This document shows positions 1 to 48,151 of a stretch of 48,151 nucleotides of DNA, piece after piece. The notes beneath the pieces were generated by a model. The model saw only the letters and a program-made list of their open reading frames with translations, was not told the DNA's origin and did no database searches. Every line of letters starts with the position of its first letter. Position 1 is the stretch's first letter. The DNA comes from Desulfuromonas sp. (GTDB taxonomy: Bacteria > Desulfobacterota > Desulfuromonadia > Desulfuromonadales > Geothermobacteraceae). The stretch spans positions 1-48,151 of the forward strand of contig PKUA01000032.1 of the NCBI GenBank assembly GCA_002868905.1, written 5' to 3'. The position numbers and the translations under genes were made by a program.

Positions 1-1
1 A

Positions 2-316
2 GTCCTCAAACAGATCAATAGTTATGAAGTGTTGATTGACAAGTTTCATGATCAGATCATTTCTTCCTATGAAAACGTATGTCGCAATTTGGTGCAAATT
101 CTTCCTGGGGAGCGAGTCTGCCCGAGGGCACACGCTGTCGCTTCTGGTGCCAAGTTTTCGGTATCAAATAAACCAAGGTTAGTGATATTCGGTTTTGATC
201 AGGATCAGCAAAGCGGGAAGGCATGGACACCACATTACGAAAAACTGAAAACACTTCTGCCCGGTCGTGTGCTCGCAAAGGGCAAGCCGGTTGATTTTAG
301 AACAGGAATTAAGTGA
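2..316 (+). CDS. C-terminal part of an unrecognised protein (5' end outside window)
   Basis: The frame is open from base 2 to the stop at 314-316, so this is the end of a longer gene whose start lies to the left; a GTG at 29 is only an internal codon of the open frame. The visible 104 residues are mixed alpha/beta in character. The last third (KPRLVIFGFDQDQ, then HYEKLKTLLPGRVLAKG and DFRTGIK) reads like a folded domain rather than chance translation. I do not recognise the family. No promoter or terminator directly follows; the next 420 bases are non-coding. Confidence that it is coding is moderate because it rests on residue composition and the open frame only. Confidence 0.55.
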   Translation, partial: VLKQINSYEVLIDKFHDQIISSYENVCRNLVQILPGERVCPRAHAVASGAKFSVSNKPRLVIFGFDQDQQSGKAWTPHYEKLKTLLPGRVLAKGKPVDFRTGIK

Positions 317-429
317 CTTTTGAGGGGTTGATGATCAATCGTGCCAAACAGTGATCGAAGATACTGTTGGAGTGCTCATCAAGGATGGATGATAAGTCTT
401 GGCTCAGCCGAGAAATTAACTAGACGCAC

Positions 430-461
430 CCCAAATTGGGAACCACGGTTCCCAATTTGGG
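430..461. repeat. Perfect 15-bp inverted repeat with 2-bp centre
   Basis: CCCAAATTGGGAACC (430-444) is followed by AC and its exact reverse complement GGTTCCCAATTTGGG (447-461). Each arm also contains a near-palindrome (CCCAAATTGGG), so the element is nested. There is no T-run after it on either strand, which argues against a simple terminator. It could be a protein binding site or a cruciform. The core GGGAA...GGTTCCC recurs in looser form at 17825-17837, between the transporter permease and binding-protein genes. Confidence 0.75.
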
Positions 462-533
462 AATGGATAATGGAAGGGCTACCCGGGCGTGCTTTAAAGG
501 CCAGACGAATAAGCTTGGCAAATACCGGAAAAC

Positions 534-572
534 GGTTGCAGTTTGGTTGCAAAACTCGGCAATTTTGTTGCA
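534..572. promoter_or_regulatory. Three phased TTGCA direct repeats
   Basis: TTGCA occurs at 536-540, 547-551 and 568-572, starting 11 and 21 bases apart, that is one and two helical turns. The first two share the longer GGTTGCA. Such phasing is typical of a protein binding one face of the helix. What it would regulate is unclear: no gene starts nearby, only the AT-rich stretch and terminator that follow. Chance is possible. Confidence 0.3.
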
Positions 573-652
573 ATCTTAAAGCTGGTTTTATTTGTAAGTA
601 TATGTAATTAAAGAAAAAAAGCAGGCGAGTCTCCCCTTTCCAACAGAAATTG

Positions 653-686
653 AAACGGCTGAGGAATCAAATCCTCAGCCGTTTTT
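653..686. terminator. Hairpin terminator, probably bidirectional
   Basis: A 13-bp perfect stem (653-665 with 672-684) encloses a 6-base loop. It is followed by TTTTT on the plus strand and by TTTCAATTT on the minus strand. It lies about 50 bases beyond the stop of the minus-strand beta-subunit gene, so its main job is probably to end the 6034-737 operon. It could also end plus-strand transcription. Confidence 0.8.
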
Positions 687-736
687 ATTGATAACGAGCC
701 CGCCACAGGAAACAACGCCTGCGTCCTCTCACGTTT

Positions 737-1654
737 CTATTGGCCTTCCTCTTTAAGTGCCTCCCGGTAACATTTCCACCTCTCGTCAATCCGTTTTTGC
801 ATCCCTGCGACCTGCTCTTCGGTGAGGGCAGCGAAGCGGGTTTGCAGTGCGAGATAGTCCTGAAGCGGCCTGAGTTGCTTCTTGTTCAGGAGCCGTTCTG
901 AGGGTTCGGAGAGACGTTTTGTGCCGTCGATGATCTCATAAAGATCGAACAGGCCACACTCTACGGCCATGCGTCCGATCTCGATGGTCATTCGTTCATC
1001 ACATCCCCATCCGGGCGGACATGGCGTCTGGATGTGGAGATATTTCAGTCCCTTGATCTCCTTGGCCCTGAGCAGTTTGTCGTGGAAGTCGAGTGGGAAG
1101 CTGGCCGAGCATGTTGCCACATAAGCCGGATTGTGGGCAGCTACGATCTCGGGCACGTTTTTGCTCTGTTCCTGTTTGCCGGTGTACGGAGTGGTGGTGG
1201 TGAGACCGCCACGCGGCGTGGTTCCGGAGCGCTGGACACCGGTGTTCATGTAGGCTTCGTTGTCGTAACAGATGTAGATGATGTCTTCGTTTCTTTCAAG
1301 CGCGCCGGAAAGGGCCTGGATACCGATGTCGGAGGTGCCGCCGTCACCGGCCCAGGCGACTACCTGGGTTTTTTTGCCCCGTCTTTTCATGGCAGCGCGC
1401 ACACCGGTTGCGATGGCCGCTGTCGAGGCGAACGTTCCGTTGAGAACCGGCATCTGAGTGGCGGAAATCGGGTAGAGCCCCTGCATGACCGTCAGGCAAC
1501 TGGGCGGGACCACGAAGATGCAATCCCGACCGAGTGCCTTGAGGCCGATCCGGTAGAGAACGCTCAAACCGCAGCCTGTACAGGCCCGGTTTCCCGGATG
1601 GATCAATTCTTCGTCCGTCAAACCAAGGACGGTGGTCTTTGCAGGTGAGGTCAT
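737..1654 (-). CDS. porB: 2-oxoacid:ferredoxin oxidoreductase, beta subunit (thiamine-binding)
   Basis: This is the thiamine diphosphate subunit of a pyruvate/2-oxoisovalerate:ferredoxin oxidoreductase, which decarboxylates a 2-oxoacid to acyl-CoA and reduces ferredoxin in the cytoplasm. The sequence has the N-terminal CTGCG cysteine pair, the thiamine motif GDGG followed about 25 residues later by DNEAYMNTG, and the length (305 residues) expected of the family. The ATG at 1654 overlaps the alpha-subunit stop as ATGA; an ATG six codons upstream at 1672 lies inside the alpha gene and is less likely. It is last in a regulator-ligase-gamma-delta-alpha-beta operon. Sequence alone does not separate pyruvate from branched-chain 2-oxoacid specificity; the neighbouring leucine and isobutyrate genes make a branched-chain substrate attractive, but this is inference. 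Confidence 0.9.
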   Translation of the reverse strand: MTSPAKTTVLGLTDEELIHPGNRACTGCGLSVLYRIGLKALGRDCIFVVPPSCLTVMQGLYPISATQMPVLNGTFASTAAIATGVRAAMKRRGKKTQVVAWAGDGGTSDIGIQALSGALERNEDIIYICYDNEAYMNTGVQRSGTTPRGGLTTTTPYTGKQEQSKNVPEIVAAHNPAYVATCSASFPLDFHDKLLRAKEIKGLKYLHIQTPCPPGWGCDERMTIEIGRMAVECGLFDLYEIIDGTKRLSEPSERLLNKKQLRPLQDYLALQTRFAALTEEQVAGMQKRIDERWKCYREALKEEGQ

Positions 1655-2862
1655 AGCTGTAATCCTATCCATTGCGGGGTGTCGGTCTGTTCAGGAGACG
1701 ATTGATTGCCGGGCTCGCAGCTTGTTTTGACGGCCTGGTAAAGGTCTTCGGTGCGGATCTCCCGACCGCCGAGTCCGGTGATGAAGTTGTGCAGGGTCGG
1801 GCGGGCCGGGAAAGGATAGAGCGCGGACTTGAGGTCCGCGAAGAGGGCCCCCTGGTTGCCATAGCTGAGCCCCTTCTCGAAGACCATCACACCCTTGGCC
1901 GATTGCAGCAGGTTGGCGATGTGACTGGACGGGAAGGGCCGGTACATCTGCAGGGATAGAACCCCGGCCTTGATCCCCTCGTGCCTGAGGCGATCGACCA
2001 CGTCCCGAAACTGATTGGCGAGGGTCCCCATGGCCACCACGACGAATTCCGCATCGTCGCACTGGTAGAGATCGAAAATCGGTGCTCCGCCTCGCCCGAA
2101 ACGTCTCTGGAAGTCGGCATCGATTTCCTCCCAGACCTCCATGGCGAGGCGCATCTCCTCGTGGAGGTTGTGCCGAATGTCCATGTACCCGCCCCGTTTG
2201 ACGCCGTTGACGTCGTGCCGGGCGTCGGGAAGGGTGACCGTGTTGAGGCTCTCCGGCCGTTCAGGGTCAAGGGTGTGGAGATACTCGTACGGTGGGAGGA
2301 ACGCTTTCACGTCGGCGGCGTCGGGAAGCTCGAATGGCATGTAGGTGTGGGAGAGATAATAACCATCGTAATTGACCATGACGGGGATGTGCGTCAGTTC
2401 AGCGAGGCGGAACGCCTTGAGCGTCATGTCGACGATCTCCTGATGGTCCTTGGCAAAAACCTGGATCCAGCCTGCGTCACGCTGGCTGATGGCGTCCTGG
2501 TGGTCGTTCCAGACCGACCAGGGCGCACCGACGCCGCGATTGACGACACACATCACCATTGGCAGCCGTGCGCCGGCGGCCCAGTGCAGCTGTTCGCTCA
2601 TGTAGAGCAGGCCGTTCGATGATGTCGCCGTGAAGGAGCGGGAGCCGGCGCTGGCGGCACCTATACAGACCGCTAGGGCGCTGTGTTCACTTTCGACGGC
2701 CACATATTCCGCATCCATCTCGCCGCGGGTGATCATTTGGGAGAGCTTCTCGGTCAGCGGCGTCTGCGGCGTTATCGGATAGGCCGCAATTACCTCGGCG
2801 CCAGCGAGCCTGACGGCGAGGGCCGCCGCGACGTTGCCCGATTCGATCATTTTATGGTTCAT
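1651..2862 (-). CDS. porA: 2-oxoacid:ferredoxin oxidoreductase, alpha subunit
   Basis: This is the alpha subunit of the four-subunit oxidoreductase, carrying the pyrimidine-binding part of the thiamine site. Visible signatures are AAYPITPQTPLTEKL near residues 27-41, the acidic stretch AEYVAVESEHSALA typical of the cofactor-activating glutamate region, and SSNGLLYMSEQLHWAAG. Its 403 residues fit the family. The ATG at 2862 has a GGGGGC ribosome site and overlaps the end of the delta gene by 11 bases. A longer frame from 2904 lies entirely within delta and is rejected. Four-base overlap with the beta gene suggests coupled translation. Confidence 0.9.
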   Translation of the reverse strand: MNHKMIESGNVAAALAVRLAGAEVIAAYPITPQTPLTEKLSQMITRGEMDAEYVAVESEHSALAVCIGAASAGSRSFTATSSNGLLYMSEQLHWAAGARLPMVMCVVNRGVGAPWSVWNDHQDAISQRDAGWIQVFAKDHQEIVDMTLKAFRLAELTHIPVMVNYDGYYLSHTYMPFELPDAADVKAFLPPYEYLHTLDPERPESLNTVTLPDARHDVNGVKRGGYMDIRHNLHEEMRLAMEVWEEIDADFQRRFGRGGAPIFDLYQCDDAEFVVVAMGTLANQFRDVVDRLRHEGIKAGVLSLQMYRPFPSSHIANLLQSAKGVMVFEKGLSYGNQGALFADLKSALYPFPARPTLHNFITGLGGREIRTEDLYQAVKTSCEPGNQSSPEQTDTPQWIGLQL

Positions 2863-3166
2863 TCTTGCCCCCTGCGGGAAACTCTTCTTCAGCGACCATG
2901 GCAATGGCGTTGACCGGGCACTCTTCGGCGCAGATGCCGCAGCCCTTACAATATTCCAGGTCGATGGTCGGTTCGATCGACTTGCTGACCACGTTGTCGG
3001 GGCAGTAGAGCCAGCAGAGGTGGCAGGACGGCTTGCCGGTTCTGGCCGGAGTGCAGCGACTGTAATCGATGATAGGCCGTTCGACGCGCCAGGAGCCGGT
3101 ACGCCCGGCGTCTCCCGGGCCCGAGGTACTCGCCGAAGTCAATACCTTGAATCTTGGGTCAGGCAT
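2852..3166 (-). CDS. porD: 2-oxoacid:ferredoxin oxidoreductase, delta (ferredoxin-like) subunit
   Basis: A 104-residue subunit carrying two [4Fe-4S] clusters that pass electrons from the thiamine site to ferredoxin. The C-terminal cluster motif is canonical (CKGCGICAEECP). The N-terminal one is not: the first cysteine (SRC) is nine residues from the next, giving C-x9-C-x2-C-x3-CP (CTPARTGKPSCHLCWLYCP) rather than the usual C-x2-C-x2-C-x3-C. The ATG at 3166 is chosen because an AGGAGG site lies just upstream; a longer frame to 3208 sits inside the gamma gene. It overlaps the gamma gene by 8 bases and the alpha gene by 11. Confidence 0.9.
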   Translation of the reverse strand: MPDPRFKVLTSASTSGPGDAGRTGSWRVERPIIDYSRCTPARTGKPSCHLCWLYCPDNVVSKSIEPTIDLEYCKGCGICAEECPVNAIAMVAEEEFPAGGKNEP

Positions 3167-3752
3167 CTGGTCCTCCTGGGGTCGGTTCATGAATCTGTGT
3201 GGCCGCATAAGACATGCGGGCTGCTCTTACGTTCTCGTCCGGCTTGCGATCGCGGAATTCCTCGGCGATGCATGCGGCGAGGGTGTCGAGATCGACCAGG
3301 CCGGACGCCCTGCCGAGGACGCCGATGATGCCGCTGTTGACGATCCCCTTGCGCAAACCGGCTTCGATTCCAAGTTTGGTCACGTTGGCGACCGCCACGC
3401 GAAAATCGGGCAGGGCGTGCGTCTCCACCGGATTGGGGCTGTTGATGACCAGGAGCCCGCCTGGTTGCAGGCCGGCAGTGACGTCGACCTCATTGAGGAT
3501 CAGGTGGTCGAGAACGACAACGATATTGGGTGATACAATCGGCGACAGGTCGTAAATCTTGCCTTTCGCTATTTTGAGAGAGGTGCAGACCGGTGCGCCG
3601 CGCCGTTCCGTACCGAAAGTCGGGGCCATGGCGACGCCGCCAAAGCCGGTATTGAATGAGGCTTCGGCAACGACTTTGGCGGCCGTGATGGCGCCCTGGC
3701 CCCCGCGTCCGTGCCAGCGGATCTGGATCATCCGTGAAGGTTCTTGCTGCAT
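3159..3752 (-). CDS. porC: 2-oxoacid:ferredoxin oxidoreductase, gamma subunit
   Basis: This is the 197-residue gamma subunit, which forms the CoA-side domain of the complex. The opening IQIRWHGRGGQGAITAAK is the hallmark of the family, followed by the FGTERRGAPV segment and a C-terminal IGVLGR. Start at 3752 has a CGGAG site; an internal ATG at 3731 is possible but lacks one. It begins 12 bases after the stop of the acyl-CoA synthetase, so ligase and oxidoreductase are co-transcribed. Confidence 0.9.
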   Translation of the reverse strand: MQQEPSRMIQIRWHGRGGQGAITAAKVVAEASFNTGFGGVAMAPTFGTERRGAPVCTSLKIAKGKIYDLSPIVSPNIVVVLDHLILNEVDVTAGLQPGGLLVINSPNPVETHALPDFRVAVANVTKLGIEAGLRKGIVNSGIIGVLGRASGLVDLDTLAACIAEEFRDRKPDENVRAARMSYAATQIHEPTPGGPDA

Positions 3753-3764
3753 GTCAAGCTCCGG

Positions 3765-5447
3765 TTAGGTTGAAAGTTCCGTTTCGGTTTCAGTTTTTTC
3801 GAACAGTTCTGAGTTGATGGATTGCAGGTCTCGTGCCATGTCACGCAACTTGTATTTCTGGATTTTGCCGCTGGCGGTCATCGGGTAGGCGTCGATAAAA
3901 AAGACATGCTTCGGTTTCTTGTATGGGGCGATTCGATTCCGGGTGAAATCGATCACATCTTCTTCCGTGATGTCAGAGCCGGCTTTGCGAATAATGAACG
4001 CACCGACGACTTCGCCGTATTTGGCGTCAGGGATGCCGACGACCTGGACGTCAAGCACCCCTTCCATGGTGTAGAGAAACTCCTCGATTTCACGCGGATA
4101 GATGTTTTCACCGCCGCGGATGATCATGTCCTTGATGCGCCCGGTGATCCTGAAATAGCCGTCCGTATCGACCTCTGCCTGGTCTCCTGAATGCAGCCAA
4201 CCGTCTGCGTCGATGGTTTCTGCGGTCTGGTCCGGCATGTTGTAGTAACCCTTCATGACGTTATACCCGCGGCAGCAGAGCTCTCCCCGTTCGCCGACAC
4301 CGACTTCCTGCCCGGTTTCCGGATCGACAATTTTGACCTCGACTTGCGGCAGCGCGGCACCGACTGTCCCGGTACGCTGGGCAACGGTGTCGTCGGTTCG
4401 GGTCTGGGTGATGACCGGGGAGGCTTCGGTCAGTCCATAGGCGATGGTGATGTCGGTGCAGTGCATTTTTTCCATGACCTGCCGCATGGTCTCCTCGGGG
4501 CAGGGCGATCCCGCCATGATCCCGGTACGGAGCGAACTGAGATCGAACAGGTCGAACATAGGGTGGGCGAGTTCGGCGATAAACATGGTCGGGACACCGT
4601 ACAGGGCAGTGCAATTTTCCTTCTGTACGGCCGCGAGGGTCAGCAGTGGGTCGAACTGTTCGAGGGGGACCAGCGTGGTGCCGTGAGTCAGGGCCGCCAT
4701 GACCCCGAGGACGCAACCGAAACAGTGGAAAAGGGGGACGGGGAGGCAGAGACGGTCGTGTTCGCTGAACTTCTGGCGCTCGCCGATGAAATAGCCATTG
4801 TTGAGGATGTTGAAGTGACTCAACATCACCCCTTTCGGGAAACCCGTGGTCCCCGAAGTGTACTGCATGTTGATGACATCATGCGGGCTGAGGTCCGCCT
4901 GGATCCGCCGGAGTTGCCGGTTGTCCGATTGTCCGCCGAGCAGCAGCAGCTCCCGGGTCGTGAACAGGCCGCGATGTTTCTCCTGGCCAATGAAGATAAT
5001 GTTCTTCAGGGCCGGGAACCTGGCACTTTGCAGATCTCCACGCTGACAGGTCGCCAGCTCCGGGACCAGTTCGTTGATGGTCTGCAGGTAGTCGTGGTCG
5101 CGAAACCCGTCGATCAGGGCCAGGGCCTTGAGGTCGGCCTGCTTGACGAGGTATTCGAGCTCGAAGCTGCGGTAGTGGGTGTTTATGGTGACCAGAACGG
5201 CACCGATCTTGGCGGTGGCGAACATGAAAGTGGTCCAGTCTGGGACGTTGGTTGCCCAGATGCCGACATGGTCGCCCTTGCCGATGCCGATGGCGAGCAA
5301 ACCTTTCGCCAGTCGGTCGACGCGGTCGTTGAACTCGCTGAAAGAAAATCGCAGGCCGCGGTCCGGGTAGACGATGAAATCGTGGTCGGGAAAACGCTGT
5401 ACCTGCTGTTCGAGAAAGGTGCCGATTGTCTTGTCAGTGTAGGGCAT
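3765..5447 (-). CDS. AMP-forming acyl-CoA synthetase
   Basis: Activates a carboxylic acid to its CoA thioester with ATP through an acyl-adenylate. At 560 residues it has all core motifs of the adenylate-forming superfamily: the phosphate loop [12 protein letters not shown], the YGLTE motif, the [20 protein letters not shown] hinge and the C-terminal catalytic lysine region [10 protein letters not shown]. It resembles medium/short-chain fatty acyl-CoA synthetases more than acetyl-CoA synthetase (shorter, no long N-terminal extension). It sits between an XRE/cupin regulator (11 bases upstream) and the ferredoxin oxidoreductase genes. The pairing suggests two routes to the same acyl-CoA, from the free acid and from the 2-oxoacid; the substrate cannot be read from the sequence. 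Confidence 0.9.
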
Positions 5448-5458
5448 TGCAGGACCTG

Positions 5459-6034
5459 CTAGAATGGGGTGTAAAGAACCGCGAGAATGCGTGCCGAACT
5501 ATCGTTCCTTGCATGGACCTCGTGCGGTACGACCGAGTCGAAATAGATGCTCTCTCCTGCCTCAAGATCGTAGACGGACTTGCCGTATTTGATCCGGACG
5601 CTTCCCTCGAGGACATAGATGAACTCCTCCCCCTCATGGGAAGAGAGCGTCGTGTCGGGTGGCCCGGATGGCTGGACATCGATCAGGAACGGTTCCATGT
5701 GGCGATCATGCTTGCCGGCGCCCAGCGCATAAAAATCGAGGTTGCAGCCCGCCTCGGAGCTCTTGCCCGGGAAACGCATGACGCCAGGGCTTGTGTCAGC
5801 TTTGACGACAGCCGGGGCATCCTGTCGGTCGTCGTCGAGGAGGGTGCCAAGACGTACGCCGAGCGCACGCGATAGTTTCATCAGCGGGGCAAGGCCGGGG
5901 GCCTGCCTGCCCCTCTCGATACTGTCGATAAAGGCCGCTTCACACTGACACTGTTCGGCTAACTGCGCTGTTGAAAGTTGTCTCGCTTCGCGAATCTGCC
6001 GCAATTTTTCGCCAATTTTATGCTCAACGGACAT
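5459..6034 (-). CDS. XRE-family regulator with C-terminal cupin sensor
   Basis: A 191-residue regulator. Residues about 10-65 form a helix-turn-helix of the Cro/C1 (XRE) type ([18 protein letters not shown]), and the C-terminal half is a cupin barrel ([16 protein letters not shown], then the [15 protein letters not shown] part), likely to bind a small ligand. Start at 6034 has a GAGGAG site; a longer frame to 6109 has none. It is the first gene of the minus-strand operon and so probably regulates its own operon, including the ligase and ferredoxin oxidoreductase. A paralogue with the same architecture is at 41623-42213. Confidence 0.88.
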
Positions 6035-6206
6035 TGATGGCTCCTCGTTAATGACGTTCAGCCTGCAAAAACTTAAATTAAAAATGCCGAAATTTTGCCG
6101 GCTGGTCAAGTTGTAAGTTCATTCAAAGGGGGACGTTGCAGTGCCGTCTATGGTCGAGGCGCAGGGTTTGCAGCATTCATGGTGCAGGTATGCGGCGGGT
6201 AGCGGT

Positions 6207-6772
6207 CTAGAGACAGGTCAGGTCGTCCGGGAGAGTCGTGAGTCTTTCACCCCCAGCGGGGCTGACAACAGAGGTGTTCTCGATACCGACCACCCCGATG
6301 CCGGTGAACACGAACTTCGGTTCGACCGCGATATTCTGGTTGCACTGCAAGGTCATGTTGCCCCCCTTGGCAAGGACCGGCATCTCGTCGAGTTCAAGAC
6401 CGACGCCGTGACCGACGAACTTGGCCTGCTCTCCGGGCGCACCCATAAAGCGGTCGCCGAGTCCGGCGTCGGCGGCCATGTTGTTTGCAAGAACGAAAAG
6501 GTCCGCTCCGTTAGTGCCCGGGCGCAGGGCTTTGACCGCAGCGTCCTGTATCGACAGCGCAGTGTCAAGGTCTTCCCGGACAGGCACGGTCAAGTCGCGA
6601 TCACGAACATCCTCGTCATATCAACGATGTATCCGTCGAACACCCCGGTATAGGCGATGAGGAACGGCTCGTTTCTTTGAATCTCCTTGATGGAGGTGCC
6701 GTCCAGGTTCTTTTTGGCGAGTTTCTCCTGAAGGCGTCCTATGTTGTCGGGACGATCTTTTAGGTTGCTCAT
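6207..6772 (-). pseudogene. Decayed Xaa-Pro peptidase (M24 family): internal deletion plus frameshift
   Basis: Two adjoining frames together resemble an M24 metallopeptidase. The first (6772-6590) carries an N-terminal stub (NIGRLQEKLAKKNLDG) joined directly to catalytic-domain sequence (FLIAYTGVFDGYIVDMTRMF), so roughly 200 residues of a normal 350-400 residue enzyme are missing. It then hits a stop at 6592-6590, and the rest (AKFVGHGVGLELDE, EPKFVF, GIENT) continues in the -1 frame to 6207. The first metal-binding aspartate, expected at the FLIA position of the VDYxGVxxGYxxD motif, is alanine. The ATG at 6772 overlaps the nitroreductase stop as ATGA, showing it was once coupled to that operon. 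Later metal ligands (His, two Glu) remain readable, so decay is recent. A sequencing error could explain the frameshift but not the deletion. Confidence 0.85.
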
Positions 6773-7299
6773 GGGGCCTCCCATCGGTTGTGATGGACTA
6801 TCTCATCGAGGTTCTTTCGGGGCCTCGGTTTCGGTGCCTGGTCGGGGTAGCCGAGCGGTGTCACACCGACGACCTTGAACGGCTCCGGAATACCGAGAAC
6901 GGTTTTGATGGCCGCTTCTTCGAACCACCCCATCCAGCATGTGCCGAGGCCGAGGGCGTGGGCCGCGAGGCAGAGGTGCTCGAAGGCTATGGCGGTATCG
7001 GCGATGTAATAGGAGATGTCGTTCTCCACCCCGGATTCGCGCGGATCTGCGCAGACCACGATGGTGATCGGCGCTCCGGCGATCGCCTTGGTGCCGGGAT
7101 TGTCGGCGTGGAACGCCTTGAGCAGCCGTTGCCGTACACTGGTGTCGCTGACAACGATGAAACGCCAGCACTGAAGGTTTTTCCACGAGGGGGCCAGCCG
7201 TGCGGCTTCGAGAATTTGGTCGATCTTCTCCGGTTCAACAGGGAGGTCCTGGTACCTGCGGATGCTGCGCCGGTCCCGAATTGCCTGAAAGATATCCAT
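6769..7299 (-). CDS. Nitroreductase-family FMN oxidoreductase
   Basis: A 176-residue flavoprotein of the nitroreductase superfamily, which usually works as an FMN-bound homodimer reducing a small substrate with NAD(P)H. Evidence: the phosphate-contacting RRSIRRY near the N-terminus, SWKNLQCWRFIVV, a central helix with GLGTCWMGWF, and the closing LGYPDQAPKPRPRK. It starts 19 bases after the icmF stop on the same strand, so it is probably co-transcribed with icmF. Its role there is not evident. Known relatives act on nitroaromatics, flavins, enones or quinones; none can be assigned. Confidence 0.85.
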   Translation of the reverse strand: MDIFQAIRDRRSIRRYQDLPVEPEKIDQILEAARLAPSWKNLQCWRFIVVSDTSVRQRLLKAFHADNPGTKAIAGAPITIVVCADPRESGVENDISYYIADTAIAFEHLCLAAHALGLGTCWMGWFEEAAIKTVLGIPEPFKVVGVTPLGYPDQAPKPRPRKNLDEIVHHNRWEAP

Positions 7300-7318
7300 A
7301 AGTCAAATCCCGGTACCG

Positions 7319-10300
7319 TTACATGTTGCGCCGATATTGACCGCCGACTTCATAGAGCGCGTGGGATATCTGGCCGAGTGAGGCGACTTCGACGGCGTCC
7401 AGCAGGGCGGCGAAGATGTTGTCGCCTTGTGCCGCGGCCAGCTGCAGGTTTTTCAGTGCGCCCGGAGTTTCCTCCTTGTGGCGTTCTCGGAACGATCGCA
7501 GGTCGGCAAGGCGCTGATCTTTTTCCGCCTGGGTCGAGCGGGCCAGCTGGTCGGGGATCCGATACCCTTCCTCGTCGACTTTCGGGTTGAGATAGGTGTT
7601 GACGCCTATGATCGGGTACTCTCCGGTGTGCTTCTGATGCTCGTAAAGGAGAGACTCTTCCTGGATTTTGCTTCGTTGGTACTGGGTTTCCATCGCGCCG
7701 AGGACGCCGCCGCGTTCGTTGATGCGATCGAATTCCGCCAGCACCGCCTCCTCGACCAGGTCGGTCAGTTCGTCGATGATGAAGGTCCCCTGCAACGGGT
7801 TCTCGTTTTTGGCGAGGCCGAATTCCTTGGTAATGATCATTTGAATCGCCATGGCCCGCCTGACCGATTCCTCGGTCGGGGTGGTGATCGCCTCGTCATA
7901 GGCGTTGGTGTGCAGGGAATTGCAGTTGTCGTAGATGGCGAGCAGGGCCTGCAGGGTGGTGCGGATATCGTTGAAGTCCATTTCCTGGGCATGCAGGGAA
8001 CGACCTGAAGTCTGGATATGGTACTTGAGCATCTGGCTGCGGGCATTGGCGCCATACTTGTCACGCATGACGACGGACCAGATGCGGCGGGCGACGCGGC
8101 CGATGACACTGTATTCGGGATCGAGCCCGTTGGAGAAGAAGTAGGAGAGGTTCGGTGCGAAATCGTCGATCTGCATGCCACGCGAGAGATAATACTCGAC
8201 GAAGGTAAAACCGTTGGAGAGGGTAAATGCCAATTGACTGATCGGGTTGGCTCCCGCTTCGGCGATATGGTAGCCGCTGATGGACACCGAGTAGTAATTC
8301 CGGACCTTGTGATCGATGAAGTATTGCTGGATATCCCCCATCATTCTCAGGGCGAATTCGGTCGAGAAGATACAGGTGTTCTGCCCCTGGTCCTCCTTGA
8401 GGATGTCGGCCTGCACCGTGCCCCGCACTGTCTGCAGGGTGCACGCCCTGATTTCGGCGGTTTCACCGGCATCCGGTTCCCGCCCCTGTGCTTGCCGGAA
8501 CTTGTCGAGCTGCTGGCGGACGGCGGTGTTGAAGAACATCGCCAGCAGAATCGGAGCCGGACCGTTGACGGTCATCGACACGCTGGTCATCGGGTCGCAG
8601 AGGTCGAAGCCGGTAAACAGTTTGTCCATGTCGTCCTGGGTGCAGATGGAGACCCCGCTTTCGCCGACCTTGCCGTAGATGTCGGGGCGTTCGTCCGGGT
8701 CTTCGCCGTATAGGGTGACGCTGTCGAAGGCGGTTGAAAGCCGTTTGGCCGGATCATTCTCGGTGAGGTAGTGGAAACGGCGATTGGTCCGCTCCGGCGG
8801 TCCTTCGCCGGCGAACTGGCGTTTGGGGTCTTCTGCCGTCCGCTTGAAAGGGAAGAGGCCGGCGGTAAACGGGAATCGCCCTGGGAGGTTCTCTTTCATC
8901 GTCCACTTTACGATCTCACCCCAGTCCTCGTACCGGGGGAGGCAGACCCTGGGAATGCGGGTGCCGGATATGGTGGTGATGAAGAGCTTGGTGCGGATCT
9001 CCTTGTCGCGGACCTTGGTCACCATCTCGTCCTGCTGATAGGAGCGGCGCAGGGCCGGCCACTCCTCGATGGTCTTGCGGGTGTCGCTGCTGAGCTTTTT
9101 TTCGAGATCTCGCATCACTGCCAGCAGTTCGTCCTTGGCCGGGTTTTCCCCGAGGAGGTCGCTTGCTCCGTTGAGTTGGAAAAGATGGCGGGCCAGTTTC
9201 GACTGCTCGTAAATCCGCTGCCGATAGCCTCTGACCGTGCGGGTGATTTCGCCCAGGTAGCCTGCCTGCTCGGGGGGGATAATGTGATAGCGTTTCTCAG
9301 GGTGCGCGTCGTCGGTCAAAGAGGATTGCCAGTCGAGGTTCTTCTTTTCCCTCAGGCCGGCGATCAAGGTGCGGTAGAGGGTGTTGGTCCCGGAATCGTT
9401 GAACTTGCTGGCGATAGTCCCATAGACGGGGATGGCGTCGTCGGGGGCATCAAACTGGTTCCGGTTGCGACGGACCTGTTTCCTGACGGCGTTGAGAGCG
9501 TCGTCCGACCCCTTCTTCTCCATTTTGTTGACAGCCACGAAATCGGCAAAGTCGAGCATCTCGATTTTTTCCAGTTGGGTCGGTGCGCCGAATTCGCTCG
9601 TCATGACATAGAGGGAGATGTCGCAGACATCGGTGATGCCGGCGTCCCCCTGCCCGATACCGCTGGTTTCGACAATGATGAGGGAGAACCCCGCGGCCTT
9701 CAACACCAGGAGCGCCTCTTGGATCGCAGCCGACAGCTCGGATTTCGACTTTCGCGTCGCCAGAGAGCGCATGTAGACCCGTTGGGTGTCGATCGCATTC
9801 ATGCGAATACGGTCGCCAAGCAGGGCGCCGCCGGTTCGTTGCCGGGTTGGGTCGACCGAGAGGATGGCGATGTCCTTGTCCGGGAAGTCACGCAGAAATC
9901 TTCGGACCAGTTCGTCGGTCAGCGAACTTTTCCCGGCGCCGCCTGTCCCGGTGATTCCGAGGATGGGGATCTCCTTGCCCAGATCACGGAGTCTCTCGAG
10001 TAAGGCGAGGGTGGCTGGCGATGAATCGTTCAGTGCCGTTTCGGCCCAGGTGATCATGCGCGCGATGGAGGCGTAATCCTTGGCGGCCAAGGTCTCAAGG
10101 TCACGGTCAGGATCTTTAGGGGTTGGGAAGTCGCAGACTTTGACCTTGTGGTTGATCATCCCCTGGAGTCCCATTTTTCGTCCGTCTTCCGGGGAGAATA
10201 TTTTGCTGACCCCGTAGTCGTGGAGCATGCCTATCTCGTCCGGCAGAATGACCCCGCCGCCGCCGCCGAAAACCTGGATGTGGGAGGAGTTCCGGGCCTT

Positions 10301-10558
10301 GAGTTGATCAATGATATACCGGAAAAACTCCATGTGGCCGCCTTGGTATGAACTGATGGCAATCCCCTGGGCGTCTTCCTGGATCGCGGTGTTGACGATT
10401 TCGTCCACCGAGCGGTTGTGGCCGAGGTGAATGACCTCCACACCGGATGCTTGCAGCAGTCGGCGCATGATGTTGATCGATACATCGTGCCCATCATAAA
10501 GGCTGGTTGCAGTGATGAAACGAACCGGATTCCGGGGTTGGTAAACGGAAGTGTCCAT
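7319..10558 (-). CDS. icmF: Fused isobutyryl-CoA mutase (IcmF)
   Basis: Adenosylcobalamin enzyme that interconverts isobutyryl-CoA and n-butyryl-CoA, fused to its own G-protein chaperone. Order in the 1079 residues: B12-binding domain (DGHD at 22-25, later GGGGG near 98-102); MeaB-like GTPase (GTGGAGKS at 204-211, [24 protein letters not shown]); then the mutase barrel. Two substrate-binding positions mark it as IcmF rather than methylmalonyl-CoA mutase: phenylalanine in GLFPFKR (F569) where methylmalonyl mutases have tyrosine, and glutamine in KEDQGQN (Q726) where they have arginine. Known IcmF enzymes are of this length and some also interconvert isovaleryl- and pivalyl-CoA. A sigma-54 promoter lies upstream at 10615-10630. 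First gene of an operon with the nitroreductase and the decayed peptidase. Confidence 0.95.
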
Positions 10559-10614
10559 GCTGTAGGCTCCTTCATGGCATCAGGAAATAACATCGTTATA
10601 AATCCACTGAATAC

Positions 10615-10630
10615 AGCAAACCCCATGCCA
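10615..10630 (-). promoter_or_regulatory. Sigma-54 (-24/-12) promoter of icmF
   Basis: Read on the minus strand: TGGCATGGGGTTTGCT. This matches the consensus TGGCACG-N4-TTGCW, with GG and GC exactly ten bases apart. It lies 57 bases before the icmF start codon. The divergent neighbour is a sigma-54 activator, which supports the call. Confidence 0.9.
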
Positions 10631-10723
10631 TGTATCGCTTGACCGGGTTTTTCGGTCTATCCCCGGATTTTGGGGATCTTTCAAGTTTTGAATGAGTACG
10701 AAGGTGACGTCCTGTCTTGCCTG

Positions 10724-10741
10724 TGTCTACAAAGGTAGACA
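10724..10741. promoter_or_regulatory. Inverted repeat, candidate activator binding site
   Basis: TGTCTAC-AAAG-GTAGACA is a perfect 7-bp inverted repeat with a 4-base centre. It lies about 95 bases upstream of the icmF -24 element and 210 bases before the activator start codon. Related TGTYTACA half-sites occur upstream of the other two sigma-54 promoters (12833-12840 and, reversed, 23349-23356). Assignment to the neighbouring activator is inference. Confidence 0.5.
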
Positions 10742-10950
10742 GTTTGCCTCGATGTGCCTCCACGGTATTCCGAGGATTCACCTGTTGACTGATTCTTGAT
10801 GTCAGCTATGACGATCTTCGTTGCCTGGTGCCGGCTGCCGGTTGGGAGTGTCGGTAGGATTAATTGTTTAGAACGTTGTTATTTCTTTGCGGAAACTGTT
10901 GTGGTATAGTTGGGCTGTTTCGTCAGACCAAACTCGGAGGCCAGAGAGCA

Positions 10951-12696
10951 TTGAAATCAACTGCACGGCATTTACGGGCTGTTCAAAGACGAGTTCCCGA
11001 CTGGGGGATTGGTCTCGATAAAAATTTCACCATCCAGTCGATCAGCGAGCAGAGTCCACCCTCGATTAAATCCCTAAAAGGATGCACCAACCTGGAGCAG
11101 TTCCATTCTCTGCAACACCTTCAGTTGTTGATCATGAACGGGTATTGGTTCAGCAACCTTCCTGTTCCCATTGAAAATCAATGGTATGCGGTTGAAAACG
11201 CGAAGGGGGAAGTGACAGAGGATGGCGGGCAGGAGCATGTCCGTCTGCAGTTTGCCAGGTTTGGCAACAAGGAAGCTGCTTTTGTCCTGCATGACTTCGT
11301 GCAGGCCATCGATCCCTTCTCCCTCGATACGGCCGGGGGGATTCTGCTGGTGGATCGTCACGGTATCGTTCTTCTGGTCAACGCGGAGTTTGCCGGCATC
11401 CTCGGCCTGCAGGCTGCGGAAATCGTCGGACGACATGTTAACGACGTCTATCCCGACTCGACCTTGTCCAGACTTCCGAAGGTGATGGAGACCGGCAAGG
11501 CTGAAATCGGCGAGCCGCACGCCCTCAACGGGAGGAACATTGTCGCGAGTCGCTGGCCGCTGGTCAAGGACGGCAAGACCTATGGGGCCTACGGCAAGGC
11601 GGTCGTCAGGGACAAGATCGATGTCTCCCGTTATGCAGGCCAACTCTCTTCCGCCGAGGCCAAGACAGGAAGAAGGACGATTCGCGGGCATCGACCCCGG
11701 GCTCTATACACTGTCGACCAGATCGTCTGTCATGCTCAGACCATGCAGGATCTGAAGTCGAAGCTGCTGCGGGTCGCAAGCCGGCCATCGACGGTGCTGC
11801 TCACCGGCGAGAGCGGTACGGGCAAAGAACTGTTCGCACATGCGATACACGCTGCAAGCGAACGCAGCAATGGTCCTTTTGTCCGGGTCAACTGCGCGGC
11901 AATCCCGGAAAATCTTCTGGAGTCAGAACTCTTCGGCTATGTTGAGGGGGCTTTTTCAGGGGCCAGGAGAGGGGGGCAGATCGGCAAGTTTGAGCAGGCG
12001 CACGAAGGGACTCTGTTCTTGGACGAGATCAGCGAAATGCCGATCTCAATGCAGGCTAAGCTGCTGAGGGTCATGCAGGAGCGGGAGGTGGCTCCGCTGG
12101 GAAGCCAGGATATACGGTTTGTCGACGTACGTTTCGTCGTGGCGACAAACTGCGATGCCCAGACTCTCGTCAACGACAAAAAGCTGAGGGCGGACCTCTA
12201 CTACCGCGTCAACGTTGTCTCTTTGCCGATCCCGCCGCTTCGTGAACGTGTTGAAGACATGTTTTACCTGACCCGCCACTTCGTCGAACAGTTCAACCAT
12301 GAATTCAACATGAACGTTCAGGGGCTAAGTTCACGCGCCTGGACCGCGTTGAAGGCATATCCGTTCCCCGGGAATGTCCGTGAATTGCGCAGCGCCATCG
12401 AGAGTGCGTTCAACATGGTGGAAGGTCCCTTCATCAGGCTGTACGACCTCCCTTCATCCATCGCCGGCATGTTCGACCCTGAGAGCCGACTAGTCGATCT
12501 TGAGGGTTCCACGACAAGGGACACTCTGAAGTCTCTGGGGGAAAAACCACTTCAGGAAATCATGGAAGAGATCGAAAAGAACTTGATTGTCGGTGCCATG
12601 GACAAGGTTGGGGGGAATAAACTCGTTGCTGCCGGTCTGCTCGGCATCTCCCGCCCCGGGCTTTACAAAAAACTGCAGAAATACAATCTGCAATAG
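10951..12696 (+). CDS. Sigma-54-dependent transcriptional activator (PAS, AAA+, Fis-type HTH)
   Basis: Enhancer-binding protein that opens sigma-54 promoters using ATP. From a TTG start at 10951 (GGAGG ten bases upstream) it has 581 residues. Residues 1-125 are an N-terminal domain I do not recognise; about 126-236 is a PAS domain (GGILLVDRHGIVLLVNAEF); the AAA+ domain has Walker A GESGTGKE at 286-293, the sigma-54 contact loop as GAFSGA (serine for the usual threonine), Walker B TLFLDEI and the arginine-finger region; the end is a Fis-type helix-turn-helix (LLGISRPGLYKKLQKY). There is no receiver domain, so it probably senses a ligand directly. It lies divergent from icmF and just upstream of the transporter operon; -24/-12 promoters precede both. 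An earlier TTG at 10864 is possible but has no ribosome site. Confidence 0.92.
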   Translation: MKSTARHLRAVQRRVPDWGIGLDKNFTIQSISEQSPPSIKSLKGCTNLEQFHSLQHLQLLIMNGYWFSNLPVPIENQWYAVENAKGEVTEDGGQEHVRLQFARFGNKEAAFVLHDFVQAIDPFSLDTAGGILLVDRHGIVLLVNAEFAGILGLQAAEIVGRHVNDVYPDSTLSRLPKVMETGKAEIGEPHALNGRNIVASRWPLVKDGKTYGAYGKAVVRDKIDVSRYAGQLSSAEAKTGRRTIRGHRPRALYTVDQIVCHAQTMQDLKSKLLRVASRPSTVLLTGESGTGKELFAHAIHAASERSNGPFVRVNCAAIPENLLESELFGYVEGAFSGARRGGQIGKFEQAHEGTLFLDEISEMPISMQAKLLRVMQEREVAPLGSQDIRFVDVRFVVATNCDAQTLVNDKKLRADLYYRVNVVSLPIPPLRERVEDMFYLTRHFVEQFNHEFNMNVQGLSSRAWTALKAYPFPGNVRELRSAIESAFNMVEGPFIRLYDLPSSIAGMFDPESRLVDLEGSTTRDTLKSLGEKPLQEIMEEIEKNLIVGAMDKVGGNKLVAAGLLGISRPGLYKKLQKYNLQ

Positions 12697-12812
12697 TCCC
12701 CCGCTCTTTCCTCCCTTCAGGGATGGACGCCTCCCCTTGCATCGTCGGTCGGTCATCTGGATCGCGGGCTTCGCGCCCGCTCCCCGCGGAACGGCCTCCG
12801 CCCTGTCATAAC

Positions 12813-12840
12813 TATAGACACTTGTATAACAATGTTTACA
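12813..12840. promoter_or_regulatory. Candidate upstream activator site for the transporter operon
   Basis: TATAGACA (12813-12820) and TGTTTACA (12833-12840) are opposed half-sites with starts 20 bases apart, both resembling the TGTCTACA/TAGACA arms at 10724-10741. They lie about 120-150 bases upstream of the -24 element. From sequence similarity only; the half-sites are short and imperfect. Confidence 0.35.
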
Positions 12841-12960
12841 AAAAATGACGGATAAGCGAAGCTCCTCTTCCGGTTTAGCGATATTTAATGGTTGTTTATC
12901 TTCATCAAAAACAGCTGTTTATCGAGACGTGGCAAGTCTGAAAGAAAATAAAACATTGTT

Positions 12961-12976
12961 TGGTATTTGTTTTGCA
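12961..12976 (+). promoter_or_regulatory. Sigma-54 (-24/-12) promoter of the transporter operon
   Basis: TGGTATTTGTTTTGCA has GG and GC ten bases apart and TTGCA at -12. It is preceded by AACATTGTT, giving a 15-base block that matches 14 of 15 bases at the third promoter (23515-23529). It lies 80 bases before the first start codon. Confidence 0.85.
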
Positions 12977-13056
12977 CTTTAGCCGGTTCATAGTGAAATT
13001 TGCAGTTTCTGCATGGCACAAACCGAGGAACCGGTTTCCTGAAAAGGTAACTTCAA

Positions 13057-13881
13057 ATGACAGATCAGACACCTATCTTGCAAGTCGAGGACATCTTTCT
13101 CTCCTTCGGCGGTGTTCACGCGCTGCGCGAGGTCTCCTTCGCGGTTCGGCCAGGAGAGCTGTTCTCGATTATCGGTCCGAACGGAGCCGGAAAGACGTCG
13201 ATGCTGAATTGCATCTCGGGACGGTATCAGCCCAACAAGGGATCCATCGCGTTCAAGGGGCAAAAGATCATCGGCATGAAACCGAACGCCAGGTGCAACC
13301 TCGGAATCGGCAGGACATTTCAAAACCTCGCCCTCTTCAACCACATGACGGTGCTCGACAATATCATGGTCGGTCGTCACCACCTGATGAAAAATAATTT
13401 CCTGACCGGTCCTTTTTACTGGTTCTCCGGTGCACGCAAGGAAGAGTTGCGCCATCGCCGCGAAGTCGAGGACATCATCGATTTTCTCGAGATCTCCCAC
13501 ATCCGCAAGGAGGTTGCCGGCACCCTCTCCTATGGTCTTCGCAAGCGGGTCGAGTTGGCGCGCGCAGTGGCGTTGCGACCCGATCTGATCCTGCTCGATG
13601 AGCCGATGGCGGGCATGAACCTCGAAGAGAAGGAGGACATGGCCCGATATATTATCGACCTGAACGAGGAGTGGGGGATGACGGTGATCATGATCGAGCA
13701 TGACATGGGGGTGGTCATGGATATCTCCCACCGGGTCATGGTCCTCGATTTCGGTCGGAAGATCGCCGAGGGGCTGCCGGAGGATGTGATGGCGAATGAA
13801 CAGGTCAAGACCGCGTATCTCGGCGTGGGCATCGATAATGATGATGAGCCGGAAACCGAACTCAGCGCGGAGGTGGGTTGA
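13057..13881 (+). CDS. livG: Branched-chain/carboxylate ABC transporter ATPase (LivG type)
   Basis: First ATPase of a Liv-type importer, acting at the inner face of the membrane. Walker A GPNGAGKT, a signature region unusually written LSYGLRKRVELARA in place of LSGGxQ, and Walker B LILLDEPMAGMN are all present in 274 residues. The extended loop and C-terminal acidic tail are common in LivG proteins. Opens the sigma-54 operon and overlaps the acyl-CoA synthetase gene by one base. The presence of a CoA ligase between the ATPase and permease genes suggests the cargo is a carboxylic acid rather than an amino acid. Confidence 0.92.
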   Translation: MTDQTPILQVEDIFLSFGGVHALREVSFAVRPGELFSIIGPNGAGKTSMLNCISGRYQPNKGSIAFKGQKIIGMKPNARCNLGIGRTFQNLALFNHMTVLDNIMVGRHHLMKNNFLTGPFYWFSGARKEELRHRREVEDIIDFLEISHIRKEVAGTLSYGLRKRVELARAVALRPDLILLDEPMAGMNLEEKEDMARYIIDLNEEWGMTVIMIEHDMGVVMDISHRVMVLDFGRKIAEGLPEDVMANEQVKTAYLGVGIDNDDEPETELSAEVG

Positions 13882-15803
13882 TGACAGCGAACGCCGACTA
13901 CCCGGATGTCCGGGTCCACGACACTTTTCCTAAGCTCCTTGCCTACAATGCGGCAAACTGGCCGGGTCAGATTGCGCTCCGGGAAAAGGAATTCGGAATC
14001 TGGAATGCTTTCACCTGGGAAGATTACAACCGGAGCGTCAAGCTGTTCGCCCTTGGAATGCATTCCCTCGGTATCGGTTATGAAGATTCCGTTGGCATCA
14101 TTGGCGACAACCGGCCCGAATGGGTTTTCGGGGAAGTCGCCGCCCATGCCCTGCGGGCGATGATTTTCGGTATTTACCAGGACTCCCTCAACGAAGAGGT
14201 CGCCTACCTGATCAACTATGCAGGTGCCAAGATCATCATCGCCGAAGACGAAGAGCAGGTTGACAAGGTCCTTGAAATCACCGAGGAGTGCCCTTGCGTT
14301 GAACATATCATCTACTGTGATCCAAGGGGCATGCGCAAGTATGATGACCCGCGCTTGATGAGTCACACAGACCTGATGGCCAAGGGTGATGCCCTGGACA
14401 AGGAACAGCCCGACCTGTACCGGCAGCTGATCGACGCGGGGAATGGCGATGACGTTGCCATTCTCTGCCCGACCTCCGGCACCACCTCGAACCCGAAGCT
14501 GGCGATGCTGCAGGCCGGCCCGATGCTGGAACATTGCATCGCCTATCTCGAGGCCGATCCCAAATTTCCCAGCGACAATTACGTCTCGGTCCTGCCGCTG
14601 CCCTGGATCATGGAGCAGGTCTACGCGGTGGCCCAGGCTCTGATCAGCCGGATCGTCGTCAACTTCGTCGAGGAGCCAGAGACAATGATGTCCGATCTGC
14701 GGGAGATCGGCCCGACCTTCGTGCTGCTGGCGCCGCGCGTCTGGGAATCGATTGCCGCCGAAGTCAAGGCGAAGATGATGGATGCAACCCGCTTTAAGCA
14801 GGCGATGTACAATTTCGGCATGAAACTGGCCGAAAAAGCTGCTGCACAGGGGTTGGGACACCAGTCGAAACTGGCGTATTGGCTTTTGTTTCGCCCCTTG
14901 AAGGACCGGCTCGGCTTTACCTACTTGAGATCGGCAGCCACTGGCGGAGCCGCCCTCGGCCCAGACACCTTCAAGTTTTTCCTTGCCATGGGGGTACCCT
15001 TGCGGCAGCTCTACGGGCAGACCGAAATGGCAGGCGCCTACACCATCCATGAAGCGCACGATGTCGATTTTGACAGCGTGGGCATACCTTTCCGGAACGC
15101 AGATGTTCGAATCGACAACCCGGACCATAACGGTGTCGGCGAAGTGGTGGCCAAGACCACCGGCATGTTCCTTGGGTATTTCAAAAACCGGGCTGCAACC
15201 GATGAGGCACTTGAGGATGGCTGGATGCACACGGGAGATGCCGGGTATTTCAAAAAGGAGAACAACCACCTGGTGGTCATCGACCGTATCAGTGATTTGT
15301 CAGAGACCTCGACCGGCGACAAATTCTCCCCTCAGTTCATCGAGAACAAGCTTAAATTTTCACCGTTTATTGCCGAAGCGGTGATCCATGGGGATGGGCG
15401 ACCGTACCTGTCGGCGATTATCTGCATCCGCTACGAGATTGTGGCCAAATGGGCCGAACAGAGAGGACTAGCCTTCACCAACTACATCAACCTGTCCGCC
15501 CAACCCGAGATTTACCAGCTGATCCAGCAAGAGGTGGAAACCGTCAACGCGACGTTGCCCGATGCCCAGCAAATAAAAAAATTCCTTCTCCTCTACAAAC
15601 AGCTAGATGCCGATGACGGTGAGTTGACCCGGACCCGTAAGGTGCGGCGCGGCGTGATCAAAGAAAAGTATGCAGAGATTATCGATACGGTTTATTCGGA
15701 CCTTGAATTCGTACATATCGATACGGTGATAACTTTCCAGGATGGCAACAAGTCCAGGGTGAAGACCGATCTGCGCGTAGTCGACCTGGTCAGCAACAAT
15801 TAA
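13881..15803 (+). CDS. Long-chain-type (FAA1-like) acyl-CoA synthetase
   Basis: A 640-residue AMP-forming ligase of the FAA1/long-chain branch. Motifs: CPTSGTTSNPK phosphate loop, YGQTEMAGAY, the GWMHTGDAGYF segment, DRISDLSETSTGDKFSP and LTRTRKVRRGVIKEKY at the C-terminus. The ATG at 13881 follows GGAGG and shares one base with the livG stop; a TTG three bases earlier is not needed. Ligases of this branch are often embedded in Liv-type transporter operons of proteobacteria that use aromatic or branched acids, so it probably activates the imported substrate. Exact substrate unknown. Confidence 0.9.
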   Translation: MTANADYPDVRVHDTFPKLLAYNAANWPGQIALREKEFGIWNAFTWEDYNRSVKLFALGMHSLGIGYEDSVGIIGDNRPEWVFGEVAAHALRAMIFGIYQDSLNEEVAYLINYAGAKIIIAEDEEQVDKVLEITEECPCVEHIIYCDPRGMRKYDDPRLMSHTDLMAKGDALDKEQPDLYRQLIDAGNGDDVAILCPTSGTTSNPKLAMLQAGPMLEHCIAYLEADPKFPSDNYVSVLPLPWIMEQVYAVAQALISRIVVNFVEEPETMMSDLREIGPTFVLLAPRVWESIAAEVKAKMMDATRFKQAMYNFGMKLAEKAAAQGLGHQSKLAYWLLFRPLKDRLGFTYLRSAATGGAALGPDTFKFFLAMGVPLRQLYGQTEMAGAYTIHEAHDVDFDSVGIPFRNADVRIDNPDHNGVGEVVAKTTGMFLGYFKNRAATDEALEDGWMHTGDAGYFKKENNHLVVIDRISDLSETSTGDKFSPQFIENKLKFSPFIAEAVIHGDGRPYLSAIICIRYEIVAKWAEQRGLAFTNYINLSAQPEIYQLIQQEVETVNATLPDAQQIKKFLLLYKQLDADDGELTRTRKVRRGVIKEKYAEIIDTVYSDLEFVHIDTVITFQDGNKSRVKTDLRVVDLVSNN

Positions 15804-15816
15804 CGGGGATACCAGT

Positions 15817-16710
15817 ATGAACTTTGATTTGCTCATTCAATTGATCGTCAACGGCATCATCGTGGGAACTCTTTACGGCGTGGTGGCGATGTGTTTCGTG
15901 CTGATCTACAAATCGACCAAGATCGTCAACTTTGCCCAGGGCGAGTTTTTGCTGATCGGTGCCTGGACATGCTGGGCCCTGCTGGTCAAGTTCGAGCTGC
16001 CTTTCTATGTCAGCTTCCCCCTGACACTGGCATTTATGGTGGTTTTCGGGATTCTTCTCCAGGTGGTTGTGCTACGGCCGATGATCGGCGAACCGATCAT
16101 TTCGGTGATCATGGTGACCATAGGTCTGTCGATGTTCTTCCAGGCCCTGGTGGCCTGGATATTCGGCGGCTATACCAAGGCCTACCCGAAGGTGTTCGAG
16201 ACCGAATCGGTCAACATCCTCGGTTTGCAGATCGAGTCGGCCTACATTATGAGCATGGTCATCTCACTGATCATCATGATCGGCTTTTATTATTTCTTCA
16301 AGTATTCCCGTCTCGGCCTGGCGATGCGCGCAACGGCCTTCAATCAACAGATCGCCCAGAGCCTTGGCATCTCCGTCAAGCATGTTTTTGCCGCGTCCTG
16401 GGCGATATCGGCGGTTGTCTCGGCGCTTGCCGGGGTGGTAATCGGCATGGTCAATGGCGTCTCCTCGGCTCTCTCTTTCATCGGGATCAAGGTATTCCCG
16501 GTCGTGATCCTCGGCGGCCTCGACTCCATCATCGGATCGATCGCGGGCGGGTTGATCATCGGCGTCCTTGAGAACGTGGCCGAGTTTTTCGACAGCCAGT
16601 GGCTGCACATCGGCAACATGTACAACATCGCTCCCTTCTATGCTTTGGTGATTATCCTGATGATCAAACCTTACGGGCTGTTCGGAACGAAAGATATCGA
16701 GAGGATCTGA
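15817..16710 (+). CDS. livH: ABC transporter permease (LivH type)
   Basis: Inner-membrane permease, 297 residues, about eight hydrophobic segments. The start (LLIQLIVNGIIVGTLYGVVA) and the motif VNFAQGEFLLIGAW are characteristic of LivH, as is the late VVILGGLDSIIGSIAGGLIIG. It lies 13 bases after the ligase gene and 3 bases before livM. Confidence 0.92.
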   Translation: MNFDLLIQLIVNGIIVGTLYGVVAMCFVLIYKSTKIVNFAQGEFLLIGAWTCWALLVKFELPFYVSFPLTLAFMVVFGILLQVVVLRPMIGEPIISVIMVTIGLSMFFQALVAWIFGGYTKAYPKVFETESVNILGLQIESAYIMSMVISLIIMIGFYYFFKYSRLGLAMRATAFNQQIAQSLGISVKHVFAASWAISAVVSALAGVVIGMVNGVSSALSFIGIKVFPVVILGGLDSIIGSIAGGLIIGVLENVAEFFDSQWLHIGNMYNIAPFYALVIILMIKPYGLFGTKDIERI

Positions 16711-16713
16711 TCA

Positions 16714-17778
16714 ATGGCTTCTGCCCATTCACGCATGCGTTGCGGAGAATTCCGCACTACCTACCAGGCCGATATGACGATCTTTCCGACTCCCCTGGCA
16801 AGACGGACCGCGGTCGGTTCCGTTTTGCTGCTGCTTGCAGCGCCGGCCGTTCTGGATTCCTATCTGCTCAACCTGCTGATCCAGATCGGGTATTACGGGA
16901 TCGCGGCCTTGGGATTGAATATCGTGGTCGGATTCACCGGTCAGATATCGTTGGGGCACGCGGCATTTTTCGGGTTTGGTGCCTTCGCCTCGGCATGGCT
17001 GAACGGCACGACCGGAATCCCGGTTTTCTTCACCATCCCGTTGGCTGGCGCGATGACCATGGCAGTCGGTTTGATTGTCGGAATCCCGGCGGGCCGGATC
17101 AAGGGGCTTTATCTCGCCATCGCGACCCTGGCATCCCAATACATCCTGGAGGATTTCTTTGCCCGGGCCGAATGGTTCACCGGAGGGTCGGCCGGGGCGA
17201 TGGCGAATCCGTTCACGCTTTTCGGGTATGAATTCTTCACGGACCAAACTTACTTCTACGTCGTCCTGTTTTACGTGGTCGTCATGTATCTCGGCGGCGC
17301 CAACCTGATGCGGACCCGCGACGGCAGGGCTTTTGTCGCCGTTCGCGACCATTACCTCTCGGCCGAGATCATGGGTATCAACCTCACCAAGTACCGAATC
17401 CTCTCTTTTGGGATTTCGTCCTTCTATGCCGGTGTTGGCGGGGCGCTGTTCGGCCACTACCTGGGGTTCGTGTCAGCCGAAGGTTTCACCTTGCTGCTGT
17501 CGATCCAGTTTATCGGCATGGTGATTATCGGCGGCCTCGGCTCGGTCATGGGCGCGATGATGGGAACGGTCTTCATGGTGCTGCTGCCCGAGGTGATGGA
17601 ATTCGGTGTTCACCTGGTCGGCAGCAACAACACCGCTCTGACCCAGGCCCTTGCCTACATCAAGGAAATGGCCATCGGCCTCGCCATCATCCTGTTCCTG
17701 ATTTTCGAGCCGGATGGTTTGGCCCATCGCTGGCGAATGATCAAGAACTACTGGAAGCTCTACCCGTTTTCATACTGA
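16714..17778 (+). CDS. livM: ABC transporter permease (LivM type)
   Basis: Partner permease, 354 residues. Key segments are GLNIVVGFTGQISLGHAAFF and IGGLGSVMGAMMGTVF, both typical of LivM. The ATG at 16714 has a GAGAGGA site; the first 20 residues are poorly hydrophobic and a second ATG at 16774 would give a more usual N-terminus, so the start is not certain. An inverted repeat follows before the binding-protein gene. Confidence 0.9.
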   Translation: MASAHSRMRCGEFRTTYQADMTIFPTPLARRTAVGSVLLLLAAPAVLDSYLLNLLIQIGYYGIAALGLNIVVGFTGQISLGHAAFFGFGAFASAWLNGTTGIPVFFTIPLAGAMTMAVGLIVGIPAGRIKGLYLAIATLASQYILEDFFARAEWFTGGSAGAMANPFTLFGYEFFTDQTYFYVVLFYVVVMYLGGANLMRTRDGRAFVAVRDHYLSAEIMGINLTKYRILSFGISSFYAGVGGALFGHYLGFVSAEGFTLLLSIQFIGMVIIGGLGSVMGAMMGTVFMVLLPEVMEFGVHLVGSNNTALTQALAYIKEMAIGLAIILFLIFEPDGLAHRWRMIKNYWKLYPFSY

Positions 17779-17795
17779 AGCGATCACGCCCTGGC

Positions 17796-17843
17796 TGATT
17801 CGGGGCGAAGGTTCTCTGATATTTGGGAATGGTTCCCGAATCA
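17796..17843. repeat. Intercistronic inverted repeat between livM and the binding-protein gene
   Basis: TGATTCGGG (17796-17804) pairs with CCCGAATCA (17835-17843); within the loop, TTGGGAA and TTCCCGAA can form an alternative hairpin. No T-run follows. Such structures between transporter genes often protect or process mRNA so that the binding protein is made in excess; here this is inference. Confidence 0.55.
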
Positions 17844-17889
17844 ATCAGTTGGCGGTCATCAGTCATTACCTAGAAAGGGAGAAAACGAC

Positions 17890-19134
17890 ATGCGTAGATT
17901 GTTGCTCTGCGGGACGGCAGCACTGGCCATTTTCGGGATGTCAACCATGGCGATTGCCGCCGACAAGATTCCGGTCGGACATCTGGCCTGCTACACCGGG
18001 CCGACCTCGGACGTCGGTATTCCATACGGCAACGGCGTCGCCGACGCCATGAATTTCATCAATGCCAACGGTGGGGTCAATGGCAAACAGCTCGAGTATG
18101 AAACGGTCGATTATTCCTACAAGGCACCCCAGGCGATTGCGACTTACAAGAAGTGGATGTCTGGACTTGAGCCGGTTGCCATTCAGGGGTGGGGCACCGC
18201 GGACACCGAAGCCCTGGTGAAGTTTATTGCCAAAGACGAGGTGCCCTATTTCTCGGCGTCGTATTCCGGTCACCTGACCGACCCGACTGGCAAGTCGCCT
18301 AAAACCAAGGCGCCGGCGCCTTACAATTTCTTCTACGGTGCGTCTTACTCCGACACCTGTCGCGGGCTGGTGCAGTGGGCCGCTGACGACTGGAAGGCGA
18401 AGGGGGGCAAAGGGGCTCCGAAATTCATTCACATGGGCGCCAACCACCCTTACCCGAACGCCCCGAAAGAGGCGTGCGCAGAGTATGCCAAAGAGCTCGG
18501 TTTCCAAGTTCTCCAGCCGATCGTCTATGACCTGAAGCCCGGCGACGCCAAAGCGCAATGCCTGACCCTGAAGGATTCCGGGGCCGACTATGCTTACATG
18601 GGGAATACGGCCGGCTCCAACATCTCTTTGTTGAATTCCTGCCAAACGGTCGGCGCCAACCCCCAATTCATGGCCAATGTCTGGGGATGGGATGAAAACT
18701 CCATCATGGCTGCCAGGGAATCCGGCGATGGCGTGGCTGTCCCTCTCGGATCACCTTCCTGGAAGGCCGATGCGCCAGGGATGAAGACCATTCGCGCCAT
18801 CTCCAAGATGTCTGATCCGAGCGGCGGGAAGTACCGGAACCTGCATTACATGCGCGGCGCCTGCGCCGTGTTCTTTATGAAAGACGCCATGGAGATCGCC
18901 GACAAGAAGGGCGCCATCACGGGCTCGAACATCAAGGCGGCGATGGAAACGATGACCAACCACGTTCCGGCCGGACTCGAGGGCGTCTGCAAGCCTTCCA
19001 CCTGGACCGGCGAAGACCATCGTGGCACCACCGAGGTTTCGGTTTACACGACAAGTTTCAATGGAGGCGACTTCAAGTTCAATGAGCAGGCAACGGTGAC
19101 GGTTCCGCGCCGCCCGGACTGGCTCGGCTGGTAA
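17890..19134 (+). CDS. Periplasmic substrate-binding protein of the Liv-type transporter
   Basis: A 414-residue secreted receptor. Residues 1-23 are a signal peptide (basic MRRLL, hydrophobic core, cleavage after AIA). The mature part follows the type I periplasmic-binding fold of the Leu/Ile/Val-binding family: KIPVGHLACYTGPTSDVG at the start, YKAPQAIATYKKW, and DSGADYAYMGN. Several cysteines are present, which is more than usual for this family. The AGGGAG site is good. It is flanked by hairpins on both sides (17796-17843 and 19143-19172), consistent with a separately stabilised, abundant message. Confidence 0.9.
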   Translation: MRRLLLCGTAALAIFGMSTMAIAADKIPVGHLACYTGPTSDVGIPYGNGVADAMNFINANGGVNGKQLEYETVDYSYKAPQAIATYKKWMSGLEPVAIQGWGTADTEALVKFIAKDEVPYFSASYSGHLTDPTGKSPKTKAPAPYNFFYGASYSDTCRGLVQWAADDWKAKGGKGAPKFIHMGANHPYPNAPKEACAEYAKELGFQVLQPIVYDLKPGDAKAQCLTLKDSGADYAYMGNTAGSNISLLNSCQTVGANPQFMANVWGWDENSIMAARESGDGVAVPLGSPSWKADAPGMKTIRAISKMSDPSGGKYRNLHYMRGACAVFFMKDAMEIADKKGAITGSNIKAAMETMTNHVPAGLEGVCKPSTWTGEDHRGTTEVSVYTTSFNGGDFKFNEQATVTVPRRPDWLGW

Positions 19135-19142
19135 CCTGAAAT

Positions 19143-19172
19143 GTGCCGGGACGGCGATCCCCGTCCCGGCAC
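19143..19172. repeat. Perfect 12-bp hairpin after the binding-protein gene
   Basis: GTGCCGGGACGG (19143-19154) and CCGTCCCGGCAC (19161-19172) form a very stable stem with a 6-base loop, nine bases after the stop. No T-run follows and livF lies downstream on the same strand, so it is more likely an mRNA 3'-end stabiliser or partial attenuator than a full terminator. Confidence 0.7.
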
Positions 19173-19266
19173 GTATCCGGATCAAGGATCGTTGCAGGCG
19201 GCTTGCTGTTCCGGGCAGGCCTTCTGGACCGGCTCTTGATTATCAAACAGACAATGGAGATGGATC

Positions 19267-20085
<819 letters not shown>

Positions 20086-20102
20086 CAGACAAGGGGCACG
20101 GT

Positions 20103-21341
20103 ATGGCAGACTACTTTGACACTCTGGAGACCCGGTCTCCCGTCGATCGGGAAAAGTCGCAGATGCAAACCCTGGCTCGGCAGGTTGCCCATGCGCAAAA
20201 GAATGCGCCTGCCTACAGTCGCTTGTTGGCCGATGTCGCCGCCGAGAGCGTCAACAGCCGGGAGGCACTGGCGTCCTTGCCTCTGACCCGCAAGGAAGAG
20301 CTGATCGAACAACAGAAGGCTGATCCGCCGTTCGGTGGCCTCGTCACCGCCAGGGCTCCCGAACTTAACCGGGTGTTCGTCTCGCCGGGACCGATCTATG
20401 AGCCCGGCAGCCGCCGCGAAGATTTCTGGCGTTTTGCGCGGGCCCTTTTTTCAGCCGGATTCCGTGCCGGCGATTTGCTGCATAACTGTTTCGCCTACCA
20501 CTTTACCCCTGCCGGTGCCATGGTCGAATCGGGGGCTCACGCCCTCGGCTGCACCGTCTTCGCGGCGGGTCCGGGGCAACTCGAGGGACAGGTCCAGGCG
20601 ATCGCCGACCTGAAGCCGGATGGTTATGTCGGCACTCCGTCTTTCCTCAAGATGATCCTCGACCACGGCGATGAGTCGGGCTGCGACCTGTCGAGCCTCG
20701 GAAAAGCCCTGGTCTCGGGAGAGTACCTCCCGCCGGCACTGCGTAACGCGATGCGAGAGCGCGGCATTCCGGTGTTGCAGTGCTATGCTACCGCCGATCT
20801 GGGCCTGCTCGCCTACGAGTCCGATGCGTGCGAGGGAATGATCGTCGATGAAGGAGTTATTCTAGAAATCGTTCGGCCCGGGACCGGGGATCCGTTGCCG
20901 GAAGGCGAGGTTGGCGAGGTCATTGTAACCACACTCAGCCCCGAGTACCCCCTGATCCGTTTCGCAACCGGGGACCTGTCGGCGATCCTGCCCGGCGCCA
21001 GCCCCTGCGGGAGGACCAACCGGAGAATCAAAGGGTGGATGGGGAGGGCGGACCAGACGGCCAAGGTTCGTGGTATGTTCGTGCGCCCCTCCCAGGTCGC
21101 CCAGGTTCTTCGCAGGTTTCCGGCTATCACCAAGGGGCGGATGGTCATCGATCGCGTCGACGACGCCGATCGAATGCGGCTCCACTGCGAAATCGATCCG
21201 TTGCCGGAAGGCTTCACCGAGGTGGTGACGGCAGCCATCAGGGAGGTCTGCAACCTCCGTGGCGAGGTTGTCCCGGCCCCGGTGGGGAGTCTGCCCAACG
21301 ACGGCAAGGTGATTGATGACCTGCGCCCGGTTGATGCCTGA
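20103..21341 (+). CDS. Phenylacetate-CoA ligase-like protein with degenerate ATP loop
   Basis: A 412-residue member of the PaaK branch of adenylate-forming enzymes by overall layout: an N-terminal AQKNAPAYSRLL segment, ALGCTVFAAGPGQLEGQ, TPSFLKMI, PLIRFATGDLSAILPG and the C-terminal LPNDGKVIDDLRP with the lysine expected for catalysis. The ATP-phosphate loop, normally SSGTTGKP, reads SPGPIYEP, and the YGLSE-type motif is replaced by YATADLG. It may therefore not bind ATP in the usual way. It could be a non-catalytic partner or act on a pre-formed thioester. It sits in the transporter operon next to the CaiB-like and crotonase genes. Confidence 0.75.
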   Translation: MADYFDTLETRSPVDREKSQMQTLARQVAHAQKNAPAYSRLLADVAAESVNSREALASLPLTRKEELIEQQKADPPFGGLVTARAPELNRVFVSPGPIYEPGSRREDFWRFARALFSAGFRAGDLLHNCFAYHFTPAGAMVESGAHALGCTVFAAGPGQLEGQVQAIADLKPDGYVGTPSFLKMILDHGDESGCDLSSLGKALVSGEYLPPALRNAMRERGIPVLQCYATADLGLLAYESDACEGMIVDEGVILEIVRPGTGDPLPEGEVGEVIVTTLSPEYPLIRFATGDLSAILPGASPCGRTNRRIKGWMGRADQTAKVRGMFVRPSQVAQVLRRFPAITKGRMVIDRVDDADRMRLHCEIDPLPEGFTEVVTAAIREVCNLRGEVVPAPVGSLPNDGKVIDDLRPVDA

Positions 21342-21382
21342 CACGCCTTCTCTCCAGGAATCATGGATCGGCAAGCATCGTC

Positions 21383-22531
21383 ATGATTGAGGAGTGTTTG
21401 CAAGGATACCGGGTCCTAGATCTCAGCCAGTACCTGCCGGGTCCATATGCCACCAGGATGCTTGCCGATCTCGGCGCCGACGTGGTCAAGGTCGAGCCTC
21501 CGTCGGGCGACCCGATGCGTCAATTCATCTTTCTTGACGAAGATGACATCTCCCCGCTTTACAAACAGGTGAATGCCGGAAAGACTATCGTCAGGATCGA
21601 TCTCAAGAGCGATGCTGGGCGTGGCCAGTTCCGGCGGATGCTGGCTGCGGCTGATGTGCTGCTGGAGTCTTATCGTCCCGGTGTCATGGACCGACTCGGT
21701 TTTTCTCGTGATGCCCTTCAGTCTATAAATCCGGTGTTGATCCATTGTGCGCTCTCCGGTTTCGGCCAGGAAGGGCCCTATGCTCAGCGCGCGGGGCATG
21801 ACATCACCTATATGGCCCTCAGCGGGATGTTGTCTCATACCGGTACCCCCGAACAGCCGGTGGTCCCTTTTCCCCCCGTATCGGATTATGCCGGCGGCCA
21901 ACAGGCTGCGACCATGATCATTGCCGCACTGCTGCGACGGGAAAAACTCGGACAGGGTGGGTATGTCGACACGAGCCTGTTCGAGGCGGCCTTCTCCTGG
22001 CAATCCTTCGGTCTTGCCGGCATCGGTCGGCCCGACCGGCAGCTGGAACCGGGACAAGGCGTGATCACCGGCGGCCTGGCCTGCTACCAAATCTACCAGA
22101 CCGCAGATCAGAAATTCGTGGTTCTCGGTGCCCTCGAAGAAAAATTCTGGGCGGCCTTCTGCCGTGCGGTAGGACGTGCTGACTGGGTTTCGAGGCAAGG
22201 TGAGTCGATGCCGCAGACCGAACTGATTCTTGAGGTCAGACGTCTGTTCGCAGGCAACACCCGGCGATACTGGGTGCAACGCCTCGCCGCCGCGGACTGC
22301 TGTTTTGAGCCTCTGCTGGAGCCGGAGGAGGTCGTGTGCCATGAACAGGTCTCCGGGCGTCGCCTGGTCGAGGGCCTGCACGGCGAGTGCCGGCCGGTCG
22401 ATGTGCGCCTCCCGATCAAATTCAACGGTCATTATCCGCGCGAACGAAACCCGTTTCGGGAAGAATGCGCCTCCTCGGTGGCGAATCGGTGGGATTCGGC
22501 ATCGGGAGAAGACGCTAAGGGGGAAACATGA
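21383..22531 (+). CDS. CaiB/BaiF-family protein, alpha-methylacyl-CoA racemase-like
   Basis: Class III CoA-transferase fold, 382 residues. The sequence AGHDITYMALSG (H139, D140) and VSDYAGG (D168), with the catalytic pair about 30 residues apart, match alpha-methylacyl-CoA racemases, in which a histidine and an aspartate exchange the alpha proton of 2-methylacyl-CoA. Formyl- or succinyl-CoA transferase activity is the alternative, since these share the fold and the aspartate. A racemase would suit branched 2-methyl acids imported by this operon. Its stop overlaps the crotonase start as ATGA. Confidence 0.75.
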   Translation: MIEECLQGYRVLDLSQYLPGPYATRMLADLGADVVKVEPPSGDPMRQFIFLDEDDISPLYKQVNAGKTIVRIDLKSDAGRGQFRRMLAAADVLLESYRPGVMDRLGFSRDALQSINPVLIHCALSGFGQEGPYAQRAGHDITYMALSGMLSHTGTPEQPVVPFPPVSDYAGGQQAATMIIAALLRREKLGQGGYVDTSLFEAAFSWQSFGLAGIGRPDRQLEPGQGVITGGLACYQIYQTADQKFVVLGALEEKFWAAFCRAVGRADWVSRQGESMPQTELILEVRRLFAGNTRRYWVQRLAAADCCFEPLLEPEEVVCHEQVSGRRLVEGLHGECRPVDVRLPIKFNGHYPRERNPFREECASSVANRWDSASGEDAKGET

Positions 22532-23343
22532 AACAGAGGCCTGAGCTGGTCGATTCAACTCTGACCATCGAAGATCGTCTTGCCGTCCTGACCATGGATC
22601 GTCACGATATCCGCAACGCTCTCACCGGTTCGGCGTTGGTCGACGATATCGTTGCTACGGTCGACTGGATCGAACACTGCGAGGATATATCCGTTTTGGT
22701 CCTGACCGGTTCCGGCTCCGCTTTTTCAGCGGGCGGCAACGTCAAGGAGATGCGCGACCGGCAGGGGATCTTCAGCGGCAGCGCCGATGAGATCACCAAC
22801 TCCTACAGGAACGGGATCCAAAAGATGAGCCGGGCCATGTCCCGGCTGACGGTCCCGGCGATCGCCGCGGTCAATGGGCCCGCGATCGGGGCAGGTTTCG
22901 ACCTCGCTTGCATGTGCGATATGCGAATCGCGTCCAGCACTGCAACCATCGGGGAAACCTTCGTCAACCTCGGAATTATCCCCGGAGATGGCGGCGCCTG
23001 GTTCCTGCAGCGGCTGGTCGGTTATCAACATGCTGCGGAACTCACCTTCAGCGGGCGGCTGGTCCCGGCAGAAGAGGGGCTCAGTCTCGGCTTGTTCCTC
23101 GATGTCGTCGAACCTGATCATCTCATGGAAAAGGTCCTGTCGCTCGCCCGCGAGATCGCTTCCAAACCCCCGCTCGCCGTACGTAAGGCGAAGCGGCTGC
23201 TGTCCCAGGCGAGGTCCTCCTCCCTCGATGAATTGCTTGAGGCCTCCGCCGTCTATCAGGGGGGGCTTCACCACACCAGGGATCACCTTGAGGCGATTCA
23301 TGCGCTGCTGGAAAAGCGCCTGGGCAGATACCATGGCAGCTAG
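22528..23343 (+). CDS. Enoyl-CoA hydratase/isomerase family protein
   Basis: Crotonase-fold protein of 271 residues. The oxyanion-hole segments SAFSAGGNVKEM and NGPAIGAGFDLACMCD are present; the catalytic-glutamate region reads GETFVNLGIIPGDGG. It hydrates or isomerises an enoyl-CoA in the cytoplasm. Start codon overlaps the preceding stop. Last gene of the transporter operon. This is a different subfamily from the crotonase at 29453 and the methylglutaconyl-CoA hydratase at 36877. Confidence 0.85.
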   Translation: MKQRPELVDSTLTIEDRLAVLTMDRHDIRNALTGSALVDDIVATVDWIEHCEDISVLVLTGSGSAFSAGGNVKEMRDRQGIFSGSADEITNSYRNGIQKMSRAMSRLTVPAIAAVNGPAIGAGFDLACMCDMRIASSTATIGETFVNLGIIPGDGGAWFLQRLVGYQHAAELTFSGRLVPAEEGLSLGLFLDVVEPDHLMEKVLSLAREIASKPPLAVRKAKRLLSQARSSSLDELLEASAVYQGGLHHTRDHLEAIHALLEKRLGRYHGS

Positions 23344-23348
23344 TCGAA

Positions 23349-23375
23349 TGTAAACACCGGGATAAAGTGTCACTA
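23349..23375. promoter_or_regulatory. Candidate upstream activator site for the third operon
   Basis: TGTAAACA (23349-23356, reverse complement TGTTTACA) and TGTCACTA (23368-23375) lie with starts 19 bases apart, about 150-175 bases upstream of the -24 element. The orientation and spacing resemble 12813-12840. Similarity is partial; weak evidence. Confidence 0.3.
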
Positions 23376-23523
23376 ACGGAACACTGCTCCTGAACGATGT
23401 TTCAGGCAATCCGTACCATCCACCGTCAGCATTACCGAACCAGGGAAGTTGCCGCCTGTGTAAGTACCCAAAAACAGGTGGGAAAACGGGGAAAATCGCT
23501 TTTCTGTTGATTAGAACAATGTT

Positions 23524-23539
23524 TGGTATCTTCCTTGCT
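23524..23539 (+). promoter_or_regulatory. Sigma-54 (-24/-12) promoter of the ETF/leucine operon
   Basis: TGGTATCTTCCTTGCT has GG and GC ten bases apart and TTGCT at -12. Together with the preceding AACAATGTT it matches the transporter promoter at 14 of 15 bases. It lies about 60 bases before the preferred start codon of the first gene. Confidence 0.88.
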
Positions 23540-23597
23540 CATGTAATTCTTCCAAGCGAGGAATCTTCCGCGTGTCATGGATGGAACAGGGTGCACC

Positions 23598-25598
23598 ATG
23601 GAACTGACGAGAGAAATCTACTGGAACATCGGCGGTGATGCCGCCACTCTGATCCCGATGTACCTGCTGTTGCTGGTTGCCGTTGCGGTCATGGCCCGCG
23701 GGATTTGGCAGAGGATTCTAGTCTATCGCCTGGGGAAGCCGCTGGACAGGACCGACGACCTGCCGAAACGGCTGGTGGAAGGTCTCGGCCAAGTCCTCGC
23801 CCAGAAGGGGGTGATGCGTGTCCCCGGCGCCGGGACGGCCCACGGCCTGTTTTTTTTCGGTTTCTTCCTCCTGTTCTTAGGGACCTGCTTGATCGTTTTG
23901 CAGGCCGACCTGACCGATCCGCTGTTTGGCATCAAGTTTCTCAAAGGGCGTTTCTACCTGTTTTACTCGCTCATTCTCGATGTCGCCGGTGCCGTGGCGA
24001 TTCTTATGCTGTCCGGGTTGTTTGTCCGTCGCTATCTGCTCAAACCCGAAGGCCTGGAAACCCGCAAAGAGGATGCGGTCATTCACGGCCTGCTGATGGC
24101 GATCCTGATCACCGGGTTCCTCATCGAAGGCGCCCGAATGGCCGCCACAGAACTCGGAACGCCGTTGGCGAGTTGGTCCCCGGTCGGACTGATGGTCGCA
24201 AACGGACTTGCCGGGCTGGGTGAGGAGGGACAGCGTTCCCTGCATGCGTGGCTCTGGTGGTTTCATCTGCTGCTCGCTCTCGGCTTCATCGCCCTGATCC
24301 CGTTCACAAAGCTCCGTCACCTCCTGACCGCGAGCGCCAATCACCTGCTGATCGACCACGGTCCCAAGGGCGGACTCGTGACGCTCGATATGGAGGACGA
24401 CACCGCCGAAAGTTTCGGGGCCGCAAAACTGACGGATCTGACCTGGAAGGATATCTTCGACAGTGATGCCTGCACCCTCTGTAAACGGTGTCAGGACCTG
24501 TGCCCTGCTTTTGCCACCGACAAGCCGCTCTCGCCGATGAAGATGATCAACCGCCTCAATGAGGTCGCATTCTCGGCACCGGACTCAGGCCTGGTCGATG
24601 CGGTCGGCAAGGATGAGCTCTGGAGTTGCACCACCTGCCGTGCCTGCCAGGAGATTTGCCCGGCGGCCATCGAGCATGTCCCGAAGTTCGTCGAGATGCG
24701 CCGGAATCTCGTCCTGATGGAAGGGGAGTTCCCCGGCGACGAAGTGATGACCGCCGTGGACAACACCGAGGTCAACGGCAACCCGCTCGGGATGACATTT
24801 GCCGGCCGCGGAGATTGGGCTGAAGGGCTTGGGGTCAAGCCCCTCGACGAGGACCCGGATGTCGACCTGCTCTTTTTCGTCGGTTGTTACGCGTCCTTCG
24901 ATCGTCGCAATATCATGATCGCCAGAAGTTTTGTAAGGCTCTGCCAGGCCGCCGGACTCAAGGTCGGCATCCTCGGAAAAGCAGAGAAATGTTGCGGGGA
25001 GCCGGTGCGGAAACTAGGCAACGAGTATCTCTACCAGACCCTCGCCCTTGAGAACATCGAGCTGATCAAGGGGTACGGGGTCCGACAGATCGTCACAACC
25101 TGTCCCCACTGCTTTCAGACCTTATCTAAAGATTACATGGACCTTGGCCTCGAGCTGCCTGTCGAACACTATACGGTGTTTCTCGATCAACTTGTCAGCA
25201 AGGGGCGGCTCAAGCTTGGCACGCCGCAGAGCTTTGATTGCACTTACCATGACAGTTGCTATCTCGGTCGTTATAACGACATCTACGATGCCCCGCGGAG
25301 GCTGGTCGCAGCTGCCGGCGGGAAAATTCGCGAAATGACGCGACGCGGGGACAGGAGTTTTTGCTGCGGGGCAGGGGGAGGCCGGATCCTGGCGGAGGAA
25401 ACGCTGGGTACGCGGATCAGCGAGGCCCGTATCACAATGGCAACAGAGACCGGTGCTCCGGTCCTGGTTTCAAATTGCCCTTTTTGCCTGACGATGTTCG
25501 AGGATGGCATCAAGGGGGCCGACTGCGAGTCCGAACTCAAGACTCTGGATATCGCCGAGCTTTTGGCAGATCGTCTCCCGAACCAGGGGAGCCGGTAG
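23598..25598 (+). CDS. Membrane Fe-S oxidoreductase, ETF:(mena)quinone oxidoreductase type
   Basis: A 666-residue membrane protein that passes electrons from reduced ETF to the quinone pool. The N-terminal third has about five to six hydrophobic segments like the cytochrome-b-type gamma subunit of nitrate reductase. It is followed by two [4Fe-4S] motifs (CTLCKRCQDLCP and CTTCRACQEICP) and two cysteine-rich CCG domains of the heterodisulfide reductase family (FFVGC...EKCCGEP...CPHC; DSCYLGR...CCGAGGG...CPFC). In known anaerobes this protein is encoded beside etfBA and links acyl-CoA oxidation to menaquinone. The ATG at 23598 has AGGGTG upstream; an ATG at 23577 would add seven residues without a clear ribosome site. 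First gene of a sigma-54 operon. Confidence 0.88.
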   Translation: MELTREIYWNIGGDAATLIPMYLLLLVAVAVMARGIWQRILVYRLGKPLDRTDDLPKRLVEGLGQVLAQKGVMRVPGAGTAHGLFFFGFFLLFLGTCLIVLQADLTDPLFGIKFLKGRFYLFYSLILDVAGAVAILMLSGLFVRRYLLKPEGLETRKEDAVIHGLLMAILITGFLIEGARMAATELGTPLASWSPVGLMVANGLAGLGEEGQRSLHAWLWWFHLLLALGFIALIPFTKLRHLLTASANHLLIDHGPKGGLVTLDMEDDTAESFGAAKLTDLTWKDIFDSDACTLCKRCQDLCPAFATDKPLSPMKMINRLNEVAFSAPDSGLVDAVGKDELWSCTTCRACQEICPAAIEHVPKFVEMRRNLVLMEGEFPGDEVMTAVDNTEVNGNPLGMTFAGRGDWAEGLGVKPLDEDPDVDLLFFVGCYASFDRRNIMIARSFVRLCQAAGLKVGILGKAEKCCGEPVRKLGNEYLYQTLALENIELIKGYGVRQIVTTCPHCFQTLSKDYMDLGLELPVEHYTVFLDQLVSKGRLKLGTPQSFDCTYHDSCYLGRYNDIYDAPRRLVAAAGGKIREMTRRGDRSFCCGAGGGRILAEETLGTRISEARITMATETGAPVLVSNCPFCLTMFEDGIKGADCESELKTLDIAELLADRLPNQGSR

Positions 25599-25632
25599 GG
25601 ATATAGCGAATTTTATTCGAGGAGGAATGACG

Positions 25633-26406
25633 ATGAAAATTCTCGTCTGCATCAAGCAGGTTCCGGATATGGAATCGAGATTCAAGCTCAATGCCGAGGG
25701 GACCTGGTACAACGATCAGGATCTGGCCTGGCGCATGAACGAGTATGATGAGTACGCTGTTGAACAGGCGGTCCAGCTGCGCGAGCAACTCGGTGACGGC
25801 GAGATCGTGGTGGTCTCGGTCGGCCCGGACCGGGTCAAGGAAGCGATGAAAAAGGCCCTCGCCATGGGAGCCGACCGCGGCGTGCACATCAAGGATGACG
25901 CCAGTCATGAAAAAGACCCTTTCCAGATTGCCGCAGCGATCGCCGCCTACGCGGCTGACGAGAAATTCGATGTGACGTTCACCGGCATGCAGTCCCAGGA
26001 TCGGGGCTCTGCGCAGGTCGGTGTGTTGCTGGCCGCCCATCTCGGGATGCAGGCGGTCACGACGATCATCGAATTCTCTCACGAAGGCGGCATGACAACC
26101 GTCCACCGTGAATTGGAAGGGGGCCTGAAGGCTGTGGTGCGGGTCCCGCTGCCGGCCCTGTTCAGCTGCCAGCTCGGTCTGAATACGCCGCGATACCCGA
26201 CGTTGCCGAACATCATGAAGGCCAAGAAAAAGGAACTTTTGACCCTGCAAATGGCCGACCTTCTCAAGGCGTCAGCCCTCACCACGACCGACGAGACCCG
26301 CTACCCGGAAAAGAGGGGGGGTGGGCTGGTACTCGAAGGGGATGTGGCAGACCAGGTCAGTCAGCTGATGACCATTCTTAAAGAAAAAACCGCGGTGTTG
26401 AAATAG
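25633..26406 (+). CDS. etfB: Electron transfer flavoprotein, beta subunit
   Basis: A 257-residue ETF beta subunit. It opens MKILVCIKQVPD and contains GMQSQDRGSAQVG and PRYPTLPNIMKAKKK, all typical. It receives electrons from acyl-CoA dehydrogenases. Of two close in-frame ATGs (25627 and 25633) the second leaves a normal seven-base gap to GGAGG. It precedes etfA by a few bases and follows its quinone oxidoreductase. Confidence 0.93.
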   Translation: MKILVCIKQVPDMESRFKLNAEGTWYNDQDLAWRMNEYDEYAVEQAVQLREQLGDGEIVVVSVGPDRVKEAMKKALAMGADRGVHIKDDASHEKDPFQIAAAIAAYAADEKFDVTFTGMQSQDRGSAQVGVLLAAHLGMQAVTTIIEFSHEGGMTTVHRELEGGLKAVVRVPLPALFSCQLGLNTPRYPTLPNIMKAKKKELLTLQMADLLKASALTTTDETRYPEKRGGGLVLEGDVADQVSQLMTILKEKTAVLK

Positions 26407-26415
26407 GAGGTCATG

Positions 26416-27330
26416 ATGAAAGCCATTCTTGTTGCCGAATCGAGACAGGGAACATTGCTTCCCGGGAGCTATGAAACACTTGCGTTCGCCGAGAAAATCG
26501 TTGCCGAACCGGTCATGTTCCTGGTCGGCAGCCAGGCCTCCCTGCCGGCGTTCCCGGGGCGGCTCTACCTGGCCGACGCCGACGTGGCTGGCGAGTACAA
26601 CCCCGAGGAGCATCTGCGGCTGTTGCAGGAGGTCGTGGCCAAGGAGGCCCCTCAAATAATTGTTTTTCTGCATTCGTCCTATGGTTGGGATCTGGCGCCG
26701 AGACTCGCTTTCGCCCTCGGTGCCGGCCAGGTATCGGAAGTGGTCGATTGCCAGGAGGGTGCCATGGTTGTGCCGGCCTGCAATTCCAAGCTGCGGCGGG
26801 TGGTCAGGTCGTCCGGCGACGTAACCGTCGTGACGTTACAGGCCGGGGCTTTCAGCCTTGCGAATGAGCCAGGAGGCTCCCCGCAGGTGGAACTGCTGGA
26901 ATCGCGCCACGACGGTCAGGTCGAGTTCCTGGCCTACGAAGCGGGTGAGCTGGGGGGTGTTGACCTCAGCAAGGCCGAGATCGTCGTCAGCGCAGGGCGG
27001 GGTATCGGCAAACCGGAAAACCTGGCGATGGTCGAGGCGCTCGCCAAGGCGCTTGGCGGTGAATACGGAGCGAGCCGCCCGGTCGTCGATGCCGGTTGGG
27101 CGGAGCACACCCGGCAGGTGGGGAGTACCGGGCAGACGGTTTCTCCGAAGCTTTATGTGGCGTGTGGCATCTCCGGAGCGATCCAGCACCTCGCCGGTAT
27201 GAAGAAGTCCGAATTCGTTGTTGCGATCAACACCGATCGTGACGCGCCGATCGGTGAGGTTGCCGATGTCCTGGTGGTTGCCGACCTGAAACAGTTTCTG
27301 CCGGCCCTGACGGCACGTCTATCGGCATGA
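26416..27330 (+). CDS. etfA: Electron transfer flavoprotein, alpha subunit
   Basis: The FAD-binding ETF alpha subunit, about 304 residues. The C-terminal FAD domain is clear: SAGRGIGKPENLAMVEALA, RPVVDAGWAEHTRQVG, SPKLYVACGISGAIQHLAGM and VVAINTDRDAPI. An ATG at 26413 lies two bases from AGGAGG; the next at 26416 gives better spacing, so the difference is one residue. The two subunits with the upstream membrane protein form an electron route for the four dehydrogenation steps encoded downstream. Confidence 0.93.
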   Translation: MKAILVAESRQGTLLPGSYETLAFAEKIVAEPVMFLVGSQASLPAFPGRLYLADADVAGEYNPEEHLRLLQEVVAKEAPQIIVFLHSSYGWDLAPRLAFALGAGQVSEVVDCQEGAMVVPACNSKLRRVVRSSGDVTVVTLQAGAFSLANEPGGSPQVELLESRHDGQVEFLAYEAGELGGVDLSKAEIVVSAGRGIGKPENLAMVEALAKALGGEYGASRPVVDAGWAEHTRQVGSTGQTVSPKLYVACGISGAIQHLAGMKKSEFVVAINTDRDAPIGEVADVLVVADLKQFLPALTARLSA

Positions 27331-27356
27331 CAGCTCCGTGCATGAAAGGAGAGGCA

Positions 27357-28541
27357 ATGATGCAGGAAGTGTTTGTTATTGATGCGTATCGGACTCCCTT
27401 CGGCAGCTTCGGTGGCGTACTCGCGGATGTCCCCGCACCGCGGCTTGCGGAGCCGGTCATCAGGAAACTGCTGGATGCCAACCGGCTCGACGGCGAGCAG
27501 ATCGACCAGGTGATTGCCGGGCAGGTTCTGTCGGGGGGGGTGGGACAGGCTCCGGCCCGACAGGCGATGCGTTTTGCCGAGATCCCCGACAGTGTGCCGG
27601 CGCTGACCATCAACAAGGTGTGTGGCAGCGGCTTGAAGGCCGTGATGCTCGGTGCCGATTCGATCCGCCTTGGCGATTCGTCCCTGGTGATTGCCGGCGG
27701 CATGGAGAATATGTCGCTGGCCCCCTACATCCTTCCCGCACTTCGCAATGGGCAACGCATGGGGCACGCCAAAGCCCTGGACTTGATGGTCTTTGATGGC
27801 CTGACCGACCCCTACAGCGGACGCCACATGGGCGAGGTTGCGGAAGAGAGAGTCGATGTCCACGAGTTTTCGCGGGAGGAGCAGGACGATTATGCTCTTC
27901 GCTCCTATCAACGAGCCCAGCAAGCCGCCAACAGCGGTCTCCTCTCCGAAGAGATCGTGCCGGTGGTCAAGTCGACCCGAAAAGGCGAGGTTTCCGTAGC
28001 CGAGGACGAAGAGCCGTTTCGCGTCGATTTCGAGCGGTTCGGTTCGCTGCGACCGGTCTTCCGCAAGAATGGATCGATCACGGCCGCTAACGCATCAACC
28101 ATCAACGATGGCGCATCGTTTCTGTTGCTGGCGGGAGCCGAGGCCGTTGAAAAGCATGGCCTGAGGCCCAAGGTACGTATCGTCGGCATGTCGACCAACA
28201 GCCTGCACCCGGATCAGTTTCCGGATGCGCCGGTCGGAGCGATCCAGCGGGCCTGTGCGAACGCAGGGCTGCAACCGGAGGATATCGGCCTCTTCGAGAT
28301 CAACGAGGCCTTCGCCGTGGTCGCGATGATTGCCATCAAGGATCTCGGCCTCGACCCGGACCGGGTCAATGTCAACGGCGGAGCTGTCTCGATCGGCCAC
28401 CCGATTGGAGCCAGCGGCGCACGTCTGGCGACGACCCTGATCCATGAAATGAAGCGACGCAATGAACGTTACGGCCTGGCGACGTTGTGTATCGGCGGCG
28501 GCGAGGCAGTCGCGGTGATCCTTGAACGTGCCGATGCCTGA
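27357..28541 (+). CDS. Acetyl-CoA C-acyltransferase (thiolase)
   Basis: Biosynthetic/degradative-type thiolase, 394 residues, cleaving acetoacetyl-CoA (or a longer 3-ketoacyl-CoA) with CoA. Catalytic cysteine lies in NKVCGSGLKAVM (C89), the histidine in SIGHPIGASGARL and the second cysteine in LCIGGGEAVAV; GGMENMS is also present. Start at 27357 is chosen for the AAGGAGAGG site; a frame to 27327 overlaps etfA. It completes butyryl-CoA oxidation with the next genes and would also serve acetoacetyl-CoA from leucine. Confidence 0.92.
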   Translation: MMQEVFVIDAYRTPFGSFGGVLADVPAPRLAEPVIRKLLDANRLDGEQIDQVIAGQVLSGGVGQAPARQAMRFAEIPDSVPALTINKVCGSGLKAVMLGADSIRLGDSSLVIAGGMENMSLAPYILPALRNGQRMGHAKALDLMVFDGLTDPYSGRHMGEVAEERVDVHEFSREEQDDYALRSYQRAQQAANSGLLSEEIVPVVKSTRKGEVSVAEDEEPFRVDFERFGSLRPVFRKNGSITAANASTINDGASFLLLAGAEAVEKHGLRPKVRIVGMSTNSLHPDQFPDAPVGAIQRACANAGLQPEDIGLFEINEAFAVVAMIAIKDLGLDPDRVNVNGGAVSIGHPIGASGARLATTLIHEMKRRNERYGLATLCIGGGEAVAVILERADA

Positions 28542-28583
28542 GGCCAGGCTTAAGCGACCTGTCAACCAGGGAGGAACAGTCGA

Positions 28584-29435
28584 ATGAATTCAATCGAAAC
28601 GATCATGGTCATCGGGGCCGGACAGATGGGCGGCGGGATCGCCCAGGTTGCGGCGCAGTCCGGCCTCCAGGTGTACCTCAATGATATCGACCCGGCGTTT
28701 ATCGATAAAAGGGTCGCCTTTATTGACAAGACCCTGGCTCGCAACGTCGAAAAGGGGAAAATCGGCGAGGATGACCGCAAGGCCGCATTGTCCCGCCTGA
28801 TCCCATCGACGCAGCTGGAAGACGCCTCGAAGGCCGACTTGGTTATTGAAGCCGCGACCGAGAACATGGAGATCAAGGCCGAACTCTTTCGGAAGCTCGA
28901 TACCATAGCTCGTCCCGGAGTGATCCTCGCAACCAACACCTCGTCCCTGCCGATCACGGAAATCGCCGCGGTGACCCGCCGCCCCGAGAGCGTGATCGGC
29001 ATGCATTTCATGAACCCGGTTCCGGTCATGACCCTGGTCGAGATCATCCGGGGGATTGCGACCGGGGACGCCGTGTATCAGGTTGTCGAGGACCTGGCGA
29101 GGCGGATGGGAAAAACTCCGGTCGAAGTGAATGACTATCCGGGGTTTATCTCAAATCGCGTGCTGATGCCGATGATCAATGAGGCGATCTACTGTGTCTA
29201 CGAAGGGGTGGCCGAGCCCGAGGCGGTGGACCAAGTGATGAAGCTCGGCATGAACCACCCGATGGGTCCTTTGACGCTGGCCGACTTCATCGGGCTCGAT
29301 ACCTGCCTCGCGATTATGGAGGTCCTGTACGAGGGCTTCGCGGACAGCAAGTATCGACCCTGTCCGCTGTTGCGAAAAATGGTCAAGGCCGGCTGGCTCG
29401 GCAAAAAAAGCGGCAAAGGCTTCTACTCCTACTGA
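28584..29435 (+). CDS. hbd: 3-hydroxybutyryl-CoA dehydrogenase
   Basis: A 283-residue single-domain-type dehydrogenase. The N-terminal Rossmann motif reads [13 protein letters not shown], then [14 protein letters not shown], the substrate-pocket segment [12 protein letters not shown], and the C-terminal [17 protein letters not shown] and [11 protein letters not shown]. It oxidises (S)-3-hydroxybutyryl-CoA with NAD(P)+. Good GGGAGGA ribosome site. Confidence 0.94.
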
Positions 29436-29452
29436 CTTCGCGAGGTCCAGAG

Positions 29453-30235
29453 ATGAACTACGAAAACCTGTTGGTTGAGATCGACGATGACATCGCTGTC
29501 ATTACCATCAACCGTCCCAAGGCACTTAATGCGCTGAATACTGCCGTTCTCGAAGAGCTTGAGCATGCTTTTTCAGATTTGCTGAAGCGGCCGCAGCTTG
29601 CCTGCGTCATCCTGACCGGCAGCGGCGAAAAGGCCTTTGTCGCCGGAGCCGATATTGCCGTCATGCAGGCCATGACCGCTGTTGAAGCCGAGAGCTTTGC
29701 ACGGCTCGGCCACCGGGTCTTCAATGCCATCGAGGCCTTCCCGCGGCCGGTCATCGCCGCGGTCAACGGCTTTGCCCTCGGCGGTGGCTGCGAGCTGGCC
29801 ATGGCCTGTGACGTCCGGATCGCTGCGGTCAATGCCCGCTTCGGGCAGCCCGAAGTCAACCTCGGCGTCATCCCCGGGTTCGGCGGCACCTTGCGGCTCT
29901 CCCGGCTGGTCGGCAAGGGTCGCGCCAAGGAGTTGATTTTCACCGGTGACATGGTCGACGCGGAAGAGGCCTGCCGGATCGGGCTGGCGAACAAGGTGGT
30001 TTCCGCCGATCAACTGCTTGAGGAAGCCGGGCAGATGGCGGTCAAGATTGCCGGCAAGGGACCGCTGGCCGTAACCCTGGCCAAGCAGGCCGTGAATAAC
30101 GGCCTGGAAATGGATCTTGACCGTGCCGGATATTTCGAGGCGAGCCTGTTCGGTCTCTGTTTCTCCAGTGCCGAGCAGAAGGAAGGGATGCTCGCGTTCC
30201 TCGAAAAACGACCGGCCAGATTCCGCGGTGAATGA
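29453..30235 (+). CDS. crt: Enoyl-CoA hydratase (crotonase)
   Basis: A 260-residue crotonase. It has AFVAGADIAVMQ, NGFALGGGCELAMACD and the catalytic region GQPEVNLGVIPGFGGT with both glutamates expected of true hydratases (PEVN and the later KELIFTG region). It hydrates crotonyl-CoA to 3-hydroxybutyryl-CoA, fitting between the acyl-CoA dehydrogenases and Hbd. Confidence 0.93.
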   Translation: MNYENLLVEIDDDIAVITINRPKALNALNTAVLEELEHAFSDLLKRPQLACVILTGSGEKAFVAGADIAVMQAMTAVEAESFARLGHRVFNAIEAFPRPVIAAVNGFALGGGCELAMACDVRIAAVNARFGQPEVNLGVIPGFGGTLRLSRLVGKGRAKELIFTGDMVDAEEACRIGLANKVVSADQLLEEAGQMAVKIAGKGPLAVTLAKQAVNNGLEMDLDRAGYFEASLFGLCFSSAEQKEGMLAFLEKRPARFRGE

Positions 30236-30248
30236 AAGGAACGTTTCG

Positions 30249-31406
30249 ATGTTTCTTGACCTGAGCGAAGAACAGAGCCTGATTCGCGAAACAGCGAGGG
30301 AGTTTGCCGTTGCCGAGCTGGAACCGGTGGCCGCTGCCGTTGACCGCGGTGAGCAGCAGGAGACCTTTTTCGAGAACCTGCGCAAGCTTGCCGACCTCGG
30401 TTTCATGGGTCTCAACGTCAAAGACGAGTTCGGCGGGGCCGAAGCCGGGGTGGTCGCTTTCAGCGTCGCCATCACCGAGCTGTCTCGCGCCTGTGCCTCG
30501 ACGGCTGTGACGGTGTCGGTCAACAACATGGTGTGCGAAGTGATACAGGCCGTTGGCAGTGAGGAACAGAAGCGTAACTACATTCCGAAAATCTGCAGCG
30601 GGGAGTATCTTGCCGGTGCTTTTGCGCTGACCGAGTCGGGGGCGGGGTCCGACCCTGCCGCCATGTCCACGTCGGCGGTTGCGGACGGAGACAGCTATGT
30701 CCTCAACGGCAGCAAGGTCTTCATCACCAGCGCACCCTATGCCGGTGTTTTCGTGGTCTGGGCCGTGACCGACAGTAGCGCCCCGAAGGGGAAGGGGATC
30801 AGCTGCTTTCTGGTCGAGTCGGGCACGCTGGGCTGTCGCGTCGGACGGGCCGAAGAGAAGATGGGACAACATGCGTCGGCGACCACTGAGGTCCTCTTCG
30901 AGGATTGCCGGGTCCCCGCCAGCGCCATGCTGGGGTGCCCCAACGAAGGTTATCGTGTCGCCGTGGGCGAACTCGCCGGTGGACGGATCGGAATCGGCTC
31001 ACTCGCGCTCGGGATCGGGCAGGCCGCCATCGAGGCCGCGGCCCGCTACTCCCTCGAACGGAAGCAGTTCGGTCAGCAGATCAGCGACTTTCAGGCGATC
31101 CAGTGGAAGATCGCCGATGCCGCAACCGATCTTGAGGCGGCCCGCCTTCTCCTGATGAATGCCGCTTATCGCAAGGAACAGGGGCGGTCTTTCGCTAAGG
31201 AGGCCTCGATGGCCAAGCTTTTTGCCACGGAGGCTGCGAACCGCGGTTGCTACGAGGCGATGCAGATTTTCGGGGGATATGGCTACACCTCGGAATTCCC
31301 GGTCGAGCGCTACTGTCGTGATGTCCGGATTACGACCATCTACGAGGGGACCAGCGAAATCCAGCGCATGATTATTGCCCGGGAGGTCCTGCGTAACCTA
31401 GCCTGA
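30249..31406 (+). CDS. Acyl-CoA dehydrogenase (short-chain type)
   Basis: A 385-residue FAD enzyme that makes the 2-enoyl-CoA and hands electrons to [17 protein letters not shown] and [13 protein letters not shown] form the flavin and substrate site; the catalytic glutamate is in [11 protein letters not shown] (E366), the position used by butyryl-CoA-type enzymes. Start at 30249 has AAAGGAA; a longer frame to 30117 runs inside the crotonase gene. A second short-chain enzyme follows; which acts on n-butyryl- and which on a branched acyl-CoA cannot be read from the sequence. Confidence 0.92.
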
Positions 31407-31461
31407 GCGCCAGATCCCCGAAGAAAAACCGGCAGATACCATATGTGAAGGAGGATGTCCG

Positions 31462-32610
31462 ATGTATTTTCAATTGACCGAAGAACAGAGCCTTGTGCGC
31501 GAGACAGTCCGCAGTTTTGCGGAGAAGGAGTTGGCCCCGTCCGCGGCGGAACGGGATGAGCTGGAGCGGTTCGACCGGGATTTGATGTTCGACAAACTGG
31601 CCGAACTGGGACTGGCCGGGATCGTGTTTCCCGAGGAGTATGGTGGTGCGGGGGCCGATTATATCAGTTACGCGATTGCGGTCGAAGAGTTGTCCAGGGT
31701 CTGCGCCTCGACGGGCGTGACCCTTTCGGCCCACCTGTCTCTCGGCGCCAACCCGGTCTGGTTGTTCGGCAGCGAAGAGCAAAAGAAGACCTTCCTGGTG
31801 CCGATGGCCGAGGGAACCAAACTCGGTGCCTTCGGCCTCACAGAGCCGACCGCCGGGTCCGATGCCGGTGGAACCAAGACCTTCGCAGTGCGTGATGGCG
31901 ACGAATGGGTGCTCAACGGCAGCAAGATCTTCATTACAAATGGCGGTGATGCGGAGATCTACATTGTCTTCGCCCGGACCGACAAGGATGCGCAAAAACA
32001 TCACGGCATCAGCGCCTTCATCGTCGAGAAGGGGACGCCCGGATTCAATTTCGGCAAGAAGGAACAGAAGATGGGGATCCGCTCATCGCCCACCTGCGAG
32101 TTGGTCTTCGAAAACTGCCGGATTCCTGCCGGGAATCTGTTGGGAAAAGAGGGTGAAGGCTTCAAGATCGCCATGAAGACTCTTGACGGGGGGCGTATCG
32201 GGATTGCGGCCCAGGCGTTGGGAATCGCTCAGGGTGCCTATGAGCAGTCCTTGAGCTATGCTCTCGACCGTAAGCAGTTCAACCAGCCGATCGCAGGCTT
32301 CCAGGCCGTTCAGTTTATCCTTGCCGACATGGCGTTGCGCATCGAGGCATCACGCCTGCTGGTTTACCAGTCCGCCTGGCGAGCCAGCGCCGGTCTCGCT
32401 TACGGCAAGGAGTCGGCGATGGCCAAGTTGAGTGCCTCAGAGACGGCGATGTGGGTTACGACCAAGGCGGTCCAGGTGCACGGCGGGTACGGTTACACCC
32501 GGGAGTTTCCGGTTGAGCGGATGATGCGGGACGCCAAGATCACCGAGATTTACGAAGGTACCAGCGAAGTTCAGAGAGTCGTGATCGGTGCCGCGGTGGC
32601 CCGTGGCTGA
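31462..32610 (+). CDS. Acyl-CoA dehydrogenase (short-chain type), second copy
   Basis: A 382-residue paralogue with [33 protein letters not shown], and catalytic glutamate in [11 protein letters not shown] (E365). AAGGAGGATG ribosome site. It is closer to classical butyryl-CoA dehydrogenases than the preceding gene in its substrate loop, but this is a soft judgement. The pair would cover n-butyryl-CoA from IcmF and a second straight or branched acyl-CoA. Confidence 0.92.
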
Positions 32611-32657
32611 ACCGGGTGAGATGAGGCTCTCTTGAGCCTGGAAACGAGGGATAAGAT

Positions 32658-33194
32658 ATGACCGGACAATTGGACGAAGGAGTCGCTCTGCTGAGAGATC
32701 TGAGCAAGGATGAACTGATCTCCATCATCATCGATGATGCCAAGAACTGGCTCGCCCACGACGGGCTCTGGTTCCAGGCGGTTGAACGGATGCATGGCAT
32801 GGACCAGGCAATCGAAGCAGATCGTGCCGCCTGGCAGAAGTTTACCGTCATCGAAGCCCAGCGCATCATGAACCGGCTTGGCATTGAGCCCGGCGGTGGA
32901 ATCCCGGCCCTGGTCGAGTGTCTCAAACATCGCCTTTACGCCAGGCTGAATCTGCAGGAGGCGGTTGAGATCTCCGAATCGCGTGTCGTTTTTAGAATGG
33001 TCGATTGCCGGGTCCAGTCGGCCCGCAAGCGCAAAGGTTTGCCTGATTTTCCCTGCAAGAGTGTGGGGCTGGTCGAGTACGCGGAGTTTGCCCGTACGGT
33101 CGATCCCAGGATCGAAACGCGCTGCATCGCCTGCCCGCCGGATCCGCACCCCGACGCCTACTGGTGTGCGTGGGAGTTTGTTCTTAAAGGGTGA
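32658..33194 (+). CDS. Conserved-looking protein of unknown function (possibly DUF6125-like)
   Basis: A 178-residue soluble protein between two acyl-CoA dehydrogenase genes. N-terminal half is helical (SKDELISIIIDDAKNWLAHD, LWFQAVERMHGMDQAIEAD). The C-terminal half ends in a cysteine/histidine cluster (VDCRVQSARKRKGL, then FPCKSVG, then RCIACPPDPHPDAYWCAW) that could bind a metal or cofactor. I recall similar proteins grouped as DUF6125 / aminothiazoline-carboxylate hydrolase-like, but cannot confirm it here. The GAGGGAT site and tight operon placement show it is a real gene; its role in leucine oxidation is open. Confidence 0.8.
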   Translation: MTGQLDEGVALLRDLSKDELISIIIDDAKNWLAHDGLWFQAVERMHGMDQAIEADRAAWQKFTVIEAQRIMNRLGIEPGGGIPALVECLKHRLYARLNLQEAVEISESRVVFRMVDCRVQSARKRKGLPDFPCKSVGLVEYAEFARTVDPRIETRCIACPPDPHPDAYWCAWEFVLKG

Positions 33195-33256
33195 CGGGTC
33201 CTGTGTCGATGGACCTTTTCGAGAGAACCTAAACAGAGTCAGTGATGGAGCAAGGT

Positions 33257-34423
33257 ATGGAATCCTATCCGACATTGAATTTCCAGTTGGGCGATACGGT
33301 TGATCTGCTTCGCGAAACGGTTCGTGCCTTTGCCGCGGATGAGGTCGCCCCGAGGGCGGCGGAGATTGACCAACAAAACGAGTTCCCGACAGATCTCTGG
33401 AGAAAGATGGGAGATCTGGGGCTGCTGGGCATCACGGTTCCCGACGAGTACGGTGGCGCCGAGATGGGCTACCTCGAGCATGTCGTCGTCATGGAGGAGT
33501 TGAGTCGCGCTTCGGCGTCGGTCGCCCTTTCGTACGGTGCCCACTCCAATCTCTGCGTGAACCAGATCTTCCGGAACGGCACCGCAGAGCAGCGGCAGCG
33601 CTACCTGCCGAAGTTGATCAGCGGCGAACATGTTGGTGCATTGGCCATGAGCGAAGCCGGTGCGGGCTCTGATGTCGTCGGCATGCGACTGCGCGCCGAC
33701 AAGCAGGGTGATGCCTACATTCTCAACGGCAACAAGATGTGGATCACCAACGGTCCGGATGCAGACACCCTGGTGGTCTATGCGAAGAACGACATGGATG
33801 CCGGCGCCCATGGCATTACCGCCTTCTTGGTCGAAAAAGGGATGCCCGGGTTCTCCACGGCCCAAAAACTCGACAAGCTCGGCATGCGTGGCAGCAACAC
33901 TTGCGAACTTGTGTTCGAAAACTGCGAGGTTTCCGAGGAAAACGTGCTCGGGGAAGTCGGCAAGGGGGTCAAGGTCCTGATGAGCGGGCTCGATTACGAA
34001 CGGGCCGTTCTTGCCGGCGGCCCGCTCGGCATTATGGCTGCCTGCCTCGACGTGGTGCTCCCCTATGTCCATGAGCGGAAGCAGTTCGGTCATGCGATCG
34101 GCGAATTTCAACTCATGCAGGGGAAAGTCGCCGACATGTACACGACCCTGAATTGTTGCCGGGCTTATGTCTATGCCGTGGCCAAGGCGTGCAACGTTCA
34201 GGGCTCTTTGCGCAAGGATGCGGCCGGGGCCATCCTCTATTCCGCAGAGCGTGCGACCCAGGTCGCCCTGGACGCCATCCAGTGCCTCGGCGGGAACGGT
34301 TACATCAACGAGTACCCCACCGGCCGCCTTTTGCGCGACGCAAAGCTCTATGAAATCGGCGCGGGGACGAGCGAGATCAGGCGGATGCTCATCGGTCGGG
34401 AGCTGTTTCAGCAGACCGCATGA
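33257..34423 (+). CDS. ivd: Isovaleryl-CoA dehydrogenase
   Basis: Oxidises isovaleryl-CoA to 3-methylcrotonyl-CoA, the first committed step after leucine transamination and decarboxylation. The family marker is the relocated catalytic glutamate, here E248 in [15 protein letters not shown], while the site used by other acyl-CoA dehydrogenases carries glycine (YEIGAGTSE). The end is almost identical in pattern to mammalian isovaleryl-CoA dehydrogenase ([27 protein letters not shown]). The ATG at 33257 follows GGAG by six bases; ATG 33245 would add four residues. Confidence 0.95.
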
Positions 34424-34439
34424 TTGTGGATGGAAGGAA

Positions 34440-35249
34440 ATGATGATCGAGAAAAGGGCATACACCGCCATGGTGGATGGGGAAGACCTGCACGTCTGTC
34501 GCTTGGGCACCCGAGGCGACAGCGGACAGGACCCGACCCTGGTTTTTTTGCACGAAGCGCTCGGCAGCGTTGCACAATGGCGAGATTTTCCGGAGCTTCT
34601 GTCTGCAAAGTGTGCCCTGCCCGCGCTGATCTACGACCGTTGTGGTTTCGGTTTGTCACAGCCGAAAGTCGATTCCAGGGGGGAGGGTTACCTGACGAGG
34701 GACATGGAGAGCCTCAAGTCCCTGCTTGATGACTGTTCCATTGAGCAGGCCGTGCTGGTTGGCCACAGTGACGGGGCAACTCTGGCCCTGCTCTTTGCCG
34801 CGGCCTTCCCGGAGCGTGTTGCGGCTGTGGTGAGCGAGGCAGCCCACCTCTTTGTCGAAGACGAGACCCTTGCCGGCATCAATGCGGCTGTCCAACGCTG
34901 GAAAAACACCGATTTTCGCCGGAGACTCGAGCTCTACCACGGACTGAAGACCGAACAGGTCTTCTGGAACTGGGCCGGCACCTGGCTCGACCCCGCCTTT
35001 CGTCGCTGGAACATCGCAGCCGAGGTCGCAAGAGTTTCCTGCCCCGTACTGGCGATTCAGGGAGGGGATGATGGGTTCGGAACGGTGCGGCAACTCGATA
35101 CACTCTGCACACTGGTCGGCGGTCCTCACGTACGCTGCCTGATTGACGACTGCGGGCATGTCCCGCATCACCAGGCCAGAGAAGAGGTCCTGGACGAGAT
35201 GGCCAGGTTTGTTGCTGGTCTCGATTCTTGCCATAGGCAGCCGGAATGA
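34440..35249 (+). CDS. Alpha/beta-hydrolase fold protein
   Basis: A 269-residue hydrolase with [14 protein letters not shown], the nucleophile elbow [12 protein letters not shown] (serine), acidic residue region IQGGDDGFG and histidine in DDCGHVPHH. Start at 34440 (or 34443) with GGAAGGAA. It lies between ivd and the carboxylase beta gene. A thioesterase or ester hydrolase removing stalled CoA intermediates is a plausible guess, but no substrate can be assigned. Confidence 0.85.
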
Positions 35250-35265
35250 AAGGATAGAGGCCCCA

Positions 35266-36873
35266 ATGACGATCCTGAACAGTTCGATTGACAAGAATTC
35301 GGATGATTTCCGAGGCAACCAGCGGGCGATGCAGCTTTTGATCGACGATCTCGAGGCCCGGGTCGCGCAGATCAAGCAGGGAGGGGGCGAGAAGGCTCGG
35401 GACAAGCATGTCAGCCGCGGCAAGTTGCTGCCGAGGGAGCGGATACGGGAGTTGCTCGATGTCGGCTCCCCGTTTCTGGAGTTGTCGCAGTTCGCAGCGT
35501 ATAACATGTACGGCGGGGGCATTCCGGCGGCCGGCCTGATCACCGGGATTGGCCGAGTCATGGGCCAGGAGTGCATGATCGTCGTCAATGACGCGACGGT
35601 CAAGGGCGGAACCTATTTCCCGATCACCGTCAAAAAGCATTTGCGAGCGCAGGAGATCGCCAGGGAGAATCATCTGCCATGCATCTATCTCGTTGACTCG
35701 GGGGGGGCCAACCTGCCGGAACAGGACGAGGTTTTTCCCGATCGTGACCATTTCGGGCGGATTTTTTACAACCAGGCGACCCTTTCGGCGGCGAATATTC
35801 CCCAGATAGCGGTCGTGATGGGGTCCTGCACGGCCGGTGGCGCCTATGTTCCGGCGATGTCCGACGAGAGCGTGATCGTCAAGGGGAACGGCACGATCTT
35901 TCTCGGCGGCCCCCCCCTGGTCAAGGCCGCTACCGGCGAAGTGGTCTCGGCCGAGGACCTCGGCGGGGCCGATATCCATTGCCGTACCTCCGGGGTGACT
36001 GATCATTATGCGGAGAACGATTCCCACGCGCTGGCGTTAACGCGACAAATCGTCAGCCACCTGAATCGGACCAAACCGCCCGCTTCGAACCTCAGAGAAC
36101 CCCGTGAACCACTGTATGACCCGGTCGAGCTCGGCGGTATTATACCGGCCGATATCCGCAAGCCCTACGATGTCCGCGATGTCATCGCCCGGATCGTTGA
36201 CGGGAGCGAATTCGATGAATTCAAGAAACTCTTCGGGTCGACCCTGGTGTGCGGGTTTGCCCATATCTGGGGCTACCCGGTCGGGATTCTCGCCAATAAC
36301 GGCATCCTGTTTTCCGAATCGGCACTCAAAGGGACGCACTTCATCGAACTCTGCTGCCAGCGGGGCATCCCATTGGTCTTCCTGCAGAACATTACCGGTT
36401 TCATGGTCGGCAGCAAGTATGAGGCCGGGGGGATTGCCAAGGACGGGGCCAAGATGGTGACCGCGGTGGCGTGCGCCGAGGTTCCGAAGTTTACCGTGAT
36501 AGTCGGCGGCAGTTTCGGTGCGGGGAATTACGGCATGTGCGGACGTGCTTATGGGCCGCGCATGTTGTGGATGTGGCCCAATGCACGTATCTCCGTCATG
36601 GGGGGGGAGCAGGCTGCCAGCGTTCTGGCCCAGGTGAAACGGGATGCCATCGAGGCGGGCGGGGGAGCATGGAGCCCGGAGGACGAGGAGACATTCAAAA
36701 GTCCGATCCGCGACCAGTATGAAACCCAGGGGCACCCCTACTATGCAAGCGCAAGGCTCTGGGATGACGGCATTATCAAACCTGGCGACACGCGCATGGT
36801 CCTCGGGCTCGGGCTTTCGGCAGCCCGGAATGCCCCTTCGAAAGAGACCCCTTTTGGAATCTTCAGGATGTGA
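35266..36873 (+). CDS. liuB: 3-methylcrotonyl-CoA carboxylase, beta (carboxyltransferase) subunit
   Basis: Transfers CO2 from biotin to 3-methylcrotonyl-CoA. At 535 residues it is the normal length. Evidence: [10 protein letters not shown], the two acyl-CoA/biotin oxyanion segments [16 protein letters not shown] and [19 protein letters not shown], and [18 protein letters not shown], a segment typical of methylcrotonyl- rather than propionyl-CoA carboxylases. The biotin-bearing partner lies two genes downstream. Confidence 0.94.
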
Positions 36874-36876
36874 GCT

Positions 36877-37668
36877 ATGAGTATTGCAGCCCTTGTCAGT
36901 GAAGTCGATGATTTCGGTCGGGCAACAATCACGCTCAACCGGCCCGAATTGCATAACGCCTTTGACGACACCCTCATCGGTGCCTTGACCGAGGAGCTCA
37001 AACGCCTCGAACGAGACCCCGGAGTGCGTGTCATCCTGTTGGCCGCCCGGGGGAAGAGCTTTTCTTCGGGAGCGGACCTGAACTGGATGCGGCGGATGGC
37101 AGATTACTCTTTCATCGAGAACCTGAGCGATGCCATGGGCCTGGCCGAACTGATGAAGACGCTTGCCAATATCCCCAAACCGACCATTGCGCTGGTGCAG
37201 GGGGCCGCAATCGGCGGCGGGGTCGGCCTGGTCGCCTGTTGTGATATCGCCCTGTCGTCGGAAAATGCCAGCTTCTGTCTCTCGGAGGTCAAGCTTGGGC
37301 TGATCCCTGCCGTGATATCCCCCTATGTCGCCGCGGCGATCGGGGCCCGCGCTACCCGCCGCTATTTCATTACAGCAGAGCGGTTTGATGCCGCAGAGGC
37401 CTACCGGCTCGGTCTTGTTCACGAAGTTGTGCCGGGAGATCAACTCGTACAAAAAGGGGAAGAGCTGAGCCGCTTGCTGTTACGCAACGGTCCCCTGGCC
37501 ATGGCCTCGGTCAAGGCGCTTGTCGCCGAAGTTGCCCTGAATACGCTGGATGATGACCTGATCGCCGACACCGCCGAGCGGATCGCGGAGATCAGGGCGT
37601 CGGACGAGGGGCGTGAAGGGCTCTCGGCCTTTTTGGAAAAGCGTTACCCGAACTGGATCAAGGAATAG
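36877..37668 (+). CDS. liuC: Methylglutaconyl-CoA hydratase
   Basis: A 263-residue crotonase-fold enzyme that hydrates 3-methylglutaconyl-CoA to HMG-CoA. Between the two carboxylase subunits, as in liu clusters. It has the segment EVKLGLIPAVISPYV followed by TRRYFITAERF, which marks the LiuC subfamily, and FSSGADLNWMRRM. It begins 3 bases after liuB and ends directly before the biotin carboxylase gene. Confidence 0.92.
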   Translation: MSIAALVSEVDDFGRATITLNRPELHNAFDDTLIGALTEELKRLERDPGVRVILLAARGKSFSSGADLNWMRRMADYSFIENLSDAMGLAELMKTLANIPKPTIALVQGAAIGGGVGLVACCDIALSSENASFCLSEVKLGLIPAVISPYVAAAIGARATRRYFITAERFDAAEAYRLGLVHEVVPGDQLVQKGEELSRLLLRNGPLAMASVKALVAEVALNTLDDDLIADTAERIAEIRASDEGREGLSAFLEKRYPNWIKE

Positions 37669-39681
37669 ATGATGTTCAATCGTGTTCTGATCGCAAATCG
37701 TGGCGAGATCGCCTGCCGAATCATCCGCACCGCCAGACGGCTCGGCCTGATGACAGTGGCCGTCTACTCCGACGCCGATTCGGAGGCGAGGCATGTCGAG
37801 ATGGCCGACGAGGCCTATCGTCTCGGACCGGCACCGGCAGGTCAGAGTTATCTGGATGTCGCGAAAATCCTCGAAATCGCCCGGGCGTGCCGGGCCGACG
37901 CGATACATCCCGGATACGGTTTCCTTGCGGAAAATGCCTCGTTCGCCGCGGCCTGTGCAGAGGCCGGCCTCGTGTTTGTCGGACCACCGGTCGAGGCGAT
38001 CGAGGCGATGGGCTCGAAGAGCGCTGCCAAACAGATCATGGGGGCGGCCGGGGTGCCATTGGTGCCGGGTTACCATGAGCAGGATCAGTCGCCGCAACGT
38101 CTGCAACTGGCGGCTGACGCCATCGGCTATCCACTGCTGGTCAAGGCGAGTGCCGGTGGGGGGGGGAAGGGGATGCGCGTGGTCCGGTCCGCCGCCGAGT
38201 TTGCCGAGTCCCTTGCCGCGGCCCAGCGGGAAGCGTCGTCTGCGTTCGGCGATGACCGCGTCTTGCTGGAGAAGTATCTTCCGCATCCGCGCCATGTTGA
38301 AATCCAGGTTTTCGGGGATGAAAACGGCAATGTTGTTCACTTGTTCGAACGCGACTGCTCGATTCAAAGGCGTCACCAGAAAGTTGTCGAAGAAGCGCCC
38401 GCTCCGGGGATGACGGACGAACTTCGCGAGCGGATGGGCCAGGCCGCGATAAAAGCGGCCAAGGCGATCGGGTACGTCGGTGCCGGCACCGTCGAGTTTC
38501 TGCTGGCCGAAGACGGTACTTTCTATTTCATGGAGATGAACACGCGTCTGCAGGTCGAACATCCCGTGACCGAGATGATAACCGGTCAGGACCTTGTCGA
38601 GTGGCAGTTCCTGGTTGCCGGCGGGGAGTCGCTGCCTCGATGTCAGGACGAGTTGTCGATCAACGGCCATGCGATCGAGGTCCGTGTCTACGCGGAAGAT
38701 CCCAACCGCAACTTCCTCCCCTCAACCGGGCTGCTGCGGCACTACCGGCATCCGATAGAGAACGCCCACGTCCGCATCGACAGCGGAGTTCGGCAGGGTG
38801 ACACCATTACACCTTACTACGATCCCATGATTGCCAAGCTTGTCGTTTGGGATCATCAGCGCGACCTGGCGATCCGGAGATTACGGCTGGCTCTTGCTGA
38901 CTTCCAGGTGGTGGGGGTGCGGTCAAACGTCAGTTTCCTCGCTGCGCTGGCAGCGCTGCCGGCCTTCGGGCGCGCCGCACTTGATACCGGTTTCATCGAA
39001 GCCCATCAGGCCGAACTGATCCCTTCAGGTACGGATTTGCCTGATCGGGTGCTTGCGCTGGCTTGTCTCGATGTCCTGCTGCTGCGGTCCGAAGAGGCTG
39101 AATGCTCGGCACGGCTCTCCCCCGATCCCTATTCGCCCTGGCATGGCACTAGCGGCTGGCGGCTCAATTCTGACAACCATCATGTCATGGTGTTCAAGGA
39201 GGGGAGCCGCTCGATAAACGTAACAGTCCATTATCGGCAGGGTGGCTACGTGCTCGAGTTGCCTGGGGGGGACATGCTGGTCAACGGCTTGATCGATGAC
39301 TCCGGCGACCTTTGTGCCGACCTCGGCGGTTGCCGTTGTCGCGCAACCGTCGTCAGGCATGGCCATGACCTGAGCATTCTGGTGGAGGGTCAAACATACC
39401 AGCTGACCCTCGATGACCGCTCTTTGCATGCTGTTGATCAAGACACGGCTGAAGGGCGATTGACGGCACCCATGCCAGGCAAGATCGTTGCCGTGCTGGT
39501 TGACGTCGGTGACGAGGTTGCCCGGGGCAGGCCTCTGGTGGTTCTGGAAGCGATGAAGATGGAGCATGCGATCAAGGCCTGCTCAGACGGTACGGTAGAG
39601 CGATTGCCTTTCGGTGTCGGAGAAATGGTCAGCGAGGGGGATGAAGTGGTTGTCATTGCCTCAGGCGGAGCGGAACCATGA
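37669..39681 (+). CDS. liuD: 3-methylcrotonyl-CoA carboxylase, alpha (biotin carboxylase/carrier) subunit
   Basis: A 670-residue fusion of biotin carboxylase and biotin carrier. It opens with FNRVLIANRGEIACRIIRTA, has the ATP-grasp loop SAGGGGKGMRVV, HLFERDCSIQRRHQKVVEEAP and EMNTRLQVEHPVTE, and the carrier motif EAMKMEH with the biotin lysine at K630. Two adjacent ATGs (37669, 37672) follow liuC without a gap. The stop overlaps the HMG-CoA lyase start as ATGA. Confidence 0.94.
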   Translation: MMFNRVLIANRGEIACRIIRTARRLGLMTVAVYSDADSEARHVEMADEAYRLGPAPAGQSYLDVAKILEIARACRADAIHPGYGFLAENASFAAACAEAGLVFVGPPVEAIEAMGSKSAAKQIMGAAGVPLVPGYHEQDQSPQRLQLAADAIGYPLLVKASAGGGGKGMRVVRSAAEFAESLAAAQREASSAFGDDRVLLEKYLPHPRHVEIQVFGDENGNVVHLFERDCSIQRRHQKVVEEAPAPGMTDELRERMGQAAIKAAKAIGYVGAGTVEFLLAEDGTFYFMEMNTRLQVEHPVTEMITGQDLVEWQFLVAGGESLPRCQDELSINGHAIEVRVYAEDPNRNFLPSTGLLRHYRHPIENAHVRIDSGVRQGDTITPYYDPMIAKLVVWDHQRDLAIRRLRLALADFQVVGVRSNVSFLAALAALPAFGRAALDTGFIEAHQAELIPSGTDLPDRVLALACLDVLLLRSEEAECSARLSPDPYSPWHGTSGWRLNSDNHHVMVFKEGSRSINVTVHYRQGGYVLELPGGDMLVNGLIDDSGDLCADLGGCRCRATVVRHGHDLSILVEGQTYQLTLDDRSLHAVDQDTAEGRLTAPMPGKIVAVLVDVGDEVARGRPLVVLEAMKMEHAIKACSDGTVERLPFGVGEMVSEGDEVVVIASGGAEP

Positions 39682-40601
39682 ACCTGCCCGGAAAGGTAAA
39701 AATCGTCGAAGTCGGAGTTCGGGACGGCCTGCAGAACGAAACCAGCAAGGTCTCCGCCGCCGATCGCATCGCCCTGGTCGATCGCCTCAGTGACTGCGGC
39801 TTGCCCGCGATCGAGGTCGGCAGCTTCGTGTCGACGCGCAGCGTCCCGCAAATGGCGGATACCGATACCGTCTTCGCCGGAATCCAGCGGCATCCGGGGG
39901 TTTCCTATCCTGTCCTTGTGCCGAATTTGCAGGGCCTCCGGCACGCCGTGGATGCGGGAGTCAAGGATATCGCTTTTTTCGCTTCCGCTTCCGAAAGTTT
40001 TTCGCAACGAAATATCAATTGCTCGATCGAGCAGAGCCTCGTCCGTCTCGCCGATATCGCCGCAGAGGCACTCCCCAATGGCCTGAGGATCCGCGGCTAT
40101 GTCTCTTGCGTGGCCGGGTGCCCCTATGAAGGGGAGGTGCCGGTTTCCCGTGTCGTCGATGTCGCCGTGCGCCTCGCCGAGTTCGGCTGTTTTGAAATCT
40201 CCCTGGGGGATACGATCGGGGTTGGGACCCCCGGACAGGTCCAAAGGATTATTGAAGGGGTCGCCGGGCAGCTCTCGCGCCAGCAGCTGGCGGTTCATTT
40301 CCACGATACCTACGGACAGGCCCTGGCCAATATCCTGGTGGCGTTGCAGGAGGGGGTCAGCGTGGTCGATAGCTCGGTTGCCGGCCTCGGTGGCTGCCCC
40401 TATGCGCCCGGTGCAACCGGCAACGTCGCAACCGAAGATGTCCTGTACATGCTTCAAGGCCTCGGCGTCGAGACCGGGGTGAATCTGAAAGCCGTGATCG
40501 AGGCGGGCCATGCCATATGCAAACAATTGGGCAGGATAAACGGGTCGAAGGTTGCCAGGGCCCTCGGGTCAGCCCAAGCCGCATGCCCGGGAATGACATA
40601 A
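39678..40601 (+). CDS. liuE: Hydroxymethylglutaryl-CoA lyase
   Basis: Cleaves HMG-CoA into acetyl-CoA and acetoacetate. At 307 residues it has VGVRDGLQNE (catalytic Arg-Asp), SLGDTIGVGTP, HFHDTYGQALAN (metal-binding histidines) and the mobile-loop GLGGCPYAPGATGNVATED with the conserved cysteine. It closes the leucine pathway in this operon. No acetoacetate:CoA transferase or acetoacetyl-CoA synthetase of recognisable type lies nearby, so the fate of acetoacetate must depend on an enzyme elsewhere or on one of the ligases. Confidence 0.95.
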   Translation: MNLPGKVKIVEVGVRDGLQNETSKVSAADRIALVDRLSDCGLPAIEVGSFVSTRSVPQMADTDTVFAGIQRHPGVSYPVLVPNLQGLRHAVDAGVKDIAFFASASESFSQRNINCSIEQSLVRLADIAAEALPNGLRIRGYVSCVAGCPYEGEVPVSRVVDVAVRLAEFGCFEISLGDTIGVGTPGQVQRIIEGVAGQLSRQQLAVHFHDTYGQALANILVALQEGVSVVDSSVAGLGGCPYAPGATGNVATEDVLYMLQGLGVETGVNLKAVIEAGHAICKQLGRINGSKVARALGSAQAACPGMT

Positions 40602-40763
40602 GGAATGGTTTGGCGCGAAGTCGCGTCGGGGCTCTCGGGCGAAGCGGTCGCTGAACCGACCGGGGCAAGGCCGAACGTCGATGGCGCCATTGCAACAATG
40701 ACCCACTAGGTGAGGATTCCCGCCGTCCGGCTCAAGCCGCCGGGCTCAAGAAAGAGGTTTGTT

Positions 40764-41552
40764 ATGCTCAAAAACATCATGGTTCATCTTGATTCGGCAT
40801 CGTCCTGCTCCGAGCGGATTCAGCTTGCCGGCAAGCTGGCACAACAGCATGGAGCGCGCCTGACTGGTCTCTACGTCTTCTCCTCGCCGCGGCTAACTGA
40901 GCCGGACCGGCAGTTGGCCGAGGCCCGGGAACTTTTTGCCGAACAGACCCGGGACAGTGGCATCGCGACGGAGTTTCTGCAGGCTGATACCGGGTTCTTG
41001 CATACGGGTATCACCGAGATGGTTGGCTATTATGCCAGCTTTGCCGACCTGCTGGTCGTGAGTCAGCCGCTCCAGGCCGACAGGAACAAGAAATATGAAG
41101 TCATTACTAGCCCGGAGCGCTTGCTGCTCGGCACCGGGAAGCCGGTTCTGGTCCTCCCCCAGCATGGATCGGCGCAAAAGATCGGCGAACGGATCATGGT
41201 CGCCTGGAAGGCGGGACCGAAGGCATCCCGCGCCACCCACGATGCGATGCCGTTGCTCCGTCTTGCCAAGCATGTCAACATGGTGTCCATCGGCGATGCC
41301 ATGTTTGCCAGGGATGAAAGCAGTCGACTTGCCGATTACCTGACCCTGCACGACGTCAAGGCACATGTTGAATCGATTCCGCAAGGTGCCTTGGGGGTTG
41401 GGGACACCCTGCTCAACCTGGCCGCCGATGACCAGATCGACATGATGGTTTTGGGGGTTCATATCGCCAACCGACGGGGCAGGCTGGATATGGGTGAGGT
41501 CGGTGCCTATCTGCTGAGGCAGATGACGGTGCCGATGCTGCTGTCCCATTAA
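40764..41552 (+). CDS. Universal stress protein, two-domain (UspA family)
   Basis: A 262-residue cytoplasmic protein with two Usp-like halves: LKNIMVHLDSASSCSERIQLA near the start and GERIMVAWKAGPKASRATHDA at about residue 150, then DMMVLGVHIANRRGR and TVPMLLSH at the end. The ATG at 40764 follows AAGAGG; a longer frame to 40710 has none. It lies 160 bases after the lyase, with no clear terminator between, so it may be co-transcribed or have its own promoter. Confidence 0.88.
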   Translation: MLKNIMVHLDSASSCSERIQLAGKLAQQHGARLTGLYVFSSPRLTEPDRQLAEARELFAEQTRDSGIATEFLQADTGFLHTGITEMVGYYASFADLLVVSQPLQADRNKKYEVITSPERLLLGTGKPVLVLPQHGSAQKIGERIMVAWKAGPKASRATHDAMPLLRLAKHVNMVSIGDAMFARDESSRLADYLTLHDVKAHVESIPQGALGVGDTLLNLAADDQIDMMVLGVHIANRRGRLDMGEVGAYLLRQMTVPMLLSH

Positions 41553-41622
41553 AAGATATCCTTTCGAGCCGACCTGTTTGTCTGGATTCGGCCGGTTGTT
41601 AACGAAGCAAAGGAGAGCACAG

Positions 41623-42213
41623 ATGGCGGACGAAAAGACGAGTGTAGGGGGACGCATCAAGCGCCTCAGGGGAGAGAGAGGCCGGACTGTTTCCGACGTT
41701 TCCAGAGAGACCGGGCTGCAGGAATCGACCCTGGAGGCGATCGAAAACGAGACCTTCTCACCCCCGCTGGGGAACATCGTCAGTATCGCCCGGGCCTTAC
41801 GGGTTACGCTCGGAGAGTTGCTCGGCGACAGCGCGGATTCACCCTTTTGCATTGTCAGGACGACCGACCGGAAAACGGTCGAGCGTTTCGGCGAGGCGGG
41901 AGGGGGCGGTGGCGGCTACCAATATGAATCTCTCGGGTATCAAAAACAGAACCGGCAGATGGAGCCGTTCCTGGTGACCCTTGTGCCCGGCCAGGGGAGG
42001 GAAAAAGAGGCGAACCAGCACGATGGGGAAGAAATCCTTTTTGTCCTCGAAGGCGAGGTCGAGGTCCGCCTCGGGGATTACACCGACATCCTCGGCCCGG
42101 GAGATTCGATCTATTACGATTCGACCCTGCCACACGTGGTGACGTGTCATGGCGATTCGCCAGCGAGGCTTTTTGCTGTCATCTACACAAAAAAGGAAAT
42201 GATCATCTTGTAG
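41623..42213 (+). CDS. XRE-family regulator with C-terminal cupin sensor, second copy
   Basis: A 196-residue paralogue of the regulator at 5459-6034: HTH at about residues 12-65 (IKRLRGERGRTVSDVSRETG), a glycine-rich linker (AGGGGGGYQ), and a cupin (NQHDGEEILFVLEGEVEV, LGPGDSIYYDSTLPHVV). ATG at 41623 after AGGAGAG. It probably senses a metabolite of the pathway; the two copies bracket the whole gene set at its outer ends. Confidence 0.87.
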   Translation: MADEKTSVGGRIKRLRGERGRTVSDVSRETGLQESTLEAIENETFSPPLGNIVSIARALRVTLGELLGDSADSPFCIVRTTDRKTVERFGEAGGGGGGYQYESLGYQKQNRQMEPFLVTLVPGQGREKEANQHDGEEILFVLEGEVEVRLGDYTDILGPGDSIYYDSTLPHVVTCHGDSPARLFAVIYTKKEMIIL

Positions 42214-42464
42214 TTGGGGTTCTTTTGCACTTGAACGATCAGTCCAAGGCGCTGTTCCATGGAGGTGCCCACGCGCCTGGAAGGCTGCCGTTGCCGTTGT
42301 TGTCGGGTCATGAAGGGTGCAGCCCGCTGCCGGGAGCAATTCAGGCAACGTGCTTTCAGGTTTTTGACCCAAGGTGCAGGAGTCTCGAAGACCGTATGCA
42401 GGGTGGATGATGGAAGTTTAAGTCATGTTGCAACGGGGAAGCCGAATGGTACGGACTGGTCTTG

Positions 42465-43343
42465 ATGGAGTCGACATTGAAGAAAATCCTGGGAATTGTT
42501 GGTTCACTGCGGGAGTCCGGTAACTCGGAAATAATGGTTAAGCAAATCAGCCGCGAAATTGCTGAACCTCATGCCCTGAAACTTCTGCGTTTGCCTGAAT
42601 TCAACCTGAACTATTGCAATGGTTGCTACCGTTGCCTGATGACGAGGCGCGGCTGTGTTATTCAAGATGATTTAGCTACGATCCTCAATGCCATCGCCGG
42701 AGCAGACGCCCTGATCCTTGCCGTGCCAACGTATTTTCTCTCTGCCCACTCCTGCCTGAAAAAGTTTATCGACAGGGGGATCTCGTTCTATGCCCACGCT
42801 GAAGGGCTTTGGGGGAAACCTGCCGTGGGGGTCGGCATAGCCGGAATCGAAGGGAAAGAGGGGAGTACGTTACTGGACATGGAACGCTTTTTCACGTCGT
42901 TGTTAGCAAAAAACATGCGGTGTGAGATTGTCTATGGGGCTCTCCCCGGCGAGGTCCTCCTGAAAGAAGAGGGTAAAGCCATCGCCCGGGAAATGGCGAG
43001 AGCGCTTTTTTCCGCGACGAAAAGCGACGGTCATCAGGGCCTGTGCTGTACCTGTTGCGGAGGAGAAACTTTCCGTTTTGAAAACGGAAATCGGGTACGT
43101 TGTATGCTGTGCAGCGAAGCAGGCCGGATTGAGGCGAACGCCGATGGGCAAATGACTCTCACCATGGAGGCAGGCGAACACCCCATATTTGCTAGCGAAG
43201 CCGAAGCATTGAACCATCGCGAATGGTTGCTGGGCATGGTTGGACGTTTCAAGCTTCAAAAGGATGATTTGGCGAACGTCAGGTCGGAATTCGCGGACGG
43301 GACACCCTGGATAAGGCCAGCAGCAACAATGGACCCTGGATGA
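42465..43343 (+). CDS. Iron-sulfur flavoprotein (NADPH-dependent FMN reductase fold) with extra cysteine cluster
   Basis: A 292-residue flavodoxin-like protein. GIVGSLRESGNSEIMVKQ binds FMN, and the compact cysteine motif CNGCYRCLMTRRGC (C-x2-C-x2-C-x6-C) is that of iron-sulfur flavoproteins, which pass electrons between a [4Fe-4S] cluster and FMN. The last third adds a second cysteine group (CCTCCGGETF, then RCMLC), like a zinc ribbon or rubredoxin-type site, which is beyond the usual family. Ribosome site is weak. Its stop overlaps the next small ORF. Confidence 0.82.
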   Translation: MESTLKKILGIVGSLRESGNSEIMVKQISREIAEPHALKLLRLPEFNLNYCNGCYRCLMTRRGCVIQDDLATILNAIAGADALILAVPTYFLSAHSCLKKFIDRGISFYAHAEGLWGKPAVGVGIAGIEGKEGSTLLDMERFFTSLLAKNMRCEIVYGALPGEVLLKEEGKAIAREMARALFSATKSDGHQGLCCTCCGGETFRFENGNRVRCMLCSEAGRIEANADGQMTLTMEAGEHPIFASEAEALNHREWLLGMVGRFKLQKDDLANVRSEFADGTPWIRPAATMDPG

Positions 43344-43483
43344 TTCTGCAGGACGTCATATCAAGTCTCGATCATCATTTGGAACTTTGCCAATATAGAA
43401 TTACGAACAGAGGGTATGAATCAGAATTCCACGAAGTGGCTAGCGAACATGAGTTCGACCCGGGATGGTTCATTTTTCCGTAA
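43340..43483 (+). CDS. Small acidic protein, translationally coupled to the flavoprotein
   Basis: A 47-residue frame whose ATG overlaps the flavoprotein stop as ATGA. It reads plausibly as protein: MILQDVISSLDHHLELCQYR at the start, acidic middle with SEFHEVASEHEFDPGW and a WFIFP end. No known family comes to mind. It ends seven bases before the stop of the opposing HerA-like gene, filling the gap exactly. It could be a truncated remnant of a longer protein. Confidence 0.5.
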   Translation: MILQDVISSLDHHLELCQYRITNRGYESEFHEVASEHEFDPGWFIFP

Positions 43484-43489
43484 ACATCG

Positions 43490-44953
43490 TTATCGTCTCT
43501 TGCCAAAGAAAGAGCCCAACAATCCCCTGATAAGCTGTCGACCAAGTTGTGTTCCTATGGAACGAGCTGCGCTCTTTGCAGCAGCACCAAGGATGTCACC
43601 GGCAGAATTCGTATTGCGAGAGCGGCTCTTACTGGTCGACTTAACTTCTTTCTCCTGTTGCCTGGCGCGCTCCAACAGCTTTTCATAGGCAGAGACACGG
43701 TCGATCTCATTGTCGTAATAGTCACCGACAATTGAATCCATTCGCACCTTGTCACGTTCGTCACTATCAAGCGGACGAAGCCTGCTGGCCGGGGGGCATA
43801 TCAAGGCCCTCTGGACGGGAGAAGGGATCCCTTTATTGTCAAGAAAAGAGACCAATGCTTCGCCAACACCGACTTCCGTGATTGCCTTCTCCACGTCTAA
43901 ATCCGGGTTGGTCCGGAATGTCTGCGCTGCTGCGCGAACGGCTTTCTGGTCGCGTGGGGTAAAAGCACGCAGCGCATGCTGAATACGATTCCCCAGTTGG
44001 CCCAGGATGGCATCGGGGATATCGAGTGGATTTTGAGACACAAAATAAACACCGACCCCTTTGGAACGAATCAGGCGGACGACCTGTTCCACCTTGTCGA
44101 GCAAGGCTTCGGGTGGATCGTCAAAAAGCAGGTGGGCCTCATCAAAGAAGAAAACAACCCGCGGTTTTGCAGGGTCTCCTGCTTCTGGAAGCTGCTCAAA
44201 AAGTTCAGCGATCAGCCAGAGCAAGAAAGTTGCGTAGATCTTGGGTGTCTGGATCAACTTGTCTGCGGCCAGAATGTTGATGACACCCCGTCCACTGGAG
44301 TCTGTTTGCAAAAGGTCGTCAAGGTTGAGAGCAGGTTCACCGAAAAATTGTTCGGCGCCCTGGTGCTCCAGGGAAAGCAGCGCGCGTTGAATCGCACCGA
44401 TGCTTGCCGGTGATATGTTGCCGTATGTCGTCCGGAACTCTCTGGCATTGTCGCCTACGAAACGTACCATGGCCTGCAGATCCTTGAGGTCCAGCAGGAG
44501 CAGGCCCTGATCATCGGCTACCTTGAACACCAGGGTGAGAATGCCCTCCTGAGTCGGATTCAGGTTGAGCAGGCGAGCCAGCAGCAGAGGACCCATCTCT
44601 GAAACAGTGGTCCGGACAGGATGCCCCTGCTCACCAAAGAGATCCCAGAACACGACCGGAAAACCCTCCGGGGCAAAATCCGAGAGCCCCAGCGACTCAA
44701 CACGTTCCTTGACTTTCGGGTGATCTCCACCCTGACATGCCAGACCTGACAAGTCACCCTTGACGTCTGCCATGAAAACAGGCACGCCGATGCGGCTAAA
44801 ATGCTCTGCGAGCACTCTTAAGGTTACGGTCTTACCTGTCCCTGTCGCACCGGCAATAAGGCCATGCCGGTTGGCCATTCGAGGAAGAACTCCGTGGAAC
44901 TCATCTGTTTTGGCAATGGGCAAAGGGGGTAGATGGTTCATGGCAAAACTCAC
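43490..44953 (-). CDS. HerA-like ATPase (DUF853 family)
   Basis: A 487-residue P-loop ATPase of the HerA/FtsK superfamily. Walker A is GATGTGKT near residue 36, Walker [15 protein letters not shown], with a QNPLDIP sensor segment and [13 protein letters not shown] typical of the DUF853 group. The C-terminal tail is basic and low-complexity ([13 protein letters not shown]) and ends SFFGKRR. Function of this family is poorly defined; DNA translocation is assumed from the fold. The start could be the GTG at 44953 or the ATG at 44941; neither has a strong ribosome site. Single-gene unit opposing the flavoprotein. Confidence 0.85.
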
Positions 44954-45083
44954 ATTGAAAGTGGGGAAATTAAGTTTGCCAGCTCAATATTGATTGAAAA
45001 GGCAAAGGATCGTTTTTCCCCGAATTGAAAGTTTAGTTTCAGCATGACCTCAACAGCACACCTGCGTCTAGTGAAAAAAACAA

Positions 45084-45111
45084 AAGGCCCCTGGAGATGC
45101 CAAGGGCCTTT
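45084..45111 (-). terminator. Rho-independent terminator of the DUF1508 gene
   Basis: Read on the minus strand, AAAGGCCCTTGG and CCAGGGGCCTTT form a stem with one mismatch, followed by TTGTTTTTTTC. It lies about 25 bases after the stop of the gene at 45135-45467. Confidence 0.85.
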
Positions 45112-45134
45112 ACTCTTCCCTTTTTTCAGTGCTG

Positions 45135-45467
45135 TTAACTTAAATCTTCAACGGAAGCTCCCGGACCATTATTTTTCACCGACTCGATACCGGCTTCCAT
45201 TGAAGCGGCCGATGAATACATTTGACTCTGGCCAATGACCTGATTGTTCTTGGCCTTCAATACAAAATACGGCTTGCCATTCTTGGATTCCTTCCGCTCA
45301 TAGTTGCCATTATCTGCGGCATTATTTTGTATGGACTCGATTCCATTCGTTGCACCCGATTTTGCCTTATACATCTCACTGGTCAAAATCACCTGGCCAT
45401 TACTGGCTTTGAGGTTGAAGTAAAATTGCCCGTCTTTGGCCTTTTCGATCACAAATTTTCCTGCCAT
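45135..45467 (-). CDS. DUF1508 (YegP/UPF0339) family protein
   Basis: A 110-residue protein made of two tandem copies of the short DUF1508 unit: KFVIEKAKDGQFYFNLKASN with GQVILTSEMY, then YERKESKNGKPYFVLKAKNN with QVIGQSQMY; each is followed by a GIESIQNN/GIESVKNN helix. Known relatives are small beta-rich proteins of uncertain function. ATG at 45467 is chosen since the protein start MAGKFVIEK matches the family and a GGGAGG site precedes it; a frame to 45503 would add 12 residues. Confidence 0.88.
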   Translation of the reverse strand: MAGKFVIEKAKDGQFYFNLKASNGQVILTSEMYKAKSGATNGIESIQNNAADNGNYERKESKNGKPYFVLKAKNNQVIGQSQMYSSAASMEAGIESVKNNGPGASVEDLS

Positions 45468-45670
45468 CAGTAACCTCCCATTTGAAAAATTAGAGTATCT
45501 CATATGTAGTCTTCCACGAAACTGAAAGAACTCAAGACCCGCTCTTCAATAATTCTTGCAAATCAGCTATTTCTTCATAGAGTTGATGTGTATGAGTGTG
45601 GAGGCGGCATGGCAAAAGGCATCCACGGGAAGGTTCAAAACAGTCAGAGGTGTACGGTCAGAGGGGGTCA

Positions 45671-45787
45671 ATGGTTTGGTTCTTACTGATAATTGTCGGC
45701 TTGATGCTGCTTGTGACGATAATTTTGTTACTTCAAGTGGCAATAGCGAAGTACATTGAGAGAAGGGACAACCAAGACAAGCCATAA
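45671..45787 (+). CDS. Small single-span membrane protein
   Basis: A 38-residue peptide with an AGGGGG ribosome site. It is one hydrophobic helix (VWFLLIIVGLMLLVTIILLL) followed by a charged tail (KYIERRDNQDKP), so it is likely a bitopic inner-membrane protein. It ends 60 bases before the membrane-anchored protein at 45848 and may be co-transcribed with it. Family unknown. Confidence 0.6.
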   Translation: MVWFLLIIVGLMLLVTIILLLQVAIAKYIERRDNQDKP

Positions 45788-45847
45788 ATGGAAGGAGCAG
45801 CCCCTGGTACGTCCCTGCTTAAAGCAGACGCGCCGGGAGCGAATCTC

Positions 45848-46573
45848 ATGGACAACAACATAAATAAGATTCCGGATACCCCGTCACCTTCGGCACTCAA
45901 ACCGACGTCCCGAGCACCGGGTCACAGCTGGCTGAAAATTTTCGGTATTGTCGTCGTTGCCTGTATCGTTTCAACCCTGGTTGCCGTGACCGCTGTTTAT
46001 TTCTTCCTGTTCCCCGGACCATTCAAACCGGTTGACCTCAGTACGAAGGAAGAGCAGGCCCTTGAACAGAAACTGGACCGACTCGGAAGTTTAAATCGGA
46101 CACCGTCAACCCATAAAAGTCAGGACAAACACGGCGCAGGCGGATCGTTTAAACCCGAGAAATACACCGAATCCGATGCGGACCGCGAGATCACCCTCAC
46201 CGAACGTGAAATCAACGCCCTTCTGGCCAAGAATACGGATCTGGCCGAAAAACTTGTCATCGACCTCTCCGAAGACATGGCTAGCGCCAAACTCAGGATA
46301 CCTCTCGATGAGGACTTCCCATTTATCGGTGGTAAAACGCTTAAGGTCAGCGCCGGGCTGGAGATGTCTTACCGCGCTGGGCGTCCGGTCGTTGTTTTAC
46401 GGGGAGTCAGCCTGTGGGGCGTCCCTCTTCCCAACGCCTGGCTCGGCAATATCAAGAACATAGACATGGTTAAGGAGTTCGGTGCCGAGCAAGGATTCTG
46501 GAAAGCGTTTGCCGATGGCGTCGATGAGATTGAAATAAGGGATGGTCAACTTCGGGTCAAAGTTAACGAGTGA
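45848..46573 (+). CDS. Membrane-anchored protein of unknown function
   Basis: A 241-residue protein: a short proline/serine-rich cytoplasmic start, one transmembrane helix (IFGIVVVACIVSTLVAVTAV, about residues 30-50), a charged linker, and an outer domain of about 120 residues (REITLTEREINALLAKN, DEDFPFIGGKTLKVSAGLEM, RDGQLRVKVNE). The pattern of paired beta strands resembles lipid-transfer-like or DUF2140-type outer domains, but I do not assign it. ATG at 45848 has GGGAG eight bases upstream; a frame from 45788 lacks a ribosome site. Confidence 0.75.
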   Translation: MDNNINKIPDTPSPSALKPTSRAPGHSWLKIFGIVVVACIVSTLVAVTAVYFFLFPGPFKPVDLSTKEEQALEQKLDRLGSLNRTPSTHKSQDKHGAGGSFKPEKYTESDADREITLTEREINALLAKNTDLAEKLVIDLSEDMASAKLRIPLDEDFPFIGGKTLKVSAGLEMSYRAGRPVVVLRGVSLWGVPLPNAWLGNIKNIDMVKEFGAEQGFWKAFADGVDEIEIRDGQLRVKVNE

Positions 46574-46869
46574 TTGAATCACGCCGAAAAGCTGTGCGCT
46601 AAGAACAAAACATCCTGCCCCTTCCTGGTCGATCCAAATCAAATCTGCGAATCAAGGGATAAAACAGGGTGGATGATGTGTCGTCATCTCCCCCCCGCGC
46701 CATGAAGCGAATGAGAACTTCACAAATATGAAAAATGTGAACCAGGATTATTCAGGTTTGGATTAAGCTGTTGATTTGATTTGATTTCGAGGGAATTCAT
46801 CGTTATGGTAGAGGTAGTTTAATTAAAGGATGTCTATGTGTTTCGGGGGATGCATAACGAATTCGAATT

Positions 46870-46910
46870 ACCGCTGGAGCCGGCTTTGACCGGCCGGCGG
46901 TTTTTCTGTT
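46870..46910 (+). terminator. Rho-independent terminator
   Basis: ACCGCTGGAGCCGG (46870-46883) pairs with CCGGCCGGCGGT (46890-46901) with a small bulge, followed by TTTTCTGTTTTC. It lies about 300 bases beyond the membrane-anchored gene, so it ends either that transcript or a separate short RNA. Confidence 0.75.
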
Positions 46911-47033
46911 TTCAGGGTCAACTATCGAATCGGTTTGCTAAGAACTTGAAGTCACAAATTGCGACCATAATGAATGGTAGACCACTTTGTGAAACGTTAT
47001 GAACATGGGGGCTTGCAAATTGTTCTCAAATGG

Positions 47034-47047
47034 GCTACAAGTGTAGC
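47034..47047. promoter_or_regulatory. Inverted repeat, candidate autoregulatory operator
   Basis: GCTACA-AG-TGTAGC is a perfect 6-bp inverted repeat 25 bases before the TTG start of a winged-helix/nucleotidyltransferase gene. Its position fits an operator for that regulator; inference only. Confidence 0.45.
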
Positions 47048-47072
47048 AATGAAGAGAACGGAGGGCTGAGTC

Positions 47073-47699
47073 TTGAAAACAAATCCGGTTGAGATCCTGT
47101 TCGGCACCTATCGCCGTAAAATTCTGGCGTTGTTGCTGCTGCGACCTGATGAGAGGTTTCATGTCAGGGAAATTGCCCGGCTGATTGAAGTTCCGGCAGG
47201 TTCGCTGCATCGAGAATTGAAGTTGTTGGCTCAGGGGGATTTGTTAACCAGCGAGCGTTCGGGCAACCAGGTCTATTATCAGGCAAACCGGAACAGTCCG
47301 ATCTTTGCGGAACTTGCCGGCATCCTGCGTAAGACGGTCGGAATGGCCTACGTGCTGCGGGATGCTCTTGATCCTCTGTCGAAAAAGATCGAATTCGCCT
47401 TTATCTTCGGATCCGTCGCCCAGGGGAAAGAGCAGGCGGGGAGTGATGTTGACCTGTTTGTGGTCGGTGAGGTCGAGTTCACTGAGGTTATCGGTGCGCT
47501 GAGTGGGACCCATCAGGTTTTGGGGCGTGAGGTCAATCCTGTGTTGATGTCCCGGACCGAATTTGTCGAGAAGTCAACCAGCGATCCTTTTTTGCCGCGG
47601 TTAATTGAGGGTGAAAAGATCTTTGTGTGGGGGGAGCAAAGTGACTTTGAAGAACTTGTTGCAGATCGGCACGCTGAAGGAGCACACGGCGACGGCTGA
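47073..47699 (+). CDS. Winged-helix plus minimal nucleotidyltransferase (MNT) protein
   Basis: A 208-residue fusion. Residues 1-75 form a winged helix (ILALLLLRPDERFHVREIAR, GSLHRELKLLAQGDLLTSER); from about 105 comes the minimal nucleotidyltransferase signature GSVAQGKEQAGSDVDL, an exact GS-x10-DxD. TTG start with GGAGG nine bases upstream. MNT proteins are usually antitoxins that inactivate HEPN toxins by adding nucleotides; here the added DNA-binding domain suggests self-regulation. The HEPN-like gene overlaps its end by 59 bases. Confidence 0.85.
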   Translation: MKTNPVEILFGTYRRKILALLLLRPDERFHVREIARLIEVPAGSLHRELKLLAQGDLLTSERSGNQVYYQANRNSPIFAELAGILRKTVGMAYVLRDALDPLSKKIEFAFIFGSVAQGKEQAGSDVDLFVVGEVEFTEVIGALSGTHQVLGREVNPVLMSRTEFVEKSTSDPFLPRLIEGEKIFVWGEQSDFEELVADRHAEGAHGDG

Positions 47700-48093
47700 G
47701 GAGGTGAATCGGCTGTTGGCAGCTGTCGCTCGCAACATTGCCGATGCCAAGGTAACCGCCATCAGTGACGAAACCAGATTCGATGCGGCCTACAAGGCTA
47801 TCATGCAGTTGGCCCTACTGGCGCTCTTTGCGAACGGCTATCGTCCGAGCACATCGTCAGGCGGCCATCATATGACGATGATCCAGTCATTGCCCAAAAG
47901 TGTTGGACTGCCAAAAGAGAAAATGGTCATTCTCGATGCTCTGCGGCGCAAGAGGAACACAGCGGATTATATGGGTGGGTATATCGAAGTCGCTACGGTA
48001 ACTGCTGCGACCTCTGAGGCCGAAAACCTGCTTGAGTACGTGAAGGATTGGATCGCCCGGCATCGACCTGAATTGTTGTCGGACTCGATTTGA
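47641..48093 (+). CDS. HEPN-domain protein, likely partner of the MNT protein
   Basis: A 150-residue helical protein. GTG start at 47641 follows GGGGGAG; a frame to 47605 is possible but less well placed. The C-terminal half has the HEPN-type segment ALRRKRNTADYMGGY, where the usual RNxxxH histidine appears to be replaced by aspartate, so nuclease activity is doubtful. The overlap with the MNT gene shows the two are made together. A toxin role is inferred from the pairing only. Confidence 0.75.
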   Translation: MTLKNLLQIGTLKEHTATAEEVNRLLAAVARNIADAKVTAISDETRFDAAYKAIMQLALLALFANGYRPSTSSGGHHMTMIQSLPKSVGLPKEKMVILDALRRKRNTADYMGGYIEVATVTAATSEAENLLEYVKDWIARHRPELLSDSI

Positions 48094-48130
48094 ACCCACG
48101 ATTTGTTTCAGTTTTTAAATGGGAGACGCA

Positions 48131-48151
48131 ATGAAAAAACTAGGGGGACTG
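48131..48151 (+). CDS. Start of a gene running off the window
   Basis: ATG at 48131 after GGGAG (48121-48125 region), with seven codons (MKKLGGL) before the window ends. Too short to identify. Confidence 0.4.

Follow-up and report, generated by a model that had tools for sequence, protein, structure and literature searches.

A conserved PaaK-fold protein family with a rebuilt P-loop, encoded beside Liv-type importer and acyl-CoA ligase genes

The window analyzed here, that is, the whole 48,151-nucleotide stretch of Desulfuromonas sp. DNA, carries a PaaK-like gene directly behind livF. Its product belongs to a conserved PaaK-fold (ANL) subfamily in which the P-loop and the A10 loop have been rebuilt, and we put at about even the chance that it serves as a non-adenylating, ATP-independent accessory. 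The gene and the motif positions on which this reading depends are as follows.

20103..21341, + strand: PaaK-like (PGP-loop) protein of 412 aa, an intact ORF with an ATG start and a PaaK/HCL fold
20382..20405, + strand: codons of SPGPIYEP (residues 94-101), the counterpart of the A3 P-loop
20784..20804, + strand: codons of YATADLG (residues 228-234), the A5 motif
20958..20981, + strand: codons of RFATGDLS (residues 286-293), the A7 motif with Asp291
21042..21080, + strand: codons of residues 314-326 (GRADQTAKVRGMF), the A8 motif with Arg315
21291..21326, + strand: codons of LPNDGKVIDDLR (residues 397-408), the remodelled A10 region

Pfam AMP-binding matches the protein at 49.1 bits, and six NCBIfam models match it at E 1e-5 or better, none of which reaches its own cut-off. 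The curated PaaK models likewise score it below theirs (TIGR02155, 139.7 bits with a cut-off of 646.3; NF041878, 152.6 bits with a cut-off of 700). An AlphaFold2 model, built from a 55-row alignment of the window sequence and 54 of the 80 scan loci described below, has a mean pLDDT of 91.1 and a pTM of 0.87. Its N-domain has the PaaK/ANL fold, superposing on 2-hydroxyisobutyryl-CoA ligase (HCL) 6he0 (Z 36.0, 2.1 A, 318 residues) and on PaaK2 2y4o (Z 35.4, 2.1 A, 310 residues). With both domains included, the rmsd to PaaK/HCL chains is 10-12 A; the C-domain sits differently in the model, and its orientation was not used for any conclusion. By its sequence, the gene appears to be a variant of the PaaK/ANL kind and not a PaaK. 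The same genome encodes four additional, distant relatives at E up to 1e-5, three with SSGTTG and the fourth (L034) with TSGTTG.

A preliminary description of this DNA had proposed that the P-loop SSGTTGKP reads SPGPIYEP, and residues 94-101 bear this out. It had also suggested asking whether homologues encoded next to livF share the altered loop. In the first homologue alignment, S94, P95, and G96 are invariant (93/93 rows). In a wider alignment of 176 rows (155 family and 21 PaaK-type rows, after 15 short rows were dropped from 191), the family loop reads S in 140 rows, P in 155, G in 155, P in 128 (T in 22), I in 120, Y in 129 (F in 18), E in 106 (D in 34), and P in 142. PaaK-type rows carry S or T, S, G, T, T, and G at the first six of these positions, with GTTG in 21/21. 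The family thus departs from the (S/T)SGTTGxP P-loop, with P95 in 155/155 rows versus S in 21/21 PaaK-type rows, and the T-T-G of PaaK is mostly P-I-Y. Most printed family rows are also ~7 residues shorter than PaaK after the P-loop. Five further plasmid members, the five whose loops were read, also have SPGP. Relatives with HPGPQYET or APGPI loops were seen at L143 (8315-10975, two in tandem), L144, L145, and L149, and the APGPI-loop group lies nearest PaaK on the midpoint-drawn tree.

The other motifs have fared differently. YATADLG does stand at residues 228-234, as the preliminary description had read in place of the YGLSE-type motif, but the change is milder than it had claimed, since position 232 is Asp in 129, Glu in 21, and another residue in 5 of 155 family rows. 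The ANL ribose-contact residues, Asp291 in A7 and Arg315 in A8, are present in 155/155. The C-terminal lysine region, said to be kept, is not kept in the family as a whole: position 402 is K in 122 of 155 rows, R in 13, and another residue or a gap in 20 (K or R in 135), and there is no Lys anywhere in residues 393-405 in 24/155 family rows, versus 1/21 PaaK-type rows. Neither Lys nor Arg occurs in this stretch in 11/155. At least 13 changes between K and non-K at position 402 are needed over the 108 family rows of the tree. The PaaK A10 segment, RSEGKAxRVIDxR, has a shorter counterpart here, and an A10 catalytic lysine in EGKAxRV is not a feature of the family. Whether the window's Lys402 falls on the PaaK lysine depends on the alignment: the MAFFT whole-family alignment opens a 3-residue gap over the PaaK EGK, while hhalign (nearest clade) and HMMER against BT_0428 pair the GK dipeptides of the protein and the reference. 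HMMER against HCL leaves out a short stretch at A10, and we take this stretch to carry the HCL lysine. Pfam AMP-binding_C_2 covers its full profile (1-96) in three canonical PaaKs and positions 1-84 of 96 in the PaaK-like protein, at 18.1 bits against a cut-off of 25. Two plasmid-borne members (L224 7703-8899 and L225 7896-9092) combine the loop SPGPIFEP with an A10 loop without Lys.

Within the window's family and order, an orthologue was found in 11 of 58 genomes, the window's own included, at 58-100% identity, with the next match down at 37%. Across the phylum, matches at E 1e-60 or better occur in 95 of 297 genomes. In the species genome collection, a pattern scan gave at least 597 matches; 590 of the 597 listed encode relatives, 80 loci were kept from those listed, and 61 of the 80 are labelled Betaproteobacteria. 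Three betaproteobacterial-type loci (L052, L077, and L084) come from MAG records titled Bordetella parapertussis, Singulisphaera, and Klebsiella pneumoniae, titles that are probably wrong. In a 119-row tree made with the loop and A10 columns removed (57 of the 176 rows were left out for size), the 11 PaaK-type rows form one side of a branch (SH-aLRT 95), which fits a single event of P-loop replacement in the family. The gene is under purifying selection: dN/dS is 0.07-0.21 over 12 locus pairs, the values being rough for the several pairs with dS >1. The livF values are 0.02-0.14, and the PaaK-like gene is higher than livF in 12/12 pairs.

The genes around the PaaK-like gene are arranged as follows.

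10864..12696, + strand: sigma-54 activator with a PAS domain (Sigma54_activat, PAS), upstream of the operon and putatively linked to it
13057..13881, + strand: livG, ABC ATPase (ABC_tran, BCA_ABC_TP_C)
13878..15803, + strand: ACSL, an FAA1-like acyl-CoA ligase (AMP-binding) whose own motifs are intact in the motif table
15817..17778, + strand: livH and livM, two permease genes (ORFs with homologues in the same order; named from sequence and annotated counterparts)
17890..19134, + strand: livK, solute-binding protein (Peripla_BP_6)
19267..20085, + strand: livF, ABC ATPase (ABC_tran), 17 nt upstream of the PaaK-like gene
21383..23343, + strand: class III CoA-transferase (CoA_transf_3), then an enoyl-CoA hydratase (ECH_1)

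The earlier view of an intact gene inside an operon is upheld: the ORF is whole, livF lies upstream, and the setting is usually an ACSL-Liv operon. The gene has livF upstream on its own strand in 88 of 91 close loci (L001-L011 and L035-L114), at a gap of -4 to 577 nt (median, 92); in the three exceptions, the DNA ends 273 and 75 nt upstream (L079 and L100) or livF is cut by the contig end (L063). ACSL is present in the locus of 73 of the 81 rows with at least 7 kb upstream. Where Desulfobacterota rows extend 700 nt or more upstream (62 rows), 23 have livF no farther than 200 nt away and another 17 have it within 3 kb; in the other 22 it was not found. Many of these loci reach only 1.5 kb upstream. 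No fusion of LivF with the PaaK-like protein occurs among the 88 loci. The sigma-54 promoter pattern gave 3 matches in the window versus 2.73 expected by chance, none of them upstream of livG, and a scan for sigma-70 promoters and terminators gave nothing usable. At L048 (~8000-17248), a second LivG-ACSL-LivH-LivM-LivF set lies beside the first operon, with no PaaK-like match for the second set within the locus.

Plasmid-borne copies vary this theme. On plasmids of Methylibium and Aminobacter, livF precedes the PaaK-like gene, and on a Xanthobacter plasmid the gene lies before ACSL, at the opposite end of the Liv genes and not after livF. The Xanthobacter operon (L223 5367-17829) encodes a B12 mutase, a LAO/AO-type ATPase, a PaaD-like protein, the PaaK-like protein, ACSL, and the Liv proteins, and it lies near 2-hydroxypropyl-CoM lyase. 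On Sulfitobacter and Roseibium plasmids, the gene is part of a beta-oxidation cluster and has no Liv genes as neighbors; the cluster at L224 and L225 is of the thiolase/MaoC/acyl-CoA-dehydrogenase kind. Other members outside liv operons have scattered neighbors (L160, L170, L166, and L178); the neighbors of L144 include a pair of solute-binding proteins as well as a mutase, and those of L145 an enoyl-CoA hydratase together with an MFS protein. Among the 40 plasmid records listed of 66, the names of annotated matches are AMP-binding protein, putative phenylacetate-CoA ligase, phenylacetate--CoA ligase family protein, coenzyme F390 synthetase, and hypothetical protein; names of the ligase type probably misdescribe the family. 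Of the 16 genomes in the order that encode this LivF, 12 encode a PaaK-like protein too (a distant form in two of them), and one of the four without it (G003) is incomplete. Since related operons without the gene exist (L217, also without CaiB; L218, with CaiB present; and L219), the PaaK-like gene would be an accessory of the operon.

We compared the operon proteins across 49 loci of our choosing, 47 of which have the PaaK-like gene and entered the comparison of importer types. Type 1 (LivG-ACSL-LivHMKF) comprises 7 loci, all from Desulfuromonadia or Alphaproteobacteria; type 2 (ACSL-LivGHMKF) comprises 30 loci, mostly from Betaproteobacteria. Between the two types, mean identity is 32% for LivH, 37% for LivM, 38% for ACSL, and 56% for LivF; the PaaK-like proteins are 58% alike between types versus 60-63% within them. 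When type 1 is set against 10 other Desulfobacterota-side loci, LivH is 49% and ACSL 48% identical, and the PaaK-like protein only 39%. For ACSL and LivH, trees built from 37 loci contain one branch that cuts off all of type 1 and one that cuts off all of type 2; the PaaK-like tree does not, and there the third group splits off instead. The groupings with SH-aLRT support thus differ between the trees. The simplest reading of these patterns is that the accessory gene has moved between importer types. Tree topology was set aside as proof of such transfer: the alternative groupings survive AU tests (p 0.17 for the PaaK-like tree and 0.38 for the ACSL tree).

The genes downstream in the window include the CoA-transferase, enoyl-CoA hydratases, an HdrD-like protein, Etf-like genes (named from sequence), a thiolase, a 3-hydroxyacyl-CoA dehydrogenase, two acyl-CoA dehydrogenases, a methylcrotonyl-CoA-carboxylase-like pair, and an HMG-CoA-lyase-like gene. 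This gene content points to beta-oxidation and branched-chain acyl-CoA breakdown. B12 acyl-CoA mutases also occur near family members on the Xanthobacter plasmid and at L144. The HdrD-like iron-sulphur protein and, after it, the Etf-like genes at 23577-27330 (+ strand) are a likely electron outlet for the acyl-CoA dehydrogenases. At 35143-40601 (+ strand), a carboxyltransferase, an enoyl-CoA hydratase, a biotin carboxylase with an MCC-alpha BT domain, and the HMG-CoA-lyase-like gene look like leucine breakdown. On the opposite strand (7319-10558, -), a 1079-aa protein joins B12-binding, MeaB, and methylmalonyl-CoA-mutase domains in one chain, which we take to resemble the fused isobutyryl-CoA mutase IcmF.

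The acyl-CoA ligase of the operon has its P-loop, A5, and A10 motifs all present, and in 94 aligned ACSL rows these motifs are kept save for single exceptions (L200 and L180); A7 reads TSD in part of the Betaproteobacteria. Since the P-loop, A5, and A10 motifs are complete, the ACSL sequence gives no sign of needing a partner to finish its reaction. The A8 motif of the window's ACSL (13878-15803) reads DRISDL, with Ser at the A8 hinge in the window's clade, where most relatives have Lys. A split ligase, as a defective ACSL would have shown it, was looked for and is not borne out: no defect was found, and the A8-hinge Ser also occurs in L217 and L218, both without the PaaK-like gene.

In aryl-CoA ligases, the phosphates of ATP are held by the P-loop, and during adenylation the A10 lysine works on the alpha phosphate; A7 and A8 contact the ribose, and the pantetheine tunnel adjoins A8 (PMC8388817). 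The two elements that make the acyl-adenylate, the P-loop and the A10 lysine loop, have been rebuilt in the PaaK-like family, and because A7 and A8 are kept while these are not, we infer that adenylation has been lost or much changed and that AMP-type ligands may still be bound. The protein would then bind AMP, acyl-AMP, or acyl-CoA, would not carry out canonical adenylation, and would act as an ATP-independent accessory of ACSL and the Liv-type importer. The kinds of role that the preliminary description named (non-adenylating partner, thioester-handling enzyme, or sensor) are reasonable ones for it, because the loop change is real, old, conserved, and mostly found beside livF; the conserved C-terminal lysine that had formed part of that idea does not stand. 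Should adenylation indeed be absent, the protein may bind the product acyl-CoA or AMP and thereby tune uptake or ligation, or it may act in some other way on these ligands, each of which we regard as a possibility well short of even; a PtmA2-like role, passing preformed acyl-adenylate to CoA, is suggested by analogy, and we give it only slightly less weight. More broadly, and tentatively, PGP-loop proteins may be a widespread natural class of non-adenylating ANL proteins, a mobile accessory module between Liv-type importers and an acyl-CoA ligase that, without ATP, reads or processes the acyl-adenylate or acyl-CoA derived from the imported acid. Counted against the preferred reading are the T at position 97 in 22/155 rows, the K or R at 402 in 135/155, the GK pairing, the complete ACSL, and a dN/dS above that of livF in 12/12 pairs.

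Several of these points would suit an ATP-dependent CoA ligase with a diverged P-loop, in which the phosphates would be gripped by S94, G96, P101, and the backbone, with Lys402 (or Arg) serving as the A10 lysine. By motif order, S94, G96, and P101 match T161, G163, and P168 of 4-chlorobenzoate:CoA ligase, the loop positions at which mutation is most damaging among those tabulated: activity is given as 2000-fold lower for T161, 1000-fold lower for G163, and absent for P168 (PMC8388817). Because these places are kept (S94 in 140, G96 in 155, and P101 in 142 of 155 rows), weak or altered ATP use by the PaaK-like protein is possible, and the K or R at 402, the retention of A7 and A8, and the GK dipeptides that hhalign and HMMER can pair all speak for such a ligase. 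Set against it, the equivalents of T164, T165, and G166 have become P, I, and Y, the A10 Lys is missing from 24/155 rows with neither Lys nor Arg in 11, and the Pfam C-terminal match stops before the A10 part; on balance, we consider a diverged ligase unlikely.

A regulatory or structural subunit of the LivFG ATPases, not acting on acyl ligands, would account for a gene that adjoins livF in 88/91 loci, and yet its nucleotide-site residues are invariant, and PaaK-like proteins from the two importer types are still 58% alike where the LivH proteins are 32% alike. The Xanthobacter gene, moreover, precedes ACSL instead of following livF, and beta-oxidation clusters harbor some members, so that such a subunit is improbable in our judgment. 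That the loss of the PaaK motifs reflects a decaying gene or a sequencing error is scarcely credible, given that the new loop is itself conserved, dN/dS is 0.07-0.21, and 590 of the 597 matches listed encode relatives; loop conservation and dN/dS led us to rule it out. The reading that we prefer is still that of a non-adenylating accessory. In the open-licence literature, we found no homologue with an SPGP-type loop and measured activity and no account of the loop or of the livF-linked family. If non-adenylation holds, lost or separated adenylation would be far more widespread than the PtmA1/PtmA2 pair, to our knowledge the only published case, and the family would bear on how bacteria couple the uptake of carboxylic acids to CoA activation.

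Among known systems, PaaK (2y27, 2y4n, 2y4o; TIGR02155) shares with the PaaK-like family the fold, the A7 Asp, and the A8 Arg, at an hhalign probability of 100, and differs from it in that the family has a replaced P-loop, a shorter A10 segment, and a non-conserved Lys. HCL (6hdw-6he2) provides the best structural match to the N-domain (6he0), tied with PaaK, but its loop is TSGTTGRP and it is 27% identical to the PaaK-like protein. EhpF from phenazine antibiotic biosynthesis (3hgu, 3hgv) has a PaaK-like N-domain (Z 20.2) at 17-18% identity; a search of the open-licence literature on EhpF turned up nothing related. A precedent for the proposed mechanism is the PtmA1/PtmA2 pair of platensimycin biosynthesis, which is reported to divide the ANL half-reactions, so that one ANL protein does only the second (PMC6594144).
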